A stretch of 44,327 bases of DNA from Laspinema sp. D2d (GTDB lineage Bacteria > Cyanobacteriota > Cyanobacteriia > Cyanobacteriales > Laspinemataceae): contig NZ_JAMXFC010000006.1 in assembly GCF_025370755.1 (NCBI RefSeq), forward strand, positions 208,685-253,011, read 5' to 3'. Made by a program: the position numbers and the translations under genes. Position 1 is the stretch's first letter. The number at the start of each line of letters is the position of its first letter. Under the pieces are notes generated by a model, which ran no database searches, was not told the origin of the DNA, and saw nothing but the letters and a program-made list of their open reading frames with translations. Positions 1 to 44,327 of the stretch are shown in pieces.

Positions 1-545
1 TCTTCTGAATTATCTTCTGGAGGAATCTCTTCTGAATTATCTTCTGGGGGAATTGCTTCAGAATTATCTCCGGGTGGAATTATCCCGGAGTTGTCTCCGG
101 GTGGAATCTCTTCTGAATTATCTCCGGCAGGAATTTCTTCTGAATTATCTTCTGGAGGAATCTCTTCTGAATTATCTTCTGGGGGAATTGCTTCAGAATT
201 ATCTCCGGGTGGAATTATCCCGGAGTTGTCTCCGGGTGGAATCTCTTCTGAATTATCTTCTGGAGGAATCTCTTCTGAATTATCTTCTGGGGGAATTGCT
301 TCAGAATTATCTCCGGGTGGAATTATCTCGGAGTTGTCTCCGGGTGGAATCTCTTCTGAATTATCTCCTGGAGGAATTATCCCGGAATTATCTCCTGGAG
401 GAATTTCTTCTGAATTATTTTCTGGTGGAATCTCTTCTGAATTATCTCCGGGTGGAATCTCTTCTGAATTGTCTCCGGGTGGAATCTCTTCTAAATTATC
501 TTCTGGGGGAATTTCTTCTGAATTATCTTCGGGGGGAATCTCTTC
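1..545. repeat. 27-bp tandem repeat (about 20 units) with higher-order structure
   Basis: The unit resembles ggaatctcttctgaattatc and so on, 27 bp, coding on the minus strand for E-[EAI]-I-P-P-[EG]-[DN]-N-S. A block of several units recurs starting at about 19, 154 and 262, so the offsets are 135 and 108 bp, exactly five and four units. This shows duplication of multi-unit blocks. Unit variants are GIIPPGDNS, EAIPPEDNS and EEIPPGDNS. The array runs off the left edge. Confidence 0.95.
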
Positions 546-3500
546 AGGAACGATCGCCTCCACGATATGCGATGCCATACTCGCCGTACCATTAGCAGAG
601 ATAGCGATCTCGTTACCATTGGCCGCTACAATATTGCCACTGTTCAGCGTAACAGAGAGAGTAGAACCCTCCTGTAAATCATTCACCCCCCCCACGAGCA
701 AATAATTATGATTTCCTACGGGCACAGTAAAGGTACTAAACGTAATACCATCGGTAATATTTAGTGGTATTTCCACCGCGCCAATCCCCAAGTCTCCGGT
801 ATCATAAATGCCATTATTATTAATATCGGCAATGAGCTGTAAATTGCCAAAATTGGTATTCCCAATCCCACTAACAGTGACTCCAAAAGTCAGAGTATTG
901 GTAATAATGGGTTCATTAACTGAACTCAAACGGAACCGATACCAAACTGTCCCATCAGGGACCGAAGTAGAGGCAGCAGGAAACTGGTCTAATATTTGAC
1001 TGACAGAATGTTCGCCGAGGGTGAGTACCCCTTTCGGGTTGACGGTTATTGGGATATTTCCTGAAACCTCTAGCGGGTTTCCTGTACCCGTATTCCCCAA
1101 ATCATTCCCCGTAATATTAATCGTATCAGCCCCAAAATAATTTGCACCACTTTGATAAACCAGGGTACTCAAAGCATTGTTAATATCAGATAGAGTCCCC
1201 GTAAAACTCATCGCCCCATCCCCACTGCCATCCCCATTGATAAAAGTGAGATTCGGGGCATTTGTGAAGGTTAAGAAACCATTGTTAGCAGATAAGGTTA
1301 CTTGTACAGGTTGAGTCCCGGCATCGACATCAGTGACGCTAATTCCTGGAATCGATAAATTTACACTTTGATCAACCACTTGGTTAGGTGGCAGGGTTAA
1401 AACTGGGGCATCATTGACGGGATTTACAGTAATATTGAGAGTCTGTATATCCGTAAGCGAATCTCCACTCCCGCTGTTGCCTCTATCATTGGCAAGAACC
1501 GTGAGAGTATCAGTGCCATTAAAATTGGGTAAACCCTGATAGAGGAGACCCGCTGCATCAGCTAGAACTTGATTAATTTGGCTAATTGTCCCAGTAAGGG
1601 TCACGCTATTTGTGCCATTAGCGGTGATATTTTCCCCGGTGACGCCCCCAGTTACTGCGGAATTGACCGTGAGGATGCCCTGATTAACGCTTAGGGTAAC
1701 GGCGATTTCATTAGTTTCTGCATCTGCATCGGCGACGCTAATGCCCGGAATCACCAAAGGCGTATCTTCATTCACGGATAAAGCTGGTAAACTCCTGCCC
1801 GTTGTGACAGAAACTGCTGATAGATCAAAGTTAGCGCTGGCACTGGGAGTATTGTCCCCAAAAAAGATAAAGTTGGGTGTAGTGTAGGGATTTTCCGGGA
1901 GAAAACCTGGGAGAGTAGCGTTGGTGTAGTCGCGCAGATTGCCACTCATTATCGGGGTGCCATCGGCGAGGAGTTGGTAAGTGTCTCCCAACACCTCTAA
2001 CTGATAGTTAACCGGATTGCTTGTGGTGTTAAAAAGCACACTTTCGTCGGGGTTAACCGTGTGGGTGAATAGAGTATTCGTAGTGTTATCAGGAGTAGGT
2101 TCGGCACCACCGTCTTCCTGAACCCAGATTTTATCTTCCCAAAACCCGATTTCTATGCCTTTTTGTCCATCGCTGCTGATGGCAATTAGGCTAAATCCAG
2201 CGCGATCGAGAAGGGAATCGTTATTTTTATTGGCACCGGCAGTCTCATGGTTTTCCTCCAGAATTTGGGCCGTAAAGTTGATGGTATAGCCGGTATTTCT
2301 GTCTAGTAGGGGAATTCGGTCAGGTCGGGCAATATAACCAGCATAATCCGAAGCAGTTGCAGTGGTGTTGAGATTCTCATCAGTTTGGACAGTGGCGATC
2401 GGAAGATAGGGTAAAGTGCGGTATTCAAAACCTTGAGTATCCGGGGTATCGGTTCCATCGTAAAGGGGGAAAGATGCACTGGGAACGGCAATAATAGGAG
2501 CATCGTTCGCAGTGGTAAAAGCTATGGTTTTACTGGCGGGACTACTGACTAGATCCTGGGCATCAGTGAGTTGAAATTGGACCGTGCGATCGCCCGCTAA
2601 TGGATTGTCAGAAATATTGCCATAAATGATGTTCCGCATCAAGGCAGTAACGGCAGCATTAGTGGCAGAATTGCTATTGAATGTAATGGTGAGGGGTTTG
2701 CCTTGAGTACCGCCGGTGAAGGTGGCAATCTCTGCGTTATTGTACCGGATCTGGTTAAGTCCGGGAGAATCAATACCAGCCAAAATTTTGTTTAAACCGA
2801 AACCTTCGTTTCTAATCATCAAAATATCATCGGTTGTGGCACCCGAGGTAAAGTTAATCCTGAGAGTGCCGCCGTTGAAGTTAGGTGAGTCAGGATCTGT
2901 GGCAGTGATGCTGGGGTCAAGAATGGCAAAACCCTGGTTCTCGATATAGTTGAGATTGTCGCTGGGGAGGGTGATTTGGGGGGCTTCATTAAGACGACCT
3001 AATCCGCTAAAAGTATCTATCGGAAATCCAATCCACTCTAGGCTAGGGTCGAAGGTATTGCCCGGGTTGGTATCTCCAGTAGTGATGGTGATTTTGCGGC
3101 GCAAGGTTCTATTTAACGTACTCACCCCTCCCCCACTCCAGGCTGCATCGGGATTAACACCTATTTGTCCGATTGAATCAATAACTATACCGCTTTTTCG
3201 CAGGACTATGGCATCGTTGCCGTTATACCAGGGGCTGCCATTGGTTTGATTGGCAATTGCGGCAAAGTTGGCACCGCTATCGGCCAGAACAAAGGTGCTA
3301 CCATGCGCGACAGTGCCGTTGAGAGTGATGGTTGTAGTAGCCGTAGCATTCCCGTTAAAATACATTTGGACAGAATAGCCACCTGCAGCTAGGTCGATCG
3401 CGCTTCCAGTGCCGTTGTAGAATTCTAGAGCTTTGTCGTTGCTGCTGCCTTCGACATATTCAGAGATGAAAAGGTCGGTGGGGGCGAGGATACCCCCGTA

Positions 3501-4037
3501 AGCACCGATCGCCTGCGCAGAAAAGGGGATTTGCACTTCAATTGGACCTGTACGCGCTTCCAGTTCCCAATCTCCTCCCAAAGCGGCGCTACCTGTCAGG
3601 TTATCACTAGCGGCAACATCCGCCCCGGTGAGGGTGGCGAGGCGATTGACAAATATCCCCTGATCAGCGGCGAGATTGCATCCGTAAAGCAAGATATCGG
3701 CATCGGGGGCAAGGGAATTTGCCCATTGGAAAATTTCAGCTTCTGGGAGGGTTTCGGCGGTTAAAACCCTGTTTCCAAGGTGTACCACCCCAGATTGGGC
3801 ATGGGAGAGAATATGGAGACCTTCGAGGGGTTGTTTTTGCTGGGAGAGGATCTCACTAATTTGGGCGATCGCATCTTGGTTGGGGTCTAACACCACGACG
3901 GGTAATTCGGCGGGGGTACTGGCGATGAGGGTTTCATATCCCGTCACCGTAGGGTCAGCAAACAGAATTTGCTTGGGGGAGGTGTTTTCCCAGACGGAGT
4001 AGAAGGGGTTTGTAGATTCTGACAGCAAAAAGGCCAT
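1..4037 (-). CDS. Giant DUF4347 surface protein, partial (C-terminus beyond window)
   Basis: The reading frame is open from ATG at 4037 to the window edge, giving 1345 codons with no stop. Residues about 15-180 form a DUF4347 domain (motifs HILSHAQSG, LLYGCNLA, TGADVAAS), which in cyanobacteria heads very large secreted or surface proteins. Residues about 184-330 resemble a lamin-tail domain (FISEYVEGSSNDKALEFYN). Then come a cadherin-like domain (about 345-515), a LamG-like or anchor-type region (about 520-745), two more cadherin/Ig-like repeats ending in VNPVNDAP-type linkers (about 745-1000), and a further beta-rich domain with a DINNNGIYD calcium-type motif (about 1000-1160). From about residue 1165 the chain becomes tandem nonapeptides of the type EEIPPEDNS. 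There is no classical signal peptide, as is usual for DUF4347 proteins. A role in adhesion or the cell surface is inferred. The gene is transcribed leftward, and the missing end decides its anchor or secretion signal. Confidence 0.9.
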   Translation of the reverse strand, partial: MAFLLSESTNPFYSVWENTSPKQILFADPTVTGYETLIASTPAELPVVVLDPNQDAIAQISEILSQQKQPLEGLHILSHAQSGVVHLGNRVLTAETLPEAEIFQWANSLAPDADILLYGCNLAADQGIFVNRLATLTGADVAASDNLTGSAALGGDWELEARTGPIEVQIPFSAQAIGAYGGILAPTDLFISEYVEGSSNDKALEFYNGTGSAIDLAAGGYSVQMYFNGNATATTTITLNGTVAHGSTFVLADSGANFAAIANQTNGSPWYNGNDAIVLRKSGIVIDSIGQIGVNPDAAWSGGGVSTLNRTLRRKITITTGDTNPGNTFDPSLEWIGFPIDTFSGLGRLNEAPQITLPSDNLNYIENQGFAILDPSITATDPDSPNFNGGTLRINFTSGATTDDILMIRNEGFGLNKILAGIDSPGLNQIRYNNAEIATFTGGTQGKPLTITFNSNSATNAAVTALMRNIIYGNISDNPLAGDRTVQFQLTDAQDLVSSPASKTIAFTTANDAPIIAVPSASFPLYDGTDTPDTQGFEYRTLPYLPIATVQTDENLNTTATASDYAGYIARPDRIPLLDRNTGYTINFTAQILEENHETAGANKNNDSLLDRAGFSLIAISSDGQKGIEIGFWEDKIWVQEDGGAEPTPDNTTNTLFTHTVNPDESVLFNTTSNPVNYQLEVLGDTYQLLADGTPIMSGNLRDYTNATLPGFLPENPYTTPNFIFFGDNTPSASANFDLSAVSVTTGRSLPALSVNEDTPLVIPGISVADADAETNEIAVTLSVNQGILTVNSAVTGGVTGENITANGTNSVTLTGTISQINQVLADAAGLLYQGLPNFNGTDTLTVLANDRGNSGSGDSLTDIQTLNITVNPVNDAPVLTLPPNQVVDQSVNLSIPGISVTDVDAGTQPVQVTLSANNGFLTFTNAPNLTFINGDGSGDGAMSFTGTLSDINNALSTLVYQSGANYFGADTINITGNDLGNTGTGNPLEVSGNIPITVNPKGVLTLGEHSVSQILDQFPAASTSVPDGTVWYRFRLSSVNEPIITNTLTFGVTVSGIGNTNFGNLQLIADINNNGIYDTGDLGIGAVEIPLNITDGITFSTFTVPVGNHNYLLVGGVNDLQEGSTLSVTLNSGNIVAANGNEIAISANGTASMASHIVEAIVPEEIPPEDNSEEIPPEDNLEEIPPGDNSEEIPPGDNSEEIPPENNSEEIPPGDNSGIIPPGDNSEEIPPGDNSEIIPPGDNSEAIPPEDNSEEIPPEDNSEEIPPGDNSGIIPPGDNSEAIPPEDNSEEIPPEDNSEEIPAGDNSEEIPPGDNSGIIPPGDNSEAIPPEDNSEEIPPEDNSE

Positions 4038-4298
4038 AGCTTATGGATCTTTGATAAGAATAGGGTAATCGCACATAGATAAGATCGGCATCCGGAATGA
4101 GATATTACCTATCAAATCCCCGGTCATTCCCACGCCAAACACCGCACCCTGAACAATGCGCTGTCTCACTAGCCTGAACTGACTCTAATCTTAATCTATA
4201 GTGACCTGATTCTTGCTGAAGAGATTCTCCGAACTCCCCAGAACAACACCTATCGGGTTTTTACAGTCCGGTGGGTGTTGCTCTCTACACAGAAGAGG

Positions 4299-5225
4299 TT
4301 AAGTCGCTAAAATACTTAAACTTCCTTTATCCCCATCTAACTCCACGGGGACTCCCACGGGTAAGGCGGCATTTTCGCCATCATGTCCGAAGGGTAAATC
4401 TGAAACAATGGGAATGTCTAAGTCTACCAGGCGATCGCGCAAAACTTCGCTCACGGTAAAACTGGATTTAGTAGCTAAGGTATCACATTGACTAAATCGG
4501 CCTAATGCAATTCCTCTCACTCCCGTTAGTGCACCCATCATCCGCCATTGGGTGAGCATCCGATCAATGCGATAGGGGGCTTCTCCCACATCCTCAAACG
4601 CTAAAATTGCTCCCTCTAACTTAGGTTGCGCCGGAGTCCCGAGTAAGTGAGTGGCAACAGTGAGATTGGCGGGGAGTAAATATCCGGTGGCGATGCCATT
4701 TCCCCAGCCGTTGCCTTGGAGAGGGGGGATTACCTTGCCTTCAACTAAATCAAATAACCGGGAGATCGTCCAATCCGGTTCGCTGGCGATCGTGGTGAGG
4801 AGGGGACCATGCACCCCGACGATGCCGGTTTTATTCAGACTCCATAACAAACTGGTAATGTCAGAAAATCCGATTAACCATTTGGGAGGGGTTGCTTCAG
4901 GGGTCCAGATCCAATCTTCTAAAATCCTAGCCCCTCCATATCCGCCTCGGACGCAGAGGATGGCGCGACAGTCTGGATCCTGCCATGCGATCGCCAGTTG
5001 TTGACGCCGATCGCGATCGGTTCCCGCTAAATATCCCCAAGTGTTGTCGTAACCGGCAGTCAGTTCCACCCGATACCCGCGCGATCGCCAAATATCCAGC
5101 CCTTTTTCAAAAGCGGACTGCTCTCGCAGACCCCCACTCGGGGCAACTGCGCGCACCAAATCCCCAGGTTTTAATGCCGGTGGCACAATTCGATTCAAAT
5201 TTAACCCCGCGATTTCCAATGCCAT
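4299..5225 (-). CDS. LD-carboxypeptidase (peptidase S66 / MccF-LdcA family)
   Basis: 308 aa, the usual length for S66 serine peptidases. These remove the terminal D-alanine from murein tetrapeptides during peptidoglycan recycling in the cytoplasm, or inactivate microcin-like compounds. The N-terminus has the family signature LKPGDLVRAVAPSG, followed by VRGGYGGARIL. The nucleophile is S121 in IGFSDIT. The other triad residues fit E211 (AFEDVGEAPYRIDRML) and H281 (PFGHDGENAALPVG). There is no signal peptide, which fits a cytoplasmic enzyme. It is a separate unit: 261 bp divide it from the DUF4347 gene downstream and 244 bp from the HEAT-repeat gene upstream, all on the same strand. Exact substrate (murein or other peptide) cannot be told from sequence. 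Confidence 0.93.
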   Translation of the reverse strand: MALEIAGLNLNRIVPPALKPGDLVRAVAPSGGLREQSAFEKGLDIWRSRGYRVELTAGYDNTWGYLAGTDRDRRQQLAIAWQDPDCRAILCVRGGYGGARILEDWIWTPEATPPKWLIGFSDITSLLWSLNKTGIVGVHGPLLTTIASEPDWTISRLFDLVEGKVIPPLQGNGWGNGIATGYLLPANLTVATHLLGTPAQPKLEGAILAFEDVGEAPYRIDRMLTQWRMMGALTGVRGIALGRFSQCDTLATKSSFTVSEVLRDRLVDLDIPIVSDLPFGHDGENAALPVGVPVELDGDKGSLSILAT

Positions 5226-5469
5226 TGTGCGCTTTCTAATCCCTTACTTATTTATCAATAATTTATCACCCTTAATGGGTGGGATTTCTCCGTTGCCCTA
5301 AACTGGAAAATCCCCCAAAATATACACCCTAAAAATATCATATACTCCGGTTTTTAATCCTCTACTCTTCGAGAAGTTGCCTTAAGCTTCACCGGAATTA
5401 ACCCTTCAAACTATTGGGACAAAATCGAGACATCATTTTCCCTTTCACCGATTCCAATTTCGAGCCAAA

Positions 5470-6714
5470 CTAGGGAATATCTTCTGGATAAGTTTCCGTG
5501 GGGGGAGACCAATTTTGTAACGAAGAACGGGATTCAGAATTAGCCCCAGGACGGAGGCGATTGAGTTGGGACAAAGCCCACTGGGCCGCTTCTCTGACCT
5601 CGGGATCGGAATCTTCCGAAGCGTGGCGCAGCAGTTGACTGGTTTGGGAAACTAAATCATAGATACGAGTTAAATCTCGGATAGCATTTTTACGCACTTC
5701 CGGATTGCTATCTTGTAAAGAAAGAACTAAAGCACGATTCATCGGTTGCAGGGTCCGATTTCCAATTTCAGCCAGGGATGCCAAAATTAAACTGCGCTGC
5801 CGAGAATCAGAATCGATTAATAAACTCACTAAGGGTTGCATCGCCCGCGAGTCACCCTTTTGTCCCAGTTCCCAAATTGCTTTGCGTCGTTGAGTCGGCA
5901 CTCGACTTTGCAAATCTTCAATTAAGGTTTCGATCGCATCAATTTTAGCAAGCTGGGGGGGTTCACTCCGGACTAACCCTTCCCCTTCTTCTGGAGAAGA
6001 AATAGGGGGAATTCCTGACGATGACGGGAGTTGGGGGGAGGAGTCAATTGCCTTATCGTTGTAGCCATTCCCGTGATGGGGTGACACTGGGGCCTGTCCA
6101 ATAGGAGTCCCCTTCTCTAACAGGGGAGATTCCAACTGGGGTTTGGGAGTAAGTTCTGAAAACTGATCCGGGGGGTCCTTGAAACCTGCCGGGGTTTCGG
6201 GTACTTCCTGCCCCTCTTCCTCTTCCTCATCCACTTCTTCCCCAGAATGGGTGAGCAAATAAAAGCCCCCCGCAAAGATTCCGGCAAAGGCAAGCGTCCC
6301 AAAACTCAGCAGTAATAGCCAGAATAGGTCTTTTCGAGAAAACCGATTTTTTTTGGGAGGGCGTTGAGTTGGGGTTGCGGGATTGGGTTCATTCTGGGCC
6401 AGTTCCAGGGGTTCCGGGGTTGCCCTAATCGGGGACTCGGGATTGGGAGAGAGTCTCCTAGACGGGTCCGCAGTCGTCTCCGATGGGGGGCGATCGCGAA
6501 GCAAGGGCAGATCTCCAGGGACTGGAGTCCGTGGGATCTGTCCCTGGGAGAGCGTTTGGGAGGTAACAGAAGTTGGGATTTGAGAAATCAAACTCCCCCC
6601 TTCGGCACCGGGAAAAATTCCCAGGCCGGTTAAAGTAGTAATCAGTAATAAAACGGGATGGTAGGCGATCATAAATAGGGGTACAGATCCAACCAGTTGA
6701 TCCAAAGAAAGCAT
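5470..6714 (-). CDS. Membrane-anchored HEAT-repeat protein
   Basis: 414 aa. A hydrophobic N-terminal segment (residues about 11-34) is followed by a Pro/Ser-rich linker, a clear membrane span (about 130-154, FWLLLLSFGTLAFAGIFAGG), an acidic stretch just after it (EEVDEEEEEGQE), another Pro/Ser-rich linker, and HEAT-type helical repeats from about 260 to 386 (ELGQKGDSRAMQPL, DSNPEVRKNAIRDL, DSDPEVREAAQWAL). HEAT repeats of this PBS-lyase-like type mediate protein binding, and no catalytic motif is seen. It may be a membrane scaffold, which is inference. The start ATG at 6714 has no strong Shine-Dalgarno sequence. The gene lies between LD-carboxypeptidase and an EamA transporter on the same strand, with gaps of 244 and 129 bp. 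Confidence 0.8.
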   Translation of the reverse strand: MLSLDQLVGSVPLFMIAYHPVLLLITTLTGLGIFPGAEGGSLISQIPTSVTSQTLSQGQIPRTPVPGDLPLLRDRPPSETTADPSRRLSPNPESPIRATPEPLELAQNEPNPATPTQRPPKKNRFSRKDLFWLLLLSFGTLAFAGIFAGGFYLLTHSGEEVDEEEEEGQEVPETPAGFKDPPDQFSELTPKPQLESPLLEKGTPIGQAPVSPHHGNGYNDKAIDSSPQLPSSSGIPPISSPEEGEGLVRSEPPQLAKIDAIETLIEDLQSRVPTQRRKAIWELGQKGDSRAMQPLVSLLIDSDSRQRSLILASLAEIGNRTLQPMNRALVLSLQDSNPEVRKNAIRDLTRIYDLVSQTSQLLRHASEDSDPEVREAAQWALSQLNRLRPGANSESRSSLQNWSPPTETYPEDIP

Positions 6715-6843
6715 GACACTAAGCTAACTTGCTTTCTGTTCCCAACGCGATGGGCTAAGAATACAATCCCTGTAATAGCACACCGGAATGATCGCAATCT
6801 TCAGCTACCCCGATTCCGTTAGAATCAGTCAACCGGGGATAGC

Positions 6844-7953
6844 TTAACCTTCTGAATCTGAAACTCGAAGTTGAATGGGAATTTCAACCGGGTGACCTTC
6901 CGATCCATTCAAAACGGGGATCGGTTCCGGTGAGGGATTTTCGCCACTGGGGATGTAGCGAGTGGATGCACAGGATGTTCTGAGTTTCGCGGTTAAAGTT
7001 GCGATCGCCCCAGTAGGGAGTTGTTCGCGCTGATTAATCAGGTAGATGCTGATCAGAGTGAGGATAACACCACTCCACTGTAACCCAGAGAGGGTTTCTG
7101 ATAAAAATAGATTGCCGAAGAGGATAGCAAACACTGGGGTCATAAAGGTTAGGGAACTCAGACTGGTAAGGTTTCCCGTGGAAGCAAAGTAGAAAAATAG
7201 TCCATAGGCGATCGCCGATCCAAAAACGGTAGAGTAAGCCAATGCTATCCACCCATTCCCGTCTAAATGCACCCACTGTTCAGTTTCTGTGAGTCCGGAC
7301 AGCATCCACAAGGGCAATCCCCCAATAATCATGTGCCAACCCGTCGCCACAACTGGATCGGCGTAGCGGCAAACAAATCGGACCATCACGGTTCCCGCTG
7401 CCATTGAGAGGGCCGCCAACAGCATTAACCATTCCCCACTCTGAAATAACCCCGAAAGTTGCAGGGGAGGCACGGTGAAGGACCCGTTAACCCAACCCCA
7501 AATCCATTCATCAGGTAGTCCAATCAGACTAATACCCAGAATACCCAGTCCCAACCCCAGGAAACCCCATCCTCCAATGATTTCTCCAAACAGCCATGCA
7601 CTCAGGAGGGCCACGGCGAGGGGTTGGGAGTCGATCATCACCGAACCCAAACCCGCACCTGTTTTAACTAATCCTTCGGCGAGAAACCCTTGGAAGAGAA
7701 ACCCATCAACAGCGGCAAACAGCGAAATCCAGAGCCATGCTTGCCATGTCCGGGGTTGAGGACGTCCGGCGATCGCAGCGACTGCCAACACCAACAGTCC
7801 CGCTGGAACTAAGCGCACCCCGGCCATAAACAGGGGTGTTGTACTGGTAAGCGTTCCTTTCATGGCGACCATTGCGGTACCCCAGAGGAAAAAGGGAGCA
7901 ATCATTAATAGGGGCGTGAATGAGAATTTAGAGTGGGTTAATTTGAGTTCCAT
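6844..7953 (-). CDS. EamA/DMT-family transporter
   Basis: 369 aa with about ten hydrophobic spans arranged as two EamA halves (about residues 14-145 and 165-310), the layout of drug/metabolite transporters of the inner membrane. Visible family features are FFLWGTAMVAMKG in span 1, the motif LFGEIIGGWGFLGLGLGILGI at the end of the first half, and FLSETLSGLQWSGVILTLISIYLI at the end of the second. The hydrophilic C-terminal tail of about 55 residues is longer than usual. The substrate cannot be predicted; amino acids or metabolites are typical for the family. Its 5' end faces the divergent sppA-type gene across a 348-bp gap. Confidence 0.9.
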   Translation of the reverse strand: MELKLTHSKFSFTPLLMIAPFFLWGTAMVAMKGTLTSTTPLFMAGVRLVPAGLLVLAVAAIAGRPQPRTWQAWLWISLFAAVDGFLFQGFLAEGLVKTGAGLGSVMIDSQPLAVALLSAWLFGEIIGGWGFLGLGLGILGISLIGLPDEWIWGWVNGSFTVPPLQLSGLFQSGEWLMLLAALSMAAGTVMVRFVCRYADPVVATGWHMIIGGLPLWMLSGLTETEQWVHLDGNGWIALAYSTVFGSAIAYGLFFYFASTGNLTSLSSLTFMTPVFAILFGNLFLSETLSGLQWSGVILTLISIYLINQREQLPTGAIATLTAKLRTSCASTRYIPSGENPSPEPIPVLNGSEGHPVEIPIQLRVSDSEG

Positions 7954-8301
7954 AAGCCTTTATATTTGGATGCCGTTCTTTCTCAAGCGATCGGAAGTAT
8001 CGGGTGCAAAAATTACTTATATAACGGGATTGTAGCAAATTATGTAGTTTTGTTACAAACTTGAAACAAACCCCACCCCCGGTTAGAGTACCAAGGGGCA
8101 ACGAGTCTCGCTAGACCTTATGCACAAATCAGGTTAAATGTCAATCTTAAATGAGGAACTCAAAGATAAGGCAAACTAGAAATGAAGTGCCAAGACTACA
8201 CAGAACCCTGACTTGAGACAGGCATTCTTATTCTGACCGGAATCGCTTTGGCAGTTTATTTTCCCGCTCAACTGATTTATTTTGCTTCGTGCTACTGAAC
8301 T
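7954..8301. other. Divergent intergenic region between the EamA and sppA-type genes
   Basis: It must hold the promoters of both divergent genes, but no certain -10/-35 pair or operator was identified. The left part is AT-rich (ttgttacaaacttgaaac near 8050). The right part (8182-8298) contains a short frame beginning with ATG, broken by TGA at 8209 and continuing as a hydrophobic stretch to a TGA at 8296 just before the sppA start. Confidence 0.5.
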
Positions 8302-9117
8302 ATGATTTGGCCTTTTCGGAAATTTCGGAAAAAAATTGCTCGTATTGAAATTAACGGTGCCATTAACGGGACAACCCGTAAAACTGTGCTCGCCGCCCTC
8401 AAAACCATAGAAGAGAGAAAATTTCCAGCCTTACTCTTACGGATTGATAGTCCCGGAGGGACCGTCGGGGACTCCCAGGAAATTTATAAAGCCCTGAAAC
8501 GACTAAGCCAAACTGTAAAAATCGTCGCTAGTTTTGGGAATATTTCCGCATCCGGTGGGGTTTACATCGGCATGGGTGCGCCGCATATCGTCGCGAATCC
8601 GGGTACGATCACAGGGAGCATTGGGGTGATTCTCCGGGGAAATAACTTAGAACGACTGCTTGAAAAAGTCGGCGTTTCCTTCCAAGTGATTAAATCCGGA
8701 CCTTACAAAGACATTTTGAGTTTTGACCGGGAACTGACGCCACCGGAACAACAAATACTCCAAGAGATGATCGATATCAGTTATCTCCAGTTTGTTCAAA
8801 CCATTGCTGATGAACGCAACCTGAGCGTAGAGCAGGTGAAAAGTTTTGCCGATGGGCGCATTTTTACCGGAGAACAAGCGGTGCAATTGGGAGTCGTAGA
8901 CCGATTAGGGACCGAGGAAGATGCGCGAATTTGGGCGGCAGAACTCGCGGGTCTTGACCCTAAAAAAACCGAGTGTTACACCTTGGAAGACCGTAAACCC
9001 CTCTTAAATCGGTTGCTAGGAAGCACCCTGGGTTCAACGGGTATTTTAGCCGGGATCGATTGGTGTGAATTTGAGATGTCTCATCATGGACAGCCCCTTT
9101 GGTTGTATCGACCCTAA
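8302..9117 (+). CDS. sppA: Signal peptide peptidase SppA-type (peptidase S49)
   Basis: 271 aa, the short 36K-type S49 protease. The family degrades signal peptides remaining in the membrane after secretion. The motif LLLRIDSPGGTVGDSQEIY is followed by the nucleophile S84 (ISASGGVYIGMGA) and the general base K136 (IKSGPYKDIL). Their separation of 52 residues matches the Ser/Lys dyad of Bacillus SppA. PGTITGSIGVI is the usual oligomer and substrate-groove segment. The N-terminus is basic (FRKFRKKIARIEI) but lacks an obvious membrane span, unlike classical SppA, so the enzyme may be peripheral or cytoplasmic; some cyanobacterial homologues are like this. The gene is 95 bp upstream of the chorismate mutase gene on the same strand, so co-transcription is possible. 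Confidence 0.92.
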   Translation: MIWPFRKFRKKIARIEINGAINGTTRKTVLAALKTIEERKFPALLLRIDSPGGTVGDSQEIYKALKRLSQTVKIVASFGNISASGGVYIGMGAPHIVANPGTITGSIGVILRGNNLERLLEKVGVSFQVIKSGPYKDILSFDRELTPPEQQILQEMIDISYLQFVQTIADERNLSVEQVKSFADGRIFTGEQAVQLGVVDRLGTEEDARIWAAELAGLDPKKTECYTLEDRKPLLNRLLGSTLGSTGILAGIDWCEFEMSHHGQPLWLYRP

Positions 9118-9212
9118 GCATCTCATGTCTAATGTCGTTTTACTAAGGCTCAAGGACAAAGGACAACGGACAAATGGCAAATGACCCAAATTAGAAAAGG
9201 AGGATTTTTGGC

Positions 9213-9623
9213 GTGGAGTGGACAGTTAAGGCAATTCGTGGAGCAATTACGGCCTCGGATAATACGATTGAGGCAATTCGAGAGGCGGTGAATGAACTGC
9301 TTGACGAATTAGAAGCCCGAAATAAGCTGGATCCCGAGTTAATTATTAGTGCGACATTTTCAGTGACGCGGGATTTGGATGCGATTTTCCCGGCAGCGAT
9401 CGCCCGTCAACGACCCCACTGGGAAAATGTCCCCTTGTTGGATGTGCAGCATATGTACGTTCGGGGAGATTTAGAACGATGTATTCGATTTTTGATTCAT
9501 ATCAACGTGGCTTCAGCCCATACAGAAATTTATCATCCCTATCTACGTCATGCGAAAAATCTTAGACCGGACTTGAGTTTTACTTCCGTTGGGGAATGGC
9601 GAAGGGGACCGATCGAAATCTAA
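9213..9623 (+). CDS. aroH: Chorismate mutase AroH
   Basis: 136 aa, the compact trimeric AroH type that converts chorismate to prephenate for phenylalanine and tyrosine synthesis in the cytoplasm. Signatures are VKAIRGAITASDNT at the N-terminus, ISATFSVTRDLDAIFPA, and VPLLDVQHMYVRGDLERCIR, which contains the active-site arginine region. The start is GTG at 9213, fixed by a strong Shine-Dalgarno (aaaaggagg, 9195-9203) nine bases upstream. It is followed within 95 bp by a T-tailed terminator, so transcription ends before the convergent crtR gene. Confidence 0.95.
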   Translation: MEWTVKAIRGAITASDNTIEAIREAVNELLDELEARNKLDPELIISATFSVTRDLDAIFPAAIARQRPHWENVPLLDVQHMYVRGDLERCIRFLIHINVASAHTEIYHPYLRHAKNLRPDLSFTSVGEWRRGPIEI

Positions 9624-9678
9624 GCGGGGTTGGGGTCCAAGAGATCGCCCCTCCAAGGCCCAGAGAGGAGCCAAGAAA

Positions 9679-9719
9679 CGCCCCTACCTCCTGGATTTGG
9701 TGTGAGGGGCGATTTTTTT
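9679..9719 (+). terminator. Rho-independent terminator after aroH
   Basis: cgcccct (9679-9685) pairs with aggggcg (9705-9711), with an acc/ggt extension inside the loop, followed by attttttt. It lies between the convergent aroH and crtR genes and overlaps the crtR stop codon. An alternative longer-range partner (tcgcccctc near 9645) also exists. Confidence 0.75.
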
Positions 9720-10623
9720 AAACTTTTTCGAGTTTGCGATCGCCACGATGTCGGTGATGAAAGCGAATCCCCAGAACAACATCGTACAGGAAACTCCAAA
9801 AATCTTTTCCCTGGAAGATTCCTAGACACAGGGGCGATCCTTTGGCTTCTAAAAGGGGTCGGGTTTCTCGATAAGCGCGCTGGTAATAGTACCAGGGAAT
9901 CGAGGGCCATAGATGATGAATCAGATGGTAATTTTGTCCCAAAATTAGGATATTGAGAATGGGACTGGCATAAATCCGGGCATTTTTCCAGCGATCGCGC
10001 TCTTTAAAAGGTCGATGGGGCAGATAGTCAAAAAACAATCCCAGGGCCAACCCCACCACTAACGCTGGAGAAAACCAAAAATTGAGAATATAGCCCAAAC
10101 AGTCATATTGGCAAGCCACATAGACAATTGTTGCTACAAACAAGCGGCTCAAAAACCATTCCAACAGTTCATATTTCCGCCACAGTCGCCGTTTAAAGAA
10201 AAAGATCTCATGGTAAAAAAACCGCGCCGCAATCAGCCATAGCGGACCCCCCGTCGAAACAAAGTGGTCTGGGTCATTCTCTGGGTCATTGACATTGGCA
10301 TGATGCTGATGATGAACCCGAGTGAACACCGGGAAGGCAAATCCCAGCATTAAGGCGCTGCCATGACCTAGGACAGCATTCATCACGCGATCGCGGTGGG
10401 CCACATTATGGGAGGCATCGTGAATCACTGTCCCCGCCAGATGTAAGGCCAAAACATTCGTACAAAAGCAGCACCATGCGGGCCAGTCTAGCCGCCAGTA
10501 TCCCAAGGTCGAGATCACGATCAAGGCGAGTGCGCCAAAAAACATCAGCAGGGTCGGATTGAAGTCGCCGGGAGGCCCCAGTAACTCTTTCGGAACAGTT
10601 CGGGGCGGCATCGCCTCTGGCAT
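9718..10623 (-). CDS. crtR: Beta-carotene hydroxylase CrtR (membrane fatty-acid-desaturase superfamily)
   Basis: 301 aa with the chosen start. CrtR is a di-iron membrane enzyme that hydroxylates beta-ionone rings, making zeaxanthin and related xanthophylls. The three histidine boxes are HDASH (68-72), HHQHH (104-108) and HLIHH (233-237), spaced between hydrophobic spans. The N-terminal PPGDFNPTLLMFF and the order of boxes fit cyanobacterial CrtR rather than acyl-lipid desaturases (Des). The frame could extend to TTG at 10644, but ATG at 10623 is preferred: aaaggag lies about 11 bases upstream of it. The gene is divergent from pyk. A general desaturase is the alternative, but the length and the motif spacing favour CrtR. 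Confidence 0.88.
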   Translation of the reverse strand: MPEAMPPRTVPKELLGPPGDFNPTLLMFFGALALIVISTLGYWRLDWPAWCCFCTNVLALHLAGTVIHDASHNVAHRDRVMNAVLGHGSALMLGFAFPVFTRVHHQHHANVNDPENDPDHFVSTGGPLWLIAARFFYHEIFFFKRRLWRKYELLEWFLSRLFVATIVYVACQYDCLGYILNFWFSPALVVGLALGLFFDYLPHRPFKERDRWKNARIYASPILNILILGQNYHLIHHLWPSIPWYYYQRAYRETRPLLEAKGSPLCLGIFQGKDFWSFLYDVVLGIRFHHRHRGDRKLEKV

Positions 10624-10931
10624 TGTCGTCGTAACTCCTTTCAACAGATCCTCAAAAAATGTATGATAAGCATTCTTAAATATAAAGTTTTGTGAATCCC
10701 TCAGTCTAATCCTAGGGATTTCTATAAATATTATTTATAGGTTTGAGACTCAATGGTCAATTAGCTGCAACTGTCTTTGAGGGTACAACCAAAAAGCCAG
10801 TCGATACAGTGGACTGCTTTCATCTCTACCACTTTTTCGAGGATTATATTAGGAGTCTTTAGCCGCTAATTTTTTGATGAAACATTACCCTCATCAGCTA
10901 GGGACCTACTTCTACCCCCCCTTGGACCTTC
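10624..10931. promoter_or_regulatory. Divergent crtR/pyk intergenic region with a perfect palindrome
   Basis: The 308-bp region holds the promoters of both genes. At 10722-10740 ctataaata and tattatag-type arms form a perfect 9-bp inverted repeat around a single T, within an AT-rich stretch, which is operator-like. A weaker tgatga...tcatca repeat lies at 10876-10897 just before the pyk start. No -10/-35 assignment is certain. Confidence 0.45.
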
Positions 10932-12713
10932 ATGCAATTGCGAAACTTTCTGCGTCGAACTAAAATAGTCGCCACCATAGGCCCTGCTACCAGTCAGCCG
11001 GACATCCTCCGAGAACTGATTGAAGCCGGTGCAACCACCCTGCGACTCAACTTTTCCCACGGGACCCATGAAGATCATCAGCGAAGCATTCGCTTGATCC
11101 GACAGACCTCCTTTGAACTCAATCAGCCCGTCGGAATTCTCCAAGACCTCCAGGGCCCTAAAATTCGCCTGGGGCAATTTGAGTCCGGGTCAATTTACCT
11201 GCAAAAAGGTGACCCGTTCATTTTGACCAGCCGATTCCTGTCTTGCAACCAAGAAATTGCCTGCGTCACCTATCCCCCCCTCGCCGATGAAGTTCCCGAC
11301 GGGGCCACAATCCTCCTGGATGATGGTCGGGTAGAAATGCGGGTGGAAAAGGTGGACCGCGTAACCCGAGAACTGCACTGTCGCACGGTGGTCGGTGGGA
11401 CCCTCTCCAACAACAAGGGAGTGAACTTCCCCGGGGTCTACCTGTCCATTAAAGCCCTTACGGAAAAAGACCGGGAAGATTTACTCTTTGGACTGGATCA
11501 AGGAGTGGACTGGGTGGCCCTGAGTTTTGTCCGCAATCCCCAGGACATTCTCGAAATTAAAGAACTGATCTCCGCCAGTGGCAAGAACGTGCCGGTGATT
11601 GCCAAAATTGAAAAGCACGAAGCGGTGGAACAAATGGAAGCCATTCTCCCGTTATGTGATGGGATTATGGTGGCACGGGGGGATCTGGGTGTGGAAATTC
11701 CCGCTGAGGAAGTCCCGATTGTCCAAAAACGCTTGATTGCCACCTGCAACCGTTTGGGGATTCCGGTGATTACGGCAACCCAAATGTTGGACAGTATGGT
11801 GCATAGCCCCCGGGCTACTCGTGCGGAGATTTCTGACGTAGCCAATGCCATCCTGGATGGCACGGATGCGGTGATGCTCTCCAATGAAACTGCTGTCGGG
11901 AAACATCCCATTGAGGCGGTGGCGACAATGGCCCGGATTGCCTGTCGTATTGAACATGATCAGACGATCGGTCAAGGTTCGGCTTACGATCGCAGTCGTT
12001 CGATTCCCAATGCCATTAGTCAAGCGGTGGTCAAAATTGCCCAACAACTCGATGCCGGGGCCATTATGACCCTGACCAAATCCGGGGCCACTGCCCGGAA
12101 TGTCTCGAAGTTTCGGCCCCAAACTCCAATTCTGGCGGTGACTCCTCATGTGGATGTGGCCCGACAGTTGCAATTGGTTTGGGGGGTTAAACCTTTGTTA
12201 GTTTTAGATTTACCCTCCACGGGACAAACGTTCCAAGCGGCGATTAATGTAGCCCTGGAAAAAACCCTGCTGCAAGAGGGGGATTTGGTCGTGATGACCG
12301 CTGGGACGCTGCAAGGAGTTTCGGGTTCGACAGACCTGGTTAAGGTGGAAGTCGTGACGGCGGTACTCGGTAAGGGGATCGGTCTGGGTCAAGGTGCGGT
12401 GAGTGGTCGGGCCCGAGTGGCTCAGACGGCCCTAGATGTGGGCAACTTTGGTCCGGGGGAAATTTTGGTAGCCCCGCGCACTAATGCCGATTATATTGAT
12501 GCGATTCGCAAAGCGTCGGGAATTGTGACGGAGGATGATAGTTTGACTTCTCATGCCGCCGTGATCGGTTTACGGTTAGGGGTTCCAGTCATTGTGGGAG
12601 TCAAGAATGCCACGAAGTTGATTCGAGAAGGGGCAATTCTAACGATGGATATGGAACGCGGGTTGGTTTACTCCGGTGCGATGTCCCAAGCGGATACAGT
12701 TTTAACAACGTGA
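10932..12713 (+). CDS. pyk: Pyruvate kinase with C-terminal PEP-utilizing domain
   Basis: 593 aa. It catalyses PEP + ADP to pyruvate + ATP in glycolysis. The N-terminus RRTKIVATIGPATSQPDIL and LRLNFSHGTHEDH start the TIM barrel. The catalytic Lys lies in VIAKIEKHEAV, the Mg-binding region in VARGDLGVEIP, and the family signature in VITATQMLDSM followed by AILDGTDAVMLSNETAVGKHP. A C-domain with the allosteric region follows. The last roughly 110 residues form an extra phosphohistidine-type domain (GEILVAPRTNADY, EDDSLTSHAAVIGL, VPVIVGVKNAT), as in many cyanobacterial and Bacillus-type enzymes; this makes it longer than the roughly 470-aa core form. Its start at 10932 has only a weak ribosome-binding site. 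Confidence 0.97.
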   Translation: MQLRNFLRRTKIVATIGPATSQPDILRELIEAGATTLRLNFSHGTHEDHQRSIRLIRQTSFELNQPVGILQDLQGPKIRLGQFESGSIYLQKGDPFILTSRFLSCNQEIACVTYPPLADEVPDGATILLDDGRVEMRVEKVDRVTRELHCRTVVGGTLSNNKGVNFPGVYLSIKALTEKDREDLLFGLDQGVDWVALSFVRNPQDILEIKELISASGKNVPVIAKIEKHEAVEQMEAILPLCDGIMVARGDLGVEIPAEEVPIVQKRLIATCNRLGIPVITATQMLDSMVHSPRATRAEISDVANAILDGTDAVMLSNETAVGKHPIEAVATMARIACRIEHDQTIGQGSAYDRSRSIPNAISQAVVKIAQQLDAGAIMTLTKSGATARNVSKFRPQTPILAVTPHVDVARQLQLVWGVKPLLVLDLPSTGQTFQAAINVALEKTLLQEGDLVVMTAGTLQGVSGSTDLVKVEVVTAVLGKGIGLGQGAVSGRARVAQTALDVGNFGPGEILVAPRTNADYIDAIRKASGIVTEDDSLTSHAAVIGLRLGVPVIVGVKNATKLIREGAILTMDMERGLVYSGAMSQADTVLTT

Positions 12714-13170
12714 TGAAAGGGGATTTAGGGACTGGTGGAAGTCTGAAGGATTTAGGGGGAAGGGTCGGCGGATCACCCCCTTGAGGTCTGGGCGGGTTAA
12801 AGTATGCGGACGAGTTCTTTGTTGTTGTCTCTATCTTTTGGATGGATGCTGCTTTTAAATGCCCGATCGCCTGGATGATTTCTGGATGTGGAGATGCGGT
12901 TGGGATTGCGGGAACGGAGACGATCGCCCGGTTGTGCTCAGGCATAGACTGACAACGGGATCAAGATGTGCGATCGCCTCCGCACCCCCTGCGGGCTGTC
13001 CTTGGATACTTTGAGTTTCAAACCCCCTTCAACTAGCGGCGATCGCTGAGTATCACTGAAAGTAAATTTTTTTCAAATCAAGGGCTAAAAAGTCCGGTCT
13101 CTCCTCAGCAAACGCGCCAAGATGAGGTATAGATAAATAAGCGTGCTAAAAATTAAATATTGACACCGCA
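12714..13170. other. Intergenic region pyk to ribbon-helix-helix-type gene
   Basis: 457 bp with several HIP1-like gatcgc sites but no convincing gene. Reverse-strand frames here are proline-rich and overlap the pyk end. No T-tailed terminator for pyk was seen. The AT-rich stretch 13128-13160 (agataaataagcg...aaattaaatattgac) is the likely promoter of the next gene. Confidence 0.5.
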
Positions 13171-13398
13171 ATGCCCAAACATCAGTTTAATCTGAATCTG
13201 TCAACTAGCTTGATGAATGCCATGAGTACCAAGGCCAAAGCAGACGGGATCAGCCTAGAGGACCTCGCGCTATCGGCTATTTCCGAGTATGTGGGCTATA
13301 CGCCTTTAGCACCCAAAGCTGCTCTCGATAAGCGACTGGTGGTGATGGAAACTCGGATTGCCAAGCTGGAGGCATCCTTGGGGGAATCAGTCGCCTGA
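13171..13398 (+). CDS. Small ribbon-helix-helix-like protein (N-terminal half of a frameshifted gene?)
   Basis: 75 aa. The N-terminus (FNLNLSTSLMNAMSTKAKADG) has the beta-strand then helix look of ribbon-helix-helix/CopG-type DNA-binding proteins or antitoxins. The second half (LDKRLVVMETRIAKLEASLG) is a short coiled coil. It stops at TGA 13396 immediately after a run of five G (13380-13384). Directly beyond, in the -1 frame, a helix-turn-helix-like stretch continues to 13586. The two parts together look like one protein of about 137 aa. Whether this short form is functional alone is unclear. No strong Shine-Dalgarno is present. Confidence 0.6.
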   Translation: MPKHQFNLNLSTSLMNAMSTKAKADGISLEDLALSAISEYVGYTPLAPKAALDKRLVVMETRIAKLEASLGESVA

Positions 13399-13586
13399 CT
13401 GGTGTTCCCACCAGTCAGGCACTCCCTCCTCTCACCCAACTGCAATTAGCTAGACGCTTTGGGATCAACCCCTCTAGTGTCTCTCGGCAAAAAAACAAGC
13501 CCAATTTCTGCGATTGGACTCGGGATAAAGATCCAGATGGAGTCAGTTGGCTCCATAAGAAGGGTAAGTTTTACCCACAAGTGTAG
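13371..13586 (+). pseudogene. Out-of-frame C-terminal half with HTH-like motif
   Basis: In the frame one base behind the preceding gene, a continuous reading frame without its own ATG runs from about 13371 to TAG at 13584. It contains LTQLQLARRFGINPSSVSRQ, a helix-turn-helix-like motif, and then DWTRDKDPDGVSW and GKFYPQV. Its protein-like composition and position argue that it was, or is, the C-terminal half of the gene starting at 13171, separated by a one-base shift near the G5 run (13380-13384). It could be a true inactivating frameshift, a sequencing indel or, less likely, programmed frameshifting. Confidence 0.65.
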
Positions 13587-13637
13587 AACAAGGTGAGAAT
13601 AAATTCAGGAGATCGGTTTGAGATTATTCAATAGGGC

Positions 13638-13670
13638 AATAAAAGCGCGATTCTTATCGCGCTTTTATTT
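13638..13670. terminator. Bidirectional terminator hairpin
   Basis: aataaaagcgcgat (13638-13651) and its exact complement (13656-13669) form a perfect 14-bp stem with a tctt loop. The A/T ends give a T tail on both strands. It sits between convergent genes, and the stop codon of the CocE-type hydrolase (13665-13667) lies inside the stem. Confidence 0.85.
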
Positions 13671-15605
13671 TGGAGTCATGATGGGTAAGTCGATATGGGA
13701 GGGGTAGATGGTGTTCCGATGTAGGGTGAGGGTAGCGTTTCCTTGGGCGGGATATCGGGCAAAGGTGTCAGCATCATGACCGGCGATCGCCACCCGCAGG
13801 CGATGTCCTTTCTCAATGCGCACGGAGGTGGGTAATAAGTCAAAGGATAGTTCCATGACTTCTCCGGGTTCTTGGGGTTGGCCGTCTTGTCGCGTAAAAG
13901 AATGGTAGGGTCCAAACACCGCATAGGGCGGGTTTTCTGGAGAAATCTGCCGATGCAGCGATCGCAATTGTCCTTCTGTAATATATAGAACTTCCCCCTG
14001 ATCATCCACCTCTTCCAAATATACATAAAATGCCCCATCGTTGACATTAGAACTCACATAAAATGTAATCACCGGATGCCCAGTAATTTCCACCGCTTCA
14101 ACAAGGGGATTGCTTGTATAGGTCAGTAATTTTTCGTCTTCCCTAACTCGGTCATTATATATGACATCTTTTCCCCCAGCTTTGGTATGCCAGCGGTTCT
14201 GGGTGCCGGTGGTGGCCTCGAAGTTCACCGCATAGTCATCCGTCCCCGCTTCCGTTTGGGGTGCAGCTTGGGTCAAACTGTTGTCCTCGCCAAAATACCA
14301 GGATTGGGAGACAATGCCTTGGGGCGGCCAAACTGGGGTAGTCTTCCATTGATCTTCTCCCATTGTGTAATAGCGGATTTCTCGGGTAATCGGAGGGCGA
14401 TCGCTCTCGTCTTTCAGATAGGTATCAAAAAACTCTAATAATTCTTCAATTTGTTCATACAGAGGCGGGTCCGGAGACAGATCCGCCGGTTGATAGGGGC
14501 TGGCATCTTCCGTCCCGCCATGATTCCAGGCACCGATAACGACTTTTTGGGGATTACGATAAGTGAGGAATCGACTGATTGCCCCATTCGCGGTTCCGGC
14601 ATCTAACCAACTGGCAATACTAAATATAGGAACTTGGGAACGAGAAATTTCTTCTTGGAAGCGGTAGGGGCTGAAGTCTTGAATGGTTATCCCCGTTGTA
14701 CCATAGCGATCATTGCGATAGGTGATAGTTTGGGCGGCTGCATATACATCCAGATTGGAGCTGCGATCGCGGATGGCTTCCGCTTGTAGGGTCCCATCGC
14801 GATCGGCATCCACAGGTTTTGCCCCGGTAATCACCACTTTTAGACCCTCACACATTGCCCCTTCTAGTTGTTCCATTAAACAAACAAAATTACTATCATT
14901 GGCATCTAATCGTCGATTATTTTCACTCCAACGCTGGACAAACCATTCATTAAAAATACCGCCAGGAAAGGCGAGTTGAGTGTAAGGATCAAAGTCATTA
15001 AACCGAGGGGCGATCGCTTGGACGGCGGGATGATTTAATCTGCCTAAAAATTCCGTGGCATTGCCAGCATAAGAGGTTCCATAGCTGCCAACTTTGCCAT
15101 TCGACCAAGGTTGGGCAATAATCCAATCTACTATTTCTCCATAGTCTTGAATTTCATCCGGGGACCAAGGATAAATTTGACTTCCGAAGGAAGAACCCGT
15201 CCCCCTAGCATCGACTAAAACTAAGGCATATCCCGCATTATTTGCCAGTTGTGCCTCGGGATAATTCGGGTCAAATTCGGGAAAATAGCCCATAATTCCT
15301 AGCGATCGCCAGTAGCGGTCCATCCGCATCAGGGTGGGTATTTTTTCATCTGGGTTTAATTGTTTGGGCAACCAGATATCAATCGCAACTTTAACCCCAT
15401 CGCGCATGGTTACATACAAAGCTTGGTTGCTGGGGTAACGGGATGAATCCAGGTTTTCTACGCCGATTACTCCCGATAAAGGGGAGACTTTTGCCCAGGT
15501 TTCTCCGACGGGTTCCAGTCCGAAAATTAGGCTAAACATAAGGGAGAGGGTAAAGAGTAGGGGGCGATACCCTCTGGGTTTATACCATCTCCGTTGATCG
15601 TTCAT
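13665..15605 (-). CDS. CocE/NonD-family hydrolase (peptidase S15-like), exported
   Basis: 646 aa. The N-terminal segment (residues about 14-38, PLLFTLSLMFSLIFGL then ETWAK) is a signal peptide, so the enzyme is probably periplasmic or secreted. The alpha/beta hydrolase domain has the S15 features VTMRDGVKVAIDIWLP, VLVDARGTGSSFG, and the nucleophile S178 in GSYGTSYAGN. The triad is completed by the Asp in ASWLDAGTAN and the His in GAWNHGGTED. The C-terminal jelly-roll X-Pro dipeptidyl-peptidase domain follows (HPVITFYVSSNVNDGAFYVY, GHRLRVAIAGHDAD). The family hydrolyses acyl esters, glutaryl-type amides or X-Pro peptides; substrate is not predictable. It ends in a strong hairpin and is a single-gene unit. 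Confidence 0.92.
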   Translation of the reverse strand: MNDQRRWYKPRGYRPLLFTLSLMFSLIFGLEPVGETWAKVSPLSGVIGVENLDSSRYPSNQALYVTMRDGVKVAIDIWLPKQLNPDEKIPTLMRMDRYWRSLGIMGYFPEFDPNYPEAQLANNAGYALVLVDARGTGSSFGSQIYPWSPDEIQDYGEIVDWIIAQPWSNGKVGSYGTSYAGNATEFLGRLNHPAVQAIAPRFNDFDPYTQLAFPGGIFNEWFVQRWSENNRRLDANDSNFVCLMEQLEGAMCEGLKVVITGAKPVDADRDGTLQAEAIRDRSSNLDVYAAAQTITYRNDRYGTTGITIQDFSPYRFQEEISRSQVPIFSIASWLDAGTANGAISRFLTYRNPQKVVIGAWNHGGTEDASPYQPADLSPDPPLYEQIEELLEFFDTYLKDESDRPPITREIRYYTMGEDQWKTTPVWPPQGIVSQSWYFGEDNSLTQAAPQTEAGTDDYAVNFEATTGTQNRWHTKAGGKDVIYNDRVREDEKLLTYTSNPLVEAVEITGHPVITFYVSSNVNDGAFYVYLEEVDDQGEVLYITEGQLRSLHRQISPENPPYAVFGPYHSFTRQDGQPQEPGEVMELSFDLLPTSVRIEKGHRLRVAIAGHDADTFARYPAQGNATLTLHRNTIYPSHIDLPIMTPK

Positions 15606-16108
15606 GGAGGACTATTTTTATAGACTGCACTGTTTCTATTTTAAACGGCAGTTGTGATTCTGGGGATGCGGAAGTTTTGGGGGATTTAAAGGGAAAATTG
15701 AGGCAGAAGGGTGGGAGAAAGGGAATACCTGAGACTGATGTCCGTTAGCGGCGATCGCTACGGATGCCGGAGGAAATTAATGGAGTAAATTTGGGGGATG
15801 GACAAGTGCCCCACCCACAGCATTCCCCGTCATGCCTTTTTTCTCTGAAATCGAATCAATTACGAGTCACTGTCCCGAAAATTTGTCACTTTGTCCCAAG
15901 TCAGCTATAAACTAAATAAATTCATGTCCTAGGACAGGGGTACAGTTTTAGACCCCAGGGACAAGAAACCGGGTTTTTATCCCGACGGATTGCTAAACCC
16001 TAAAAAGTTTGTAAAAAATCCCGGTTTCCAATTTTTATAGTACCAAAGTCCTAGGGACTGCTTGCCACGAGATACCCAAATCAATGCTGAAATTACCTGG
16101 AACTCCAA
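15606..16108. other. Intergenic region with an inverted pair of the aaaccggg repeat
   Basis: 503 bp upstream of both the CocE-type gene and the UMF1-type gene. At 15964-15978 agaaaccgggttttt and at 16014-16029 aaaaatcccggtttcc form an inverted pair about 50 bp apart, members of the dispersed repeat seen elsewhere. No coding region is supportable. Promoters for both genes must lie here but are not clear. Confidence 0.55.
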
Positions 16109-17434
16109 ATGTTAAACAATAAAAAGCAAATATTCGGCTGGGTGATGTATGACTGGGCAAATTCTGCCTATGTTACGACGGTATTGGTTGCTTTGTTACC
16201 GCCATATTTTGCCGCCATCGTCGTTCCGGAAGCAGGGGTAAATATAGGGGGGACCTATTTCACTGCTGAGTCAATTTGGGCCTTGATGATTAGTTTTTCC
16301 GCTTTCGTTATGTTTATTTTTGCTCCAATCTTAGGAGCAATTTCTGATTTTTCTGCTGCCAAAAAACGCTTTTTAATGTTGTTTTGCTATGGAGGAAGTT
16401 TAGCGACAGTCGCCCTGGTTTTTTCGAGTTCCGGGGATATCTTACAGACGATGATATTGTTTGTCATCGCTCAAATTTGTTTTGTGGGGTCGAATATTTT
16501 TTACGATGCTTTTCTCCCCCAAATTGCTTCAGATGACCAAATCGATTGGGTTTCTGGAAAAGGGTTTGCTTATGGATATGTGGGAGGGGGACTGCAATTG
16601 GCCCTGTCTCTGGGATTAGTCACGGGACATAATGCCCTTGGAATTTCCCAGGAACTTGCTGTTCGACTGGCGATCGCAATGGCAGGGTTATGGTGGGGTG
16701 GATTTGCGATTATTACCTTTTTAAATGTGCAAGAAGAACCTCCAGTGGAATCCTTACCTACCGCTTATCAACATTTGCCCAAATGGAGGGCTTATACCGA
16801 AGTAGGTGTCATCAGAATTCTGGTCACCCTCCGCAAAGTCAAGCAGTTTAAACACCTGTTATTATTTCTGATTGCCTACTTGCTTTATAACAATGGGATT
16901 CAAACGGTCATGGCAATGGCAACTATCTATGGACAACAAGAAATCGGGCTGGGAACTACAACCTTAATGGTGACGTTACTATTCATTCAATTTGTCAGCG
17001 TTTTTGGGGCATTAGGATTTAGTAAACTAGCCGAACAAGTGACGGCAAAAAAAGCATTAATGCTGAGTTTAGTCGGCTGGTGTCTGGTAATTGTTTACGC
17101 CTATTTTTTGACTAATGCTACAGAATATTTTATTTTAGGAGGAATTGTCGGCCTTGTACAGGGGGGGTCTCAAGCCCTCAGTCGCTCGTTTTATGGGGCA
17201 ATGATTCCCATTCATGCCTCAGCGGAATTTTATGGATTTTACTCAGTTTTTACCAAAGGTTCGGCTATTTTAGGCCCGTTAACCTTTGCGGCGATCGGGT
17301 TGATTACTGGCAGCAATCGTCTTGCTATTTTAGGGGTAATTATCTTTTTCATTTCGGGACTTATTTTGTTAGCCTTGGTGGATGTAGACCGGGCAAAAGA
17401 AGCTAGAAATTCGGTGGTATTTAGCCGGGATTAA
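16109..17434 (+). CDS. MFS transporter, UMF1 (Atg22-like) family
   Basis: 441 aa with about 11-12 hydrophobic spans. The N-terminal signature GWVMYDWANSAYVTTVLVALLPPYF is diagnostic of the UMF1/Atg22-like branch of the major facilitator superfamily. The first cytoplasmic loop holds GAISDFSAAKKR, an MFS motif-A variant, and later the GGSQALSRSFYGAMIP segment is typical of the branch. It is an inner-membrane transporter, and related eukaryotic Atg22 exports amino acids from vacuoles. The bacterial substrate is unknown. Codons and composition match the neighbours. It is followed by two small GC-rich hairpins and then, 236 bp later, the Rieske oxygenase gene on the same strand. Confidence 0.93.
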   Translation: MLNNKKQIFGWVMYDWANSAYVTTVLVALLPPYFAAIVVPEAGVNIGGTYFTAESIWALMISFSAFVMFIFAPILGAISDFSAAKKRFLMLFCYGGSLATVALVFSSSGDILQTMILFVIAQICFVGSNIFYDAFLPQIASDDQIDWVSGKGFAYGYVGGGLQLALSLGLVTGHNALGISQELAVRLAIAMAGLWWGGFAIITFLNVQEEPPVESLPTAYQHLPKWRAYTEVGVIRILVTLRKVKQFKHLLLFLIAYLLYNNGIQTVMAMATIYGQQEIGLGTTTLMVTLLFIQFVSVFGALGFSKLAEQVTAKKALMLSLVGWCLVIVYAYFLTNATEYFILGGIVGLVQGGSQALSRSFYGAMIPIHASAEFYGFYSVFTKGSAILGPLTFAAIGLITGSNRLAILGVIIFFISGLILLALVDVDRAKEARNSVVFSRD

Positions 17435-17445
17435 AAGGATGCCCA

Positions 17446-17493
17446 CACCCTCAAGGGTGGAGGCTCACAGGATGAAGCCCGCCTGCGCGGGCT
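17446..17493. repeat. Two short GC-rich hairpins after the UMF1 gene
   Basis: caccct-ca-agggtg (17446-17459) and agcccgc-ctgc-gcgggct (17476-17493) are perfect 6- and 7-bp stems. No T tail follows, so they are probably a mobile palindromic repeat or an mRNA-end stabiliser rather than a classical terminator. Confidence 0.5.
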
Positions 17494-17670
17494 AAGAGAG
17501 AAACTGGATTTTAACAGCCAGATTTGGTATTCACTGAAATTGGGGTAATCATGCTCCTAAATTCTACTTTGAAGTGCAGTGCATAGCGACATTTAAGCCT
17601 AAAAATGTTATAATCAAAGCGTCAAACCTTCAAAATTTTTCCTGGAGTAACCGTTAGTAATTTCCCAATT

Positions 17671-18654
17671 ATGAACATTGATCCGATTTTAAAGAATGAT
17701 TGGCACCCGGTGGCGGCAGTGCGTGATTTACCACCGGAAACCATCACCCCAGTGCGCTTATTGGGAGAAGAATTGCTGCTGTGGCAGTCGGGCGATCGCA
17801 TCCTGGCATGGCAAGATATCTGTCCTCACCGGGGTGCAAGACTTTCTCAGGGCAAAGTGTGCGGAGATACCCTCGTTTGTCCTTATCATGGATTAGCCTA
17901 TAATCCCGAGGGCCAATGCGTTTTAATTCCCGCCTATTCTACCCCCAAACCCCCTCTCAATATGCGGGCTAAAGCCTATTATTGTGTCGAACGCTATGGA
18001 TTAGTTTGGGTAAATTTAGGTGAACCCCAAGAAGCACTCTCTTTAGATAAAATTCCTCCATTTTTAGAGTGGGATGATGCCAAATTTCGTAAATTTTTAT
18101 GCGGTCCCTTCCGGTATGAATCCAGTGGGTGGCGGGCGATGGAAAATTTTATTGATGTTTCCCATTTCCCCTTTGTCCATGATGGATTTCTCGGGGATAT
18201 CAATCATACCGAAGTAGGAAATTATGAGGTAAAAACTGATGAGGAAGGTATCAGTTTAAACAACCTAAAGGTTTGGCAACCAGACCCGGATGGGACTGGG
18301 ATTGGGGGTGAAGTGACTTACAATTATCGCATCTGGCGTCCTTTAACCGCATCCTTTGCCAAAGCAGCACAAGGGGGAAAATTGGGACTATTTTTTACTA
18401 TTACTCCCTTAGAGGAAGAAGTCTGTTTAGGGTGGATGTGGATTGCCATGAATTACGGACAGGATATCCCGGAGGAAGCGTTGCGGCAGTTTCAAGAAAC
18501 CGTGGTTCAGCAAGATATCCCCATTGTGGAATCCCAACGTCCCAAACGGTTGCCCCTGGATTTAGCAGCAGAGGTGCATTTAGCTTGTGATCAATCGGCG
18601 ATCGCTTACCGCAAATGGCTCAAACGCTTAGGCGTTACTTATGGTACTGTATAA
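17671..18654 (+). CDS. Rieske non-heme iron oxygenase (aromatic ring-hydroxylating, alpha subunit type)
   Basis: 327 aa. The Rieske 2Fe-2S centre is C51-P-H53 (ICPHRGARL) and C70-PY-H73 (LVCPYHGLAYNPEG). The mononuclear iron site fits N159-x2-D162-x2-H165-x4-H170 (NFIDVSHFPFVHDG). This is the single-subunit oxygenase layout of the VanA/PaO-like branch, which demethylates or oxygenates aromatic or tetrapyrrole substrates with an external reductase. The substrate cannot be assigned. There is no membrane span at the C-terminus, unlike plant pheophorbide a oxygenase. No reductase gene lies adjacent, so electrons probably come from a general ferredoxin (inference). The gene ends with a 10-bp hairpin before a convergent gene. 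Confidence 0.9.
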   Translation: MNIDPILKNDWHPVAAVRDLPPETITPVRLLGEELLLWQSGDRILAWQDICPHRGARLSQGKVCGDTLVCPYHGLAYNPEGQCVLIPAYSTPKPPLNMRAKAYYCVERYGLVWVNLGEPQEALSLDKIPPFLEWDDAKFRKFLCGPFRYESSGWRAMENFIDVSHFPFVHDGFLGDINHTEVGNYEVKTDEEGISLNNLKVWQPDPDGTGIGGEVTYNYRIWRPLTASFAKAAQGGKLGLFFTITPLEEEVCLGWMWIAMNYGQDIPEEALRQFQETVVQQDIPIVESQRPKRLPLDLAAEVHLACDQSAIAYRKWLKRLGVTYGTV

Positions 18655-18661
18655 ATCAGAA

Positions 18662-18688
18662 TCGGGATGCAACATTGCTGCATCCCGA
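18662..18688. terminator. Hairpin between convergent genes
   Basis: tcgggatgca (18662-18671) and tgcatcccga (18679-18688) make a perfect 10-bp stem with a 7-base loop. There is no long T tail on either strand, so it is a putative rather than certain terminator. Confidence 0.5.
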
Positions 18689-18734
18689 CTCCGGAAAAAT
18701 TCTAATCAAAGTGAGGGGAGGACCCCAGGGCAAA

Positions 18735-20378
18735 CTATGGAGTAGCAACTAAGTAAGGAGAGGGAATCGCTTCTGCTTTGCCCGCATTCACCAACGCTTG
18801 GTAGACAAAGGCGGCGACTTCTGCGCGAGTTGCTTCCCGATTCGGATTGAATTGACCAATTTGGGGATAATTAACCACCAGTTGATTTTCTGTCGCCCCG
18901 GCTACCGCTGTCAAGGCATAGTCGGGAATTTGTGCCGCATCATTGTAGCGTGAGAGGGAGGCAGTATCATTAGTGCGTAATCCCAATCCGCTGACTAAGG
19001 CAACGATCGCTTGGACTTTTGGAATTTCTTGGTTAGGACGAAATACCCCTTCCGGATACCCTGCCAGGAATCCGCCTCGGTACGCCACGGAAATTGCATC
19101 GGCCCCCCAGAAACTGCTTGTCACATCCCGGAACGCCATTCCCTGCCGTTGTGCCGCCGGTGCAAATGCTTTGGTGACGATCGCCGCAAATTGGGCGCGA
19201 GTTACGGGTTCATTGGGTTTAAATGTACCATCGGGGAATCCGGCAATAATCCCTTTTTTCGTCAAGGCGCTGATATACGCTTGCGCCCAATGTCCTTCGA
19301 CATCCTGAAAAGCGATTTGAACATCCCCAGGAACAAAGTTAATCGAACCGATAATGCGATCGCGATCGATATCATTCCCCACCGCCTGAATCAGTTCCGA
19401 CGACACACTATATAACGCATGACGTCCATTATTACGGATGCGATTCAGTCCCTCACTGGATGCCGTTCCTAGGTCCGGACGTGCCGAAGTAATGACGACA
19501 ATTCCATCCCGTTCATTGCCCTCGATCGCATTCTCCCGTAATACAGGAGTTGCCGAATTGGAAATCACCATCCCATCAATATTCTGGGAAATTGTATTTC
19601 CAATCACCAGAACCGAGGAAGTTCCCCCGATCGCTAACCCAAATCCGGTATTCTGAAAAGTGTTCCCGCGAACTTCTCCCCCTGCTTCCCGGGCGATGGA
19701 AATCCCGTTTGCCTCATTCTCAATAAACACATTATTTTCAATTTTCGGAGAGGCATTCCCGGTGACGAAAATCCCATCCCGACGACTATTTTTGAATGTA
19801 CTATTGCGAACCACCGCATTGGTGGATTCAATCCATAACCCGGTTCCACTGGCATTCGGGTTCGTAATCGTGACCCCTTCAATGGTGCTAGTATTGGCAG
19901 CATTCACCGTCACATTTTGACTAGCAAAGGTGCGACTCAGATAAGTGCCACCGCCAATAATCAGCACCCCTTGTCCTTTGTTGCTGCTATTTCCGCGCAG
20001 AGTCACTCCAGATTTCACGGGAAGGGGAAACGATTCGCCCGTATCTTTGCTATAAGTTCCGGCAGCTAACTGAATTACCGTACCCGTTTGAGCTTTCTGC
20101 AAGGCATAAGTGATAGTGCGATACGCTGCCGCTTCACTGGTTCCGGCATTGGTATCCCGTCCCAGTTGGGGATTGACATATAGAACATTATTGGTGGCAG
20201 CAGCGATGGGAGTCTGTCCAGTTCTCACTTGGGCGAGGATCGGGAGTACCGTTGCCGCACCTGTACAGAGTAATAAGGCAGCTAAACTAGCGGGAAGAGA
20301 GGCGATCGCACGACGAGATTTAGAGTTAGTGTTCATAATGGTAGAAGATTGAGAGGTAGAATATTGACGTTTCATCAT
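18735..20378 (-). CDS. Secreted right-handed beta-helix (DUF1565) protein with three SLH domains
   Basis: 547 aa. A long basic N-terminus leads into a signal peptide (about residues 24-48, LPASLAALLLCTGAATVLP). A DUF1565 region (LYVNPQLGRDTNAGTSEAAAYRTI, about 65-120) opens a parallel beta-helix with repeated NxF/NxI turns (about 120-340). Three S-layer homology domains follow (about 355-410, 415-470 and 480-535), with VEGHWAQAYISALTKKGII, FPDGTFKPNEPVTRAQFA and FNPNREATRAEVAAF. SLH domains bind secondary cell-wall polymers or outer-membrane-linked peptidoglycan. The helix may bind or modify polysaccharide, but no catalytic residues are recognised. Start alternatives are ATG at 20375 and 20336, and none has a clear Shine-Dalgarno. 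Confidence 0.9.
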   Translation of the reverse strand: MMKRQYSTSQSSTIMNTNSKSRRAIASLPASLAALLLCTGAATVLPILAQVRTGQTPIAAATNNVLYVNPQLGRDTNAGTSEAAAYRTITYALQKAQTGTVIQLAAGTYSKDTGESFPLPVKSGVTLRGNSSNKGQGVLIIGGGTYLSRTFASQNVTVNAANTSTIEGVTITNPNASGTGLWIESTNAVVRNSTFKNSRRDGIFVTGNASPKIENNVFIENEANGISIAREAGGEVRGNTFQNTGFGLAIGGTSSVLVIGNTISQNIDGMVISNSATPVLRENAIEGNERDGIVVITSARPDLGTASSEGLNRIRNNGRHALYSVSSELIQAVGNDIDRDRIIGSINFVPGDVQIAFQDVEGHWAQAYISALTKKGIIAGFPDGTFKPNEPVTRAQFAAIVTKAFAPAAQRQGMAFRDVTSSFWGADAISVAYRGGFLAGYPEGVFRPNQEIPKVQAIVALVSGLGLRTNDTASLSRYNDAAQIPDYALTAVAGATENQLVVNYPQIGQFNPNREATRAEVAAFVYQALVNAGKAEAIPSPYLVATP

Positions 20379-20705
20379 GGAGTGTGAATCCCAACGTCGA
20401 TTTATTTTTCACACCCTCAATCTACTCACTCTCTCCCAGTACGGAAACCCGATTGGGTCACTCTTTGAACTGACTCCTATACAGCCAATTGTGCCAATTT
20501 CCTCAAAACCTGCATACAGTGGGGGATGCATACGGAGGATAATTTATATTTAGACAGAGAATAAAGGTAAACCGTAGGACAGTCCGTCAAGTGGTATAGC
20601 GATCGCCTGTAATCCTATCCTGGAGGTTTCAGGGTATTACCCAAAGCATCAGGGTGACAAAATTCCCGAACTATGACATTTTAATACCCAATGCACCGGG
20701 AAAAA
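20379..20705. other. Intergenic region upstream of the SLH gene
   Basis: 327 bp holding the promoter of the SLH gene and the 3' end region of the DUF1802 gene. One HIP1 site is present (20600). No gene, long hairpin or recognised repeat was seen. Confidence 0.45.
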
Positions 20706-21317
20706 TCAGGATTGCTCACCAGAGTCAGTATAAGTCAGCGTTGCCACAATTTCCCGGAGGCGATCGCGCAAATTGCTGTATGTCCCCTCATCCAAAACCG
20801 GGAATGAGTCTACGGTAGCGACTGCCTCCGTTAGCTGTATCCATGACTTACATCCGCCATACGCCTCACAATAAACAATTTCTCGCGGTTCAGCAAGACG
20901 ATAGGTCCGCAACAGCAACAGATACAGCGGTTGGCGCGGTTTCCACTGGAGGCGATCGCGAACAAAGCGATCGTTCCAAATGTGATACGGTAGCAACGCC
21001 GACTGCACCGATGCCGCAATTTCCTCCGTTTCCACGGCGATCGGCCACAAATCGGTAATTCTTGCCCAACTGCCAATCCGCACCCGTTCTGGATGCCATC
21101 CCGACGCCACTGGAGTGACATTCGACCCATAGTCCGACTTCAGCAACTCGGGTTTTTGATGTTCAAACGTCGGATATAACAACACCTCCGACTCCGGAAC
21201 CTGGAAGCGACCCCCCACTTCCCGAATCCCGCCTTTGCGGAGTAAAAGGATAGTCTCCCCTCGTTCTAAAGCATCGATGGCGATCGCCCATTCCTTCAAA
21301 GCTGCCGTTAATTCCAT
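20706..21317 (-). CDS. DUF1802 family protein
   Basis: 203 aa from the chosen start. It matches the DUF1802 pattern: ALKEWAIAIDALERGETILLLRKGGIREVGGRF near the N-terminus, then a VLLYPTFEHQ motif and a C-terminal half with WKPRQPLYLLLLRTYRL. The function of the family is unknown; it is common in cyanobacteria and Bacilli. The frame extends to 21362, but ATG at 21317 (MELTAALKEW) is preferred because it has caggggtg just upstream and leaves room for a promoter. It is divergent from the aldo/keto reductase gene with only 83 bp between starts, so the promoters overlap or abut. Confidence 0.88.
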   Translation of the reverse strand: MELTAALKEWAIAIDALERGETILLLRKGGIREVGGRFQVPESEVLLYPTFEHQKPELLKSDYGSNVTPVASGWHPERVRIGSWARITDLWPIAVETEEIAASVQSALLPYHIWNDRFVRDRLQWKPRQPLYLLLLRTYRLAEPREIVYCEAYGGCKSWIQLTEAVATVDSFPVLDEGTYSNLRDRLREIVATLTYTDSGEQS

Positions 21318-21400
21318 GTAAACACCCCTGTTGAAACGAATCGTTAAAATAAGACAGACCACTGTAAAAAGTAGTCTTCATTCTAGTTTAAGAGGTCAAC

Positions 21401-22363
21401 ATGGAACCAAGAACATTAGGCAAATCAGAGTTAAAAATTACCCCCATCATTATGGGAACCTGGCAAGCAGGCAAAAAAATGTGGGTAGGTATCGAAGATA
21501 ATGACATAATCGAAGCCCTGCGCGCTGCCTATCACGCCGGAATTACCACCTTTGATACAGCCGAAGTGTATGGAGATGGATATTCCGAAAAAATCGTCGC
21601 CTCTGCCCTGTCCGATGTGCGAGAAAATGTCATTTATGCGACCAAAGTTTTCTCCAATCATCTGAAACATGACCAAGTAATCGAAGCTTGCGATCGCTCC
21701 TTAAAAAACCTCAAAACCGACTATATCGACCTCTATCAAATTCACTGGCCCTCGGGAACCTGGGGAGGCGAAACCGTCCCCATTGCCGAAACAATCGGAG
21801 CAATGGTCAAACTGAAAGAACAAGGCAAAATTCGCGCAGTCGGTGTCTCCAACTTTAACCGCGCCCAAATGGAAGAAGCCGCCCAGTATGGACAGATTGA
21901 TAGTTTGCAACCCCCCTATTCCTTATTCTGGCGAAAAATCGAAACCGACCAGATGCCCTACTGCGTCGAAAACAACATTTCAATTATCTCTTATTCTTCC
22001 CTTGCCCAGGGACTTTTGACCGGCAAATTTGGACCCGATCATAAATTTGCCGAAGGTGACCATCGCTCTAAAAATAAACTCTTTGCCGATAAAGGGAATT
22101 ATGCCCGAGTTCAAGAAGCCTTAGAGAAACTCCGACCCATTGCTGATCGCCATCATTGTACCTTAGCCCAACTCTCTTTAGCCTGGTTAATTGCCCAACC
22201 CCAAACCTGTGCCATTGTAGGGGCAAGAAACGAGCAACAAGCCACAGATAATGCCAAAGCAGGCGATGTTAAATTATCCCCAGAAGAAGTTCAAGAAATT
22301 GATGCGATCGGGCGTATTGTAACGGAAAAACTCGATGAAAATCAAGTGATGTGGAACTTCTAA
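21401..22363 (+). CDS. Aldo/keto reductase
   Basis: 320 aa, a cytoplasmic NADPH-dependent TIM-barrel oxidoreductase. The catalytic tetrad fits D52 and Y57 (FDTAEVYGDGYSE), K82 (YATKVFS) and H115 (LYQIHWP). The cofactor-binding C-terminal part reads CAIVGARNEQQATDN. Family members reduce aldehydes, and substrate is unknown. agaggtcaac precedes the ATG, a normal ribosome-binding site. The gene is followed by a very long perfect palindrome (22391-22440) with a T-rich end that probably terminates it. Confidence 0.93.
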   Translation: MEPRTLGKSELKITPIIMGTWQAGKKMWVGIEDNDIIEALRAAYHAGITTFDTAEVYGDGYSEKIVASALSDVRENVIYATKVFSNHLKHDQVIEACDRSLKNLKTDYIDLYQIHWPSGTWGGETVPIAETIGAMVKLKEQGKIRAVGVSNFNRAQMEEAAQYGQIDSLQPPYSLFWRKIETDQMPYCVENNISIISYSSLAQGLLTGKFGPDHKFAEGDHRSKNKLFADKGNYARVQEALEKLRPIADRHHCTLAQLSLAWLIAQPQTCAIVGARNEQQATDNAKAGDVKLSPEEVQEIDAIGRIVTEKLDENQVMWNF

Positions 22364-22390
22364 AATTCCGCTGATAAACTGCCCCTGGCC

Positions 22391-22452
22391 TAGCATTTTC
22401 CTCGTGATGGGGCTTCAGCCCCATCACGAGGAAAATGCTATATTATTTTTAC
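22391..22452 (+). terminator. 24-bp perfect palindrome with T-rich tail
   Basis: tagcattttcctcgtgatgg plus ggct (22391-22414) is exactly complementary to 22417-22440, separated by only two bases. tattattttta follows. It is placed 28 bp after the aldo/keto reductase stop. Length and perfection exceed a usual terminator and suggest a mobile palindromic repeat used as one. Confidence 0.75.
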
Positions 22453-22581
22453 CAGTTTAGGGTTTTGAAAAATCAAAAATATAGGGATAAAAAAATTTTT
22501 ATTTCTTGGTTTTGTATAAGCCAACAACAAAATATACTAGCTAATGATTTAAGATAAATAGAACAATTTACACAAAAAAAT

Positions 22582-22770
22582 ATGGAAAAAGCAGAGATTA
22601 GTAGTAAGGGACTAATCGCCCTTGCCCCGGATGGATGGGTAAAATGGGTCACCAAAACACCCGATATGGTAGCCCAAAACATCCTCGATACTACAAACTT
22701 TGGAAAGAGAACGACTGAAGTCGTTACTACGAACGGGTGGTTTTATCCTTTTTGTGGGGGATTGGGGTGA
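22582..22770 (+). pseudogene. Remnant of an Rpn/PD-(D/E)XK-like cyanobacterial protein (N-terminus only)
   Basis: The first 36 residues of this 62-codon frame (SSKGLIALAPDGWVKWVT, then DMVAQNILDTTNF) resemble the start of a large cyanobacterial family of nuclease-like or transposase-associated proteins (LIxLAPDxWVxWVT...ILxxxFxW). Similarity is from memory and not checked. After about residue 39 the frame enters an intergenic repeat containing an aacgact-ga-agtcgtt palindrome (22712-22727) and becomes noise. It is therefore read as a truncated gene. An AT-rich upstream stretch (22440-22580) may be its old promoter. Confidence 0.5.
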
Positions 22771-22867
22771 AGGGGCCAGATTTTTGGGGAAAAGCCAGTC
22801 TGAGGGCAGATGCGATCGCCTTTGGTGTCCGGATACGTTAGAACAGTGTAACTTGGAGAGAAAAACT

Positions 22868-24196
22868 GTGGCCGCAACTGTGGATCGCGCTTGGGAACTC
22901 AAGCAGGAATTAATTGATTTTGTTTTGGATGCCGAGGGAGAGTTGGCGATCGCCTTGGAAACCTACGCCGCTGAGCACGCTTCTCGCGATCGGTCCGATA
23001 TCAGTCAACGCAATATGCGAATTGATTCGTTTGCGGTGGAGGGTAAGGTGGGGAATCAAACTCCCATTGATTTATTTTTAGAAACCCAACCGGACTTATC
23101 CGCAGGCGATCGCGCTTTAATTCAAAGTTGGCAACAAAGCTTCATGGGCGTCTTTGAAGTCATCCAAAGTTTACCCGATGGCTTAGAGTTGATGAACTGG
23201 CTCACTGCTAAACATTATCAGGTTAAGGCCAATTCTACCGCACAACAGGAACAACTCCAGCGGATTAAACCCGGAGATATTTTACTGACTCGCATCGCCC
23301 CAGTGGACAATTCTCAGTATATGTTCTTTGGCAGTTATATGGCCCTGGGGAATCTAGGTAAACCGAAACTGGCGGTCGCGATCGGCAATTTTAAAGATAA
23401 TTACAAAAATCACTTGTATGGTGATGCACCGGAATTATTAGAAGAAGCTTGGGAATCCGTTGTTAAATATCACGAAGAATTTACCCAATTTTTTGGAGGC
23501 GATCGCTTTACGCTTCCTGGATATCAACTCAACAAAAAAATTGGCGAACTGCAAGAAAGCATGACTAAAAAACTTCTTGCCGAGGCAGGAATTGACGAAA
23601 ACAAGTCTCTGGAAGAAGTGGCTGCCGAAGCGGGCGTTGATATGGAGGAACTGATGGAGGCAGCGGAAGAAGCTGGTGTAGACCCGAAAGAAGCCGCCCA
23701 ATTCTTCGATCGCAATAAAAACAATAAAATGGTCATGCCGAGAGTCCATTTGCCCGATGACCTCAAAAAAGCCGAAGAGGTTACCTGTTTTTCTCATCCG
23801 CGATGGGGTCAAATGTTGATTCCGACTTACGGTAAATTTGTATCACTCCTGAACCGGGAAGACCCCAGCATCATCGAGGCAGAACCCCTAGTCCGCCATT
23901 ACCTCGAAGACCCAATTATTAATTTTTATGTCTGGCAGCAACTCGCCGCTGAGTATCCTAAGCCCTTAGAAAACCTACTGCAACGGGTGTTAGAACGACC
24001 CAATTTTCAACTGGATCGTGATTTAGGGCCACTCTTGCAGGAATTTAATAAACCGTTAGAACCCCATCTGCCAGAAACTGCCTCGATCCCGCTGCATCTT
24101 AACCAACTTTTTGAAGAGGCCCTCGTTGAAGTCAACAAATCTAAATCCAAATCTAAGGGGAAAAAGAAAGCATCCAAGGGCTTTCTCGCGTCCTGA
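22868..24196 (+). CDS. Conserved cyanobacterial protein of unknown function
   Basis: 442 aa from GTG at 22868, chosen because ggag lies about nine bases upstream and the upstream 56 in-frame codons look non-coding. No catalytic motif is recognised. Visible features: a helical N-terminus (AWELKQELIDFVLDAEGELAIALETY), a central alpha/beta part (IKPGDILLTRIAP, MFFGSYMALGNLGKPKLAVAIGNF), an acidic helical stretch at about 290-325 (SLEEVAAEAGVDMEELM, EEAGVDPKEAAQFFD), and a Lys-rich tail (KSKSKSKGKKKASKG) that could bind nucleic acid or membrane. There is no signal peptide or membrane span. A clear terminator follows. Confidence 0.8.
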   Translation: MAATVDRAWELKQELIDFVLDAEGELAIALETYAAEHASRDRSDISQRNMRIDSFAVEGKVGNQTPIDLFLETQPDLSAGDRALIQSWQQSFMGVFEVIQSLPDGLELMNWLTAKHYQVKANSTAQQEQLQRIKPGDILLTRIAPVDNSQYMFFGSYMALGNLGKPKLAVAIGNFKDNYKNHLYGDAPELLEEAWESVVKYHEEFTQFFGGDRFTLPGYQLNKKIGELQESMTKKLLAEAGIDENKSLEEVAAEAGVDMEELMEAAEEAGVDPKEAAQFFDRNKNNKMVMPRVHLPDDLKKAEEVTCFSHPRWGQMLIPTYGKFVSLLNREDPSIIEAEPLVRHYLEDPIINFYVWQQLAAEYPKPLENLLQRVLERPNFQLDRDLGPLLQEFNKPLEPHLPETASIPLHLNQLFEEALVEVNKSKSKSKGKKKASKGFLAS

Positions 24197-24233
24197 ACTC
24201 ACGTGAATTTTGCCCTCTCCGATGACCTTAAAT

Positions 24234-24265
24234 GGCTATATCCTCAAGGATGTAGCCGTTTTTTG
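24234..24265 (+). terminator. Rho-independent terminator
   Basis: ggctatatcc (24234-24243) pairs with ggatgtagcc (24248-24257) with one wobble and a tcaa loop, followed by gtttttt. It ends the 442-aa protein gene, 38 bp after the stop. Confidence 0.85.
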
Positions 24266-24472
24266 ATTAAAACTCGTTTTTGATTTTACATTAAATTTGC
24301 AAGGTAGTATTTCTATCTTTATTGCCCACTTAAAGGATTCCCTCCCTATCCCTTACAGAAGGATGCTGCAATCTAAACTTTAAATATTAAAATTAATGAT
24401 AAAACCCTTGCCAGATTTAAAAATAACCGGCACAATAAGGAAGAGTGTTCCATATTCCCTTGCCATCTATCT

Positions 24473-24715
24473 ATGGTTAGAAAAAATAGTCGCTTTCTTA
24501 TTTATATTGTCGCTTGTAGCACTATTGGTGTTTTGGTTGGAGGCGCTGCCTATAGCGCAGACCTCAATCGCTGTTTAGATGCTGCGGTCCCGACGAATCA
24601 ATGCCTTACCGAAGACCCCGTTCTTAACACCCTTGAAGGGATGACTTTTGGATTAATTGCAGGGGCGGGGGGTGCATTAGGAGCCACCTGGCAAATTTGG
24701 CAGAAAAATAAATAG
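24473..24715 (+). CDS. Small membrane protein, hypothetical
   Basis: 80 aa. An N-terminal hydrophobic segment (residues about 8-29, FLIYIVACSTIGVLVGGAAYSA) could be a signal peptide or membrane anchor. A short loop with two cysteines (C34 and C44) follows, then a glycine-rich hydrophobic helix (about 53-72, TFGLIAGAGGALGATWQIW). No family is recognised. No good Shine-Dalgarno precedes the ATG, and an overlapping 60-aa frame starting at 24396 is an alternative. A strong terminator-like hairpin lies downstream. Confidence 0.55.
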   Translation: MVRKNSRFLIYIVACSTIGVLVGGAAYSADLNRCLDAAVPTNQCLTEDPVLNTLEGMTFGLIAGAGGALGATWQIWQKNK

Positions 24716-25061
24716 GATTTGGATCCGTTTCAGGAAATAAAGCGTTGCCATTTTGCTGACAACGCTGATTCTGGATTCAACAGAGTTCACCCTTTGGAGT
24801 TTGGCAGCCGAGGGAGAAACGCTTTGGAAACCACCCATCCAAATCAAGCAGTCATTAGGGATGATCGAGATACCCCTGATGACTGCTTTTTAGTCTTGAT
24901 GATTGGGATGCACGTTCTTTTAAAACAGCCCTTGGAGACTTGATCGCCGTGATTTCCTAAGTCCCATCCCATAAAGCAAGGGGTAAAGGCTTGCTACCCT
25001 ACCCCTAATACCGGCTTATTAAAAAAGAGTTAGATCATTCTAGGGAGAAGACTCGAAAAAT
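24716..25061. other. Intergenic region with a T-tailed hairpin
   Basis: 346 bp. At 24846-24891 aagcagtcattaggg pairs with ccctgatgactgctt (15 bp, one wobble) followed by a run of T. It is far (about 130 bp) from the preceding stop, so it ends a long 3' UTR or a small RNA. Frames within the region look non-coding. Confidence 0.55.
24846..24891 (+). terminator. Rho-independent terminator
   Basis: The left arm at 24846-24860 and right arm at 24874-24888 form a 15-bp stem with one G-T pair, and ttttta-type sequence follows on the plus strand. Confidence 0.8.
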
Positions 25062-25322
25062 TTATACGGCACGCTGAGTCAACAGACCCCAGATGAAGAT
25101 CAAGATCATAGCACCGAGCACCGCAAAGAGAATACCCTGCCAACTCAGACCTACTGTTGTAATTCCAAATATAGCTTGGGCTACCCATCCCCCTACAATT
25201 GCACCGAGAATCCCTAGTCCAATCGTGGCAAAAATACCTCCGCCTTGTCTTCCGGGATAAATTAATTTTGCTAAAGCACCGGCAATCAGTCCTAAAACAA
25301 TCCAAGTTAAAATACTAACCAT
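25062..25322 (-). CDS. GlsB/YeaQ/YmgE-type small membrane protein (transglycosylase-associated)
   Basis: 86 aa with three hydrophobic spans. The pattern WIVLGLIAGALAKLIYPGRQGGG, then GLGILGAIVGGWVAQAIFG, then GAMILIFIWGL is the signature of this stress-related inner-membrane family, whose molecular role is not established. A good aaaggagat ribosome-binding site lies just upstream of ATG 25322. Length is normal for the family. Confidence 0.93.
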   Translation of the reverse strand: MVSILTWIVLGLIAGALAKLIYPGRQGGGIFATIGLGILGAIVGGWVAQAIFGITTVGLSWQGILFAVLGAMILIFIWGLLTQRAV

Positions 25323-26284
25323 GAGATAATCTCCTTTTTTGATTTGTTGCTTTTTGTCTTATGTAAATAGACTAACAATTGCATCCCTGATTTCTCATCT
25401 ATCGAAGGGAATAAGTTGATCCGACTGCCATTGCTATCTAAGGATAGAGATAATGGGGGAAGCGCCCCATTTGTAGTATTTCTGCTTAGGTCTGTCCGGA
25501 TTTTTTTGAATTAACCGATCGCCTCAATCGACTGCTATATAAGGGTTAACACCGGGTGAAGGGAAATTTAGAGGGTCTTGAAATTTGTTATCCCTGACCT
25601 AGGAATCGAGGTCACACATCGGGGGACACCTCTCTATGTCCCCTCATTTTGTGTACACAAAACCTGCGATCGCTGAAAATTTAGTGAGCAAATTATAAAA
25701 AACCGGATTTCTTGCACCCTGGGGTATGTAGCATTGGAGAGATTTCGTGGCTCAAAGTTCTCGATTTTTCAGCGCTAACCCTTTATTACCAAGAGTCGGG
25801 GCTGGATTTTTTTGTTGGCTGATGTCATGGAGAAACAAATCTCTATACTATATTCTCGGATTTACACTTCTCTAACGCTGAGGGCCTGTCCAAGATGAAA
25901 AGAATCAAGACGGATGTAAGCGATCGCCTTGCCCATACAATGGGCTAACACTGACCTGGGGATGTTTTATAGGTTAGGAAATTAGACCTTTTGCTTTCAG
26001 GGGATGCTCAATCCCTCCACCCCCCATCAAAAGCCAATGGGCTGGAGACAATTCTGCAATTCCCCTATAGAACTACTGTTAACAGCGACTCATTGCGGCA
26101 TCTAATGCAATGCAGGCAACTCTTCTAAAGCTTGGGTTTACCGTAAATCTCTTTGCGCCTAAGAACGGGGGAACTAGAGCCAAGTGGCGGATTTTTGATT
26201 TACTGTTATTTTAAAAAATTAGCTTAAATCTGGTATTATTGTATCTAAATACTTGATTTCAATTGTGAATGAGGAGAACCTTAA
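25323..26284. other. Long intergenic region (962 bp) without a supportable gene
   Basis: No convincing reading frame on either strand. It contains one HIP1-like site (25665), a ggggaca/tgtcccc hairpin (25622-25643) followed by tcatttt, one copy of the dispersed repeat (aaaaaccggatttctt, 25698-25713) and a direct-looking gcgatcgc (25919). The final 70 bp before the next gene are AT-rich (26205-26260) and end with gaggag, so the promoter and ribosome-binding site of the 26285 gene lie there. A small RNA is possible but not shown. Confidence 0.5.
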
Positions 26285-26830
26285 ATGAATCTTAAAAATA
26301 TCAGCCTTTTGACAGGTACAATTTTATCCGTAACACTCAGTTGGGGAAATATATCCCCAACGATCGCAGAAACGACTTCCGAAGCCGGGATTATTCCAGA
26401 AGCGATCGCCCAAACCATGAACGAACCGATGGGTGAGCCGATGATGGGCCGCGTAACCATGATTCGGAATAATATAGTCACCTTGGAAATGGAGAATGGA
26501 GACACCACCCAAGTTACCCTTCCTGTACTCGAACAAGAAAAACTAGGGATGCGTCCAGGAGTCGAGGTCCTGCTTTACCCCGATGGGATGGTGACGGCTT
26601 ACACCACCGAGATGGAGTCTGAGGAAACCGCCTCTTCAGACACCCTCGACGAAATTCGCCGCGTGTTTGAATCAATTAATAGCCGCCAGGAAAGCGTCAC
26701 CACCATCACCCCGGAACCTCGGGAAATGGTAACCCCAACACCCACGGCTGCACCGCAACCGATGCAACCCGCCCCTCAGCGGATCCAAGTAGAAACTACC
26801 CCCCAGCAACCTGTTCGAGCGCTGTGGTAG
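26285..26830 (+). CDS. Secreted protein with C-terminal PVRALW tail (paralogue 1)
   Basis: 181 aa. Signal peptide at residues 1 to about 28 (LLTGTILSVTLSWGNISPTIA). One small beta-rich domain (about 54-106) has the pattern GRVTMIRNNIVTLEMENGD, then LGMRPGVEVLLYPDG. A Pro/Thr-rich linker follows and the protein ends QQPVRALW. The same start, domain and exact ending occur in the protein at 30096, so the two are paralogues. gaggag sits upstream of the ATG. Function is unknown. The conserved last residues suggest a sorting or interaction signal, which is inference. Two hairpins lie immediately downstream. Confidence 0.82.
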   Translation: MNLKNISLLTGTILSVTLSWGNISPTIAETTSEAGIIPEAIAQTMNEPMGEPMMGRVTMIRNNIVTLEMENGDTTQVTLPVLEQEKLGMRPGVEVLLYPDGMVTAYTTEMESEETASSDTLDEIRRVFESINSRQESVTTITPEPREMVTPTPTAAPQPMQPAPQRIQVETTPQQPVRALW

Positions 26831-26894
26831 AGAGTTTCAACCCCTTAAATCCGAGAGAGGGCGACTTTTGTAGGATTTAAACACTTGTTTCAAG

Positions 26895-26950
26895 GAGTGG
26901 GAGCATTTGTTTCCCTAGGACCTAAAAAGAGCAAGATGCTCCCACTCTTT
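26895..26950. repeat. Inverted repeat gagtgggagcat
   Basis: gagtgggagcat (26895-26906) and atgctcccactc (26936-26947) form a perfect 12-bp stem around a 29-base loop, followed by ttt. It may terminate the preceding gene or be a copy of a dispersed palindromic element (right arm agagcaagatgctccc). Confidence 0.65.
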
Positions 26951-26991
26951 CAATTGTAGGGTCATCCGGATTGAGACGGGCTTACAGCATC

Positions 26992-27044
26992 CTTCATCAG
27001 AGCAAGACCGCTTTCCACTAAAAGGCGGTCTTGCTCTGATGAAG
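26992..27044. repeat. 20-bp perfect hairpin cttcatcagagcaagaccgc
   Basis: 26992-27011 is exactly complementary to 27025-27044 with a 13-base loop. It lies 65 bp upstream of the TPR gene and 45 bp after the previous inverted repeat, and has no T tail. Probably a mobile palindrome or a 5'-UTR structure. Confidence 0.75.
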
Positions 27045-27108
27045 GGAAAGCCACAGAAGTAGAATAAACAAGGGAAACTACCGAATCCTTGATAGAGCTT
27101 AATTTACA

Positions 27109-28998
27109 ATGTCAGATTCTACTTCCTTGCGCGATCGCTACTTCCAATTTATCGATACCATCGTAGATACAACCCTCAAAGGTAAAATTCGCTCCGTTGA
27201 GCAGGTCTATCAAATGCTGGTACAAGAGATTGCCAGTGGGACTGGAGAAATTTTTGAGCGATGCCTCGCCGATCGCCTCAGTACCACTCAATCTAAACTC
27301 GATCATGAAACCGATGAGTTGAAAGCCGCTAAAACCAGTCGCATTCACCGCGCATTACAAACCATCGAAAAACAATGGGAACGCTGGCAAAAGGAAAATC
27401 GCGTTAAAGATGCGATCGCCTCCGCCTCGGATCGCATTATGCAAGCGGAACCTAATACGCGCCTGTTTGCACTCCTGCGGGAAATTGACCCGAACCAGCC
27501 GGAAGTTCTCACCCTAGAACAACAGCGGCAACTCGCTAAAACCCTCACAGATCAACTCGATAGTATTGCCAATCCAGAACTGCACCTGGAAGTTTCACCG
27601 CTCGCCAAAGGACTGCAACAAGGCTTACAATCCTGGCAGCAGATTGAACCTCACCTGGTTAGTTGGATCTATGAACAAGGTAGAGGACAACTGGGATTTG
27701 GGGGAATACCGGGACAGAATGGACCTTGGGCATTATGGGCTAAACAAGTGAATCGGCCCTTTCCCCAAGCCCTATTTACAAGCCTTTCATTCAATCACTC
27801 TTTCCTCGACTTTCTCGATCGCCAACCTGATGCCAATGTGAGCGATTGGGTAGAATTAACCGTAATTTTGCAGAGTCTACAACGGGGGTTAGTGGTTTGG
27901 TTTGATAAAATGGTTTATGATTCCAAAGTTGGAGCAAAACTGTCGATTTCCACTTATTTAACCTTTGCCCTGATTTGGTCTCAATTAGCCAATGCGGTCC
28001 ATCAGAGCACCCGCTTCAATTCCATGACTCGGGAACACTTGACGAATGCTTGTTTTCAGGTGACATTACAGATTTTACGAGCCTTTTCTCAACGGGATTA
28101 TTTTCCCCTGTATGGGGGAATATTTGCGGCCTTTACCGGGGAGTATCTTCGCGGTGCCCTGCAATATTTGAATGAACCCTTGCGACGGGTAGAGGGGACT
28201 CAGGAAAAGGCGCGGATTTTGACTTTGCTGGGTTATTCGATGCGGGCAATGGGAAATTTTGAGCGTTCTATTGCCTTTCATCAACAAGCCCTAGATATTG
28301 CTCGGGAAGCGGGCGATCGCCGCTGTGAAATTGCCAATCTCAATCATATCAGCCGCAGTTATGTGGGGCAAAAAAATTATGCGTTGGCGATTGATTGTAG
28401 TCAGCGGGCTTTAATCGGAGCTCGGCAAGAGGGAGAACGATTAGGTGAGGCGAATGCTTTAGCGAATCTGGGGTTTAGTGAGGTGTTTCAAGCCCGGGAA
28501 CAGGGAGAATTGGAACCCGAGGTGTATGAGGGAGCGATTCATTATTTGGAACAAGGATTACAGCTTTCAGAGAAGTTAGCCGATCGCCAAAGTCAAGCCT
28601 TATGCCGCAGTAGTTTGGGGATTGCTTATGTGGCGATCGGCGAGTATGCAAAGGCGATCGCTAACTTATTGAAAGGATGGGAATCCGCTCAAATTTCTGG
28701 TGACCTTTACCTTCAGGGATTGAACTTAGCCTATTTAGCCCAAGCTCACTATCGTCAGCAAAATCTGGAATCTACCCTTTATTTTGGCGGGTTGGGAATG
28801 TATCTCTTGGAGCAAATTGAGGCCCAAGAATGGCGGCAAAGTGCGGGCTTACTCTCGATTATCCAAGGGCAAATGGGGGCGGAGGTCTTTGCCGGTTTGC
28901 TCGAACAACATCGCCCCCGAATTATACCAGCGATCGGGGTCGATGGATACGATCATATTTTTCAGTTGTTAGAAGAGTATCAGCGATCGCTCGAATAA
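27109..28998 (+). CDS. TPR-repeat protein
   Basis: 629 aa, cytoplasmic by appearance with no signal peptide. The N-terminal 180 residues are helical and charged (FQFIDTIVDTTLKGKIRSVEQ). A middle part (about 180-355) contains tryptophan-rich segments (QLGFGGIPGQNGPWALW). From about 362 to 590 several tetratricopeptide repeats are visible (ARILTLLGYSMRAMGNFERSI, ANLNHISRSYVGQKNYALAI, SQALCRSSLGIAYVAIGEYA). TPR domains serve as protein-binding scaffolds. The partner is unknown. The N-terminal two-thirds resemble no family that I recognise. Neighbours are the two PVRALW paralogues, with no evident operon. Confidence 0.85.
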   Translation: MSDSTSLRDRYFQFIDTIVDTTLKGKIRSVEQVYQMLVQEIASGTGEIFERCLADRLSTTQSKLDHETDELKAAKTSRIHRALQTIEKQWERWQKENRVKDAIASASDRIMQAEPNTRLFALLREIDPNQPEVLTLEQQRQLAKTLTDQLDSIANPELHLEVSPLAKGLQQGLQSWQQIEPHLVSWIYEQGRGQLGFGGIPGQNGPWALWAKQVNRPFPQALFTSLSFNHSFLDFLDRQPDANVSDWVELTVILQSLQRGLVVWFDKMVYDSKVGAKLSISTYLTFALIWSQLANAVHQSTRFNSMTREHLTNACFQVTLQILRAFSQRDYFPLYGGIFAAFTGEYLRGALQYLNEPLRRVEGTQEKARILTLLGYSMRAMGNFERSIAFHQQALDIAREAGDRRCEIANLNHISRSYVGQKNYALAIDCSQRALIGARQEGERLGEANALANLGFSEVFQAREQGELEPEVYEGAIHYLEQGLQLSEKLADRQSQALCRSSLGIAYVAIGEYAKAIANLLKGWESAQISGDLYLQGLNLAYLAQAHYRQQNLESTLYFGGLGMYLLEQIEAQEWRQSAGLLSIIQGQMGAEVFAGLLEQHRPRIIPAIGVDGYDHIFQLLEEYQRSLE

Positions 28999-29171
28999 TT
29001 GCTCCGTTCCATCCCTGTTATATCCCATTTCCCGTGGTTTATCTTTTTGGGAATTGGACTCGGATGAAACCAGGAGGAAGTGTGAAGGGCTCTCTTCTCA
29101 CTTCCTCTGCCGATGTTTGAGATCGGGTCCGTCTTGACTCGTTTTCTCATCCATGTTCTTCTCAGAAGAGA

Positions 29172-29780
29172 TTACGGTTCTACTGTCACTGGAGTTCCCA
29201 CTTCTACCTGAGCATATAAGGACAAAATATCCTGATTTCGCATTCGGACGCAACCATGAGAAACCGCCTCTCCAATGAGTTCTTCATTGGGAGTACCATG
29301 AAACCCAATTAAATCTTTTCCGTCTGTCCAAAACCCAATCCATCTTGCCCCTAAAGGATTATCTGGCCCTGGATAAACTAACTCACCTGTCCAAGGGTGC
29401 TCCCAGATTGGATTCCGTTGCATTTGCATGACTTCATATTGGCCCGTAGGGGTTTCCCATCCTTCCTTGCCCACAGCGATCGGATAACTGGTTTGCACGC
29501 GATCGTTGCGATAAACATAAACGCGACGTTCGCTCAAACGAATGACTAAATGAACTCCCTCAGTCACCCTTTCAGGATACACTTCCTGCTCAAAAGGAAT
29601 AAATTTAGAATATTCTCCTAACGGAGGTAACTCAGGGTCTAAAACCGGCAACCATTCTAAATCAGGAATTGAGAGATTTCCCACTGATATTTCTGCCGGG
29701 ACACCCATTCCCCACGCAAGGGAGGGCATTGACAGGAATAAAACAGCGGCACTGACGGTAAGGCGCATAAACTTTAACAA
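29172..29780 (-). CDS. L,D-transpeptidase (YkuD family), exported
   Basis: About 202 aa from TTG at 29780, chosen because aaggag lies eight bases upstream; the frame extends to 29840, and ATG at 29768 is another option. An N-terminal signal peptide (MRLTVSAAVLFLSMPSLAWG) targets the periplasm. The YkuD domain has IRLSERRVYVYRNDRV, YPIAVGKEGWETPTGQYEV, and the catalytic SHGCVRMRN with the nucleophilic Cys at about residue 177 and the preceding His. It probably makes 3-3 crosslinks in peptidoglycan or anchors lipoproteins. It is transcribed opposite to the flanking genes. Confidence 0.92.
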   Translation of the reverse strand: MLKFMRLTVSAAVLFLSMPSLAWGMGVPAEISVGNLSIPDLEWLPVLDPELPPLGEYSKFIPFEQEVYPERVTEGVHLVIRLSERRVYVYRNDRVQTSYPIAVGKEGWETPTGQYEVMQMQRNPIWEHPWTGELVYPGPDNPLGARWIGFWTDGKDLIGFHGTPNEELIGEAVSHGCVRMRNQDILSLYAQVEVGTPVTVEP

Positions 29781-30095
29781 TAGAACTTCTCCTTGCACCA
29801 TTCCTTTATCTTTAATTCCTAACAAACCCTGACTACACATTTCCAGAAAAACTGATATTATTTTATTCTATAGCTTGACTTGATTCGAGTTCAAGCCTCA
29901 ATCCCTCGGATCTAAAATAACCCATCTCTATTGAGGCTAGGGGGCCAACCTCTACCTATTGGTAGATGAAAGCTCCAGCATCGGACGGGTATGATCATGC
30001 CAGGGTTCCGGTAATAGCAGCAATGGGTGTGTAGATCTGATCGCGAGGTCTCCATCAAAATCTCGTTAATTAAATCGTGTTGAAGTGAGGATGTC

Positions 30096-30689
30096 ATGCG
30101 GATGAAAAACATGAAAGTCTTAACGGGTACAATGTTGACCCTGATACTCTCGGGAGTATCGGTCTCTCCAGCATTGTCTCGGCCAGTCACTCCAATGGGG
30201 GAGGGGCAAGTTATTAGCCAAACTAACCCCAGTATGGTCCGAGGTACCATTCAAAGCATTCGTAACAATCAAGTGAGCATTCGTCTCCCCAATGGCGAAA
30301 CTCAGATCGTCGAGATTTCTGAAAATGACAGAAACCGCCTCGGGTTGCTCCCCGGAATGGAAATCGAGGTTGTGTTAGATGAGACAATGATGATCGGGAC
30401 ACAAGTTACGGTTCTCAATCCCGATAATAGCGTCACCACCACAACCACCTCAACCACCACAACTACCACCCCGACTGCACCCCGGACCATTCGGGTTGCG
30501 GGTGATGTCGTTTCTTGTGAAGACACCACCTTACAAGTTCGGCTTCCCGATGGCGGCATCCGCACTTATATGGTGAGTCGTGATGTTTGTACTCAAGCGG
30601 TTATGACTCCCGGTCGTCGGATTGAATTCGACGTTGACGATCGCAACATGGTCTCCAACATTCAGCAACCTGTACGCGCCCTTTGGTAA
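30096..30689 (+). CDS. Secreted protein with duplicated domain and PVRALW tail (paralogue 2)
   Basis: 197 aa. Signal peptide (residues 1 to about 29, MKVLTGTMLTLILSGVSVSPALS). Two copies of the small beta domain: about 47-108 (GTIQSIRNNQVSIRLPNGE, LGLLPGMEIEV) and about 131-189 (LQVRLPDGG, MTPGRRIEFDV), joined by a threonine-only linker (TTTTTSTTTTTT). The chain ends QQPVRALW, exactly as in the protein at 26285. Paralogue 1 has a single domain and a Pro-rich linker instead. Function is unknown; probably a soluble periplasmic or surface protein. A T-tailed terminator follows. Confidence 0.82.
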   Translation: MRMKNMKVLTGTMLTLILSGVSVSPALSRPVTPMGEGQVISQTNPSMVRGTIQSIRNNQVSIRLPNGETQIVEISENDRNRLGLLPGMEIEVVLDETMMIGTQVTVLNPDNSVTTTTTSTTTTTTPTAPRTIRVAGDVVSCEDTTLQVRLPDGGIRTYMVSRDVCTQAVMTPGRRIEFDVDDRNMVSNIQQPVRALW

Positions 30690-30745
30690 ATCAAATCAGT
30701 GGTGAATCTTCTGAGCTAGAACGGTTCAATTAAAACGGTAAACTT

Positions 30746-30782
30746 AAGTGATGTCCCGGGTACAAGGGGCATCACTTTTTAT
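30746..30782 (+). terminator. Rho-independent terminator
   Basis: aagtgatgtccc (30746-30757) pairs with ggggcatcactt (30766-30777) with one wobble, followed by a T run (cttttta). It ends the 30096 gene. Confidence 0.85.
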
Positions 30783-30860
30783 TAAAAACCTCTTCCCCAA
30801 TTACACTCCCCTTGACTCCCCACCGCCTCACTTCACTTGAGCGTGAACCCAATCTCACTT

Positions 30861-31035
30861 CTCCCCCATCTCCCCCATCCTCCCCATCTCCCCCATCCTC
30901 CCCATCTCCCCCATCCTCCCCATCTCCCCTATCCTCCCCATCTCCCCCATCCTCCCCATCTCCCCCATCCTCCCCATCTCCCCCATCCTCCCCATCCTCC
31001 CCATCCTCCCCATCTCCCCAATCCCCCCATCCCCA
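30861..31035. repeat. 18-bp C-rich minisatellite
   Basis: About nine near-perfect copies of ccccatctcccccatcct and shorter variants fill 30861-31035, in the gap between the terminator and the stop of the SGNH-like lipoprotein gene. All six frames are open but low-complexity (Ser/Pro or Gly/Asp/Glu), which makes false long frames. It lies outside any supported gene. Confidence 0.9.
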
Positions 31036-31037
31036 AA

Positions 31038-32495
31038 CTACCGCCCTCTCGGCCACGGAATATTCGGATCCACGGCCAGGGAACGAGCCACCGCAGCCGC
31101 CCCCAACTGATTCAAATGACTAGGATCCTCAAAATACTCATTCCGATTTAGTCCTCGGATCGTGGACAGATCCCGCCAGAGAAACGCTTGAGCGCTCATG
31201 CGGCGCATATACTGGCGGAACTCGACCTCGACGCTGCTGCGGGTGGCATCTAAATAATCATCAGTCAGGGGTAGATTAACAATGACTAACGGAATTTGAC
31301 GCGATCGCGCAAACGCTGCTACAGACTGTAACGCCGAACCCTGAATGCCGCCCAATTGAAAATTTGCATAATCCCTATCATAGCGACCGTCAACCCGCGA
31401 CTGTTGACGATAGTAGCTTCTAGGATTGAAGCGAGTCGCCACCGGGAGGAAGCCGTAGGCATCAATCGCTACACCTAAAGGACTCAATCGACGGACCCCT
31501 GTAGCGATCGTCGATGAATTCCTGTTTCCGGACCTAATGAAACATTGTGGAGAATCCAAACAGACCACTGTTCTACTAGGATTCTGAGCAAAGTCCGGAC
31601 CCAGGTCATCAGAAGGAGAGTCCTTCCCCACCCTAGAATCAGAAAAAGCGTGAAAACTTATGGGTTGAAACTGGTATTCTTCCGGGGAGGAAGAGGCGAT
31701 CGCCTCCTGTGGGGCAATCCCCAAACTCAACTGCGGACGCACCCCAGATGCTAACCGCTGATATCCCGGAGACTGGACAATTTCGGTATAGGTGCGATCG
31801 ACCCGTCCACTATTAAACGCCCGGACCCCATCCGCCCAGAGAATCATTCGCGGCAAATGCTCAGGCCCCAACAGTTCCTGTAACTGAAACCGCACCACCT
31901 GGGCCGTGGCCCCGTGAATCCCAAAATTAAACACCCTCAGTCCTGATAACCCCCTAGCCTCCAATCCTTGGCGGAGGATACGCGGATCAACCCCCTGGAC
32001 CGCCCGAGAACTCCCGACAATCAAAATATCAGGTCGTCCCATCGCCTCAATGTACGATAGATAGAGTCCCAATTGCTCATCAAGGACCTCACTATTAAAC
32101 GTGGGATAGTTCAGGCGAGAACTCACCGTCGCTTGTTGCTGGCTGTACATCAGATAGCGCATATATTCCGCGACCTTTTTCTGAGCAAACGCCCTGCGGG
32201 GATTCGTCGGGGGCACCGACTGCATCCAGTAGATTGCTTGCAGCCACTGTTTTGAAACTTCATCCCACTGCGCAGGAGAACGGGCCGTTTGTGCAAGGTT
32301 CGCGGCATTTGTTGCGTATTTAATCGCCTCCGCAAACGGCTCAACAGCCCCTTGGGCGACTGGGACTTGAGCTACTGCTGAGGGTGAAGCGAAAGAGCCG
32401 GTTGAACGGGGCGTAACCCTTTGGGAACAGCCCCCGATTAGGGCCAGAAGCGAGATAGCCGGAATAAACTTTAGAAAAAACTGAAATCTAGGCAT
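31038..32495 (-). CDS. Lipoprotein with W-x6-W module and SGNH-like (DUF1574-type) domain
   Basis: 485 aa. The signal peptide ends in a lipobox (LLALIGGC, C23), so the protein is anchored to the membrane facing out. Residues 53-121 are one copy of the shared helical module (FAEAIKYATNAANLAQTARS, QWDEVSKQW, WMQSVPP, AQKKVAEY). From about 125 an SGNH-hydrolase-like fold follows: DILIVGSSRAVQG (block I-type serine), VFNFGIHGATAQVV, and a late DPSHLNQLG that gives the Asp/His pair. Such domains act on acyl groups of surface glycans, but the substrate is unknown. It lies 135 bp downstream of the M48 protease gene on the same strand. Its 3' end meets the minisatellite. Confidence 0.85.
   Translation of the reverse strand: MPRFQFFLKFIPAISLLALIGGCSQRVTPRSTGSFASPSAVAQVPVAQGAVEPFAEAIKYATNAANLAQTARSPAQWDEVSKQWLQAIYWMQSVPPTNPRRAFAQKKVAEYMRYLMYSQQQATVSSRLNYPTFNSEVLDEQLGLYLSYIEAMGRPDILIVGSSRAVQGVDPRILRQGLEARGLSGLRVFNFGIHGATAQVVRFQLQELLGPEHLPRMILWADGVRAFNSGRVDRTYTEIVQSPGYQRLASGVRPQLSLGIAPQEAIASSSPEEYQFQPISFHAFSDSRVGKDSPSDDLGPDFAQNPSRTVVCLDSPQCFIRSGNRNSSTIATGVRRLSPLGVAIDAYGFLPVATRFNPRSYYRQQSRVDGRYDRDYANFQLGGIQGSALQSVAAFARSRQIPLVIVNLPLTDDYLDATRSSVEVEFRQYMRRMSAQAFLWRDLSTIRGLNRNEYFEDPSHLNQLGAAAVARSLAVDPNIPWPRGR
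32133..32339 (-). other. W-x6-W module copy 1 (SGNH-like lipoprotein)
   Basis: Encodes residues 53-121 of the lipoprotein. See the findings for the family comparison. Confidence 0.8.
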
Positions 32496-32630
32496 GAATT
32501 CGATATAAAAGTTCGATGCCGGATGGCTAGAAGTGCTGAGTGAGCGATCGATGAATATCTGATGAGGGTCTCATCAGATCTATGATAAACGTCCCCTTTC
32601 TCAACCGCAGGCGATCGCCCTTTGCTGCAC

Positions 32631-33596
32631 CTACTCCCCCTTAATCCGATTAATTTCCTGCTGTAACTCCTCAATTTGACGGCGCAATCGCTCCGCTTCC
32701 TGTTCTGCAGGAGACTCCGGTCTAACCTCTACGGACCCTTGCGCACCCCCTCGCGGATAATTTCCCCGCTTAATTTCCCCATACTCCGCAGAACTCGCCC
32801 AAGCTTGTAAATAGCTCACTCGTTCCACGGTAAAGGGATGGGTTAGAAAAACCCCCTGGGAAACGTTGTTATAAAGAAAAAATTTATAAACTTGATTGAG
32901 TCCATCCTCATCTAATTCTTGATAGCGCTGGGCTTGGCGGGTAAACTCCTCTAAGCTGCATTCATGAGCATAGCGGGTAGACCCCCCGGCCATTTTCATC
33001 ATGGTCTGCATCACCGGCCTAGTATCATCCATCACCAACATCGCCGCCCGATCTGCCGAGAGTTCCGCTTTTCGCAACCATTCATAAAATGCCAAAATCA
33101 AGCCGGTACTGAGGATGCGGCTAAACCCCATCGTCAAATCTGCCAGACTGAAAACCGCCATAATTGCCCAACTCGCCATCTGAATCAAGGTGGTGTGACC
33201 ACATTTGATATGTCCCAGTTCATGGGCGATAACCGAGCGAATTTCGTCCTCACTCATCAAGTCAATTAACCCTGTATTTAAGACAATGTAGGGCAGATCT
33301 TGTCCGAGGGCGTAAGCATTGACCACGGGGGCCTGAGAGACAAACAACGTGGGTTCGGGATAAATATCTAAATCCCGAATACATTCTCGAAAGATTCCAT
33401 AGAGGGTTGAATATTGCCGAGGACCCACTTGGATACTATTGCCCATCATATAGACATACTGGGGACGCTCCACGAGAAATTCTACAAACTTGCGGGCCAC
33501 CAAATCAAATCCAGGGACCCGACGTAAGGTTTGTTCGGCTTCGCGATCCAAGGGATGGCGAAAGGCTTCGCTCGAAATTCCAGTATAGGTAGGCAT
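32631..33596 (-). CDS. M48 family metalloprotease
   Basis: 321 aa from the chosen ATG at 33596. The Zn-binding motif is VIAHELGHIKCGH, with a second glutamate in the following helical stretch (AELSADRAAMLVM). A hydrophobic segment (MASWAIMAVFSLADLTMGFSR) may be a membrane helix. ALGQDLPYIVLNTGLIDLM before the motif is typical of M48 (HtpX/BepA-like) proteins. A C-terminal coiled coil (ERLRRQIEELQQEINRIKG) ends the protein. Probably a membrane-linked quality-control protease. The frame extends to 33641, but the shorter start is preferred. It precedes the lipoprotein gene by 135 bp. Confidence 0.88.
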   Translation of the reverse strand: MPTYTGISSEAFRHPLDREAEQTLRRVPGFDLVARKFVEFLVERPQYVYMMGNSIQVGPRQYSTLYGIFRECIRDLDIYPEPTLFVSQAPVVNAYALGQDLPYIVLNTGLIDLMSEDEIRSVIAHELGHIKCGHTTLIQMASWAIMAVFSLADLTMGFSRILSTGLILAFYEWLRKAELSADRAAMLVMDDTRPVMQTMMKMAGGSTRYAHECSLEEFTRQAQRYQELDEDGLNQVYKFFLYNNVSQGVFLTHPFTVERVSYLQAWASSAEYGEIKRGNYPRGGAQGSVEVRPESPAEQEAERLRRQIEELQQEINRIKGE

Positions 33597-34091
33597 CGTT
33601 TTTTTATTCCCCCAGGAAATCATAGATTGGCGGCATGACAAAAGCGATCGCCTATCAACCGTCCCCTCTGTCTTGCCTCCATCAATTTTAGATTAATCCC
33701 TTTCAGCAAAGAACTCCGGGGTGCACTCATCCATCCATTAGGCTAACAAATCCGGTTTCTGGCCCTAATTTGTGACTTTCTTGGCAGAGATTTTATCAAG
33801 AAACCCGGTTGTCTTCCCCCGATTGTCCCCTCGAATTAGGACCCGATTGGTTTTCTCAAACTTGCTCAGGACTTACAGAACATAGGGTGTAGATAATAGA
33901 AGCAGGAGAGGAAAGACCTCTATCCCATCCGATAACATCCCCACGGACGCCCGTCAGTCGCGTTGAGTAGGTCAGCCCGGTGTGGCAACAGATTCCCTGG
34001 TCCCTGATTTGGAACCTAAATTGGCGGCTTTTTGTTTTCCCCGGTCAAGGAAGGCTGACCTGCTAAAAAAACTGATACGCTATATCTCTAA
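33597..34091. other. Divergent intergenic region with two repeat copies
   Basis: 495 bp between the M48 gene (minus) and the 34092 gene (plus). Copies of the dispersed repeat occur at 33748-33764 (aaatccggtttctggcc) and 33797-33810 (caagaaacccggtt), in opposite orientation and about 45 bp apart. The rest shows no gene. A promoter for the 34092 gene probably lies in the AT-rich stretch 34010-34090. Confidence 0.5.
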
Positions 34092-35006
34092 ATGCAAACC
34101 AATACCGCTTTTATAGAGTTGACAAACAATCAATTGCTAAACCCAAGCATGGTACATCCGATGGATGATATCGCCAATCAAGCTCGCCAGGGCAGCGTAT
34201 CGGCGATTATTCAAGTCCTGAATGAAAAACTGGCTCCTTCCGGCGTCAGAACCCGCGCCGTGTTTGCTGATGGCGTGTTGCAACTGCTATGCGAGGCGGG
34301 GAGTCCCGAACTCCTGGACCAATCTACTTTGGTCGATCGCATTCGACAGATTTTAGAGTCTTTGGCACCGCGCAATATTCGTCGAGTCCATATCAACAGC
34401 CGCCTGGTGCGAGAACAGCAGTTGTTGTGGTTGGAGGAAATTAACCGGGACCCCGAAAATCAACTCCTCTGGTCCCAACTGATTACCCTCAAAAAACCCA
34501 ATATCTTCAAACAAATGGGCCAAGAATTCAGTCGTCCAAAACCCCGCACTGACCCAGCTTTCCCCAAATCCCCCTATTCCCGTCAAGTCCGAGAAGAACG
34601 CCAATTTCGCCGGGGAATCCTCAATGGTTTGGGGGTTAGCTTGTTACTGGTGACTCTGGGTTTACTAATTTATAACTGGCCCCAAATTCAGGCCGGATTG
34701 AAGTCAGCTCAGTTTTCTCTGACTTCTGGCAATTCGGGAGAGTCATCCGAGGCTGTCTCCGATCGCGATGCCTTTGCAGAAGCGGTGCGATTAGCCATCC
34801 AAGCCGATGCTGAGGGGAAAGTGGCTCAAACTTCCTCGGAATGGTTGGTGATTGCCGCCAAGTGGGAACAGGCGTCGGTGTTGATGGCTTCAGTCCCAGC
34901 GGATCATCCCCGGTACAAAATCGCCCAAAACCGTACGGAACTCTATCGCAATTACAGCGAGGATGCCCAAACTCAAGGAGCTCTTTTACGTCGAGAGAAG
35001 CTTTGA
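34092..35006 (+). CDS. Membrane protein with shared N-terminal module and W-x6-W module
   Basis: 304 aa. Residues about 25-117 are the shared N-terminal module (ANQARQGSVSAIIQVLNEKL, GVRTRAVFADGVLQLLCEAG, LLWLEEI). A basic linker (140-175) and one membrane span (about 178-195, NGLGVSLLLVTLGLLIYNW) follow. Residues 227-297 are the W-x6-W module (FAEAVRLAIQADAEGKVAQT, EWLVIAAKW, LMASVPADHP, AQNRTELY). With positive residues before the span the N-terminus should be cytoplasmic and the C-module outside. Function is unknown. It is convergent with the MscS-type gene, and no T-tailed hairpin was found between them. Confidence 0.82.
   Translation: MQTNTAFIELTNNQLLNPSMVHPMDDIANQARQGSVSAIIQVLNEKLAPSGVRTRAVFADGVLQLLCEAGSPELLDQSTLVDRIRQILESLAPRNIRRVHINSRLVREQQLLWLEEINRDPENQLLWSQLITLKKPNIFKQMGQEFSRPKPRTDPAFPKSPYSRQVREERQFRRGILNGLGVSLLLVTLGLLIYNWPQIQAGLKSAQFSLTSGNSGESSEAVSDRDAFAEAVRLAIQADAEGKVAQTSSEWLVIAAKWEQASVLMASVPADHPRYKIAQNRTELYRNYSEDAQTQGALLRREKL
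34770..34982 (+). other. W-x6-W module copy 2 (34092 protein)
   Basis: Encodes residues 227-297, C-terminal to the membrane span. Confidence 0.8.
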
Positions 35007-35153
35007 TTCATCCTGTGGACTGGGGAATTCGAGTCCAGTTTTCTAAAAACTATGTTATCACGCTGATTTAAAGAGCGGGACAGTTTTAACTGGAAAATTC
35101 CCCTTGTCTGTAGGATCTGCGGTTGGTCCAATCCGGTCTTGATTTCTAGCGGT

Positions 35154-36635
35154 TTAAATTCCAAATAGAGTATTTAACCGTTTGCGAATCCAAATCAAGG
35201 GCTTTTCTTCCCCTTCAATTTCTTCATCCACCAGTAATCCTAAACTTTTGAGGGATTGTTGTCTTTCGGATAACTTTTCAGCAATGCGATCGGCTAAATT
35301 GCGATGGGTGACTAACAAGCGTTGTAAATCATTGCGATCGATTACAAATAAAATTGTATCTTCCAACGTTCTGACACTTGCCGAACGGGGAATCCCCATC
35401 AGTAAAGAAATTTCTCCAAAAAACTCACCGGCGTGCAGACTGGCAATATATTTTTGCAGTCGTTGGGAAAACACTTCAACGGAACCGGAGAGAATAATAT
35501 AAAAAGAATCCCCTGGGTCATTTTCGCGACAAATTAAGCGATCGCCTGGAAACAATTGGCGATATCCATACTCAATTAAGTGCAGCAATTCCATATCGCT
35601 ACAGGTTTCAAAATACGGCATTCGCCGCAGCAAATCTCTCAATGTCCAATTATTCGGAGATTTGGGAATTGATGGTTCTAGCTTCGGCGGAGGGTTTTCC
35701 GAAGGGGGAAGCATTTCTTGACTCGGGACCGTGGGAACTTGATGTTTAAACAGGGTCTTGAAGGAGTCGAGATTACGAATATGTAAATCTCGCTGAGGGA
35801 AGGGAATTTCAATGCCTCGCTGACGCAATTCACACTCAATTTGAAAATTCAAGGCACTTTTAATCGGTTCACTGTTTTCTGGTTCATCAATCCAGACTAA
35901 CAATTGAAAGTCTAACGCACTGTCTCCAAAGCCTTCAAACCAGACTTTAGGCGGTGGATCCGATAGCACTTGACGTTCTTTCCGCGCTGCGGTGAGGAGT
36001 GCTTCGGTGACTGAGGCAGGATCGGTCCCGTAGGCAATGCCAATGGGAATATGGAGGCGACATTTTGAGTCTTGATAACTCCAGTTAATAATATTATTTT
36101 CGACAAATCGGATATTAGGAACAATGACAAATACTCCATCGCGACTCCGCACAATGGTGGAACGAATGGAGATTTTTTCGACCGTTCCAAACAGATCATC
36201 GACTTGGATATAGTCGCCAACTTTAATGGGTTGTTCAAATAATAAAGTAATGCCGCTGATAAAATTACTGGCGAGATTTTGTAACCCAAAACCAATCCCA
36301 ATTCCTAAAACACCGGCAACAACCGTGAGGGAACTCAAGTCAATTCCGGTACTTTCAAGGACAATGAGAAAAGAGAGGGCACTGAGAAGATACCCCATGA
36401 CAGCAGCGATCGCCTCTCGGGTCCCGATGTGAAATTTTAAGCGCCCTAATAACCGGCGCTTAATCCATTCATTCACACTCCGGGAGATAAAATAGGCGAT
36501 CGCACTGAGTAATATCAGTTGAGCAAGGCGATTCAGGGAAAACTCATTCCCGCCGACTTTAAACAAATCTTTGGTAAAAATAGCACCGAAAACCGTCAGC
36601 AGTTGTCTTGTCTGCTGGATGATCCAATTTACCAT
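35154..36635 (-). CDS. MscS mechanosensitive channel with C-terminal cyclic-nucleotide-binding domain
   Basis: 493 aa. N-terminal membrane spans at about 33-51, 75-93 and 100-130, the last being the Gly/Ala-rich pore helix (VVAGVLGIGIGFGLQNLASNFISG). The MscS beta domain (about 130-200) reads IKVGDYIQVDDLFGTVEKISIRST and NNIINWS. After a proline-rich linker a cNMP-binding domain (about 335-460) carries SFYIILSGSVEVF and the phosphate-binding cassette FFGEISLLMGIPRSASVRT, so a cAMP or cGMP ligand could gate it. The channel releases solutes on hypo-osmotic shock. MscS with a cNMP domain is known in bacteria and especially cyanobacteria, and sensing of the nucleotide here is inferred from the motif. 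Confidence 0.93.
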   Translation of the reverse strand: MVNWIIQQTRQLLTVFGAIFTKDLFKVGGNEFSLNRLAQLILLSAIAYFISRSVNEWIKRRLLGRLKFHIGTREAIAAVMGYLLSALSFLIVLESTGIDLSSLTVVAGVLGIGIGFGLQNLASNFISGITLLFEQPIKVGDYIQVDDLFGTVEKISIRSTIVRSRDGVFVIVPNIRFVENNIINWSYQDSKCRLHIPIGIAYGTDPASVTEALLTAARKERQVLSDPPPKVWFEGFGDSALDFQLLVWIDEPENSEPIKSALNFQIECELRQRGIEIPFPQRDLHIRNLDSFKTLFKHQVPTVPSQEMLPPSENPPPKLEPSIPKSPNNWTLRDLLRRMPYFETCSDMELLHLIEYGYRQLFPGDRLICRENDPGDSFYIILSGSVEVFSQRLQKYIASLHAGEFFGEISLLMGIPRSASVRTLEDTILFVIDRNDLQRLLVTHRNLADRIAEKLSERQQSLKSLGLLVDEEIEGEEKPLIWIRKRLNTLFGI

Positions 36636-36760
36636 GAAGCTAAACCGCCTCGCCGAAATTTCATGTTTGATTTAAGCTCAGTCGTCAGAGAGAATTTCTC
36701 TAGTCTTAAGGGCAGGGGCGGGGTGAACATCTCCCCAATTTGGGAACAAATTGGATCACA

Positions 36761-37843
36761 TTAAAAGGGATTTCCCATCATTCTTTGAATTAAAAACCAG
36801 ACACCCATTCCCAACCCGCCCAAATTGGCTACCAGGGATAAAAACAAGGTAAAATACCCAATCAGCGTTAGAGTAATTTCATGGCGATCATCGCTAATAA
36901 ATCGAGTTTTTTCAATAGAAATAAACTCGGAGAGTTTTCCTTCTATAAAATTTTTCCCCAGCCTTTTATTATAGAAATAGAAATTTTTTTTGATGCCTTT
37001 GGGTTGATAAATACTCAGCCCTCGTTTTCCCGCACTGAGGTGATTAATTTTATTCAAATTCACCCCAAAAGCTTTAATCGCTTTTCGGGAAAAATCCGGG
37101 CAGGAAAAACAAGCTAAACCCCGCTCAGTCAGCACCAGACAGGCTAATTGGCCTTGATATCGCACCCCAACAACGTCCAGGATTTCACTGGTGGAAGGCA
37201 TCAATTCGGCCAGAGCCTCCGCAAATTTAGGAATGGCATAGTAGTAATCCACGCTGTATTTTCCTTTTTGGGGAAACCGACCGATATCTCGGAGTAAGTC
37301 TTCATAGTCAAGGGCGGTGAGACGCGATCGCTCTTGTGCCGCCTGTTCTGAACTCTCAGGGAGTGGTGCAGAATCCTCGGTGGATTGGGGCCGATCGCCG
37401 TTCCGGGATTGAGGGGTTCTGCCCGATTTTTTTCCGCCATTGACGGAGGGGAGTGAGTTGTAGATTAAAGACTCCCGGGAGCCTCCAGTGCGCGAAATCG
37501 GAGCCTCTAAGGGCGCGATCGCCGAGAGTTCCTCGGAGAATCCAGCCTGGGGAGGGAGTTCAAACTCCTGGGACCAGGCGGGGGCCGTCTGTCCCGTCTG
37601 AAGACCTAAAACTTTCAGAGAGGCGATCGCCTGGGGAGCCAATTTCATCACCCCTTGATAAATAAACTCAGCTAAAACTTTTTGATTGGGAACTTTGGGG
37701 GCTGCAAGGGTAATCTGCAAGCACCGACCCTTAAGGGCCGCTTTCGCCGTGATCCCTTTAGGTTCTAGGGACCGATTGATTAGAGCGGCGATCGCAGTGG
37801 GGCGGCCCTGTTTAGCAAGTTCCAAAAGCTCAGTCTGTGTCAT
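36761..37843 (-). CDS. Membrane protein with shared N-terminal module
   Basis: 360 aa. Residues about 5-96 are the shared N-terminal module (LAKQGRPTAIAALINRSL, GITAKAALKGRCLQITLAAP, APAWSQEF). A Ser/Pro-rich linker (100-175) is followed by an alpha/beta region (about 195-315, VDYYYAIPKFAEALAELM, GVRYQGQLACLVLTERG) that may be PH-like but is not recognised, then C-terminal hydrophobic spans (about 324-352). It lacks the W-x6-W module that its two relatives carry. The start is an ATG at 37843. Function is unknown. It is downstream of the 38062 gene, on the same strand, with 218 bp between. Confidence 0.8.
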   Translation of the reverse strand: MTQTELLELAKQGRPTAIAALINRSLEPKGITAKAALKGRCLQITLAAPKVPNQKVLAEFIYQGVMKLAPQAIASLKVLGLQTGQTAPAWSQEFELPPQAGFSEELSAIAPLEAPISRTGGSRESLIYNSLPSVNGGKKSGRTPQSRNGDRPQSTEDSAPLPESSEQAAQERSRLTALDYEDLLRDIGRFPQKGKYSVDYYYAIPKFAEALAELMPSTSEILDVVGVRYQGQLACLVLTERGLACFSCPDFSRKAIKAFGVNLNKINHLSAGKRGLSIYQPKGIKKNFYFYNKRLGKNFIEGKLSEFISIEKTRFISDDRHEITLTLIGYFTLFLSLVANLGGLGMGVWFLIQRMMGNPF

Positions 37844-38061
37844 AGCTGGCTAGAAAGGATGATTAGGAAAAAGCGTGAATACCGATAAGCATAAGGATAA
37901 AGGATCGGGTTAGTTTTGCCGATAAAACCCTTCGCACCCATCCCGATCGCTCCAACCCCAATCCTTTTGGGTAAAGGTCTCGACGCCTCGGGTTTTCTGG
38001 GGTGTTTGTTCGGTTCAATCACCCCAACTCTTTACCTTGAGTTAATAAAACCCACTTCCTT

Positions 38062-39090
38062 TTACTCAAAAGCATTTGCAGCCCGTTGTCGAGCCAAATC
38101 AGCGTTTTGCTGATACTGTCCCACTCGGGGTTGAGCATTGGGGTAATTGGCACTGGTTTCGGGGACTTGGCTCATCAAATCGCTCGCCTCCTGCCACAGA
38201 ACTGCAATCTGATTCCATTCTGCCTGGGTTTGAGCGGTTAGAGATTGCTCTGCCGCCTGGGTTGCTCGTCTCACCGCTTCTGCAAAAGGATTGGCCGCTG
38301 GTGCAGGGGCCGGGGCCGGGGTCGGGGCCGGGGTCGGAGCTGGAGACTGGGTTGCCGGGGCTGGTGGGGGGGCTGGTGCAGGGTCCGTGGCTGGGGCCGG
38401 AGTTTCGGCGGCAGGGTCCGCAGAGTCCGAGGCTGGAGTTGGGGTTTCTTGACCTTTCATCAGAAACCAGTAGGCCGCACCCCCGCCTAGTGCGACGATT
38501 AAAAGAACCAGAGGAACGATCAGCAGGACTTTATTTTGATACCATTTTTTGCCCTGGGGTTTGACCGAGGGGATGTCTTCTTCCTCGTCTTCGTCGTATT
38601 CCTCTTCCTCGTATTCATCCGACCCCTCTAAATCATCGTTGGGCATCAGATTTTCGTCGTCTGGGAGGAGGTCCTCATCTCCGGCGAGCATATCCTCATC
38701 TCCAGCGAGCATATCCTCATCGGGGGCGAACATATCCTCATCGGTAGCAAACATATCCTCATCGGTAGCGAAGGCTTCCTCTGGAGGTTCGATGTCTATT
38801 TCTTCTTGCCACGCCGGAAGGCGATCGCCGATTTTGCGTCCGTAAATCTTCAAGGTAGGAACTGACTCAATCCCCAACTCGGTTAGACCATTCTTGATGA
38901 AAGGAACTAGGGCCGTGGGATCTGGGACTGTTGCTGATTCCAGCAACAGGAGCAAAGAACCGTCTTTGAGAACGGCTTTTGCAGTTATCCCTTGAGATTG
39001 AATCGCGTGATTGACTACAGCAGCGATCGCCTCGGGTTGGCCCTTTCTGGCGAGTTCTTTTTGGTCTATCGGTGCATTAAATAAGGGCAT
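38062..39090 (-). CDS. Membrane protein: shared N-terminal module, acidic heptads, W-x6-W module
   Basis: 342 aa. Residues about 10-101 are the shared N-terminal module (LARKGQPEAIAAVVNHAIQS, GITAKAVLKDGSLLLLLES, LPAWQEEI). Residues 107-155 are seven acidic heptads (FATDEDM, FAPDEDM, LAGDEDM and variants), then a very acidic stretch (EYEEEEYDEDEEEDI). One membrane span is at about 187-210. A Pro/Ala-rich linker (216-267, PAPTPAPTPAPAPAPA) leads to the W-x6-W module at 268-336 (FAEAVRRATQAAEQSLTAQT, EWNQIAVLW, DLMSQVPETS, AQPRVGQY). The acidic tract could bind cations or a basic partner (inference). It forms the same module order as the 34092 protein with extra spacers. Confidence 0.83.
   Translation of the reverse strand: MPLFNAPIDQKELARKGQPEAIAAVVNHAIQSQGITAKAVLKDGSLLLLLESATVPDPTALVPFIKNGLTELGIESVPTLKIYGRKIGDRLPAWQEEIDIEPPEEAFATDEDMFATDEDMFAPDEDMLAGDEDMLAGDEDLLPDDENLMPNDDLEGSDEYEEEEYDEDEEEDIPSVKPQGKKWYQNKVLLIVPLVLLIVALGGGAAYWFLMKGQETPTPASDSADPAAETPAPATDPAPAPPPAPATQSPAPTPAPTPAPAPAPAANPFAEAVRRATQAAEQSLTAQTQAEWNQIAVLWQEASDLMSQVPETSANYPNAQPRVGQYQQNADLARQRAANAFE
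38083..38289 (-). other. W-x6-W module copy 3 (38062 protein)
   Basis: Encodes residues 268-336, C-terminal to the span and the Pro/Ala linker. Confidence 0.8.
38626..38772. repeat. 21-bp coding tandem repeat (acidic heptads)
   Basis: About seven 21-bp units resembling catatcctcatcggtagcga encode the heptads FATDEDM/LAGDEDM on the minus strand in the 38062 gene. The first copies are nearly identical and the later ones have diverged. Confidence 0.85.
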
Positions 39091-39591
39091 GGGAGGAGGT
39101 AGGTAGATTCTGAAATCATCTTACTGTCGAGAATACCCACGGGAAACTTTAGCTTAGTCGGTAGATTGGATTTTACCTCAAACTTTGACTTTCTCTCGTA
39201 CCTCAGTTTACCAAGCCCCTAATTAGGGCAAGAACCGGGCTTTCTGGCCCTAGGTAGGGGCTTCTGAGTAGACCTTTTCTCCTGAAACCCCGGGTTTTCA
39301 TCCCTCTGAGGCCCTCAGTTAGTCCAGGGCAGAAAGATTGGACTGGGGTGGGTCACCCTGGCGATCGGGGGAAAAGTTGGATCTCCTCCAGTTCTGGAAT
39401 CAGGGTAGAGATAAACCCCAAACAGGCGATCGCCACGGGTGGAACCCTACAATCCGTTCCCTGAACCTCGACTTAACCCCTAGACTGCTGAGATGATTCG
39501 GCAACTGCCCCCCATCTTGTCAGGGTTCCTTGATGTTTGGGAACCCCTGGAAAAAGGAGTGGGGGAGTCTACTCAAGATATTGCCCGGGGT
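39091..39591. other. Intergenic region with dispersed-repeat copies
   Basis: 501 bp. Contains agaaccgggctttctggccc (39231-39250) flanked by aattaggg/ccctaggt-type inverted sequence and cctgaaaccccgggttttca (39281-39300), both dispersed-repeat members. Two HIP1-type sites (39361, 39427). No gene is supportable. Confidence 0.5.
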
Positions 39592-39780
39592 CTAATCTAC
39601 AACCCTTAACAATCCCTGGCGTAGGGCCTCAAATACGCGATCAATCAAAATTTGCTCTTTCGGGGTCAGGGAATCCTTAGATAACAGGGTCATCATAAAG
39701 ATTTTTTGATCGGCCCGCGTAATCCGGTGGGTGAGGAAGATCCGTTCGACAATTTTTTCAATGTTAGATTCCGGTTGCAC
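39592..39780 (-). CDS. Small conserved cyanobacterial protein
   Basis: 62 aa. A helical, charged protein with the pattern IERIFLTHRITRADQ... written here as VERIFLTHRITRADQKIFM, then LLSKDSLTPKEQILIDRVF and a C-terminal GLLRVVD. It resembles a short conserved protein common in cyanobacteria (recollection, not checked). No membrane span or signal peptide. Function is unknown. Start ATG at 39780 has no strong ribosome-binding site. Confidence 0.7.
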   Translation of the reverse strand: MQPESNIEKIVERIFLTHRITRADQKIFMMTLLSKDSLTPKEQILIDRVFEALRQGLLRVVD

Positions 39781-40301
39781 TCTATTACGGTCATCATTCG
39801 GGATGTGATGGCTAAAGTTGTTTTAAAATCTACCATTGCTGGGGGAATCGCGGCAATTTTCAGCCCCTCGCGCTCGGTTCGATAGGGTCTGAACCCCGGT
39901 ACGGGTTAGCTGTGACTGACTTTGAGAAGGTTGGCTGTGGATTTTGAGAGACGGGAGAAAACACCGGGTTTCATCCTGGGAATTGTTGGCTAATTCCAAA
40001 CAGTTTTATAGACCTCTTGCAAAAATCCGGATTGATCCCCCCAACCCCCCTTTTTAAGGGGGGCTTTAAAGAATTTTGCAAGAAGTCTTATGAAAAAACC
40101 CGGTTATCTTCAATCGTCTGTGCTGATGCTTTCGGCAATCTAAAAGCGCGATCGCTCCACCGGAAGACCCAACAGATTGAGTCATCATTTCTGCGGCGAT
40201 CGCCCCAAGCGATTACTCTATCATCTAATCAGAAATCGCTTTAGCTTACTCACCGTCATCCTGTCTGTATTCAAACTAACAATTATCTCTAGCGATCGCC
40301 A
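39781..40301. other. Intergenic region with a MITE-like element
   Basis: 521 bp. Holds two dispersed-repeat-type segments (acaccgggtttcat at 39961 and aaaaaacccggtt at 40094) and, between them, the inverted-repeat element at 40009-40090. A HIP1 site occurs near 40150. The open frame at 40017-40244 runs through the element and is not considered a gene. Confidence 0.55.
40009..40090. mobile_element. MITE-like inverted-repeat element
   Basis: tagacctcttgcaaaaatcc (40009-40028) is an imperfect inverted match to gaattttgcaagaagtctta (40071-40090), with 15-16 of 20 positions paired. The interior has ccccccaacccccc/ggggggc hairpin sequence. The element is about 82 bp with no coding capacity. Such termini are common in cyanobacterial genomes and suggest a non-autonomous IS derivative (recollection). 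Confidence 0.6.
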
Positions 40302-40958
40302 TTAATTACGCCCAGTTGATACTTCTTGAATTCGCTGATCTAGTTTGCGTCCTACTTCAGCGATCGGATGTAAGGGTCTTTGACCATCGCGATATAAGAC
40401 AAACACAAACGCCCCCATCTGGTTTTTCCGCAACACCAAAATTTCTAACCGCGCTAACAAGTTATCCAAATCCACCCGTAAGCTCACACCTGCCGCCGCA
40501 TCGCCGATATTATTGATATTATTTAAGGCTTGCGGAGGCACGTTTGTGTCTTGGAGATTTTCTGTTAACAAGGACTTCAACCTTTCCGGATCCCGCAGTA
40601 AGTCGTCAAATTCCGCCTGTTGTTGAGCCGTTTCCAGTCGGGTAGTTATCCCCATAATCAGTTGAAACTGTTCCTGGGCAACAAAAGCAAAAACATTCTC
40701 AACATCAATCTGATCTTGACTCAGTTCTTCTTTGAGGTTCGCTAACTCAGCGGGTGGCATTGCCGTAAAGCCCGGTGGCAAGTCCTCCAATCTCAAGGTC
40801 ACATCCGCCCATGTCCTAGCCTGTGCCAGGATCACACGCTCTGGTGTCCCCTTCTCCTCCACGACAGATTGCGCCAGGGCTGGAGTTGTCAGCCACACCA
40901 TTGTAGGCACCACACCAACGGCCAAACTTAGGAGTCCCGAAGCTATTTTTTCGATCAT
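40302..40958 (-). CDS. Exported protein of unknown function
   Basis: 218 aa. A signal peptide (residues about 1-30, LLSLAVGVVPTMVWLTTPALA-Q) implies periplasmic or thylakoid-lumen location. The mature part is a mixed alpha/beta domain (VTLRLEDLPPGFTAMPPAEL, FAFVAQEQFQLIMGITTRL, DAAAGVSLRVDLDNLLARLE, GAFVFVLYRDGQRP) that I recognise as a type seen in cyanobacteria but cannot name. No cysteines or catalytic motifs are visible. It is divergent from the GH57 gene with 309 bp between them. Confidence 0.75.
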   Translation of the reverse strand: MIEKIASGLLSLAVGVVPTMVWLTTPALAQSVVEEKGTPERVILAQARTWADVTLRLEDLPPGFTAMPPAELANLKEELSQDQIDVENVFAFVAQEQFQLIMGITTRLETAQQQAEFDDLLRDPERLKSLLTENLQDTNVPPQALNNINNIGDAAAGVSLRVDLDNLLARLEILVLRKNQMGAFVFVLYRDGQRPLHPIAEVGRKLDQRIQEVSTGRN

Positions 40959-41267
40959 TTATCCAAGTTCCTTGTCCCTTCCGGGGAAATGTAATGGGAT
41001 TGAATTCTACCAGGGAACCCCAGTGATTCCGTCATTCTTGATGCAAGAGACGAGAGAGAAACGGGTAATGGTGCCTCCGATGAGTAACAATCTTCCCCGG
41101 ATTCGACCTAAGTGGGGTTATCTGACCCCGACTTAGAGCACAATTTTCTGTCATCTGCCTCAATCAATTGGTTGATAGCTTCCTCTTTCATTCTAAAATC
41201 TTACACATACAGAAAACTTGCCTGAAGCTGCCGTCAGTTTTATCTCTTACACTAGAAACAATACACT
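40959..41267. other. Divergent intergenic region upstream of the GH57 gene
   Basis: 309 bp holding promoters of the 40302 and GH57 genes. No certain promoter elements or hairpins were identified, and no gene is supportable. Confidence 0.45.
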
Positions 41268-42857
41268 ATGGCTATTGGTTACGTTGCGCTCGTCCTCCAC
41301 GCCCATCTTCCTTTCGTCCGCCATCCCGAAAGTGATTATGTTTTAGAAGAAGAATGGCTCTATGAAGCCATTACAGAAACCTACATCCCCTTACTGCGAG
41401 TATTTGAAGGTCTAAAGCAGGATGGGATCGATTTCAAAATTACCATGAGTATGACGCCCCCTTTGGTGTCGATGCTCCGGGACCCCCTACTCCAAGACCG
41501 TTACGAGGAACACCTCGCTAAACTCGAAGAACTTGCTGAACTGGAAATTGAGCATAACAAGCATAATGGTCACATTCGCTATCTAGCGGAACATTATGCC
41601 CATGAGTTTAACGACACACGCCAAATCTGGGAACGCTACGATCGCGACTTGGTGTCTGCCTTTAAACAATTCCAAGACTCCAACAATCTCGAAATCATCA
41701 CCTGTGGGGCCACTCATGGCTACCTACCCTTGATGAAAATGTATCCGCAAGCCGTCTGGGCACAAATCCAGGTCGCCTGCGAACATTATGAACAAAATTT
41801 CGGTCGTCCCCCCAAAGGCATCTGGCTTCCCGAATGTGCCTACTATGAAGGCTTGGAGCGAATGTTGGCGGATGCCGGTCTGCGCTATTTCCTCACGGAC
41901 GGTCATGGCATTCTCTACGCTCGTCCCCGTCCCCGCTTTGGCACCTATGCCCCCATTTTTACCGAGTCTGGGGTGGCGGTCTTCGGTCGCGATCACGAAT
42001 CCTCTCAACAGGTTTGGTCTTCGGAGGTCGGCTATCCCGGTGACCCGGAATATCGCGAATTTTACAAGGATTTGGGCTGGGAAGCTGAATACGAATATAT
42101 CAAGCCGTACATCATGCCCAATGGTCAGCGCAAGAATGTCGGGATTAAATATCACAAAATCACGGGTCGCGGCCTCGGTTTAGGGGATAAAGCCCTTTAT
42201 GACCCCTATTGGGCACGAGAAAAGTCTGCTGAAAATGCAGGCAATTTCATGTTTAACCGTGCCCGTCAAGTGGAACATCTCCACGGCATCATGCAACGCC
42301 CTCCGATTATTGTCTCCCCATACGATGCGGAACTGTTCGGTCACTGGTGGTATGAAGGCCCTTGGTTCATTGATTACCTCTTCCGCAAGTCTTGGTATGA
42401 CCAAGGGACTTACGAAATGACCCACCTGGCGGATTACTTACGCAACAATCCCACTCAGCAGGTTTGTCGTCCTTCTCAGTCTAGCTGGGGTTATAAAGGA
42501 TTCCATGAGTATTGGCTGAATGAAACGAATACTTGGGTTTACCCCCATTTACATAAGGCCGCAGAACGGATGATCGAGTTGAGTCATCGGGACCCGGCGG
42601 ATGAGCTGGAGTGGCGTGCGCTCAACCAAGCGGCCCGCGAATTGCTCCTGGCACAGTCTTCGGATTGGGCATTTATCATGCGCACGGGAACGATGGTTCC
42701 TTATGCCGTCCGACGGACCCGATCGCATTTGATGCGTCTCCACAAACTTTATGAGGATATCAATACCGGCAAAATTGATTCCGGTTGGTTATCCAAGGTT
42801 GAGGCGATTGATAATATTTTCCCAGAGATTAATTATCGGGTGTACCGTCCCTTGTAA
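41268..42857 (+). CDS. Glycoside hydrolase family 57 1,4-alpha-glucan branching enzyme
   Basis: 529 aa. GH57 enzymes of this type introduce alpha-1,6 branches in glycogen-like glucans. The N-terminus VALVLHAHLPFVRHPE is the first GH57 region. The nucleophile fits E189 (GIWLPECAYYEG) and the acid/base D353 (SPYDAELFGHWWYEGP); these positions agree with the known Thermus enzyme (Glu184, Asp353). THGYLPLM (about 149-156) is a further conserved region. The C-terminal DUF1957-type helical domain carries SSWGYKGFHEYWLNETNTW. Normal full length. It is single and divergent from the exported protein, with a repeat-derived terminator downstream. Confidence 0.94.
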   Translation: MAIGYVALVLHAHLPFVRHPESDYVLEEEWLYEAITETYIPLLRVFEGLKQDGIDFKITMSMTPPLVSMLRDPLLQDRYEEHLAKLEELAELEIEHNKHNGHIRYLAEHYAHEFNDTRQIWERYDRDLVSAFKQFQDSNNLEIITCGATHGYLPLMKMYPQAVWAQIQVACEHYEQNFGRPPKGIWLPECAYYEGLERMLADAGLRYFLTDGHGILYARPRPRFGTYAPIFTESGVAVFGRDHESSQQVWSSEVGYPGDPEYREFYKDLGWEAEYEYIKPYIMPNGQRKNVGIKYHKITGRGLGLGDKALYDPYWAREKSAENAGNFMFNRARQVEHLHGIMQRPPIIVSPYDAELFGHWWYEGPWFIDYLFRKSWYDQGTYEMTHLADYLRNNPTQQVCRPSQSSWGYKGFHEYWLNETNTWVYPHLHKAAERMIELSHRDPADELEWRALNQAARELLLAQSSDWAFIMRTGTMVPYAVRRTRSHLMRLHKLYEDINTGKIDSGWLSKVEAIDNIFPEINYRVYRPL

Positions 42858-42903
42858 TCTGTTTTGATCGCAATGGAATGGAAATTGATTTTCGCTTACA
42901 TAG

Positions 42904-42971
42904 AAACCGGGTTTCTGGGTATTAAGGATAGATGAACGGCTCTATTTCCTCCTAAGACGCCCGGTTTTTTT
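42904..42971 (+). terminator. Repeat-derived terminator after the GH57 gene
   Basis: aaaccggg (42904-42911) pairs with cccggttt (42960-42967) around a 48-base loop, followed by tttt. The left arm is also a copy of the dispersed repeat (agaaaccgggtttct, 42902-42916). Confidence 0.6.
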
Positions 42972-43000
42972 AGAGGGTTTGACCGGAGTTTACTCGGTCA

Positions 43001-44092
43001 ATGGCAAAAAATTGTGCTAAAAAAGATCGAGTTGCCTGCGGCGATCGCCTCGAATCAATGCCTGTTTCTAATTCCCTGTTTAACCATTTTCCCTGTCCCC
43101 GTTGTGGCACTTCGGTCCGATTGAAACCTCGGACCCACTACTTTAAGTGTCCTACTTGTGATTGGCAAGATTCTCTGTTTGAACCCGCTGAACTGGTTCG
43201 GTCCCAATCCTTTATGGCAACAAAGGTGATGACCTCTGGGCTTAAGAACCCTTCCAGTCGTCAACTTTCTGAGCGATTTTCACCCCAAGCGAGTCAAAAA
43301 GCATTACTCCCGACTTGGCTTTGTCAGTCTTCCGATCGCTCTATTCAACCTCCTGCGCTGATCGCACCTGAGCGCTCCAAAATGTCTTTATATCTGACTA
43401 CGGTGGCGATCGCTACAGTCGCCCTAGTCACTCTTCATCACTTTGAGGGCTTTATTTCTCCTTTTGATCCTTCGGTGATGTTTTTGCCCCCCTCCCCAGG
43501 AGATGAAGTTGGAGCCATTCCACCAGAAGACGCCTTTCGCCAAGGGGTCAATGCAGCCATGAGAGCAGCGACCCTAACTCAATCCGCCGGAACTCAGGCG
43601 CAATGGCAAACGGTGGAATCCTTATGGTCCGAGGCGATCGCTCTGATGGAAGCTGTCCCCTCCGACAGTCGCGATCGCCCCCTGGCTGAACAAAAGGCCG
43701 TTGAGTATCAAACTAAGTGGTCTTACGCTCAACAGCAGATCACCCAGATCGCTTACGCACCCCCGCCACCGCCTCCACTTTTCCCGATGCCAGTCACCAA
43801 CTCCCCCTTACTGCCGCCACCCCCTCCAGACCAAGCCCCTGCTCGCTCTCCCCAACCTCACGAAATATTCCGCTACGCCGTAAATCAGGCGATGAGTGCC
43901 GCCAGTTTGACCCAATGGGCTGAAACCCAGGAAGACTGGATGAAGGTTTCTCAGGAATGGCACCAGGCGATCGGTCTGATGAAATCCGTCCCTTCCGATA
44001 GTCCAGACTATTCCACCGCCCAGCAAAAAGCCCAAGAATATCAGACCAATCTCCTCTACGCTCAACAACGAGTCAACCAACTCGCCCCCTAG
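43001..44092 (+). CDS. Zinc-ribbon membrane protein with two W-x6-W modules
   Basis: 363 aa. A C4 zinc ribbon is seen at residues 31-55 (PCPRCGTS and CPTCDWQ; C32, C35, C50, C53), then a low-complexity segment and one membrane span (about 128-147, LYLTTVAIATVALVTLHHF). The part after the span holds two W-x6-W modules: 178-247 (QWQTVESLW, LMEAVPSDS, AEQKAVEY) and 289-358 (DWMKVSQEW, LMKSVPSDS, AQQKAQEY), joined by a Pro-rich linker (PPPPPPLFP, PPPPPDQAP). The ribbon should be cytoplasmic and the modules outside. Function is unknown. A later ATG at 43058 is an alternative start. The gene is the last complete gene in the window. Confidence 0.82.
   Translation: MAKNCAKKDRVACGDRLESMPVSNSLFNHFPCPRCGTSVRLKPRTHYFKCPTCDWQDSLFEPAELVRSQSFMATKVMTSGLKNPSSRQLSERFSPQASQKALLPTWLCQSSDRSIQPPALIAPERSKMSLYLTTVAIATVALVTLHHFEGFISPFDPSVMFLPPSPGDEVGAIPPEDAFRQGVNAAMRAATLTQSAGTQAQWQTVESLWSEAIALMEAVPSDSRDRPLAEQKAVEYQTKWSYAQQQITQIAYAPPPPPPLFPMPVTNSPLLPPPPPDQAPARSPQPHEIFRYAVNQAMSAASLTQWAETQEDWMKVSQEWHQAIGLMKSVPSDSPDYSTAQQKAQEYQTNLLYAQQRVNQLAP
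43532..43741 (+). other. W-x6-W module copy 4 (43001 protein, first)
   Basis: Encodes residues 178-247. Confidence 0.8.
43865..44074 (+). other. W-x6-W module copy 5 (43001 protein, second)
   Basis: Encodes residues 289-358; closest to copy 4, consistent with tandem duplication within the gene. Confidence 0.8.
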
Positions 44093-44327
44093 GGCAAAAG
44101 TCCATACAGTATGAGATTCCAACGACCAGAAACCGAGTTTCTGGCCGATATTTTTCACAAATTGCCAAAAATTTCCCCAACCTCCCCATCCTTACAAGAG
44201 TAGGTTTTTTACTTCCGGTCCCCTCCCCTGTGTCTTGGGGAGGGTGAGGGTCTTACAGATATATGTTTTTAACCCCTAACAAGTATTGAGGGGTAAAGTG
44301 AGCGGATGTAGAGGTAAGGGGTCTGGG
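44093..44327. other. Terminal intergenic region
   Basis: Contains agaaaccgagtttctggcc (44129-44147), a dispersed-repeat copy, and a cctcccctgtgtcttggggagg hairpin (44222-44243). No gene is supportable up to the window edge. Confidence 0.5.

Follow-up and report, generated by a model that had tools for sequence, protein, structure and literature searches.

Results

The window, i.e., the whole 44,327-nucleotide stretch of Laspinema sp. D2d DNA analysed here, encodes four proteins that carry five homologous copies of a module of ~70-74 residues, as judged by profile and alignment, and each copy lies at the residues that the earlier note had assigned to it. Copy 1 (32127..32345, minus strand; profile E 4.2e-33) belongs to an SGNH/DUF1574-like lipoprotein (31038..32495, minus strand), whose match to PF07611 is weak (E 0.024, below the cut-off) and which groups with 10 other proteins by its non-module part. 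Copy 2 (34764..34982, plus strand; E 5.3e-33) is C-terminal in the 34092 protein (34092..35006, plus strand), which, by sequence comparison, consists of an N-terminal domain, a hydrophobic span and the module. Copy 3 (38074..38295, minus strand; E 2.2e-31) is C-terminal in the 38062 protein (38062..39090, minus strand), where the same comparison distinguishes an N-terminal domain, an acidic stretch, a hydrophobic span and a Pro/Ala linker ahead of the module. Separately, NCBIfam matches of this protein, down to E 1e-5 (GltJ) and far under the cut-offs, cover its span and Pro-rich linker. The 43001 protein (43001..44092, plus strand) likewise divides into a zinc-ribbon-like N-terminus, for which the zinc-ribbon Pfam matches are weak and none exceeds its cut-off, a hydrophobic span and two modules, namely copy 4 (43523..43747, plus strand; E 1.7e-33) and, behind a Pro-rich linker, copy 5 (43856..44080, plus strand; E 2.0e-36). 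These hosts had been described as otherwise unrelated, which is wrong for 34092 and 38062: their N-terminal domain is common to both (E 2e-8) and, by sequence comparison, recurs in the 36761 paralogue (36761..37843, minus strand), in which the profile scan of the window found no module match.

Judged from its sequences, the module is a real homologous family. In leave-one-out tests the SGNH, 34092 and 38062 proteins, each withheld from its profile, scored 59.5-64.5 bits, whereas the best of 20,000 shuffled modules reached 16.2-21.0 bits; copies 4 and 5, which share one protein, were not scored separately. The five-copy alignment has 12 invariant columns out of 77. Of the motif proposed earlier, parts one and two are spelled correctly, but part three, given with a spacing of x7, reads A-[QE]-x5-Y in all five copies.

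The proposal that the module belongs to no named family largely held when the suggested profile search was run, with no convincing match in Pfam, NCBIfam or PHROGs. No Pfam family exceeded its cut-off, nor did any NCBIfam model (best E 0.0023), and the best PHROGs match, in a library that has no cut-off, reached E 0.0068. None of the titles listed in the literature searches mentions the module. T-box matches span 20 residues only. The Tri-helical domain PF24465 gave weak recurring matches in 7 of 34 module members (best E 0.006) and none over the cut-off in 19 genomes; one forward consensus matches it at E 0.0054, but the other consensus matches in reversed form (E 0.029), and because this reversed control matches too the similarity carries little weight and the identity was dropped. 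A PsbQ-like extrinsic photosystem II protein was also discarded, 4yuu giving no significant match (E 0.55 and 0.36).

The genomes scanned with the module profile were cyanobacterial, and the family's label as cyanobacterial rests on them. Counting the source genome in both cases, the module occurs in 36 of 39 genomes of relatives and in 89 of 292 genomes of a phylum-wide sample; the source genome itself has 21 matches, some partial. No match was found by tblastn in plasmids and phages, and a scan of genome contigs with the whole 43001 protein returned three close relatives only.

Sorting 89 module proteins by their non-module part gives 21 groups, of which 11 consist of one protein each. The number of copies per protein ranges from one to five, with arrays of up to five and many single-copy proteins. 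Partner families were counted, as the earlier note had suggested, in 88 module proteins, a census that drew on the best-scoring copies and on near relatives. Among the partners are SGNH, OmpA, aspartyl protease, PPIase, beta-lactamase-like, CapA and beta-propeller domains, with further fusions to DUF1574/DltD-like, WD40 and kinase-like parts; DUF1574 is matched by 8 of the 88.

Several features bear on the cellular location. The module was said to follow a lipobox or membrane span, and this is true of all four window proteins, where a hydrophobic segment precedes the first module; in the SGNH protein a lipobox-like LIGGC lies ahead of it. Of 87 module proteins, 83 have such a segment or a lipobox ahead of the first module, which supports the extracytoplasmic placement as likely. 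This hydropathy test is crude, being passed by 14 of 23 other window genes, and its Fisher P of 7e-5 compares unlike things because those genes were scored over their whole length. Cysteine is absent from all 136 module copies (0 in 9,638 module residues vs 241 in 27,418 outside the module). The hydrophobic segments, the lipoboxes and the missing cysteine suggest that the module likely sits outside the cytoplasmic membrane.

AlphaFold predicts a three-helix bundle for copy 5 (pLDDT 95.3), with helices at 2-22, 26-44 and 53-76. Copy 2, folded alone from its single sequence, shows these helices again in the best of five models (pLDDT 87.7), the other four runs being poor; for these two copies the structure-prediction check proposed earlier gives agreeing folds, for copy 2 by that one model. 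The expectation of a helical fold of protein-binding type is supported, whereas that of a two-helix hairpin gives way to three predicted helices. In a Foldseek search of the PDB, the nearest folds to model 1 are MIT, BAG and TPR domains, with TM values up to 0.79 for an MIT domain, although no match reaches E 0.001 and every listed MIT has an E of at least 0.08. By a manual count, 21 of the 50 listed folds are presumably MIT domains. The top-ranked MIT, 4u7i, superposes poorly (TM 0.50/0.44), and a designed protein lies at TM 0.81/0.66. Taken together, the module is predicted to be a compact, TPR/MIT-like three-helix bundle.

The modelled resemblance to MIT domains (PF04212; Vps4, spartin, MITD1, NRBF2) extends to a length of ~75 residues and the three-helix bundle, and the model superposes on the yeast Vps4 MIT domain (9bl8) with TM 0.79/0.76 and rmsd 2.0. 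The yeast sequence, too, has two aromatic residues at a spacing of seven and K-x2-E-Y. In contrast to MIT domains, the module is bacterial and likely extracytoplasmic, and no AAA-ATPase partner appears among the 25 of 98 partner families listed. Membership was not supported by sequence, with no significant match to PF04212 (matches in 2 of 34 members, the best at E 0.027, and the curated cut-off is not reached) or to yeast Vps4 MIT, which scored 1.5 and -0.9 bits against two module profiles; of 2000 shuffles, 65 and 532, respectively, reached these scores. BAG domains share the three-helix bundle: for model 1 they account for 14 of the 50 listed folds, and for model 2 they take the first rank, at identities of 1-11% and 8-16%, respectively; the BAG domain is a cytosolic Hsp70 co-chaperone.

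Discussion

We propose, as the reading towards which we lean, that the module is an undescribed domain family of cyanobacteria, convincingly matched by no family in Pfam, NCBIfam or PHROGs, which serves as an extracytoplasmic docking adaptor with a TPR/MIT-like fold and a common partner. Outside the cytoplasmic membrane it would act as an interchangeable adaptor, present in one to five copies in SGNH hydrolase-like lipoproteins, OmpA-type wall anchors, aspartyl proteases, PPIC isomerases, beta-lactamase-like and CapA-like enzymes, and membrane proteins with other N-terminal domains. The modules would most likely share one protein or peptide as partner, bound in the periplasm or the thylakoid lumen. 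From the patterns of the alignment columns rather than from coordinates, we infer that two buried tryptophans and the Ala/Ile/Met positions form the core. Column conservation also reveals conserved polar positions in helix 3, and the polar stripe formed by Q54/Q61/Q68 and K56/N63/Q70 (profile numbering) probably faces the ligand. MIT domains bind MIM motifs of ESCRT-III-type proteins; for the module, a partner in the cytosol, Vipp1 for example, is made less likely by its probable position outside the membrane.

A possible alternative, to which we give distinctly less credence, is that the module is a divergent TPR, i.e., a three-helix segment from a solenoid of the TPR superfamily that works like a TPR; it overlaps the adaptor proposal and would be its more ordinary form. 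TPR units and MIT hairpins have been described as alike (PMC5074805). The module shares tandem arrays with the TPR superfamily (PF14559, PF25058), and the five-copy protein matches PF14559 at E 2.3e-4. The divergent repeats of one kinase-like protein, L026, pass PF25058 (42.5 bits, over a cut-off of 27) and give partial, weak matches to the module profile (E 1.2e-4 to 7.4e-4). One module consensus also matches PF25058 (E 1.4e-4, 22.3 bits), its reversed form giving no match. However, the module is often present as a single copy, and its unit has ~74 residues and three helices, vs 34 residues and two helices in a TPR. Furthermore, no TPR model exceeds its cut-off on the module, the best being PF14559 (TPR_19) on the five-copy protein (21.9 bits vs 25), and the score of an idealised TPR against the module profiles was reached by 252-512 of 2000 shuffles.

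Binding to peptidoglycan, as suggested earlier, or to another glycan, by which the module would fasten envelope enzymes to the wall, appears unlikely. Its probable location outside the membrane and the fusions to OmpA, beta-lactamase-like, DUF1574/DltD-like and CapA-like domains would suit such a role. Nevertheless, OmpA proteins carry a wall-binding domain of their own; the nearest folds, MIT, BAG and TPR, are protein binders; the conserved aromatics follow hydrophobic-core spacing; and WD40, PPIase and kinase-like parts are among the fusions as well. Equally improbable is that the domain has no ligand and serves as a structural spacer or for oligomerisation: the Pro-rich linker that separates copies 4 and 5 in 43001 and the position of the last copy, which ends no more than 25 residues from the C-terminus in 50 of 89 proteins, would fit, but polar positions are conserved alongside those of the core. 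A bolder version, slightly less probable still, would make the module a secreted MIT homologue of cyanobacteria, a branch of the MIT/TPR-hairpin lineage with up to ~20 copies per genome, forming an envelope docking code in which one receptor organises wall, surface and thylakoid-lumen enzymes.

Lastly, recent local duplication within the gene cluster, a form of the spread by duplication and shuffling that the earlier note envisaged and one that the occurrence of five copies inside 12 kb might suggest, is very improbable, since the tree places the SGNH and 34092 copies with orthologues of other genera, families and orders. The grouping of the SGNH copies cuts across genus and family boundaries: 10 of 11 stand together at 99/73, and a branch at 72/84 has all 11 on one side. 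A clade of nine rows (100/99) unites 34092-type copies of several families and orders. These clades were taken from the drawn tree rather than from label counts, which are unreliable for the 38062 and 34092 types, several such proteins being shown as "other" under strict label patterns. The two copies of 43001, which are 53% identical and lie in one 13-row group (94/88), are the only ones that could have arisen locally, but a copy from a distant genome of another order (L112) falls inside this group. The tree, built on few columns, with 40 of 88 inner branches open and a bootstrap that had not settled, favours old paralogues over local spreading.

If the module is truly a shared docking adaptor, numerous diverse envelope proteins of cyanobacteria, most of them uncharacterised, would be tied to one partner or scaffold, and the module profile would provide a handle on them. 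A bacterial, secreted example would then join the MIT/TPR-hairpin folds.

Homology and spread of the module

The four window proteins were translated anew and their five copies of a module of about 72 residues were then aligned: copy 1 in the SGNH/DUF1574-like lipoprotein (31038-32495, minus strand), copy 2 in the 34092 protein (34092-35006, plus), copy 3 in the 38062 protein (38062-39090, minus), and copies 4 and 5 in the zinc-ribbon-like 43001 protein (43001-44092, plus). Twelve of the 77 columns are invariant. Leave-one-out profiles covered the SGNH, 34092 and 38062 proteins (both 43001 copies lie in one protein and are not separable there) and scored the held-out proteins at 59.5-64.5 bits, against 16.2-21.0 bits for the highest-scoring of the shuffled modules, 20,000 in number. 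Because the held-out copies far outscore the shuffled ones, the five copies are, by sequence, homologous, as the earlier note had claimed; the motif given there also stands except for its final part, which reads A-[QE]-x5-Y in the five-copy alignment.

A profile built from the five copies, the search proposed at that time, returned 19 matches in the source genome (6.6 Mb, 83 contigs), and a second, 34-row profile returned 21, the weakest being partial. Counting the source genome, the first profile matches 36 of 39 genomes, and two of the three that it missed (G020 and G031) match the second weakly. In a phylum sample of 292 genomes the second profile matches 89, the source genome again included, and all 89 belong to the window's own order or class; copy numbers from this sample are lower bounds, since 20 candidates were scored per genome. 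Among the 20 listed of the 203 matchless genomes, all eight from one family (f37; 1.6-2.6 Mb) are without a module match, and the plasmid and phage collections gave zero matches. Named relatives of the 43001 protein come from Laspinema olomoucense, Phormidium pseudopriestleyi and Oscillatoria sp. HE19RPO.

Protein context

Calling the host proteins otherwise unrelated was an overstatement: 34092 and 38062 have a common N-terminal domain (30% over 83 residues, E 2e-8), found also in their paralogue 36761 (36761-37843, minus), encoded between them. This second unnamed domain, of about 85 residues, occupies 34164-34433 (plus) in 34092, 37559-37837 (minus) in 36761 and 38803-39075 (minus) in 38062, and has eight matches in the source genome at E ≤ 0.01. 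The profile search found no module in 36761, and no Pfam family exceeds its cut-off in any of the three proteins. By eye, both domains also occur together in proteins from other families and orders.

Fused domains were counted from 140 loci, which gave 138 frames with a match and 89 distinct module proteins; blastp of the non-module parts sorts these into 21 groups, 11 singletons. The partner scan (88 proteins, one fragment omitted; E ≤ 0.001) yielded several families, with eight cases of DUF1574, five of gag-type aspartyl protease, four of OmpA, three of PPIC isomerase, two of beta-lactamase2 and one each of PGA_cap (CapA) and WD40 among the 25 of 98 families listed; these proportions are not genome-wide, because the proteins are best-scoring picks with many close relatives. 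In a kinase-like protein, divergent repeats match the module profile weakly. One source-genome protein (L020:4803-6194, minus) carries a lipobox-like N-terminus followed by five tandem copies of about 74 residues each, and is a natural test case for separate bundles versus a solenoid.

A hydrophobic segment or lipobox precedes the first module in 83 of the 87 module proteins whose start codon falls inside the locus; in the remaining four, the segment is slightly below threshold or a signal peptide is likely. All four window proteins pass this test, as do 14 of the window's 23 other genes when scored along their full length, so that the test is supportive only (Fisher P 7e-5, comparing unlike things). 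Cysteine is absent from 9,638 module residues (136 copies), versus 241 in 27,418 residues outside. Taken together, these two features favour the extracytoplasmic location proposed earlier, with periplasm and thylakoid lumen not distinguished.

History of the cluster

The duplication part of the earlier proposal is overstated. In a tree of 92 copies, whose few columns leave 40 of 88 inner branches open and the bootstrap not settled, the SGNH and 34092-type copies group with their counterparts elsewhere: one branch (72/84) has all 11 SGNH copies on the same side, with ten grouped at 99/73, and nine copies of the 34092 type, drawn from several families and orders, make up a clade (100/99) adjoining the 38062 copy with its relative (100/88). 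Both 43001 copies fall within a 13-row group (94/88) that also contains a copy from another order (L112), so a duplication within 43001 is unsure. Five of seven same-genus genomes keep SGNH - 34092 - 38062 - 43001 in this order on a single contig, the listed genes being spread over several contigs in the other two. The SGNH and 34092 genes also occur as a pair, separated by about 2.6 kb, in one further genus of the family. Most genes in this comparison were identified by the length and position of their frames. The cluster looks like an older assembly, not a recent spread.

Elsewhere in the window, two short proteins (26285-26830 and 30096-30689, both plus) with similar N-termini and identical last residues, QPVRALW, are apparently paralogues; between them lies a gene (29172-29840) that is L,D-transpeptidase-like by eye. 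At the 3' end of the SGNH gene, a low-complexity stretch with Pro-rich or Asp/Gly-rich frames covers 30772-31056. The gene cut off by the window start (3-4037, minus) encodes a large protein of surface type whose long repeats resemble EEIPPGDNSE.

Predicted fold and proposed role

Modelled with ten other copies, copy 5 forms three helices (mean pLDDT 95.3, pTM 0.84). The structure prediction suggested in the earlier note agrees for the best model of copy 2 alone, which has the same three helices (87.7); its other four runs were poorer (54.7-71.4). The copy 5 model has 342 PDB matches at E ≤ 10 and zero at E ≤ 0.001; the 50 listed include 21 MIT, 14 BAG and 5 AIP/XAP2 TPR domains. A designed protein superposes on it at TM 0.81/0.66 and the yeast Vps4 MIT domain (9bl8) at 0.79/0.76; the top-ranked spartin MIT domain reaches only 0.50/0.44. 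For the copy 2 model, BAG domains ranked first, followed by MIT domains, with TM to 0.79. Module sequences have no significant relation to MIT or idealised TPR; one divergent protein passes the TPR-type model PF25058, and one module consensus comes near its cut-off (22.3 versus 27 bits). We therefore name the predicted fold TPR/MIT-like and the module a member of neither family.

Among 118 aligned copies, the strongest columns include W26 (95%), W33 (99%), A10, A13, A36, A53 and Y60, and V29, I37, M40 and V43 fall on the same spacing; we read these tryptophan, alanine, tyrosine and aliphatic positions as the probable core. Polar conserved columns, taken from copies unweighted for relatedness, include six on helix 3 (Q54, K56, Q61, N63, Q68, Q70), one on helix 1 (Q18) and five in loops or at the ends of helices (D1, T22, E25, P44, S47). 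MIT domains bind ligands in grooves beside helix 3, and helix 3 may likewise be the ligand face here. From its place, fold, promiscuity and conservation, we infer that the module may act as an adaptor. It seems to represent a new cyanobacterial domain family, widespread and with a fold of known kind, whose breadth the earlier note understated.
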